DNA from: Terramyces sp. JEL0728 | Taxonomy: Eukaryota > Chytridiomycota > Chytridiomycetes > Rhizophydiales > Terramycetaceae | Length of the DNA stretch: 28,361 bases | NCBI GenBank assembly: GCA_027603945.1 | Contig: JADIIU010000151.1 | Coordinates: forward strand, 1-28,361 | Direction: 5' to 3' | Shown here: in pieces, positions 1 to 28,361 of the stretch | How the letters are laid out: each line of letters opens with the position of its first letter | How positions within the stretch are numbered: position 1 is the first letter of the stretch | The notes under the pieces: generated by a model | What the model was told of the DNA's origin: nothing | Seen by the model: the letters and a program-made list of their open reading frames with translations, nothing else | Database searches by the model: none | Program-made: the position numbers and the translations under genes

Positions 1-431
1 GATCTATTTGCGGCTGTGTTTGTAATTACCATGGATCTATTTACAGATTCACATGTTTGGATTGAACGCGACACAGATTGGTCATTGACTACAGATTGAA
101 ACATGTCGGAAAAATTCCCTTCTGGTTCACTAGGCTCCATTGTAAATTCATTATACAGATAATCACAGACTTGGTCCAGGCTACCAGGGAAACTAAAAAA
201 TTCCTTAACTTGCGATTTTGGAGTTGGTAGTTCCCCAGGCAAAGCCGTTTCGATAGCTACATCTGGGCTAACATCGTTTAACCTCGTTTTCAGCCAGTAA
301 GGATTGAGATTTATAGATTGATCGAAAGGAGAGAAATACATTTCTGTGGGGTCATAATCTGGGGTAGGATAAGGCGGTTTGATATATTCAAGTTGAGGAC
401 GATCGGGTATATCCAACGAGGATGGAAACAT
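1..431 (-). CDS. SPDVAI-motif zinc-finger family protein, partial (cut by left edge)
   Basis: An open reading frame runs from an ATG at 431 down to base 1 with no stop, giving 143 codons; the 3' end lies outside the window. Residues 54-64 read VSPDVAIETAL followed by PGEL, the same motif found near the N-terminus of the three complete zinc-finger proteins downstream on the same strand (1238-1792, 2883-3539, 3673-4170). The proline/tyrosine-rich N-terminus and the FSP segment before the motif also resemble them. The C2H2 finger expected at the C-terminus is not visible because of the edge. A TATA-like ATATATA lies about 35 bp upstream of the ATG. By analogy it would be a DNA-binding regulator, but that is inferred from its paralogs. 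Confidence 0.75.
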   Translation of the reverse strand, partial: MFPSSLDIPDRPQLEYIKPPYPTPDYDPTEMYFSPFDQSINLNPYWLKTRLNDVSPDVAIETALPGELPTPKSQVKEFFSFPGSLDQVCDYLYNEFTMEPSEPEGNFSDMFQSVVNDQSVSRSIQTCESVNRSMVITNTAANR

Positions 432-1237
432 TTACTTGTGGGCAACCCTAATCCTCCGTTGCTATATATTTTTTTCATTTTCTATGGCTTAACATGGGTC
501 TGTAAAGGCGAATTCACAAATAGTTGACAGCTAGCGTGCTGCGCCTACATATGTTCAAGATATTCAGCCTGGCAATCACGAGAATTTTCTATACTACTTT
601 CTCTGCCTATTTGGGACTGGACACAACCGCTTCTTTATGAAAATTTGAAACGCTAGAGGTCGACAATGAGTAGCAGAATAGAATTAATTTATATGAATTT
701 ATTGAGTTACTTCATCAAACATCGGTATATGGTATTCCAGGGTATTAGTTGCTAGAACTACTTGAATCATGGTGTGATGGATCAGCTATTACAGTCGATG
801 CGTCTACTAGCAATTGAATGTCCACGCTTGTATTTACTTTGGTTCCTTCCAGAAAAGCGCAAACGTTTGCATCCATCATTTCGTTTGTACGAATAGTATG
901 TTGGTTTTGCAATGCAGGCGCATTGCCGTTGTTCATTGGAATCAAATCGTGGTGTGCAGGTTTGGCTGAATCGGTTAATTTTATATAAACTGGTATGGCT
1001 GTAGTTGGCTTGGACAATATTTCTGAGGGGAAGCAGTGGCTGCGTATTGTGCAGTTTTACCAACTGTAGTGATTAGATTGTCCCACACCTCTAATTGCAA
1101 AGACTATGGAGGTGTGTGGTTCTAAGTGCACTTGGTGCTGCTGGCTATGATTATACCACAGCGATCGAATAGCAGAGGTCGCGAAAGTAGTGCTAATAGT
1201 CATAATTATGCAATTCCAAGTAGATTTACATGGTTTA
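432..1237. other. Intergenic region with at most one doubtful small ORF
   Basis: About 800 bp between two minus-strand zinc-finger genes. It holds the promoter of the left-edge gene (TATA-like run near 463-472). Apart from the small minus-strand ORF listed at 745-936 I see no convincing gene, RNA or repeat. Confidence 0.5.
745..936 (-). CDS. Doubtful small hypothetical protein (63 aa)
   Basis: A 63-codon ORF starts at an ATG at 936 and ends with a serine-rich tail and TAA at 745. The open frame extends upstream, but without another ATG. Support is only positional: a TATA-like TATATAAA lies roughly 45-60 bp upstream and an AATAAA lies about 45 bp after the stop, which matches the spacing of real genes here. 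The protein matches no family I recognise and lacks both the SPDVAI motif and a zinc finger. It may be a decayed member of the surrounding family or chance. Confidence 0.25.
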   Translation of the reverse strand: MNNGNAPALQNQHTIRTNEMMDANVCAFLEGTKVNTSVDIQLLVDASTVIADPSHHDSSSSSN

Positions 1238-1792
1238 TTAGAATGGTACTTGGAAATAATCTTTAGATAAATACACAGTCTGACCCCTATATTCGCTGGT
1301 GATATGGTGTTCTAAACCCAAATGGCGTTTCATTGCTTTTGCATTCCGGTATTGAATAGTCGCTTGGCAGCCAAGAATAGGACAGGTGAATACATTGTCT
1401 GCTTTTTCAATAATAATTTTGTTTGCCTTGAAGGATTTTCCTGTTTTCTTTTTAGCTGCAGTAGGGATATCGATTTTTGCTGGATCCTGGATTGTCATAA
1501 GGTTGTCTAGTTTTGTCTGGTGCGAGTGTGTCAAGAACTGATGAACTTCTCTATTGTATGCTGGTTGGTCCAAATCGCCTGGCAGAGCAGTCTTGATAGC
1601 TACGTCTTCCGACACGTCTTTGAAATTTGCGAGTTGGAGATATGGGCTGTCTTGGAATCCTCTAATTGCGTAGGTCGGTGATTGGGGAGACAGAGGTAGG
1701 TATAGCATATGAACATTGGGAAATTCAAGTTCCGCTGGGCTGGGTTGGTTGTTAAAGTTACAGAATTCTTCAATAGGAGTTGGAAAGTTCAT
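1238..1792 (-). CDS. C2H2 zinc-finger protein with SPDVAI-type motif (184 aa)
   Basis: Complete 184-residue protein. Residues 60-70 carry VSEDVAIKTAL, followed by PGDLDQP, the motif shared with three neighbouring paralogs. A lysine-rich stretch (about 113-130) precedes one C-terminal zinc finger: C137-x4-C142-x14-H157-x4-H162, ending about 22 residues before the C-terminus. One finger next to a basic region suggests a nuclear DNA-binding factor; target and process are unknown. The stop TAA overlaps AATAAA (minus strand, 1234-1239). All four paralogs lie in the same orientation, pointing to tandem duplication followed by strong divergence. Its Cys spacing (x4) differs from the x2 in the other two complete members. 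Confidence 0.8.
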   Translation of the reverse strand: MNFPTPIEEFCNFNNQPSPAELEFPNVHMLYLPLSPQSPTYAIRGFQDSPYLQLANFKDVSEDVAIKTALPGDLDQPAYNREVHQFLTHSHQTKLDNLMTIQDPAKIDIPTAAKKKTGKSFKANKIIIEKADNVFTCPILGCQATIQYRNAKAMKRHLGLEHHITSEYRGQTVYLSKDYFQVPF

Positions 1793-2462
1793 TCAATTAC
1801 CCGCTGTATGTGGAAACCATTCCTTTATCTACCATAAAGTAGTGGTGGCTGTAGTAGTGGCTGTCCACTCTGCCAATTGGAGCACGGATCGGATTTAGAT
1901 GCCTTCTGCAGATGGAGCCGATGTAGTCGATTCCACGCGCGACATAGTATATTAATGGCGATTTCAGGAACGTATGATGACCATTTGATGTAGCATAAAT
2001 AATAGAATATGCTGTTGCTGGAAATACAGGAAATAAACCAGATTAAGTGTGCTGGGTGAATCTCCAACTAAATCAGCCTATCACAGCGGATTTTGGTTCT
2101 GTCGCTTGTTACCGCATGATTTTAGATTTCACGGATTAAAGTATTTCGACCAACCAAATCCATGTGCAGAATGACTCGCCGTATGATGCGTGTGACTCGA
2201 AATGCTTTTCGCCCTGCACCAATTAAACCCACAGAACTTGCGGAGCAGTATAGCCATTTTTTTATCGTGATCTGCAATAAACTTGAAAAACTAGCATACT
2301 ACGACGCGCAATCTAGAATAATTCCAAGGTATTTGCATCCTTTGTGCCATTCTCTTTTTCCAGCAACTTGAAATCTATTTTTACTATCTGCAGTGGATTT
2401 TTCAAATTTTTCTGGTGGTCAAAAAATGGGCACATATAAACCCTCAGAAAATAAACAAATTA
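1793..2462. other. Intergenic region, no confident gene
   Basis: About 670 bp. It should contain the promoter of the zinc-finger gene ending at 1792. A 69-codon plus-strand ORF (2162-2371) with an arginine-rich start is present, but I found no 19-20 nt intron, poly(A) signal or family resemblance to support it. A pyrimidine-rich stretch ending in CAG near 2371 looks intron-like (35 nt from a GT at 2336) but leads to no recognisable exon. Confidence 0.4.
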
Positions 2463-2814
2463 ATGGCAGCAGCACCTCCATCCATTCCAGAACAGATAGA
2501 ACCTAGTGTCGTAGTTGATGCAGTAAACCCAGCCATTCCAGCTCCGGAGCTTGGGTATAACGCTCTAGAGGTAAATTCCCGTTCATCTGCAAATATCGAT
2601 GAGATTTTCTTGTTTCTAGTCTACACCCAGATTGAATCACCAGCAGACGTTCGAGAGTTCTCTACTCGTGATCCCTCGATTCAAGATCCCATTTCTGGAC
2701 CAACTTTACCATGAACAGAGAAATTGGACGATTAGCAGACACACTCGGTTCCTTATTCAAGATAACTTCCGACCACTGACTAAACAACGCTATCCATTCA
2801 CTTTACCAGCATAA
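2463..2814 (+). CDS. Putative two-exon small protein (110 aa)
   Basis: The ATG at 2463 follows a TATA-like CATATAAA at 2431-2438. The first frame is open for 83 codons, but removing a GT-AG stretch of exactly 19 nt (2612-2630, ending CTACACCCAG) joins codons 1-49 to a second frame that stays open to TAA at 2814, giving a 110-residue protein with an arginine/phenylalanine-rich C-terminal half. The 19-nt length equals that of firmly supported introns elsewhere in the window, but this one begins GTTT rather than GTA. AATAAA follows at about 2872, convergent with the zinc-finger gene ending at 2883. I do not recognise the protein. Without splicing the product would be 83 aa (2463-2714). Confidence 0.4.
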
Positions 2815-2882
2815 CCACTAATTTATTAAAGTTGGGAATTGGAGCACCTCATACATAGAGTGATATAATCCAAATAAACTTT

Positions 2883-3539
2883 TTATTTGTCATCAATATA
2901 CAGTTCGCCCCTACAAATACTACTCGGCTTTGCGTGTTTAGATTTCAAATGATTCCGCATATTATAGACTTTTTTCAATTTAAGATTGCAATACAGACAG
3001 CGAATCGATTTGTTCTCCACTTTCAACTTTACCGAACCTCTACTGCGCTTCGCTTTAGATGTCTTTGCCTTCTGGGTATTTACTTTTGCTGTATGGCTGA
3101 TCTCTGGTTGAGCAAGGAAGCCGAAATCATGAACTGGGACAGTACTTTTGTGTGCAGCGATTGAACCAACAGGATGTAGTGCAAAACCGCGGTTAGATTT
3201 ATCCATTTCTGTCTGAGCGGGTACAGCAAACATATCAAAGCTGTAATTCATTTGCACCTCTTCCATTGATTGACTGACAGCCATTTCCGCTTCTTGGTAT
3301 CTACTGTAATCTGGCTTTTGGGATAGGAACAAGCCATTGTTTGTTCCATCAATAAACAGTGCTGCTAAAGGCTGATCTATATAATCTGATGCAAGTGCGG
3401 TTGAAACTGCAATATCTGGACTGACTCTACTGAATCCAACTTTATTCAGATATTTAGGGCTGAAGCATTTTCCTTGAGATGGCGACAGTGGTAGGGTATC
3501 GATGCTTTCTTGAAGTTCCTGCGACGGGCTGTAAAACAT
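2883..3539 (-). CDS. C2H2 zinc-finger protein with SPDVAI-type motif (218 aa)
   Basis: Start chosen at the ATG at 3539: the frame extends a few codons further only through a non-ATG codon, and a TATA box (TATAAA on the minus strand, 3566-3571) lies about 27-32 bp upstream. Residues 39-49 read VSPDIAVSTAL, the family motif. Near the C-terminus a basic segment leads into one classical finger, C181-x2-C184-x12-H197-x4-H202, with HLKSKH at its end, identical to that ending in the next paralog. Likely a nuclear DNA-binding regulator of unknown target. The TAA stop overlaps the AATAAA signal (2882-2887). Confidence 0.82.
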   Translation of the reverse strand: MFYSPSQELQESIDTLPLSPSQGKCFSPKYLNKVGFSRVSPDIAVSTALASDYIDQPLAALFIDGTNNGLFLSQKPDYSRYQEAEMAVSQSMEEVQMNYSFDMFAVPAQTEMDKSNRGFALHPVGSIAAHKSTVPVHDFGFLAQPEISHTAKVNTQKAKTSKAKRSRGSVKLKVENKSIRCLYCNLKLKKVYNMRNHLKSKHAKPSSICRGELYIDDK

Positions 3540-3565
3540 TATTGTGGGTATCACGTTTCGAACTA

Positions 3566-3571
3566 TTTATA
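3566..3571 (-). promoter_or_regulatory. TATA box of zinc-finger gene ending at 3539
   Basis: The minus strand reads GCATATAAAT here, about 27-32 bp before the ATG. This short spacing leaves almost no 5' UTR and recurs at other genes in the window. Confidence 0.5.
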
Positions 3572-3672
3572 TGCTCACTCAATTTTGAGGCTTGACATGA
3601 CAATTTCTGTGGCCTACTGTAAATTATTTCACGAGATCAATACCCAATTGAATCGCCAAATACAAGGAATAT

Positions 3673-4170
3673 TCACAGTTTATTGTACTTTATATTATCT
3701 CCTTCAATTTTCGAATATATACTATGCTTGGATTTCAAGTGACTTTTCATTGATCTCGAAAGTTTGAGTTTGACTCTACAAACCGGGCATGTAAACCCCA
3801 GCTCTTCCTTTTGAATCATTGGAGGTTGTAGATTATTTTTCTGCAGACTGTTTTGCTGTTGCGCAGTGATTATCCGTTGATCTGAATCTGGAGATAGACG
3901 GCTCGAGGGATGCAAGAATTCATCCATGTACGGTAGATTGAGATCTGCATGCAAGACTGCGTGTATAGCTACATCAGGACTTACTTTATTCAGCAGGGCC
4001 TTTCTCCCATAAGGGCTATTTAAAATATTCAATTCTTCAGCAGTATGTAGCAATTTGCAATTGATTGTTAATTTTCCTTGGTAAGGTTCATTGGAATGGT
4101 ATTTTGTCAACTCGTCTTGAGTTGGATATTGATGCTGAAACATGTCCATTTCGACATTTGCATGTGTCAT
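3673..4170 (-). CDS. C2H2 zinc-finger protein with SPDVAI-type motif (165 aa)
   Basis: The first in-frame ATG is at 4170. Residues 63-73 read VSPDVAIHAVL followed by HADLNLP, the family motif, and the C-terminal finger is C128-x2-C131-x12-H144-x4-H149 with HLKSKH at its end. Probably a nuclear DNA-binding protein; target unknown. A TATA-like CATATAAA lies only about 10 bp upstream of this ATG, so the true start may be Met8 or Met10. An AATAAA lies inside the last codons, just before the TGA stop. The frame is open upstream of 4170 but lacks an ATG. Confidence 0.8.
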   Translation of the reverse strand: MTHANVEMDMFQHQYPTQDELTKYHSNEPYQGKLTINCKLLHTAEELNILNSPYGRKALLNKVSPDVAIHAVLHADLNLPYMDEFLHPSSRLSPDSDQRIITAQQQNSLQKNNLQPPMIQKEELGFTCPVCRVKLKLSRSMKSHLKSKHSIYSKIEGDNIKYNKL

Positions 4171-4473
4171 TCTTGCTGCTTTATATGGCTGTGCGAATAA
4201 TGTGGCCGTGCGTTGCCCATTTTTTGTTGCAGTTGTCGTCAAACGTATACTGCCTTATGTGAATCCTGATTGAATCGCTTTTTGATTGACCAATTTGCCG
4301 TCTAGTGTAATAGCCGCAGGAATTATCGAGCTAGAGCGAAAGCTGTGATTCCTAGATCCATTGATGCTACTACTTCTAATCCCCAACTTGATTCCAGAAA
4401 GTTGAAACCACGTGACCAATATAAAGATGAGTAATAATTATTCTATAAATAAAAAGAATTGCATTTTACTCTA
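4171..4473. promoter_or_regulatory. Divergent promoter region: E-box, CCAAT and TATA motifs
   Basis: This 303-bp spacer separates the minus-strand zinc-finger gene from the plus-strand acetate transporter. On the transporter side a perfect CACGTG palindrome (4409-4414, a bHLH-type site), CCAAT (4416-4420) and TATAAA (4420-4425) overlap in one short block, and a second TATAAA lies at 4444-4449, 30 bp before the transporter ATG. These motifs are read directly; their use is inferred. Confidence 0.5.
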
Positions 4474-5211
4474 ATGGCTGAAAGACAAACCCTCACCCAC
4501 GTTTATACGTCCAATTCCGGCCTTGAAGTGTTTGAAAAACAGGGGGAAAACAACACTTCCCAGCAACCAGGGCTGCCATCTTCCTACGGTTACAGAGAAG
4601 GAAACGCGGGAATGTTGGGACTACTAGGCTTCTTTCTCGCAGTATTTCCGTCATCAATACTAGAAGGAATATCACCAAAAATCTCGCAGCAAGCCATCTT
4701 TCCATACTTGACTGTTTTTGGCGGGTTTTTGCAGTTACTGGCTGGCAACAAGGACTATTACCTTGGAAACTCCTACACCGCATGTATCTTTACTGTGTTT
4801 GGGTTTCATTGGGTAGCGAAAGGCTTGATTGAATCAGGAATTCAGCTTATTCAGCCTGTTGTAGGACAGACCAGTGACGAGGATAGACCTACGGTTATCG
4901 GAATGTATTTACTTACCCTGACTATTGTAAATGCCGTATTCCTGGTTATTTCTTGGCACCATCCCAAATCATCTACCCTGCTGTTTTTTACGTTATTGTT
5001 TGTCACGTTAAAGATGCTTGGGGAAACTATAGGTGCGTTCAGCGGGGTAGCTGTGATTGGCCAGATTAGTGCATGGTTTGGAGTGGTTGGTTCGTTGTTG
5101 GCGCTGTATACTTTTATTGCGGAAGCTTATGCGGAGGAAGGTGTGGTGCTTCCAACCGGCAAATTCAACCAAGTCATTACAAAGAAGCAGGTCAAACAAA
5201 AACGAGACTAG
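4474..5211 (+). CDS. GPR1/FUN34/YaaH family acetate transporter (245 aa), intact copy
   Basis: Six-helix membrane protein of the AceTr family (yeast Ady2/Ato, bacterial YaaH/SatP), which moves acetate or related monocarboxylates across the plasma membrane. A soluble N-terminus of about 46 residues precedes the first helix, which begins GNAGMLGLLGFFLAV (from residue 43); this stands where the family has its NPAPLGL signature, so the proline-containing part is altered. A lysine-rich tail follows the last helix. The ATG at 4474 is preferred because it is the first ATG in frame and lies 30 bp after TATAAA. AATAAA is at 5221-5226. The gene converges on HUL5 with only 66 bp between stops. Codon 41 onward (base 4595) is the left boundary of the tandem duplication, so only this copy has the full N-terminus and promoter. 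Confidence 0.9.
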   Translation: MAERQTLTHVYTSNSGLEVFEKQGENNTSQQPGLPSSYGYREGNAGMLGLLGFFLAVFPSSILEGISPKISQQAIFPYLTVFGGFLQLLAGNKDYYLGNSYTACIFTVFGFHWVAKGLIESGIQLIQPVVGQTSDEDRPTVIGMYLLTLTIVNAVFLVISWHHPKSSTLLFFTLLFVTLKMLGETIGAFSGVAVIGQISAWFGVVGSLLALYTFIAEAYAEEGVVLPTGKFNQVITKKQVKQKRD

Positions 5212-5277
5212 TGGGTTTTAAATAAACGTTCAATGATTCGCAATAACCAATCAATACTAGACACAGTGCAAGATTTA

Positions 5278-7939
5278 TTAGGATAAATCAAATCCAGCAT
5301 TAGCATTAATAGCATACGACAATTTCCTATTGTTAAAAGTAACTACTCTTTCAGCACTCTTTTTGATTTATACATGGGAAGTTTAAGTAAATTGACACAG
5401 GTTGAAGCAGTGGGCAATCGTGATTGATCCTGAGTAGAAAATCTAATACAAAACTTTGGGTTCAGGTGACTAAATCCCAGCAGTGGGCCTCGCCGGTTAC
5501 TTGTGCAAAAAATAAGGAATTTCTCCAATTCTTGAGCAGTGAATTCTGATAATACTTGCCAAAACAAGACTATTGTTGGATGCTGGTCGTCAAACACTGA
5601 ATCATAAACGGTATTTTCTCTCAAGTTAACAAGGTTGATTGGTTGCTGATCTCCACTGATCAATAGCTGCAGTTCCGATTCGCTAAACATTGATAGCTTG
5701 TCTGGATAAACCAGGTCTCCTAGTCCTTTAAAGAAATATTGGCACTGCTGGCGACATTCTATGTTCAATTTGAAACTAGTTAGCAGGTAAATATATTTGA
5801 TCTTGTTGTCGTTGGTAACTTTGATATTTGATCCATCCGGAGCCAAATCAACCAGCCTTCCATTTGAAAAAGTTGTAAAGAACAGTCCCAATTCGTCTAC
5901 TTTTTCGTATTGCTTGATGAATAGCAAGTTCTTGTAGATATCTTTATCAAGCGAAGGGAGATCCTGTATATAGCTGTTCTTGTTTAACCATTTTGCCAGA
6001 AAGAATCGCGCAAATTGGGCTTCTACTAGAATTCCTTCCTGGAGTGCCTTGCCCATTATTCTGCCCAAGAATTCAAAATATTGAAGCGAGAGTTCATCAA
6101 CTGCGCTGGGGCTTGGATACAGGTCGTTTTGATCAGTCACTTTGAACAGTCCTAATTTTTCGTCAAAGGCTTCCTTGATTAGTTCATTAAGAAATTCTTT
6201 AAACAGACCACCCCCATCTGCAATTAATTAAAATTACCAATTCCGGCTTCTGCAGTACCATCTGGAGCAATAAAAGTAATCTGAATTCTTTGGGTTAATC
6301 CTTTGCCCAGCACATTCATATGCTTGAACCCATCTTCAAAAACATGACCTCTTCTAATTTCAACATTTTTACCCCGAAGCCCATCTGGATTTGGAAAGCT
6401 ACTCTGAAATATCCCAACACGCTCTTCAAACTGTATGAGAAAAGGTACATTCAGCAGTATCTGTTCAAGTGCAACAGGATTCACAGGATCAGAGAGCTTC
6501 CAAACCGATGGATCTACAACTGGTTTCCGATCATTTCTGGCATAGACTTGATTGAATATTTTACTGCAATTGTTTCGTATATACTCCATTCCGACAATCA
6601 TATTGATTTCAACCTGATTCATGAATAGCTTGACAACCAATTCCTTGATGCTTTTAATGTATTCCTTTTCAATCTGGGCTGAAAATTCCTCATCGGACAT
6701 TGTGAGCAGTTTGAACGCGTAAGTCTCATTGTACAACAGCAATTGGGCCCATTCACGGTCATTTTGCGGCAATTCAGTAGGCGCCTTAATACTCCATTTG
6801 CTCAAAACCAGAGGCAAGACCTCCATCTTGTTCTGGAAACGGTCAATAATGCCAACGACAAGCAAATATGATTCCAGTGTGTTGTGTTCCAAAATCTTTG
6901 TGATTGAATTTGAAAGTGCAATTAGCGATAATGATTTGATTTGCTTTTGGCCAAGATGCGTTTCTTCGTCAATGGCAAAGTTGAAAGTGTCTGGTGATAC
7001 AAGTTTCATGAAATGAGCGACTGCAGTGATGTATTTTACAGAATAATGGTCGAGCTTACTTCCGAGTTCAATCAATGCAATGAGGGTATCCAAATCTTGA
7101 GTATTTTTTTGTGATTCGCTAGTTGCTGGCTGTCCAAATGACGGGCTAAAGGAAGGGCTACTGAACGAGTGGTATGATATAGAAGGATTTCCAAACCCAA
7201 ATGAAGTGGTAAATGGACTTTTTGTGCCTTGGTAAACGCAATAGCTTGGCTCTGATTTGTAATGGTCCAGAATGATTTCCAGTTTATCCATTCCAATGTT
7301 GAAATCGTATTTCCCCAAACATACCTGAATGAACTGTTCCACATTATTTGAATCTATTAGCGAAACAGCCAATTGCCTCGTTTTTGCCTCTGAATAGTAC
7401 GGCTTCAAGTTTTCAAATATAGTAGATGCTTTAGGGAATGGAAGCATAACAGCTAGTGGAAGCGAATTTGGAGTTGGATCATCATATATTTTTCCAACCA
7501 ACCGTTTCAGCAAATATCCCAGTCTGGTTGGGTCAGAGGCAAAATGGATCCCATCAACCTGCATATCGTTGATATTACCAATCACCAAGCGATGGCTGTG
7601 CAGTTTCAAGCTAAATCCTTTCAAATAATCATGGATAATCACACTGTATTTATCCAATATTTCTCTGTCTCTTTTCTTTTCATAAAACATTAGGAAATCC
7701 CTCAATTCATTGCAGGTAAGTTGGTATGAAAAGGTATTTCGCAACTGCCTTACCGTATCAAAATTCATCTTGCGATTCCTATACCAATTCTGAATTTTTG
7801 CAGCCGATTCGTTTCTTTGCTTTTCTTCTTCACGCTGCTGCCGCAAGAACTGGTTCTGCTGTAGCAAGGATTGCTTTGAATGGGTAGAGCTGTTTCCCAG
7901 GTTAATTTGCCGCTGTCGCTTATAATCACCAAAAAACAT
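5278..7939 (-). CDS. HUL5: HECT E3 ubiquitin ligase, Hul5/UBE3C type (873 aa), copy A; three exons
   Basis: Exons 7939-6238, 6217-5347 and 5326-5278 (1702+871+49 nt) are joined by two 20-nt introns. Splicing restores the conserved HECT start GIDGGGLFKEFLNE and the conserved end KLSYAINANAGFDLS, both broken in the unspliced frames. The N-terminus (MFFGDYKRQRQINLG) and the IQ-type segment AAKIQNWYRNRK (46-57) match the Hul5/UBE3C arrangement. The catalytic cysteine is Cys841 in RLPTASTCVNLLKLP. The family extends ubiquitin chains on proteasome-bound substrates and helps clear misfolded proteins. Length is near yeast Hul5 (about 910 aa). The TAA stop overlaps AATAAA (5274-5279). It shares a 62-bp divergent promoter with the UspA gene and converges on the acetate transporter. 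Confidence 0.93.
5327..5346 (-). other. 20-nt intron 2 of HUL5 copy A
   Basis: Minus strand reads GTAGTTACTTTTAACAATAG. Retention would stop translation at once (TAG), while removal gives LKEKLSYAINANAGFDLS, the expected HECT C-terminus. Phase 2. A TAAC branch-like motif lies 5 nt before the end. Unit B equivalent: 13947-13966, same sequence. Confidence 0.93.
6218..6237 (-). other. 20-nt intron 1 of HUL5 copy A
   Basis: Minus strand reads GTAATTTTAATTAATTGCAG. It carries in-frame TAA; removal joins ATT-G to AT-GGG and yields the invariant HECT GIDGGG block. Phase 1. Unit B equivalent: 14838-14857, same sequence. Confidence 0.95.
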
Positions 7940-8001
7940 TTTGGATTAACTATAAATTGGTGAAATGGAGTGTGGCTGGCTTTCCAAATTATTCCACATC
8001 G
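7940..8001. promoter_or_regulatory. 62-bp divergent promoter between HUL5 and the UspA gene
   Basis: Only 62 bp separate the two opposed ATGs. It contains CTATAAATT, which can serve as a TATA-like box. Unit B carries the same spacer at 16560-16621 with one substitution. Both genes must share regulatory sequence here or use elements inside each other's coding regions. Confidence 0.55.
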
Positions 8002-8503
8002 ATGGCATTTAATGCAAAATACCTAGCAACAGATCCAGAACGCATCCTCTCCCACTCTACAGGTACCTATGCTTTTATCAGGAAACCTGTGTAAACGAAC
8101 TATAGTTTTTCCAATTGACAAATCCCAACACTGCCAAACAGCGATATCCTGGGCAATATCAAAAATTTTGAAACAGGACGACAAACTCATTCTGCTAAAT
8201 GTGCTTGCTTATAGTGGAGATGCAGAAACCATTAAACAGGAAGCAACTGATTTGCTTCTACGCGTATCAAAATCATTAATAGATTCTGGTTACTCAGTGA
8301 CTGGATTTCTATTAAAAGGCGAAGTGAAGCAGAGCCTGTGTGTAGAGTTGGACAAGATTAGACCTGACTTGGTAATTATTGGAACTCGGGGTGAGGGCGA
8401 TGGGCAATTTGGTAGCAATGCTATGTATTTGGCACGACACTGTTTATGGCCAGTATTAGTTGCACACCCTGCACCGAAATTGGATATCTTGGAAGAAGAA
8501 TAA
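8002..8503 (+). CDS. Universal stress protein (UspA fold), copy A (160 aa); two exons
   Basis: Exons 8002-8062 and 8082-8503 join over a 19-nt intron. The start at 8002 is preferred to the ATG at 8069, because that ATG lies inside the intron. The product has the UspA pattern: beta-strand RTIVFPIDKSQHCQTAISWA near residue 28, a second strand DKLILLNVLAY, then DLVIIGTRGEGDGQFGSNA with a glycine-rich nucleotide-binding loop (G-x2-G then GS), and a closing strand PVLVAHP. UspA proteins are small, often ATP-binding, cytoplasmic stress proteins; the loop suggests ATP binding, but the exact role is unknown. TAA overlaps AATAAA (8499-8504). The gene is divergent to HUL5. Confidence 0.88.
8063..8081 (+). 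other. 19-nt intron of the UspA gene, copy A
   Basis: Sequence GTACCTATGCTTTTATCAG. Removal joins an ATG-initiated first exon (20 codons plus 1 nt) to the UspA domain in frame. It lacks a clear TAAC motif but has TTTTAT near the 3' end. Unit B equivalent: 16683-16701. Confidence 0.85.
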
Positions 8504-8988
8504 AATTGCTAGTTTCCGTCCATGATGGAACTCACATTTTGCAGCACACCAAGTTTACATTCCAGCAGAGTTATGATCTTGCTTGTTTGAATTGAGGAGC
8601 TATTACTCGAGCTTGTGCGTCTGAATACTGGCGCCGATTTGATCAAGTATTTGATACATGTATAATGAGAACTGCATGTGATATAGCAATTGAAATGACG
8701 GGAAGCTTGGAAATCTCAGGGACGTTATCAAGGTCTAGAATCAATTTCTGCATTATATTACTAAAGGAGAGACACTTTAGTAGTAGGCAGCTCTAGCTGT
8801 CAACGCGTTCAAAAAGTTCAAACTTGGTAAACCTGTAGCGCAGACATTATGGCCTGGCAAAGAGCCCTACACCTACACATCAAACCCACAACCACAAGTT
8901 TATTTTTGATATATTGCCCACGCTGGATACCATGGCATCTTGATAGGATCCAGCAATGGTCTCATGACCTCACTTTGCTTTCATCTGG
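8504..8988. other. Intergenic spacer with unit-specific indels
   Basis: About 485 bp before the 7-TM gene. No supported gene. Compared with unit B (17124-17612) it carries many substitutions and several indels of 1-10 bp, in contrast to the almost indel-free coding regions, which supports its non-coding nature. Confidence 0.6.
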
Positions 8989-9963
8989 ATGTCATTCCTC
9001 AGATCTACTTGCGACTATAATACTAACCTCGTTGGCTGCACGAACCATACACCTCTAAAGAAAATCACACAGCTATTTCTATTTATCAACGTCCTCCTTG
9101 CAATTCCATATTTCTACTGTTTATACATTAAAAACAAACGCAAATTGGCTTGGTCCCCATTTGAAACATTATCAGTGCTTTGCTTGTCAATACAAGCGTT
9201 TTGCATTGCCAAATTGACGTTACTGCAATGGGATGTGTCTGATTTCAGCGATTACCAAATTAAACAACTTGTACAAGCGACCATATTTATAGAGTATTTA
9301 CAATACACGGCTGGCGCAGCTACCGGCGGACTGTTCTCGGAAATACTGATTAAGGCTACCAGTTCATTCGACTTGTATCAAACGGTATCTATCGGCGGCA
9401 AGGTAATCAACCCCGAACGCGCAATGAATGTATTAAAACTTGTATATGGAATAATAGCAATTACATTCACGGTACTGTGGATGGTCAACGGCACCAACTC
9501 TTACCAGGAATTCGTATTATTTCGACGGTGTTTTTACTTTGGTGCAGCAAGCGTGTGTCTGTTGATAATACCACCGGTTGTGTATTACCTGGGCAGTATA
9601 ATCACAGAAAAGTTGAATGCCAAGTATCAAAACAAACGACAGGAACCCAAGATTGCGCAGATTCGAGCTTTAAAATGTGTTATTCACTGGGTTATTTGGT
9701 TTACCAACGTTCCTATTGGAATCTATTCGATCGGAAATGCAATACTGAATGAAATATTCCAAGACGATCATTCCAAATTATTGCTAATTTCTGGAATTGT
9801 CAATGGATGGCAAGTAGTCTTTATTTTCGTGTTTGCGCTGTACTTGATGTACAAAGCACAGCCTAAAGACGAGAACGGATATCTTACCAGATGGCAATCA
9901 TCTCTTGACGCTTCAATTCAATTTAGCGAATCACCGAGATTTGTCAAGCGAATGGAGCTGTAG
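8989..9963 (+). CDS. Seven-helix membrane protein of unknown family, copy A (324 aa)
   Basis: Seven hydrophobic segments can be read: about residues 26-47, 58-78, 96-120, 150-168, 180-206, 229-252 and 264-288, preceded by a short N-terminus containing Cys and Asn residues and followed by a polar tail. The layout resembles a GPCR-like or sensory 7-TM protein at the plasma membrane, but no signature motif was recognised. There is no lysine within the last helix, so a retinal-binding rhodopsin is unlikely. The ATG at 8989 is the first in frame. The C-terminus differs between copies: copy A ends KRMEL, copy B ends KRMAAE because of an 11-bp indel at the stop. AATAAA lies about 35 bp after the stop; the gene converges on the two-finger zinc-finger gene. 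Confidence 0.75.
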   Translation: MSFLRSTCDYNTNLVGCTNHTPLKKITQLFLFINVLLAIPYFYCLYIKNKRKLAWSPFETLSVLCLSIQAFCIAKLTLLQWDVSDFSDYQIKQLVQATIFIEYLQYTAGAATGGLFSEILIKATSSFDLYQTVSIGGKVINPERAMNVLKLVYGIIAITFTVLWMVNGTNSYQEFVLFRRCFYFGAASVCLLIIPPVVYYLGSIITEKLNAKYQNKRQEPKIAQIRALKCVIHWVIWFTNVPIGIYSIGNAILNEIFQDDHSKLLLISGIVNGWQVVFIFVFALYLMYKAQPKDENGYLTRWQSSLDASIQFSESPRFVKRMEL

Positions 9964-10038
9964 GAGTGCTGTCGAGATGCTAACAGACCCCCACAATAAA
10001 GATCAACACTATAATAAACAAAATTTATTAAATACAAA

Positions 10039-10485
10039 TCAATTAATCAAATTCTCGATAGCGATGGTTTTCCTGGAAGCCAATTTCACCAAACTAGAGG
10101 CGCACTCTAGCATTCCTTCAACTTCCAAAGAAAGAGGTATCTTGCTTTCAATTAATTCTGTAGTAGCTTTCGGAGAGAGAGATTTCTTTTTCCCAGGAGT
10201 GTTGTGTATTCTCGAGTGTCGCTGCAGTGCGTCCAGTCTTGAAAACCCTCTGTTGCAAATCGAACATTGGAACGGTTTTATTCCAGAGTGGACGTATGAA
10301 TGGCGAACCAGGTGTTCAGTTCTGATGAACGAGAGAGGACATGAAGGGCATTGTTTACGCTGAGGCATTTCGACTGGTGTGGTAATAGGCGGTTTGAGTT
10401 TCTTTTTTCTTTCGCTAGATTTGTCTTTAAAAGGCTGTTCTGCTCTGTCTTTCGGAGCAGATGGCTTTGAATGTTGATCCTCCAT
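10039..10485 (-). CDS. Two-finger C2H2 zinc-finger protein, copy A (148 aa)
   Basis: A basic, lysine-rich N-terminus (residues 20-45) leads to two adjacent classical fingers: C46-x2-C49 to H66, and C74-x2-C77 to H94, joined by SGIKPFQ, close to the TGEKPF linker. This pair layout is that of fungal stress or carbon-response factors of the Msn2/Mig1 type, but sequence outside the fingers does not identify one. Likely nuclear and DNA-binding. The C-terminal leucine-rich part (about 105-148) could be a regulatory helix. Copy B has one extra glutamate near residue 13 from a 3-bp in-frame indel, a sign of selection for frame. Start at the ATG at 10485. Confidence 0.85.
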   Translation of the reverse strand: MEDQHSKPSAPKDRAEQPFKDKSSERKKKLKPPITTPVEMPQRKQCPSCPLSFIRTEHLVRHSYVHSGIKPFQCSICNRGFSRLDALQRHSRIHNTPGKKKSLSPKATTELIESKIPLSLEVEGMLECASSLVKLASRKTIAIENLIN

Positions 10486-11023
10486 TTTCTTTCTTCCGCC
10501 TTTTTATAGTTCGTTGCAATTCAGGAAGCTTTTGCGCTCATTTTCTAGTCAAATTGCGTGCTTGGTTAGGAGTCGGGACTCACGTGACAAACGCCCCACA
10601 GTTGATTGTGGGGAACAGAGATAGACATTGTATTGAATACAGGAACAATGGATATTGTTGCACTTGAATTGATACCAGTGTTTGGCACTTTTATTCTTGT
10701 TTACAGTGTTTCCCAACAGCAGCATTATATTTTCATGGCTCGATACAAGTGGGGTAAGTGATGTGAGTGCTCTTGTGGAAGCGACTCTAGCTTCCATTTG
10801 CAATAACGATAACCAAAGGCGATGGCTTGACCACTAGAATGAGCTGCTGCCAATGTAAACGGAATTAGAATTTTCGATGGACTCGTTGTCGCGATTTAAA
10901 GTCGGATATCCTTATAATCCGTTAAATTAGACTGTATTTCATTTGGACTGCTGCAGTTCGACGGCAAAGTTGCCGATATCAGACACGTCAGATGTCTTCA
11001 CGTCACTCACAACTTTTCAAGAA
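10486..11023. promoter_or_regulatory. Divergent spacer with CACGTG and a perfect inverted repeat
   Basis: About 540 bp between the zinc-finger gene and the five-exon gene. It holds CACGTG at 10581-10586 and, 7 bp further on, CCCCACA-GTTGAT-TGTGGGG (10594-10613). Both are kept in unit B (19232-19237 and 19246-19265) although the surrounding DNA has several indels of 7-10 bp. ACGTCA occurs twice near the downstream ATG (10985-10990, 11000-11005). Confidence 0.5.
10594..10613. repeat. Perfect 7-bp inverted repeat with 6-bp loop
   Basis: CCCCACA / TGTGGGG arms around GTTGAT. Conserved in unit B at 19246-19265. Could bind a dimeric zinc-finger factor or form a hairpin; function is inferred only from position. 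Confidence 0.6.
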
Positions 11024-12479
11024 ATGGCAGAAGTTAGTAGAGCACCAGCGTACGCTGGGAGATATCACTTGATTAATGCCAACTTTTTCAAACCAGAGAA
11101 AATTGATTTGTCAAACTTGCCCAATGATTTAAAACAGATGATTATGGAGCAATCCATCAACAGACTTTACCAGTACGATGCAAAAAAAGTTACGAGTCGG
11201 TCTGAGCAGAAATACAGTGTGTTGGATGCTAAAACACTATTAGCAATGAAAAAGAAAAGACTGGAAGCAGTTTATACCCGAGGATTCCTGTCCGATCCCA
11301 AAGAATTATATCGCACACTCGGTACTTTCTATTAACCAAGGCGATCCAACCCTGGATGCAGAAAACTTGCTGTACGAAACCCTCCAAATAGATACTGGCG
11401 ACGACAAGAACAGGAAATTTGAATCCGAGGCTCAAAAAGAAGCTACTCAGCAAAAGAAACAACAAGCCAAGATGAAAATGAAATTTAGAGAAGTGCCGAA
11501 ACTAAGTACAAACGGATTCAGATATATTAAAGATAAACTATCAAAATCAAATACGAGAATTGGGTCTGTAAAGTTTGGCATACCATTTGCAGAAGTTTGT
11601 GAAAGAGATGAGCGCGAACATGTCTACGATACCATTCAGATTGTATCAGCTAATGACAAAAAGGGTATCTGTGTCTAATATAGTCGACTGGAATAATCTG
11701 GAGGTCGATGAAGACAAAAAGACATTTTTTATCAACGTCTACAACAAGTACATTACATCACAAAAGACTGAAGAGATAGAGCATCCCAAACCAAAGAAAA
11801 AACATTCCGTGAAAAACAGATCTGCAGATTCCGCTACCAGCAAGGTAAAATACAGCAGCAAACAAATTGAATCTGCATTGGGAATAAAAAGAGAAGACCA
11901 CACAAGCGAAACTACAGATAAATTCTTTTCAACAAGAGATGATTTCTATGAACAGCGAAACAGACTAAACTACAGATTGTCTGAAGACCTTGATCGGCTG
12001 GATTACGACCGCAAACAAAACTTTCAGCGTAAAGTTCGTGCATTCGACTTGTCCAAAAAAGCACAATGCTTGGATGATTTAAATACCATGAGGCAGAAAG
12101 CACATGAGGAACGCAGAGAAGGTACTCGCAGCTAACCCAGTGCGCAAGAAACTGATTGAAACCCATCCTTGGTTTAACGAGCTTATCACAAAAGTGGTGG
12201 TATTAAATGGCGTAAAACGGGATGTAACTCCAGCTGAATCAATCATTCTGGACCACATTAGAGGGTAAATGCCAATAACATAGATTGATTGAAGATCAAG
12301 TCCGATTTACAAAGCAAGTATTTTTACACTTAATTCGCTTATTACCAACCAAAGACTTTTTAAAAGATGAAGTACAGAGAATAATTAGATTTATAAAGAG
12401 CCATGAAATAATTACAGAGCGTGATTACTTGGAAGTTGTTGAGTTGTCCGGGCATTCCATTCAATTTGAAACTGACTAG
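11024..12479 (+). CDS. Unrecognised 459-aa protein, copy A; five exons
   Basis: Exons 11024-11321, 11341-11664, 11684-12121, 12141-12264 and 12284-12479 (298+324+438+124+196 nt) are joined by four 19-nt introns; together they give one continuous frame of 460 codons. The protein is charged and largely helical in character, with a KKQQAKMKMKF stretch, a lysine-rich linker (KPKKKHSVKNR), a coiled-coil-like segment (YEQRNRLNYRLSEDLDRLDY and following) and a helical C-terminal domain beginning near HPWFNELITKV. No signal peptide or membrane segment. I do not recognise the family. The ATG at 11024 is the first in the frame, but the frame is open upstream to 10943 without an ATG, so an earlier exon is possible. 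AATAAA starts 3 bp after the stop. Confidence 0.8.
11322..11340 (+). other. 19-nt intron 1 of the 459-aa gene, copy A
   Basis: Sequence GTACTTTCTATTAACCAAG, with in-frame TAA if retained. TTAAC branch-like motif. Splicing gives LYRTLGDPTLDAENLL. Unit B: 19993-20011. Confidence 0.9.
11665..11683 (+). other. 19-nt intron 2 of the 459-aa gene, copy A
   Basis: Sequence GTATCTGTGTCTAATATAG. Splicing gives DKKVDWNNLEVDED. Unit B (20336-20354) has T for C at the 11th base, the last difference seen between the two units. Confidence 0.88.
12122..12140 (+). other. 19-nt intron 3 of the 459-aa gene, copy A
   Basis: Sequence GTACTCGCAGCTAACCCAG. CTAAC motif 4 nt before the end. Splicing gives HEERREVRKKLIETH. 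Unit B: 20793-20811. Confidence 0.9.
12265..12283 (+). other. 19-nt intron 4 of the 459-aa gene, copy A
   Basis: Sequence GTAAATGCCAATAACATAG. Retention stops translation at once (GGG TAA). Splicing gives DHIRGLIEDQVRF. Unit B: 20936-20954. Confidence 0.9.
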
Positions 12480-12533
12480 TGAATAAAAAAGTTTACTGCG
12501 TTTTATTTTCATTGGCAGTTGCTTTTTTGATTG

Positions 12534-13451
12534 ATGGAGATATTACAGCACTGCAACAGCTCAAAACCAAATATTTCGGGAACACTGCTCTCTTTGCTTA
12601 TATCACCAGCAGATTACGAATACGACAATGATCTATCGCTTTTGGTGTCAGGATCGACAGCATCGGTCGCACTTGAAAACCTCCAAGTTGAGCTTATCAT
12701 CAAAAAGCTTTCGCAATACAAATCGGTATGGATTGCGGCATTTCCTGATCAATATATTCCATCTCATCCAAATATAAAATTCAAGGGAGATTTGTATCAG
12801 CTATATTTATGTGACAAAGTACCAAACTTACCAGAATTACATTGGAAAGACAAAGAGGATTGTTATGAAATCAAGCATTTTACTTTGGATACTGTGGATT
12901 ATGTGATGCAGCACTCTACAATCGACTATCCTAGAGAATATATAGAAAAGCTTGCTGTGAAATACAGCCATTTGACTGCAGTTATTTTTTGCAACAACAA
13001 ACCAGTATCGTGGTGTCTGACTCATTTAGACTTGTCGATTGGATTGATGGGAACAGTGGAAAGTCATCGGGGAAAAGGACTGGCAAAGAAGTGTGCGGCC
13101 ATGGTATTAAATCACCATTGCGAATGGCTTAAAGACAAGATTGACTTTTTTTCGTACTGCTACATCAAGGACGATAATATTGCAAGTTCCAAAACTATGA
13201 AGGGTTGCGGGTTGAGAAGGAAACGCGGGAATGTTGGGACTACTAGGCTTCTTTCTCGCAGTATTTCCGTCATCAATACTAGAAGGAATATCACCAAAAA
13301 TCTCGCAGCAAGCCATCTTTCCATACTTGACTGTTTTTGGCGGGTTTTTGCAGTTACTGGCTGGCAACAAGGACTATTACCTTGGAAACTCCTACACCGC
13401 ATGTATCTTTACTGTGTTTGGGTTTCATTGGGTAGCGAAAGGCTTGATTGA
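12534..13451 (+). CDS. GNAT acetyltransferase, copy A: truncated and fused at the duplication junction (305 aa)
   Basis: The first 226 codons are identical to the intact copy at 21205-21933 and include the acetyl-CoA loop SHRGKGLAKK (R-x-x-G-x-A, residues 178-187). At 13213/13214 the sequence switches to the acetate transporter gene in a different frame, adding 79 unrelated residues that begin LRRKRGN. The native end from Phe227 (FVPTGNYVRWLRLDFE), which forms the last beta-strands of the GNAT fold, is lost. The copy has also lost its own AATAAA; the next is that of the truncated transporter near 13848. Activity is doubtful. Start chosen at 12534 as the first ATG, 54 bp after the preceding gene's stop. 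Confidence 0.88.
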   Translation: MEILQHCNSSKPNISGTLLSLLISPADYEYDNDLSLLVSGSTASVALENLQVELIIKKLSQYKSVWIAAFPDQYIPSHPNIKFKGDLYQLYLCDKVPNLPELHWKDKEDCYEIKHFTLDTVDYVMQHSTIDYPREYIEKLAVKYSHLTAVIFCNNKPVSWCLTHLDLSIGLMGTVESHRGKGLAKKCAAMVLNHHCEWLKDKIDFFSYCYIKDDNIASSKTMKGCGLRRKRGNVGTTRLLSRSISVINTRRNITKNLAASHLSILDCFWRVFAVTGWQQGLLPWKLLHRMYLYCVWVSLGSERLD

Positions 13452-13830
13452 ATCAGGAATTCAGCTTATTCAGCCTGTTGTAGGACAGACTAGTGACGAG
13501 GATAGACCTACAGTTATCGGAATGTATTTACTTACCCTGACTATTGTAAATGCCGTATTCCTGGTTATTTCTTGGCACCATCCCAAATCATCTACCCTGC
13601 TGTTTTTTACGTTATTGTTTGTCACGTTAAAGATGCTTGGGGAAACTATAGGTGCGTTCAGCGGGGTAGCTGTGATTGGCCAGATTAGTGCATGGTTTGG
13701 AGTGGTTGGTTCGTTGTTGGCGCTGTATACTTTTATTGCGGAAGCTTATGCGGAGGAAGGTGTGGTGCTTCCAACCGGCAAATTCAACCAAGTCATTACA
13801 AAGAAGCAGGTCAAACAAAAACGAGACTAG
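13231..13830 (+). pseudogene. Acetate transporter, copy B: 5'-truncated at the junction
   Basis: The remaining transporter sequence starts at 13214. The first ATG in the native frame is 13231, Met47 of the intact protein, which would give a 199-residue protein starting directly at the first helix. The cytoplasmic N-terminus, the native start and the whole promoter with its CACGTG/CCAAT/TATA block are missing; upstream is the interior of the GNAT gene. All six helices are intact, with only silent changes seen against copy A. It could be translated only from a read-through transcript of the truncated GNAT gene, so it is probably a pseudogene. Confidence 0.8.
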
Positions 13831-13897
13831 TGGTTTTTTAAATAAACGTTCAATGATTCGCAATAACCAATCAATACTAGACACAGTGTAAGATTTA

Positions 13898-16559
13898 TTA
13901 GGATAAATCAAATCCAGCATTAGCATTAATGGCATACGACAATTTCCTATTGTTAAAAGTAACTACTCTTTCAGCACTCCTTTTGATTTATACATGGGAA
14001 GTTTAAGTAAATTGACACAGGTTGAAGCAGTGGGCAATCGTGATTGATCCTGAGTAGAAAATCTAATACAAAACTTTGGGTTCAGGTGACTAAATCCCAG
14101 CAGTGGGCCTCGCCGGTTACTTGTGCAAAAAATAAGGAATTTTTCCAATTCTTGAGCAGTGAATTCTGATAATACTTGCCAAAACAAGACTATTGTTGGA
14201 TGCTGATCGTCAAACACTGAATCATAAACGGTATTTTCTCTCAAGTTAACAAGGTTGATTGGTTGCTGATCCCCACTGATCAATAGCTGCAGTTCCGATT
14301 CGCTAAACATTGATAGCTTGTCTGGATAAACCAGGTCTCCTAGTCCTTTAAAGAAATATTGGCACTGCTGGCGACATTCTATGTTCAATTTGAAACTAGT
14401 TAGCAGGTAAATATATTTGATCTTGTTGTCGTTGGTAACTTTGATATTTGATCCATCTGGAGCCAAATCAATCAGCCTTCCATTTGAAAAAGTTGTAAAG
14501 AACAATCCCAATTCGTCTACTTTTTCGTATTGCTTGATGAATAGCAAGTTCTTGTAGATTTCTTTATCAAGCGAAGGTAGATCCTGTATATAGCTGTTCT
14601 TGTTTAACCATTTTGCCAAAAAGAATCGCGCAAATTGGGCTTCTACTAGAATTCCTTCCTGGAGTGCCTTGCCCATTATTCTGCCCAAGAATTCAAAATA
14701 TTGAAGCGAGAGTTCATCAACTGCACTGGGGTTTGGATACAGGTCGTTTTGATCAGTCACTTTGAACAGTCCTAATTTTTCGTCAAAGGCTTCCTTGATT
14801 AGTTCATTAAGAAATTCTTTAAACAGACCACCCCCATCTGCAATTAATTAAAATTACCAATTCCGGCTTCTGCAGTACCATCTGGAGCAATAAAAGTAAT
14901 TTGAATTCTTTGGGTTAATCCTTTGCCCAGCACATTCATATGCTTGAACCCATCTTCAAAAACATGACCTCTTCTAATTTCAACATTTTTACCCCGAAGG
15001 CCATCTGGATTTGGAAAGCTACTCTGAAATATCCCAACACGCTCTTCAAACTGTATGAGAAAAGGTACATTCAGCAGTATCTGTTCAAGTGCAACGGAAT
15101 TCACAGGATCAGAGAGCTTCCAAACCGATGGATCTACAACTGGTTTCCGATCATTTCTGGCATAGACTTGATTGAATATTTTACTGCAATTGTTTCGTAT
15201 ATACTCCATTCCGACAATCATATTGATTTCAACCTGATTCATGAATAGCTTGACAATCAATTCCTTGATGTTTTTAATGTATTCCTTTTCAATCTGGGTT
15301 GAAAATTCTTCGTCGGACATTGTGAGCAGTTTGAACGCGTAAGTCTCATTGTACAGCAGCAATTGGGCCCATTCACGATCATTTTGCGGCAATTCAGTAG
15401 GCGCCTTAATACTCCATTTGCTCAAAACCAGAGGCAAGATCTCCATCTTGTTCTGGAAACGGTCAATAATGCCAACGACAAGCAAATATGATTCCAGTGT
15501 GTTGTGTTCCAAAATCTTTGTGATTGAATTTGAAAGTGCAATTAACGATAATGATTTGATTTGCTTTTGGCCAAGATGCGTTTCTTCATCAATGGCAAAG
15601 TTGAAAGTGTCTGGTGATACAAGTTTCATGAAATGAGCGACTGCAGTGATGTATTTTACAGAATAATGGTCGAGCTTACTTCCGAGTTCAATCAACGTAA
15701 TGAGGGTATCCAAATCTTGAGTATTTTTTTGTGATTCGCTAGTTGCTGGCTGTCCAAATGACGGGCTAAAGGAAGGGCTACTGAACGAGTTGTATGATAT
15801 AGAAGGATTTCCAAACCCAAATGAAGTGGTAAATGGACTTTTTGTGCCTTGGTAAATGCAATAGCTTGGCTCTGATTTGTAATGGTCCAGAATGATTTCC
15901 AGTTTATCCATTCCAATGTTGAAATCGTATTTCCCCAAACATACCTGAATGAACTGTTCCACATTATTTGAATCTATTAGCGAAACAGCCAATTGCCTCG
16001 TTTTTGCTTCTGAATAATACGGCTTCAAGTTTTCAAATATAGTAGATGCTTTAGGGAATGGAAGCATAACAGCTAGTGGAAGCGAATTTGGAGTTGGATC
16101 GTCATATATTTTTCCAACCAACCGTTTCAGCAAATATCCCAGTCTGGTTGGGTCAGAGGCAAAATGGATCCCATCAACCTGCATATCGTTGATATTACCA
16201 ATCACCAAGCGATGGCTGTGTATTTTCAAGCTAAATCCTTTCAAATAATCATGGATAATCACACTGTATTTATCCAATATTTCTCTGTCTCTTTTCTTTT
16301 CATAAAACATTAGGAAATCCCTCAATTCATTGCAGGTAAGTTGATATGAAAAGGTATTTCGCAACTGCCTTACCGTATCAAAATTCATCTTGCGATTCCT
16401 ATACCAATTCTGAATTTTTGCAGCCGATTCATTTCTTTGCTTTTCTTCTTCACGCTGCTGCCGCAAGAACTGGTTCTGCTGTAGCAAGGATTGCTTTGAA
16501 TGGGTAGAGCTGTTTCCCAGGTTAATTTGCCGCTGTCGCTTATAATCACCAAAAAACAT
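13898..16559 (-). CDS. HUL5: HECT E3 ubiquitin ligase, Hul5/UBE3C type (873 aa), copy B; three exons
   Basis: Exons 16559-14858, 14837-13967 and 13946-13898, with the same two 20-nt introns (14838-14857, 13947-13966). Full length and intact: N-terminal IQ-type segment, GIDGGG HECT entry, catalytic Cys841 in RLPTASTCVNLLKLP, end AGFDLS. It differs from copy A by roughly a dozen mostly conservative residues (for example L/I in the FSLKxHSH segment, A/T in LIxLIEL, S/N in YIKxIKEL, P/S in DPVNxVAL, R/G near the C-terminus), with no coding indels. Both copies therefore look functional. TAA overlaps AATAAA as in copy A. Confidence 0.93.
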
Positions 16560-16621
16560 TTTGGATTAACTATAAATTGGTGAAATGGAGTGTGGCTGGC
16601 TTTCCGAATTATTCCACATCG

Positions 16622-17123
16622 ATGGCATTTAATGCAAAATACCTAGCAACAGATCCAGAACGCATCCTCTCCCACTCTACAGGTACCTATGCTTTTATCA
16701 GGAAACCTGTGTAAACGAACTATAGTTTTTCCAATTGACAAATCCCAACACTGCCAAACAGCGATATCCTGGGCAATATCAAAAATTTTGAAACAGGACG
16801 ACAAACTCATTCTGCTAAATGTGCTTGCTTATAGTGGGGATGCAGAAACCATTAAACAGGAAGCAACTGATTTGCTTTTACGCGTATCAAAATCATTAAT
16901 AGAGTCTGGTTACTCAGTGACTGGATTTCTATTAAAAGGCGAAGTGAAGCAGAGCCTGTGTGTAGAGTTGGACAAGATTAGACCTGATTTGGTAATTATT
17001 GGAACTCGGGGTGAGAGCGATGGGCAATTTGGTAGCAATGCTATGTATTTGGCACGACACTGTTTATGGCCAGTATTAGTTGCACACCCTGCACCGAAAT
17101 TGGATATCTTGGAAGAAGAATAA
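16622..17123 (+). CDS. Universal stress protein (UspA fold), copy B (160 aa); two exons
   Basis: Exons 16622-16682 and 16702-17123 over the same 19-nt intron (16683-16701). It differs from copy A at two residues: D/E in SLIxSGYS, and glycine to serine in GTRGExDGQFGS, within the predicted nucleotide-binding loop, so the copies might differ in ATP binding. TAA overlaps AATAAA. Divergent to HUL5 copy B. Confidence 0.87.
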
Positions 17124-17612
17124 AATTGCTAGTTTCCGTCCATGATGGAACTCACATTTTGCAACGCACCAAGTTTTGATGCTTCACATTCCAGCGGTGT
17201 TATGATCTTGCTTGTTTGAATTGAGGAGGTATTACTCGAGCTTGTGCGTCTGAATACTGGCCCCGATTTGATCAAGTATTTGATACTATGTATAATGAGA
17301 AATTGCATGGTGATATAGCAATTGAAATGACGGGAAGCTTGGAAATCTCGGGGACGTTATCAAGGTCTAGAATCAATTTCTGCATTATATTACTAAAGGA
17401 GAGACACTTTAGTAGATAGGCAACTCTAGCTGTCAACGCGTTCAAAAAGTTCAAACTTGGTAAACCTGAGCGCAGACATTATAATCTGGCAAAGAGCCCT
17501 ACACCTACACATCAAACCCACAACCACAAGTTTATTTTTGATATATTGCCCACGCTGAATACCATGGCATCTTGATAGGATCCAGCAATGACCTCACTTT
17601 GCTTTCATCTGG
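17124..17612. other. Intergenic spacer, unit B
   Basis: Counterpart of 8504-8988 with scattered substitutions and small indels. A 60-codon minus-strand ORF (17272-17454) exists only here, and is broken by indels in unit A, so it is not a gene. Nothing else seen. Confidence 0.6.
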
Positions 17613-18590
17613 ATGTCATTCCTCAGATCTACTTGCGACTATAATACTAACCTCGTTGGCTGCACGAACCATACACCTCTAAAGAAAATCACACAGCTAT
17701 TTCTATTTATCAACGTCCTCCTTACAATTCCATATTTCTACTGTTTATACATTAAAAACAAACGCAAATTGGCTTGGTCCCCATTTGAAACATTATCAGT
17801 GCTTTGCTTGTCAATACAAGCGTTTTGCATTGCCAAATTGACGTTACTGCAATGGGATGTGTCTGATTTCAGCGATTACCAGATTAAACAACTTGTACAA
17901 GCGACAATATTTATAGAGTATTTACAATACACGGCTGGGGCGGCTACCGGCGGACTGTTCTCGGAAATACTGATTAAGGCTACCAGTTCATTCGACTTGT
18001 ATCAAACGGTATCTATCGGCGGAAAGGTAATCAACCCCGAACGCGCAATGAATGTATTAAAACTTGTATATGGAATAATAGCAATTACATTCACGGTACT
18101 GTGGATGGTCAACGGCACCAACTCTTACCAGGAATTCGTATTATTTCGACGGTGTTTTTACTTTGGTGCAGCAAGCGTGTGTCTGTTGATAATACCACCG
18201 GTTGTGTATTACCTGGGCAGTATAATCACAGAAAAGTTAAATGCCAAGTATCAAAACAAACGACAGGAGCCCAAGATTGCGCAGATTAGAACTTTAAAAT
18301 GTGTTATTCACTGGGTTATTTGGTTTACCAACGTTCCTATTGGAATCTATTCGATCGGAAATGCAATACTGAATGAAATATTCCAAGACGATCATTCCAA
18401 ATTATTGGTAATTTCTGGAATTGTCAATGGATGGCAAGTAGTCTTTATTTTCGTGTTTGCGCTGTACTTGATGTACAAAGCACAACCTAAAGACGAGAAC
18501 GGGTATCTTACCAGATGGCAATCATCTCTTGACGCTTCAATTCAATTTAGCGAATCACCAAGATTTGTCAAGCGAATGGCAGCGGAATGA
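17613..18590 (+). CDS. Seven-helix membrane protein of unknown family, copy B (325 aa)
   Basis: Same seven-helix layout as copy A with few substitutions (A/T in LLxIPYF, A/T in IRxLKC, L/V in LLxISGIV). The last residues differ, KRMAAE versus KRMEL, through an 11-bp length difference at the stop codon, showing that the extreme C-terminus is not constrained. AATAAA follows within about 50 bp. Confidence 0.75.
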   Translation: MSFLRSTCDYNTNLVGCTNHTPLKKITQLFLFINVLLTIPYFYCLYIKNKRKLAWSPFETLSVLCLSIQAFCIAKLTLLQWDVSDFSDYQIKQLVQATIFIEYLQYTAGAATGGLFSEILIKATSSFDLYQTVSIGGKVINPERAMNVLKLVYGIIAITFTVLWMVNGTNSYQEFVLFRRCFYFGAASVCLLIIPPVVYYLGSIITEKLNAKYQNKRQEPKIAQIRTLKCVIHWVIWFTNVPIGIYSIGNAILNEIFQDDHSKLLVISGIVNGWQVVFIFVFALYLMYKAQPKDENGYLTRWQSSLDASIQFSESPRFVKRMAAE

Positions 18591-18677
18591 AGCTGTAGGA
18601 GTGTGCTTGTCGAGATGCTAACAGACCCCCACAATAAAGATCAACACTATAATAAACAAAATTTATTAAATACAAAA

Positions 18678-19127
18678 TCAATTAATCAAATTCTCGATAG
18701 CGATGGTTTTCCTGGAAGCCAATTTCACCAAACTAGAGGCGCACTCTAGCATTCCTTCAACTTCCAAAGAAAGAGGTATCTTGCTTTCAATTAATTCTGT
18801 AGTAGTTTTTGGAGAGAGAGATTTCTTTTTCCCTGGAGTGTTGTGTATTCTCGAGTGTCGCTGCAGTGCGTCCAGTCTTGAAAACCCTCTGTTGCAAATC
18901 GAACATTGGAACGGTTTTATTCCAGAGTGGACGTATGAATGGCGAACCAGGTGTTCAGTTCTGATGAACGAGAGAGGACATGAAGGGCATTGTTTACGCT
19001 GAGGCATTTCGACTGGTGTGGTAATAGGCGGTTTGAGTTTCTTTTTTCTTTCGCTAGATTTGTCTTTAAAAGGCTGTTCTGCTCTGTCTTCTTTCGGAGC
19101 AGATGGCTTTGAATGTTGATCCTCCAT
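18678..19127 (-). CDS. Two-finger C2H2 zinc-finger protein, copy B (149 aa)
   Basis: Identical finger pair to copy A (CPSCPLSFIRTEHLVRH and CSICNRGFSRLDALQRH). One extra Glu in the N-terminal region (PKEDRAE) arises from a 3-bp indel, and one A/T change lies after the fingers. Start ATG at 19127. Confidence 0.85.
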   Translation of the reverse strand: MEDQHSKPSAPKEDRAEQPFKDKSSERKKKLKPPITTPVEMPQRKQCPSCPLSFIRTEHLVRHSYVHSGIKPFQCSICNRGFSRLDALQRHSRIHNTPGKKKSLSPKTTTELIESKIPLSLEVEGMLECASSLVKLASRKTIAIENLIN

Positions 19128-19694
19128 TTTCTTTCTTCCGCCTTTTTATAGTTCTTTGCAATTCAGGAAGCTTTTGCGCTCATTTTCTAGTGAAATTGCG
19201 TGCTTGGTTGCCCAAAATAGGAGTCGGGACTCACGTGACAAAACGCCCCACAGTTGATTGTGGGGAACAGAGATAGACATTGTATTGAATACAGGAACAA
19301 TGGATATTGTTGCACTTGAATTGATACCAGTGTTTGGCACTTTTATTCTTGTTTACAGTATTTTCCCAACAGCAGCATTATATTTTCATGGCTCGATACA
19401 AGTGGGGTAAGTGATTTGAGCGCTCTATTTGCTTGTGGAAGCGACTCTAGCTTCCATTTGCAATAACGATAACCAAAGGCGATGGCTTGACCACCAAATA
19501 TAACTAGAATGAGCTGCTGCCAATGTAAACGGAATTAGAATTTTCGATGGACTCATTGTCGCGATTTAAAGTCGGATATCCTTATAATCCGTTAAATTTA
19601 GACTGTATTTCATTTGGACTGCTACAATTCGACGGCAAAGTTGCCGATATCAGACACGTCAGATGTCTTCACGTCACTCACAACTTTTCAAGAA
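19128..19694. promoter_or_regulatory. Divergent spacer, unit B, with CACGTG and inverted repeat
   Basis: Counterpart of 10486-11023, longer by about 30 bp through insertions such as CAAATATAAC and a stretch near 19210. CACGTG (19232-19237) and the CCCCACA/TGTGGGG inverted repeat (19246-19265) are retained. A 36-codon plus-strand ORF at 19300-19410 is frameshifted in unit A and is not called. Confidence 0.5.
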
Positions 19695-21150
19695 ATGGCA
19701 GAAGTTAGTAGAGCACCAGCGTACGCTGGGAGATATCACTTGATTAATGCCAACTTTTTCAAACCAGAGAAAATTGATTTGTCAAACTTGCCCAATGATT
19801 TAAAACAGATGATTATGGAGCAATCCATCAACAGACTTTACCAGTACGATGCAAAAAAAGTTACAAGTCGGTCTGAGCAGAAATACAGTGTGTTGGATGC
19901 TAAAACACTATTAGCAATGAAAAAGAAAAGATTGGAAGCAGTTTATACCCGAGGATTCCTGTCCGATCCCAAAGAATTATATCGCACACTCGGTACTTTC
20001 TATTAACCAAGGCGATCCAACCCTGGATGCAGAAAACTTGCTGTACGAAACCCTCCAAATAGATACTGGCGACGACAAGAACAGGAAATTTGAATCCGAG
20101 GCTCAAAAAGAAGCTACTCAGCAAAAGAAACAACAAGCCAAGATGAAAATGAAATTTAGAGAAGTACCGAAACTAAGTACAAACGGATTCAGATATATTA
20201 AAGATAAACTATCAAAATCAAATACGAGAATTGGGTCTGTAAAGTTTGGCATACCATTTGCAGAAGTTTGTGAAAGAGATGAGCGCGAACATGTCTACGA
20301 TACCATTCAAATTGTATCAACTAATGACAAAAAGGGTATCTGTGTTTAATATAGTCGACTGGAATAATCTGGAGGTCGATGAAGACAAAAAGACATTTTT
20401 TATCAACGTCTACAACAAGTACATTACATCACAAAAGACTGAAGAGATAGAGCATCCCAAACCAAAGAAAAAACATTCCGTGAAAAACAGATCTGCAGAT
20501 TCCGCTACCAGCAAGGTAAAATACAGCAGCAAACAAATTGAATCTGCATTGGGAATAAAAAGAGAAGACCACACAAGCGAAACTACAGATAAATTCTTTT
20601 CAACAAGAGATGATTTCTATGAACAGCGAAACAGACTAAACTACAGATTGTCTGAAGACCTTGATCGGCTGGATTACGACCGCAAACAAAACTTTCAGCG
20701 TAAAGTTCGTGCATTCGACTTGTCCAAAAAAGCACAATGCTTGGATGATTTAAATACCATGAGGCAGAAAGCACATGAGGAACGCAGAGAAGGTACTCGC
20801 AGCTAACCCAGTGCGCAAGAAACTGATTGAAACCCATCCTTGGTTTAACGAGCTTATCACAAAAGTGGTGGTATTAAATGGCGTAAAACGGGATGTAACT
20901 CCAGCTGAATCAATCATTCTGGACCACATTAGAGGGTAAATGCCAATAACATAGATTGATTGAAGATCAAGTCCGATTTACAAAGCAAGTATTTTTACAC
21001 TTAATTCGCTTATTACCAACCAAAGACTTTTTAAAAGATGAAGTACAGAGAATAATTAGATTTATAAAGAGCCATGAAATAATTACAGAGCGTGATTACT
21101 TGGAAGTTGTTGAGTTGTCCGGGCATTCCATTCAATTTGAAACTGACTAG
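19695..21150 (+). CDS. Unrecognised 459-aa protein, copy B; five exons
   Basis: Exons 19695-19992, 20012-20335, 20355-20792, 20812-20935 and 20955-21150, with 19-nt introns at 19993-20011, 20336-20354, 20793-20811 and 20936-20954. From exon 3 to the end it is identical to copy A; before that only a few substitutions occur (for example A to T in IVSxNDKK). The protein is intact in both units. AATAAA begins 3 bp after the stop, and the GNAT gene starts 54 bp downstream. Confidence 0.8.
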
Positions 21151-21204
21151 TGAATAAAAAAGTTTACTGCGTTTTATTTTCATTGGCAGTTGCTTTTTTG
21201 ATTG

Positions 21205-21933
21205 ATGGAGATATTACAGCACTGCAACAGCTCAAAACCAAATATTTCGGGAACACTGCTCTCTTTGCTTATATCACCAGCAGATTACGAATACGACAAT
21301 GATCTATCGCTTTTGGTGTCAGGATCGACAGCATCGGTCGCACTTGAAAACCTCCAAGTTGAGCTTATCATCAAAAAGCTTTCGCAATACAAATCGGTAT
21401 GGATTGCGGCATTTCCTGATCAATATATTCCATCTCATCCAAATATAAAATTCAAGGGAGATTTGTATCAGCTATATTTATGTGACAAAGTACCAAACTT
21501 ACCAGAATTACATTGGAAAGACAAAGAGGATTGTTATGAAATCAAGCATTTTACTTTGGATACTGTGGATTATGTGATGCAGCACTCTACAATCGACTAT
21601 CCTAGAGAATATATAGAAAAGCTTGCTGTGAAATACAGCCATTTGACTGCAGTTATTTTTTGCAACAACAAACCAGTATCGTGGTGTCTGACTCATTTAG
21701 ACTTGTCGATTGGATTGATGGGAACAGTGGAAAGTCATCGGGGAAAAGGACTGGCAAAGAAGTGTGCGGCCATGGTATTAAATCACCATTGCGAATGGCT
21801 TAAAGACAAGATTGACTTTTTTTCGTACTGCTACATCAAGGACGATAATATTGCAAGTTCCAAAACTATGAAGGGTTGCGGGTTCGTTCCGACCGGAAAT
21901 TACGTTCGTTGGCTTCGTCTTGATTTTGAATAA
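21205..21933 (+). CDS. GNAT-family N-acetyltransferase (GLYAT/FR47-like), intact copy (242 aa)
   Basis: The C-terminal half holds the GNAT core: a strand LTAVIFCNNKPVSWCLT (147-163), the acetyl-CoA pyrophosphate loop SHRGKGLAKK (178-187) after MGTVE, the helix AAMVLNHHCEWL, and the closing strands FFSYCYIKDDN and FVPTGNYVRWLRL. The long N-terminal part resembles glycine N-acyltransferase-like proteins. It transfers an acetyl or acyl group from CoA to an unknown amine. Start is the first ATG, 54 bp after the upstream gene. The stop TAA overlaps AATAAA (21929-21934). The right boundary of the tandem duplication lies inside codon 227 (after base 21884), so only this copy keeps the native C-terminus. 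Confidence 0.85.
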   Translation: MEILQHCNSSKPNISGTLLSLLISPADYEYDNDLSLLVSGSTASVALENLQVELIIKKLSQYKSVWIAAFPDQYIPSHPNIKFKGDLYQLYLCDKVPNLPELHWKDKEDCYEIKHFTLDTVDYVMQHSTIDYPREYIEKLAVKYSHLTAVIFCNNKPVSWCLTHLDLSIGLMGTVESHRGKGLAKKCAAMVLNHHCEWLKDKIDFFSYCYIKDDNIASSKTMKGCGFVPTGNYVRWLRLDFE

Positions 21934-22785
21934 ATTAGATGTAGGCGATTGTGTAAAATTTTGGTGTTGATTTTGGGAATGATTATTTGACACGTTTTGA
22001 TTCACGAGGCAAATACATGAGCTCAATAGTTATGTTTGTTTGATTTTTGCCATGTAGCTCACAGGGTTACGGTAAAGCAGCCTCTATATTCAGCAATACA
22101 TCTCAGGGTTATTCATATTCCTAAGTGTTGCATTTCGCGTTTTTGCGATATCGGTTTTTTATTCTTTATCCCTTATATGGAAAACAACAGGTCGCGGGGT
22201 AACATAACCGATTCAACAGCCGGCTATCCAAGCTATAATATAAAAGCAAAACTTTATATTTAATTCAATATATTGTTATACGCGTACCAATCTCGTAGGA
22301 TGCAGAATAAATATGGACGGTAAATGAAAAAGGAGATGGATAATATGGATATTGGATATCGCTTTGTCTTGGCTATTCAAAAGAATAGTAGAATATGGGC
22401 AGCTCTGTAAACGGGTATTTCTGTGGTAATGAAATTTAAATCCCTCATACATATAGTGCACCATCTCTGCTCCCATGTTAAATAATGAGCCATATTCCTT
22501 TGCGATAGATTTTATAGCCCTTTGCTGCAGCAAACAAGATGGGTGACGTATGGTCGTACGATGCCTATGACCTCAAGATTATGCAGATAAATCCTTGCAA
22601 AGCAATTACATTATGGATGGAAAATAAAACAATAAGATTGGGTCGCTACTGGATTACTCTATTGATGCGAAACAGCAATTGTATTCAATCCGTGAAATTT
22701 ACATTATTAAGGTGACGTCTTTATTTCTATTGTTCTCATTGTTAATACCACTATAAAAGAAGCAAAAACTAACGAATTAGTTAAA
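21934..22785. other. Intergenic region, no confident gene
   Basis: About 850 bp of AT-rich single-copy DNA after the duplication. Two short ORFs (22036-22263 plus, 22276-22533 minus) lack ATG starts at their ends and any family resemblance. Near the downstream gene it holds TGACGT (22713-22718) and TATAAAAG (from 22752, 34 bp before the ATG). A small inverted repeat CTATTC-AAAA-GAATAG is present near 22374. Confidence 0.5.
22752..22758 (+). promoter_or_regulatory. TATA box of first tandem 7-TM paralog
   Basis: CTATAAAAGAAG 34 bp before the ATG at 22786, with an AAAATG start context. Confidence 0.5.
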
Positions 22786-23565
22786 ATGTCAAGTGCTTTC
22801 GTGTTCGAAATTGGAGCAACAGTTCTCTCAATCTACAACTCTTTGGAGCTGTTGTTGATGATCTTTTCGCGTTTCAAAGTATGGAATTCGCTGTACTTTA
22901 AATCGTTGGTCGTTGCTACCGTCGGAACATTCCTCTTTGCTGTTGGCTTTATCATCTTGACCGAACACGTTACTACAAATTTGTACATTCCCCTGGTAAT
23001 CCTGACTATTGGTTGGTACGCTATGGTCAGTGGGTTCTCTGTAGTCATGTACTCTAGATTACATCTCGTCTGCCGCAACAAAAGCATTGTTCGATGGTGC
23101 AAGTACATGATTTGCGTAAACTTTGTCGTCTTTCACTTTCCCACCACTGTCCTAACTTTTGGATCCAACCTTGTCGGCACCGAAACCTGGAACTATGCTT
23201 ACTACATTTACGAAAGTATCCAAATTACCGTATTCTTTTGTCAAGAAACCCTCCTAGGCGCCATCTACCTGTACCATATCAAGGATGCAATGGCAATGGC
23301 CAACAGCAAAGAAGTCAAAAAAGTCATCTTCCACACCGTGTATGTGCAAGGCGCTGTCATTTTGTTGGACGTAATCATGCTCCTTGTCGAATACTTTAAC
23401 TTGTATGAATACCAAATCTACTTGAAAGTCGCGCTCTACTCGATCAAATTGAAACTCGAATTTGCTGTATTAAACTTGTTGACCAGCGTGCTTGAAAGCA
23501 ACAAGCAGTCTGCCAATGCTAGTATGGCAACTAAAGGCGCCAAGAGCAACGTCAGTCAATCTTGA
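22786..23565 (+). CDS. Fungal DUF7703-like seven-helix protein, paralog 1 (259 aa)
   Basis: Seven hydrophobic segments, from AFVFEIGATVLSIYNSLELL at the N-terminus to KVALYSIKLKLEFAVLNLLT near the end. Features shared with fungal DUF7703-type integral membrane proteins, as I remember the family, are the RFKxWNSLYFxSL segment, GWYxMVxGFSVVMYSRLHLV (TM3), HFPTTVLTFGSN (TM4), QExLLGAIYLYH (TM5) and the C-terminal YSIKLKLEFAVLN. Function is unknown; a 7-TM plasma-membrane sensor is only a guess. The C-terminal tail is polar and Ser/Lys-rich. It is the first of three tandem paralogs on the same strand; it is closest to paralog 3. AATAAA starts 11 bp after the stop. Confidence 0.85.
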   Translation: MSSAFVFEIGATVLSIYNSLELLLMIFSRFKVWNSLYFKSLVVATVGTFLFAVGFIILTEHVTTNLYIPLVILTIGWYAMVSGFSVVMYSRLHLVCRNKSIVRWCKYMICVNFVVFHFPTTVLTFGSNLVGTETWNYAYYIYESIQITVFFCQETLLGAIYLYHIKDAMAMANSKEVKKVIFHTVYVQGAVILLDVIMLLVEYFNLYEYQIYLKVALYSIKLKLEFAVLNLLTSVLESNKQSANASMATKGAKSNVSQS

Positions 23566-24069
23566 TTGTTTGGCTGAATAAATTTGGTGATTGTAATATT
23601 TTTCAGTCCTTGCACATGAGACGGGATATATTTGATGATTTGAGTATGCTTGGTGATGGTTTTGAGTAAGCTTGGTGATGGTTTTGAGTAAGCTTGGTGA
23701 TGGTTTTGAGTAAGCTTGGTGATGGTTTTGAGTTTCGCTGCGGATCACTCTGAAAAGTTTCACCGCTCCTGCATGTATCAGTGACAATTGAAAATATCTG
23801 CAATTAATTTCAGTCGAGTCTCTCTCGGGGGATTGATTAATTGCTTGACAAAGTGGCAGAAATATAAATTCGGCATAAATCAGTGGTATCTGTTGTCTCA
23901 AAAACCAAGAGTGGATACACGCGAATATGACATTTGTCAAGCAGTTCAGGTTCAATATTATTTTTGCCATAATTTCTTTACTATTTTGGAATAATTAAGG
24001 GACTTTTGTAACATAGAATAAAGAAGATGACGTATTTTGCATAACGTTTTAAAGCAACCCAGTATTGAA
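23566..24069. other. Intergenic region with a 22-bp tandem repeat
   Basis: About 500 bp between 7-TM paralogs 1 and 2. Besides the tandem repeat at 23639-23734 it contains TGACGT (24028-24033), 37 bp before the ATG of paralog 2. No gene supported; the minus-strand ORFs across it are produced by the repeat. Confidence 0.6.
23639..23734. repeat. 22-bp tandem repeat, about 4.4 copies
   Basis: Unit TTTGAGTAAGCTTGGTGATG plus GT, at 23639-23660 (one base different), 23661-23682, 23683-23704, 23705-23726 and a partial copy to 23734. The unit length is not a multiple of three and there are no spacers, so it is a minisatellite, not a CRISPR or a coding repeat. Confidence 0.95.
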
Positions 24070-24888
24070 ATGTCAAGTGCGTTTGTATTTGAAGTTGGAG
24101 CGACTGTTCTTTCAGTGTACAATTCGCTGGAACTCTTGCTGATGATTGTTCTGCGGTTCAAAGTCTGGAATTCGCTTTACTGCAAATCTCTGTTTGTATC
24201 AACTATTGGCACACTTTTATTTGCAATTGGGTTCATTATTCTGACTCAGCATATTACGACAAACTTGTTTATCCCCTTGGCTATACTTACTGTTGGCTGG
24301 TACTCGATGGTTACAGGATTCTCTACAGTAATGTTTTCGCGGTTGCATCTGGTTTGCCATAACCCTAATCTCATTCGAATGTGCAAGTATATGATTGTTG
24401 TCAATTTTTTTATATTCCATCTTCCAACTACAGTGCTGACTTTTGGCGCTAATATTATAGGGACAGAAACTTGGAAGTACAGCTACTACGTTTACGAAAG
24501 TCTTCAGATCACTGCGTTTTTCTGTCAAGAAACTATCCTTGGAGCAATTTATTTGTATCATATCAAAGATGCGGTCGCGCTAAGGAGTGCTCAAGACATA
24601 AAAAGGGTGATTTTCCACAATGTATACATACAGACAGCAGTCATACTGATGGATATAGTTATGATTTTGATTGAATACGTCAATTTGTATGACTATCAAA
24701 TCTACCTGAAAGTCGCATTGTATTCAATCAAATTGAAGCTGGAATTTGCCATATTGAATTTGCTGACATCTGTCCTTGAAAACGAGCCATCAACTCAAAT
24801 ATTTGAATCGAAATATACGGTAAGAAAGAGTTATGTGCCAATTGAAAGCTCATCGAATTTGAGCCCTGATTTAATGTTATTAGAATAA
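24070..24888 (+). CDS. Fungal DUF7703-like seven-helix protein, paralog 2 (272 aa)
   Basis: Same seven-helix plan: begins MSSAFVFEVGATVLSVYN, has GWYSMVTGFSTVMFSRLHLV, HLPTTVLTFGAN, CQETILGAIYLYH and YSIKLKLEFAILN. The most divergent of the three (for example LRSAQDIKRVIFHNVYIQT where the others have the MAxxKEVKKVIFHTVYVQG type) and with a longer tail of about 30 residues containing Ser and Tyr. The ATG at 24070 aligns with the other paralogs. Codon choice is visibly more AT-rich than in paralog 1, so the duplication is old. The TAA stop overlaps AATAAA (24884-24889). Confidence 0.85.
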   Translation: MSSAFVFEVGATVLSVYNSLELLLMIVLRFKVWNSLYCKSLFVSTIGTLLFAIGFIILTQHITTNLFIPLAILTVGWYSMVTGFSTVMFSRLHLVCHNPNLIRMCKYMIVVNFFIFHLPTTVLTFGANIIGTETWKYSYYVYESLQITAFFCQETILGAIYLYHIKDAVALRSAQDIKRVIFHNVYIQTAVILMDIVMILIEYVNLYDYQIYLKVALYSIKLKLEFAILNLLTSVLENEPSTQIFESKYTVRKSYVPIESSSNLSPDLMLLE

Positions 24889-25360
24889 ACCTGTAAATAT
24901 CTCGCATATCTCTGATAACTGCAATCTTGGTAAAAAAAGCTGGAGAATGTCTTTTCTCGTGTAATATCAAAAGTATGCTCGGGTAGGTTCCATAGCGGGA
25001 TACTATTGATAACTGCAAGAGTAATTTGACTTTGTCATACTTTTGGAGAACATTCCAAAATAATGACGTAACACACCAATCATTTTAATTTGACTTTAAT
25101 CCAAACTAATCTAACTTGACGAACCGAGATGTGGTTGTACATCTCGTGTAACGCAGATCCTATTTTACTGTACAAGTATTTTACAATAGTCAACCAGTAT
25201 CAAGGACGCTATTAAAGTATTGGCATTTGTAACCAATTGCATCATGTGCTACATATCTGTGTGCAAAGTACCGAATTTCTGTGGCTACAGTGGCTCAATG
25301 CGGGGCACCAAATAGGCGCCATCGATGAACAATAAATATCGGCATAAACAAGAGTGTAGC
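24889..25360. other. Intergenic region, no gene
   Basis: About 470 bp between paralogs 2 and 3. TGACGTAA lies at 25064-25071. No ORF, RNA or repeat that I can support. Confidence 0.55.
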
Positions 25361-26146
25361 ATGTCTTCTGCATTTGTATTCGAAATCGGTGCCACTGTAC
25401 TGTCAATCTACAACTCGCTGGAATTACTTGTAATGATCTTTTCCAGATTCAAAGTATGGAATACGCTGTACTTTAAATCCTTGGTTATTTCCACTGTCGG
25501 TACATTTCTCTTTGCCGTTGGCTTTATTATATTGACTGACCATTTAATTACCAATTTGTACGTTCCCTTGATCATTTTAACTGTTGGCTGGTATTCAATG
25601 GTCACTGGCTTTTCGGTTGTAATGTACTCTCGCCTCCATCTTGTTTGTAGAAACTATAGAATCATCCGCTACTGCAAATACATGATTGCTGTTAATTTCG
25701 TCGTCCTGCACTTTCCAACTACTTTTTTGACATTTGCATCAAACTTGATCGGAACTCCTTTCTGGAATTACTGCTACTATGTCTACGAAAGCTTTCAAAT
25801 AACTGTATTCTTTTTGCAGGAAGTTATCCTTGGAGCAATCTACCTGTACCACATCAAGGACGCAATGGCAATGGCAAGTGGAAAAGAAGTCAAAAAAGTA
25901 ATCTTCCATACCGTGTATGTGCAGGGAATTGTAATCTTGTTGGATGTAGTCATGCTCCTTGTCGAATACGTTAATCTTTATGAATATCAGATTTACTTGA
26001 AAGTCGCGCTCTACTCGATCAAATTGAAACTCGAATTTGCTGTTCTGAACATGTTGACCAGTGCTCTTGAATCTAGCAAATCGATCCAAGCAGCCTCTAG
26101 AAAAGTTGGCGCCAAAAGCTCTGACAGTACCATTTCTGTATTCTAG
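25361..26146 (+). CDS. Fungal DUF7703-like seven-helix protein, paralog 3 (261 aa)
   Basis: Start placed at 25361 because MSSAFVFEIGATVLSIYNSL then aligns with paralogs 1 and 2; an in-frame ATG 12 codons upstream (25325) would add a short polar extension. All family blocks are present: RFKVWNTLYFKSL, GWYSMVTGFSVVMYSRLHLV, HFPTTFLTFASN, LQEVILGAIYLYH, YSIKLKLEFAVLNMLT. It is closest to paralog 1, including the KEVKKVIFHTVYVQG loop between helices 5 and 6, so paralogs 1 and 3 may derive from the later duplication even though paralog 2 lies between them. AATAAA occurs about 30 bp after the stop. Confidence 0.85.
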   Translation: MSSAFVFEIGATVLSIYNSLELLVMIFSRFKVWNTLYFKSLVISTVGTFLFAVGFIILTDHLITNLYVPLIILTVGWYSMVTGFSVVMYSRLHLVCRNYRIIRYCKYMIAVNFVVLHFPTTFLTFASNLIGTPFWNYCYYVYESFQITVFFLQEVILGAIYLYHIKDAMAMASGKEVKKVIFHTVYVQGIVILLDVVMLLVEYVNLYEYQIYLKVALYSIKLKLEFAVLNMLTSALESSKSIQAASRKVGAKSSDSTISVF

Positions 26147-26306
26147 GTTTGAAACAGTTCCTGAATTCTTGTCAATAAAATTATAGTTTCTGTTATTTGG
26201 TATTCCGTTGGAGTGAAATATTCACAATAATCCTTTGACACTATCCTATGAATTACACTCTGATTATCGAAAAGGCACCAAAAACTTTATAAAAATCTTT
26301 AACGTT

Positions 26307-27236
26307 ATGCAAGTGCAACAAGAGAAAAAGGGCTTACCAGTTGAAGTTTGGGACAGAATTTGGTTGTTATGTGACGAAGGAACTTTGAAAAACACAAGAG
26401 AATTACAAAGCAACCATGTAAAGAAAGCAACCGAACATTTTGTATTTTATGAAGCAGCAGGAAAGGGAAACTTGGAAAACATGAAGTGGTTGAAAAAGAA
26501 TTATTGGCCATGGGATAAGTATACCTTTAGGAGAGCAAATTCAGAAACTATTAAACGACTGAAACAAGATCTCAAGAGAAACCTTACATTTTCTTATGCG
26601 GCTAGCAACGGAAATTTACAAAACATGAAATGGTTGAAAAAGAATAATTGCCCATGGGATGAAAATACATTTAGGTGTGCAGCAATGAATGGAAATTTAC
26701 AAAACATGAAATGGCTGAAAGAGAATAACTGTCCCTGGGATAAAAATACATTCAGTTATGCGGCTAGCAACGGAAATTTAGAAAACATGGAATGGTTGAT
26801 GGAGAATAATTGTCCTTGGGGTTCTTCGACATTTAGGTGTGCAGCAATGAATGGAAATTTAGAAACCATGAAATGGTTGAAAGAGAATGACTGTCCTTGG
26901 AATGAATCTACATTTAGGTGTGCAGCAATGAATGGAAATTTAGATATCATGAAATGGTTGAAAGAGAATGACTGTTCCTGGAATGAATTGACATTTAGTA
27001 GTGCAGCAGAAAATGGAAATTTAGCAAACATGATATGGTTGCTAGAGAACAATTGCCCTTGGAATAATGATACATTTAGATCTGCAGCAAGAATTGGAAA
27101 TTTAGACAATATGAAATGGTTGAAAGAGAATAATTGTCCTTGGAATGAAAGAACATTTGAAGGTGCAGCAGAAAATGGAAATTTAGAAAACATGAAATGG
27201 TTGAAAGAGAATAACTGTCCTTGGAATATTGAATGA
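26307..27236 (+). CDS. F-box-like/ankyrin-repeat protein (309 aa), probably truncated
   Basis: The first ATG in frame is 26307, 19 bp after TATAAA. An F-box-like N-terminus (GLPVEVWDRIWLLCDEGTL) is followed by about nine 27-residue repeats with consensus NGNLENMKWLKENNCPW then xxTFxxAA. This repeat type is abundant in large DNA viruses of protists and in amoebae, algae and oomycetes. F-box/ankyrin proteins usually act as substrate receptors in SCF ubiquitin ligases. Adjacent repeats are nearly identical at DNA level (for example the coding run around AAMNGNLE), which suggests recent expansion. The frame stops at 27236 in the middle of a repeat, where non-repeat DNA begins; two or more further repeats follow in another frame at 27290-27529. 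Confidence 0.8.
   Translation: MQVQQEKKGLPVEVWDRIWLLCDEGTLKNTRELQSNHVKKATEHFVFYEAAGKGNLENMKWLKKNYWPWDKYTFRRANSETIKRLKQDLKRNLTFSYAASNGNLQNMKWLKKNNCPWDENTFRCAAMNGNLQNMKWLKENNCPWDKNTFSYAASNGNLENMEWLMENNCPWGSSTFRCAAMNGNLETMKWLKENDCPWNESTFRCAAMNGNLDIMKWLKENDCSWNELTFSSAAENGNLANMIWLLENNCPWNNDTFRSAARIGNLDNMKWLKENNCPWNERTFEGAAENGNLENMKWLKENNCPWNIE
26590..27230 (+). repeat. 81-bp coding tandem repeats (ankyrin type)
   Basis: About eight consecutive 81-bp units, each coding for one 27-residue repeat. Shared sub-blocks such as GTGCAGCAATGAATGGAAAT recur three times unchanged. An earlier, more divergent repeat lies around 26460-26530. Confidence 0.9.
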
Positions 27237-27301
27237 TCAACAGGATACAAATTGTGAATTGTCGCAGGAAGATTTAGAAAACGACACTGATGATGATCAA
27301 G
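27237..27301 (+). other. Non-repeat insertion that breaks the ankyrin array
   Basis: Between TGGAAT of one repeat and the ACTTT that begins the next block lie 77 nt, where intact units have 6, a net gain of 71 nt (2 mod 3). It contains stops in the frame of the upstream ORF. No GT-AG intron of suitable length and phase was found that would restore the frame. Confidence 0.7.
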
Positions 27302-27529
27302 AGGACTTTCTGTTGTGCAGCAAGAAATGGAAATTTAGAAAATATGAAGTGGTTAAAAAGGAATAATTGTCCTTGGAATGGGATTACTTTCGAGTTTGCA
27401 GCCGATAACGGAAACTTGACAAATATGAAATGGTTAAAAGATAATAATTGTCCTTGGAATAGTTACACATTTGAAGCTGCGGAAGCAAAAGGTAATTTAG
27501 AGTGGTGTAAGAAATATTTGATTCGATGA
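27290..27529 (+). pseudogene. 3' ankyrin-repeat remnant of the F-box/ankyrin gene
   Basis: From 27302 the frame continues the same repeat pattern, CAARNGNLENMKWLKRNNCPW, then ADNGNLTNMKWLKDNNCPW, and ends with a diverged final repeat (AKGNLEWCKKYLIR) that looks like a normal array terminus. AATAAA starts 1 bp after the TGA. It is offset by two frames from the upstream ORF. The simplest reading is that this was the 3' end of the same gene. An ATG at 27290 could in principle start a 79-residue protein of its own. Confidence 0.65.
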
Positions 27530-27659
27530 AATAAAGTAGTTCTAATGAAATCAAGTTGAGATAGTGATGAGATATTCAAGTGTGTTGTGAGAATGTAACA
27601 GTGAAATCGCGTGAGAATTTAGAGTAAATAAACCAGATATTTAAAATTTCCCTTTTTTC

Positions 27660-28361
27660 ATGGACCTCAATCACAAGAAACTCGAAGCAGTAGAACAGAA
27701 ACTCGAAAACTTGGAGCAAAGAAAGTCGGTATTAAAAAAGAAACAAAGAAGAGAAGGGCTATCTTCTGATGAAGAAGTAGATTTAGAAGAGTTAGTAGAA
27801 AAAATAATGAAATTGGAGAAGAAAGAAAGAGAATGGATGAAAATTATTGAAGGTACGACAATAAATATGTATAACCGTACATTTCAAAGTTCTCCGGAAC
27901 AAGTAGAAGGTATAAATCAACTAATTGTAGGACTTGCGGAACAGTTGGGGCAACTAGGGTTGAGTCCGGAAGACAAAAGGGAAAAGCAAATAATCGAAAA
28001 TATTAATGGGGATAGTTTAGTTGTATATCTCGGAGCGGAAACCTACCCAGTAAATATTACGAATGAAGGAATTTCACTGAAAAGTGCAAATGTGGTAAAA
28101 AGACAAGAAACTGTTGATGAAATTATCTCTAATTTAAAACAAAGTGGTGTGCTGTTAATCAAGAGTCCTCCTATGACTGGTAAAACTTCTTTGGCAACTT
28201 TGGTAGCTGACTATCTTTGTCAATGCAAAGACGACGAAAAAAAGTTGGTTATTAATCTTTCAATGCTAAATTTTGGTTCAAAGTCGTATAGTTGGGATTT
28301 TGAGAAATTGTTTTACAGGGTAGTTGGAATACATTGGGGTAATTTGGATGACTATACCAGT
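27660..28361 (+). CDS. Coiled-coil P-loop NTPase, Crinkler-like, partial (cut by right edge)
   Basis: From the ATG at 27660 the frame is open to the last base (234 codons, no stop). Residues 1-65 are highly charged and coiled-coil-like (KLEAVEQKLENLEQRK and following). A middle segment (about 115-150) leads to a Walker A-like loop SPPMTGKTSLATLVADYL near residues 167-184, with the strand SGVLLIK directly before it. The phrase 'GVLLIKSPPMTGKTSL' is typical, as I recall, of the P-loop part of Crinkler-type (CRN) proteins in chytrids and glomeromycetes, where it precedes a variable C-terminal effector domain. That domain lies outside the window, so the assignment is tentative. The upstream ankyrin gene ends 130 bp before. 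Confidence 0.65.
   Translation, partial: MDLNHKKLEAVEQKLENLEQRKSVLKKKQRREGLSSDEEVDLEELVEKIMKLEKKEREWMKIIEGTTINMYNRTFQSSPEQVEGINQLIVGLAEQLGQLGLSPEDKREKQIIENINGDSLVVYLGAETYPVNITNEGISLKSANVVKRQETVDEIISNLKQSGVLLIKSPPMTGKTSLATLVADYLCQCKDDEKKLVINLSMLNFGSKSYSWDFEKLFYRVVGIHWGNLDDYTS

Follow-up and report, generated by a model that had tools for sequence, protein, structure and literature searches.

The window, a 28,361-nt stretch of contig JADIIU010000151.1 from the 15-Mb genome of the chytrid Terramyces sp. JEL0728, contains three genes interrupted by very short introns. The HECT ubiquitin ligase gene (5278..7939, minus strand), whose relatives are named ubiquitin-protein ligase E3 C, is composed of three exons and two introns of 20 nt. 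Intron 1 (6218..6237, minus strand; GTAATTTTAATTAATTGCAG) and intron 2 (5327..5346, minus strand; GTAGTTACTTTTAACAATAG) each have the branch A at nucleotide 14 and a tail of 6 nt. When both are removed, the ligase is intact, with AGIDGGGLFKEF present and KEKLSYAINANAGFDLS at the C-terminus. The universal stress protein (Usp) gene (8002..8503, plus strand) consists of two exons and a 19-nt intron (8063..8081, plus strand) without a YTRAY branch motif. The third gene (11024..12479, plus strand) is conserved among chytrids and has no assigned function; its 459-aa protein matched no Pfam family. It comprises five exons and four introns of 19 nt (11322..11340, 11665..11683, 12122..12140 and 12265..12283, all on the plus strand). 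Intron removal yields both the 459-aa protein and the universal stress protein.

The earlier note on this DNA had placed these seven introns, and the proteins of relatives or the depositors' gene models support their positions and their lengths of 19-20 nt. In the ligase gene, the depositors' model P0001 excises exactly 6218-6237, and the motif joined across this intron is found in P0002, P0003 and P0007. The residues joined across 5327-5346 match those of Boothiomyces P0003 and Gorgonomyces P0007. The spliced 459-aa protein is identical over its full length to the depositors' P0121, with all four introns concordant. Relatives align across the join of intron 1 of this gene, while three of five relatives carry two additional residues alongside the join of intron 2 (11665-11683). 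The intron at 8063-8081 is the only one in the window that is not forced by the reading frame, because the ORF 8027-8503 is open without its removal. Boothiomyces P0141 has SHSTGNLCKRTIVFPID spanning the 8063-8081 join, and the depositors' Usp model P0140 omits eight more residues beside the intron. Overall, the depositors' models are exact for five of the seven introns. All of the Terramyces introns described here are known from DNA and protein comparison, from which we infer splicing.

Each intron recurs in a second unit, B, at 13947..13966 (minus strand; copy of 5327-5346), 14838..14857 (minus; 6218-6237), 16683..16701 (plus; 8063-8081), 19993..20011 (plus; 11322-11340), 20336..20354 (plus; 11665-11683), 20793..20811 (plus; 12122-12140) and 20936..20954 (plus; 12265-12283). 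All copies are identical except that at 20336..20354, which bears one substitution. Fourteen introns, as had been proposed, is therefore correct as a count but not as independent support, because unit B is a tandem duplication with 98.1% identity. The two units differ at one of 135 intron bases and at 101 of 8619 aligned positions overall; these differences are too few for any inference, and a reading of intron constraint from the comparison was rejected.

Our frame-based intron scans covered about 279 kb, or 1.9% of the genome, and address coding sequence. A motif search for GTA followed by TAA(C/T) near (C/T)AG gave 55, 73, 47 and 18 matches at 19, 20, 21 and 22 nt, compared with 8.2 on average for lengths of 45-69 nt, while four control motifs showed no peak at 19-22 nt. 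The same motif was also in excess at 8-11 nt, as in part was the CTA control. In a scan for frame-restoring segments that used no position weight matrix (PWM), GT-AG pairs numbered 45, 65, 42 and 20 at 19-22 nt, with only 4 at 18 nt, 8 at 23 nt and on average 12.4 across lengths of 40-119 nt. The peak was absent from the eight other end pairs whose length profiles were compared. The AA-AA pair, which is outside that set of eight, totalled 188 at 19-22 nt, above the 172 of GT-AG, a surplus that we take as base composition. A PWM-free gene model returned 58 GT-AG introns of 19-22 nt, whereas the three pairs of control ends yielded 6, 9 and 2. At its other lengths up to 150 nt, GT-AG gave 111 against 133, 152 and 155 for the controls, and between 150 and 800 nt it gave 70 against 73, 82, 71 and 80, with no excess. 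A first coding-score threshold had been too strict (3, 7, 1 and 2 hits at 19-22 nt) and was discarded.

The PWM motif model predicted 278 introns, every one different in sequence, with 69, 125, 68 and 16 at 19-22 nt; this model was run with GT-AG ends only, and its training at fixed acceptor distances favours tails of 5-6 nt. The 35 introns anchored by homology were all 19-22 nt long. In a genome-wide motif search, 74 of the first 100 matches listed (of 542), from parts of contigs C1-C7, were 19-22 nt long. The total was not in excess (542 forward matches, 592 for the reversed control), so the signal lies in the length distribution alone, and the pattern sees lengths from 19 nt upwards. The 100 matches listed include two pairs of identical introns, apparently from a duplicated segment of C4.

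Chance GT-AG matches were rejected as the source of the 19-22-nt signal by the control motifs and end pairs, and longer introns (>22 nt) were rejected as a class by the length scans to 800 nt together with inspection. In-frame stops, found in 56 of the 68 introns of 21 nt, are uninformative, given that the gene model favours stops. Thus, the ultrashort introns of 19-22 nt are the sole intron class detectable in the coding sequence of the 1.9% sample, although 23 nt may include a few genuine introns. The intron population of this coding sequence spans a few nucleotides in the range of about 15-22 nt, as expected of an ultrashort, uniform set. The class is not a peculiarity of the window but occurs across the sampled genome. 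The earlier note had called for a genome-wide length histogram; in the sampled coding sequence, the GT-AG peak is solely at 19-22 nt. The proposed length of exactly 19 or 20 nt holds for the seven window introns but not for the wider sample. The genome is intron-rich: at least one intron was predicted in 150 of 170 gene models, false introns included, and extrapolation from the 278 PWM introns gives an estimate of 15,000 or more for the genome.

The donor consensus is AAG/GTAATT; position +5 is G in no more than 20% of the introns, and position -1 in 54%. On the coding strand, all seven window introns start with GTA and end with AG, as claimed, but about 11% of the introns in the wider sample lack the GTA start, an example being a Prp8 intron that begins with GTTGAT. 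A branch motif was found in 247 of the 278 introns, with the A at nucleotide 14 in 118, 15 in 103 and 16 in 20, and with a tail of 5 nt in 124 and 6 nt in 112; in the remaining 31, not even a loose TRA motif is present close to the 3' end. The PWM-free intron sets agree with these branch positions and contain none at 13. YTRAY with the A at 14-16 and a tail of 5-6 nt is present in 190 of the 278 introns, preceded in the A14 class by T (55%) and A (46%), and among these 190 the branch position and the tail length are independent (p = 0.89). The unusual geometry that had been anticipated can thus be specified: the branch A is nucleotide 14-16 of the intron, and 5-6 nt follow it. In one gene with two copies, the intron is 21 nt in one and 20 nt in the other through a one-base difference, which puts the branch A at 15 or 14 with a tail of 6 nt in both, and the spliced frames are identical across 86 residues. 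U12-type introns have AT-AC or GT-AG ends and the branch sequence TCCTTAAC. In Terramyces, the AT-AC pair showed no length peak in the frame-restoring scan and no TCC occurs among the bases preceding YTRAY, which argues against a U12-type identity.

The genome encodes a U2 snRNA with an intact GUAGUA, as well as SF1 and SAP30BP, and Prp8 is full length once six introns of 19-22 nt are removed. A U2AF65-like match scored 251.7 bits, below the curated cut-off of 310.3, in a frame that was read with internal stops. Together with the GT-AG ends and the branch sequence complementary to U2, the U2 snRNA, Prp8, SF1 and the U2AF65-like gene bear out the view that these introns are spliceosomal in every feature open to testing here. 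Of the snRNAs sought, U2 was found, but U1 and U6 were not. Canonical U1 and U6 carry ACUUACCU and ACAGAGA, respectively. No Rfam match to U1 was obtained in the Terramyces genome, and 14 control genomes likewise gave none; at the gathering score, 26 long Terramyces sources (148 + 130 kb) gave no match to known RNAs. Neither of two U1-like pattern matches, in C133 and C24, has an Rfam match, and the one in C133 lies within a reading frame that is phospholipase C-like by eye; both were rejected. Two weak Rfam U6 matches proved to overlap the two copies of a single reading frame that contains an intron. One U6 pattern search gave no match and another gave five (C4, C5, C14, C32 and C65), and the two that were read, in C32 and C65, resemble coding sequence by eye and are not U6.

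Taken as a whole, these introns are most probably the product of ordinary U2-type chemistry acting on a single ultrashort class that has shrunk to a geometric floor. Each intron would be excised from the RNA as a loop of 14-16 nt and a tail of 5-6 nt. The 5' splice site would pair through nucleotides 1-6, with U1 first and then with U6, while the U2-branch duplex would occupy about nucleotides 9-15 with A14 bulged. The floor at A14 would then mark the limit at which both duplexes can still form, about 2 nt apart. The 5-6-nt tail would be as short as it can be and still reach the active site of the second step, and a polypyrimidine tract would not fit into it. The introns may have been driven down to this floor, whether by deletion bias or by selection for compactness, and kept at most 3 nt above it. 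The duplex geometry is drawn from the standard U1/U6 pairing model, on which it leans because U1 and U6 were not found. A floor of the A14 type is not universal, as the branch A of Stentor is at 10-11 in the part of the report consulted (PMC9505925). A further step, in which the whole intron set of this fungus has been compressed to a floor of abutting duplexes while U1 and U6 co-diverged, with U rather than G at +5, is speculative, and we regard it as unlikely. If it were true, diverged U1 and U6 would escape the standard models, and the grid of A14-16 by 5-6 nt would be a readout of two separate spliceosome rulers.

The same ultrashort introns could owe their length band to deletion bias against some other threshold, such as protein bridging by SF1, U2AF or Prp40, a reading that we rate at somewhat below an even chance. 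Mikrocytid introns have been explained by deletion bias against a functional threshold, in the portion of that study used here (PMC10245619), and with SF1 and U2AF65-like genes present, recognition proteins could fix the spacing. However, two spacings that vary independently and an abrupt edge at A14 point to local limits of geometry more than to a limit on total length, and protein limits would be compatible with them. A second, longer intron population would have to reside in the genome beyond the sample or in untranslated regions, to which frame scoring of a sample of about 279 kb is blind. In its favour, 26 of the first 100 genome-wide matches listed are 23-50 nt long; yet they are thinly scattered over 18 lengths with at most 3 each, three gene-model introns (27, 32 and 39 nt) located within or next to conserved domains turned out to be artefacts when inspected, and no excess over controls was seen outside 19-22 nt, so that such a population seems improbable.

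Frame restoration by itself does not separate removal from RNA from other routes, and the segments might instead be sequencing errors, translational bypass sites or DNA that is removed in another nucleus in the manner of ciliates. We know of no programmed DNA elimination of the ciliate kind in fungi. The GT-AG ends, the branch motif at set distances, the U2 snRNA, the complete Prp8, the missing peak in the eight other end pairs compared and the exact use of five of the seven window introns by the depositors' models together make a non-spliceosomal origin extremely unlikely.

Shrinkage of U2-type introns to a geometric floor can be set beside the known systems, for each of which part of the published report was used. 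The claim that these introns are near the shortest known stands when 19-22 nt is compared with the lengths in Stentor, nucleomorphs and mikrocytids. Like Terramyces, Stentor coeruleus is not a parasite; all of its annotated introns are ultrashort, and they are AU-rich, with GT-AG ends and a near-fixed branch, and are spliced by the major spliceosome. Its introns measure 15 nt in 93% of cases and otherwise 16 nt, and nucleotide 10 or 11 is the branch A, followed by a tail of 5 nt, whereas those of Terramyces are 19-22 nt, with A14-16 and a tail of 5 or 6 nt. The portion consulted describes no strong branch consensus in Stentor, as opposed to YTRAY in 190 of 278 introns here, a last exon base that is usually not G (G in 54% here) and introns in 18% of genes, compared with 150 of 170 Terramyces gene models, false introns included (PMC9505925). 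The nucleomorph of Bigelowiella natans has the closest lengths (18-21 nt) and, as in Terramyces, many introns per kb; this relict nucleus of an endosymbiont is 373 kb in size, contains 865 introns and has a shrunken U1 and U5 (PMC6461891), whereas the fungal genome measures 15 Mb. Mikrocytid introns share the very narrow length range but are 16-17 nt, number 224 in Mikrocytos mackini, against the 15,000 or more estimated for Terramyces, and belong to an obligate parasite with a reduced spliceosome; the introns of microsporidia, which are fungal relatives, are called few and relatively short, a comparison by description rather than by length (PMC10245619). Among Stentor, the nucleomorph and the mikrocytids, a near-fixed branch with a short tail, as found in Terramyces, was seen for Stentor only in the parts consulted. 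Other chytrids, including Batrachochytrium in the same order, have intron-rich genes like Terramyces (PMC5364385, in part).

We take Terramyces to be a free-living soil saprotroph. Ultrashort uniform introns were previously described in heterotrich ciliates, a relict algal nucleus and mikrocytid parasites, in the portions of the reports used (PMC9505925, PMC10245619, PMC6461891), and the fungal case suggests that the trait requires neither a giant cell nor strong reduction of the genome. An earlier report of a fungus with such introns was not found in the literature searched, which does not include the presumed genome paper. A fungal example places the trait near the well-studied yeast spliceosomes, and the spacing grid would supply thousands of natural examples of a minimal loop and tail, making the minimum splicing geometry testable; Terramyces genes thus offer a natural route to the smallest intron that a splicing machine manages. 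On the practical side, two of the three depositors' models seen for the intron-bearing genes of the window (P0001 and P0140) err beside such introns.

The seven introns proposed for the window proved to be correctly placed, each being 19 or 20 nt long, starting with GTA and ending with AG on the coding strand. Their removal restores the HECT ligase (6218–6237 and 5327–5346, minus strand), the universal stress protein (8063–8081, plus strand) and a 459-aa protein (11322–11340, 11665–11683, 12122–12140 and 12265–12283, plus strand). The reading frame forces six of them but not the stress-protein intron, where the ORF at 8027–8503 is open without removal. All seven recur in unit B, although this unit is the second copy (13214–21884) of a tandem duplication of ~8.6 kb, with 98.1% identity to the first (4595–13213).

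From end to end, the spliced 459-aa protein equals P0121, one of the depositors' proteins, and the five relatives in the alignment are continuous across each of its four joins, with two extra residues adjoining the second join in three of the five. The first HECT join (6218–6237) agrees with the depositors' P0001, the Boothiomyces protein P0003, the Gorgonomyces protein P0007 and P0002; P0001 matches with 100% identity over 85% of the region used in the search. At the second (5327–5346), P0003 and P0007 agree, P0001 ends falsely before the join and P0002 terminates at it; the depositors' model of this gene (5278–7939) thus carries a false C-terminus, being wrong at the tiny intron. The residues joined across the stress-protein intron (8063–8081) are present in the Boothiomyces protein P0141. 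The depositors' model of this gene (8002–8503), P0140, lacks 8 further residues beside the 19-nt intron, and P0142 lacks 12.

Terramyces sp. JEL0728 is a chytrid of the order Rhizophydiales, and its assembly comprises 15,016,339 bases in 231 contigs, the window being the entire contig C151. We analysed 29 sources totalling 287.6 kb, of which ~279 kb (1.9% of the genome) was left after masking of unit B in the window. In addition to the window, nineteen stretches were picked by place alone (14 of them consecutive on contig C1), six of 10 kb for their HECT or Prp8 genes, and three loci of 3 kb because RNA or pattern searches had pointed to them. Motif counts, which tested the 19–22 nt lengths against chance, covered 20 fetched stretches and the unmasked window.

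Intron lengths were examined without any splice-site model by counting, for each pair of end dinucleotides, the segments whose removal joins two open, coding-like stretches. GT-AG segments numbered 45, 65, 42 and 20 at 19, 20, 21 and 22 nt, with 4 at 18, 8 at 23 and 4 at 24 nt, on a background averaging 12.4 over 40–119 nt (maximum 27, at 44 nt). None of eight other end pairs with printed length profiles peaked at 19–22 nt; the AA-AA pair, known from its total and not from a length profile, reached 188 against 172 for GT-AG. When a gene model was given a uniform prior on lengths of 10–150 nt and "GT" and "AG" as the sole splice input, 58 GT-AG introns fell at 19–22 nt, against 6, 9 and 2 for three control pairs. 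The other lengths in this range gave no excess (GT-AG 111; controls 133, 152 and 155), nor did 150–800 nt (GT-AG 70; four controls 73, 82, 71 and 80). Since the GT-AG peak is confined to 19–22 nt and other lengths stay at control level, a single intron class is detectable in the coding sequence of the sample. The lengths of exactly 19 or 20 nt hold for the window introns, but the wider sample spans 19–22 nt.

A position weight matrix (PWM) model, trained on these 58 introns, iterated and run with GT-AG ends only, predicted 278 introns at 19–22 nt (69, 125, 68 and 16, respectively), every sequence being different. Beside this band lay 1 at 17, 2 at 18, 4 at 23 and none at 24 nt, and the predictions outside it, 194 altogether, were scattered over 10–150 nt. 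A looser run yielded 442 at 19–22 nt, with a background of ~10 per length. Extrapolation from the sample suggests a genome total of ~15,000 to 22,000 introns. The genome-wide motif GTAA...CTAAC...TAG, to which lengths below 19 nt are invisible, gave 542 matches, no excess over the reversed control; among the first 100, 74 were of 19–22 nt and 26 of 23–50 nt.

Homology anchors 35 introns: 22 within Pfam matches, six in Prp8 and the seven of the window (9, 13, 9 and 4 at 19, 20, 21 and 22 nt). Prp8 was assembled by removing introns of 20, 19, 22, 21, 21 and 21 nt, and the 2329-aa product aligns unbroken with human Prp8 over residues 6–2311, covering all six joins; joins 1 and 2 are gap-free in the printed part of an alignment. 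The 22 Pfam-anchored predictions of 19–22 nt lie in five models with well-known domains (PurF-like, Snf1-like, Rsp5-like, iron alcohol dehydrogenase and dihydrouridine synthase), hand-picked from 117 with at least two predicted introns. Three longer predictions, two within domains (39 and 27 nt) and one just beside a domain (32 nt), were rejected as artefacts because the conserved protein continues through each.

A branch-like motif was found in 247 of the 278 introns. Counted from the first intron nucleotide, its A lies at 14 in 118, 15 in 103, 16 in 20 and elsewhere in 6, and the tail between this A and the intron end is 5 nt in 124, 6 nt in 112 and another length in 11. Branch position and tail length vary independently of each other (p = 0.89) in the 190 introns that have YTRAY at A14–16 and a tail of 5–6 nt. 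Among the 19–22 nt matches of the PWM-free sets, none had YTRAY with A at 13, and a few had it scattered at 5–12. In the A14 class the motif is preceded by T (55%) and A (46%), giving the consensus TAYTAAY at positions 9–15, of which 11–15 are fixed by the selection itself; it is complementary to GUAGUA of U2. The donor consensus is AAG|GTAATT (278 introns). Its +5 position is T in 49% and G in 20%, in contrast to the usual GTAAGT, and is G in 12 of the 74 genome-wide matches of 19–22 nt among the first 100.

Two sub-threshold Rfam matches to U6 sit in one reading frame on two contigs 98.9% identical; as both lie in an intron-bearing frame, they were rejected as U6 genes. The same intron is 21 nt in one copy (L010:1513–1533) and 20 nt in the other (L011:1513–1532), with one T missing. 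The spliced frames are identical across the 86 residues read; if the intron is retained, one copy runs into stops and the other goes out of frame. The one-base difference shifts the branch A from 15 to 14 and leaves the tail at 6 nt.

If the A lies at 14, pairing at the 5' splice site would occupy positions 1–6 and branch pairing 9–15. Since about two nucleotides would be spared between them, the floor at A14 may mark the point where both duplexes just fit. For Stentor, PMC9505925 gives a 5-nt tail and a branch A at 10–11, that is, a shorter loop. Given this similar tail (5–6 nt here), the tail may be a more general limit than the loop.

The inventory of snRNAs and branch-recognition proteins that the earlier note had called for was filled in part. 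U2, Prp8, SF1 and SAP30BP were found in the genome, as was a U2AF65-like protein scoring below its family's curated cut-off. The searches returned no U1, as in 14 control genomes equally without a match, so that absence is not implied, and no canonical U6, in a search that would miss a U6 gene interrupted by an intron.

Judged by title and the start of the abstract, none of the open-licence PubMed Central papers among the matches listed is concerned with such introns in a fungus. "JEL0728" is mentioned nowhere in those searched, and the presumed genome paper lies outside that set. The passages checked in PMC5364385, PMC13391722 and PMC11649378 contain no statement on such introns, and the word "intron" is absent from PMC3207900. 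The depositors may have noticed these introns themselves, because their gene models contain them.

With gene names given by eye, the ~8.6-kb duplication carries the HECT, stress-protein, membrane-protein, zinc-finger-like and 459-aa genes, together with the greater part of a transporter-like gene; across the junction, an acetyltransferase-like frame continues into another frame of the latter. On the minus strand, 3–4254 holds several related reading frames with a common motif like VSPDVAI.TAL, some with C-X2-C pairs, which are perhaps zinc-finger proteins. Three similar multi-pass membrane proteins, starting MSSAFVFE.GATVLS.YNSLEL, stand in a row at 22711–26146, and 26217–27529 contains repeats of the type NGNLENMKWLKENNCPWN, which we take to resemble ankyrin-like repeats.
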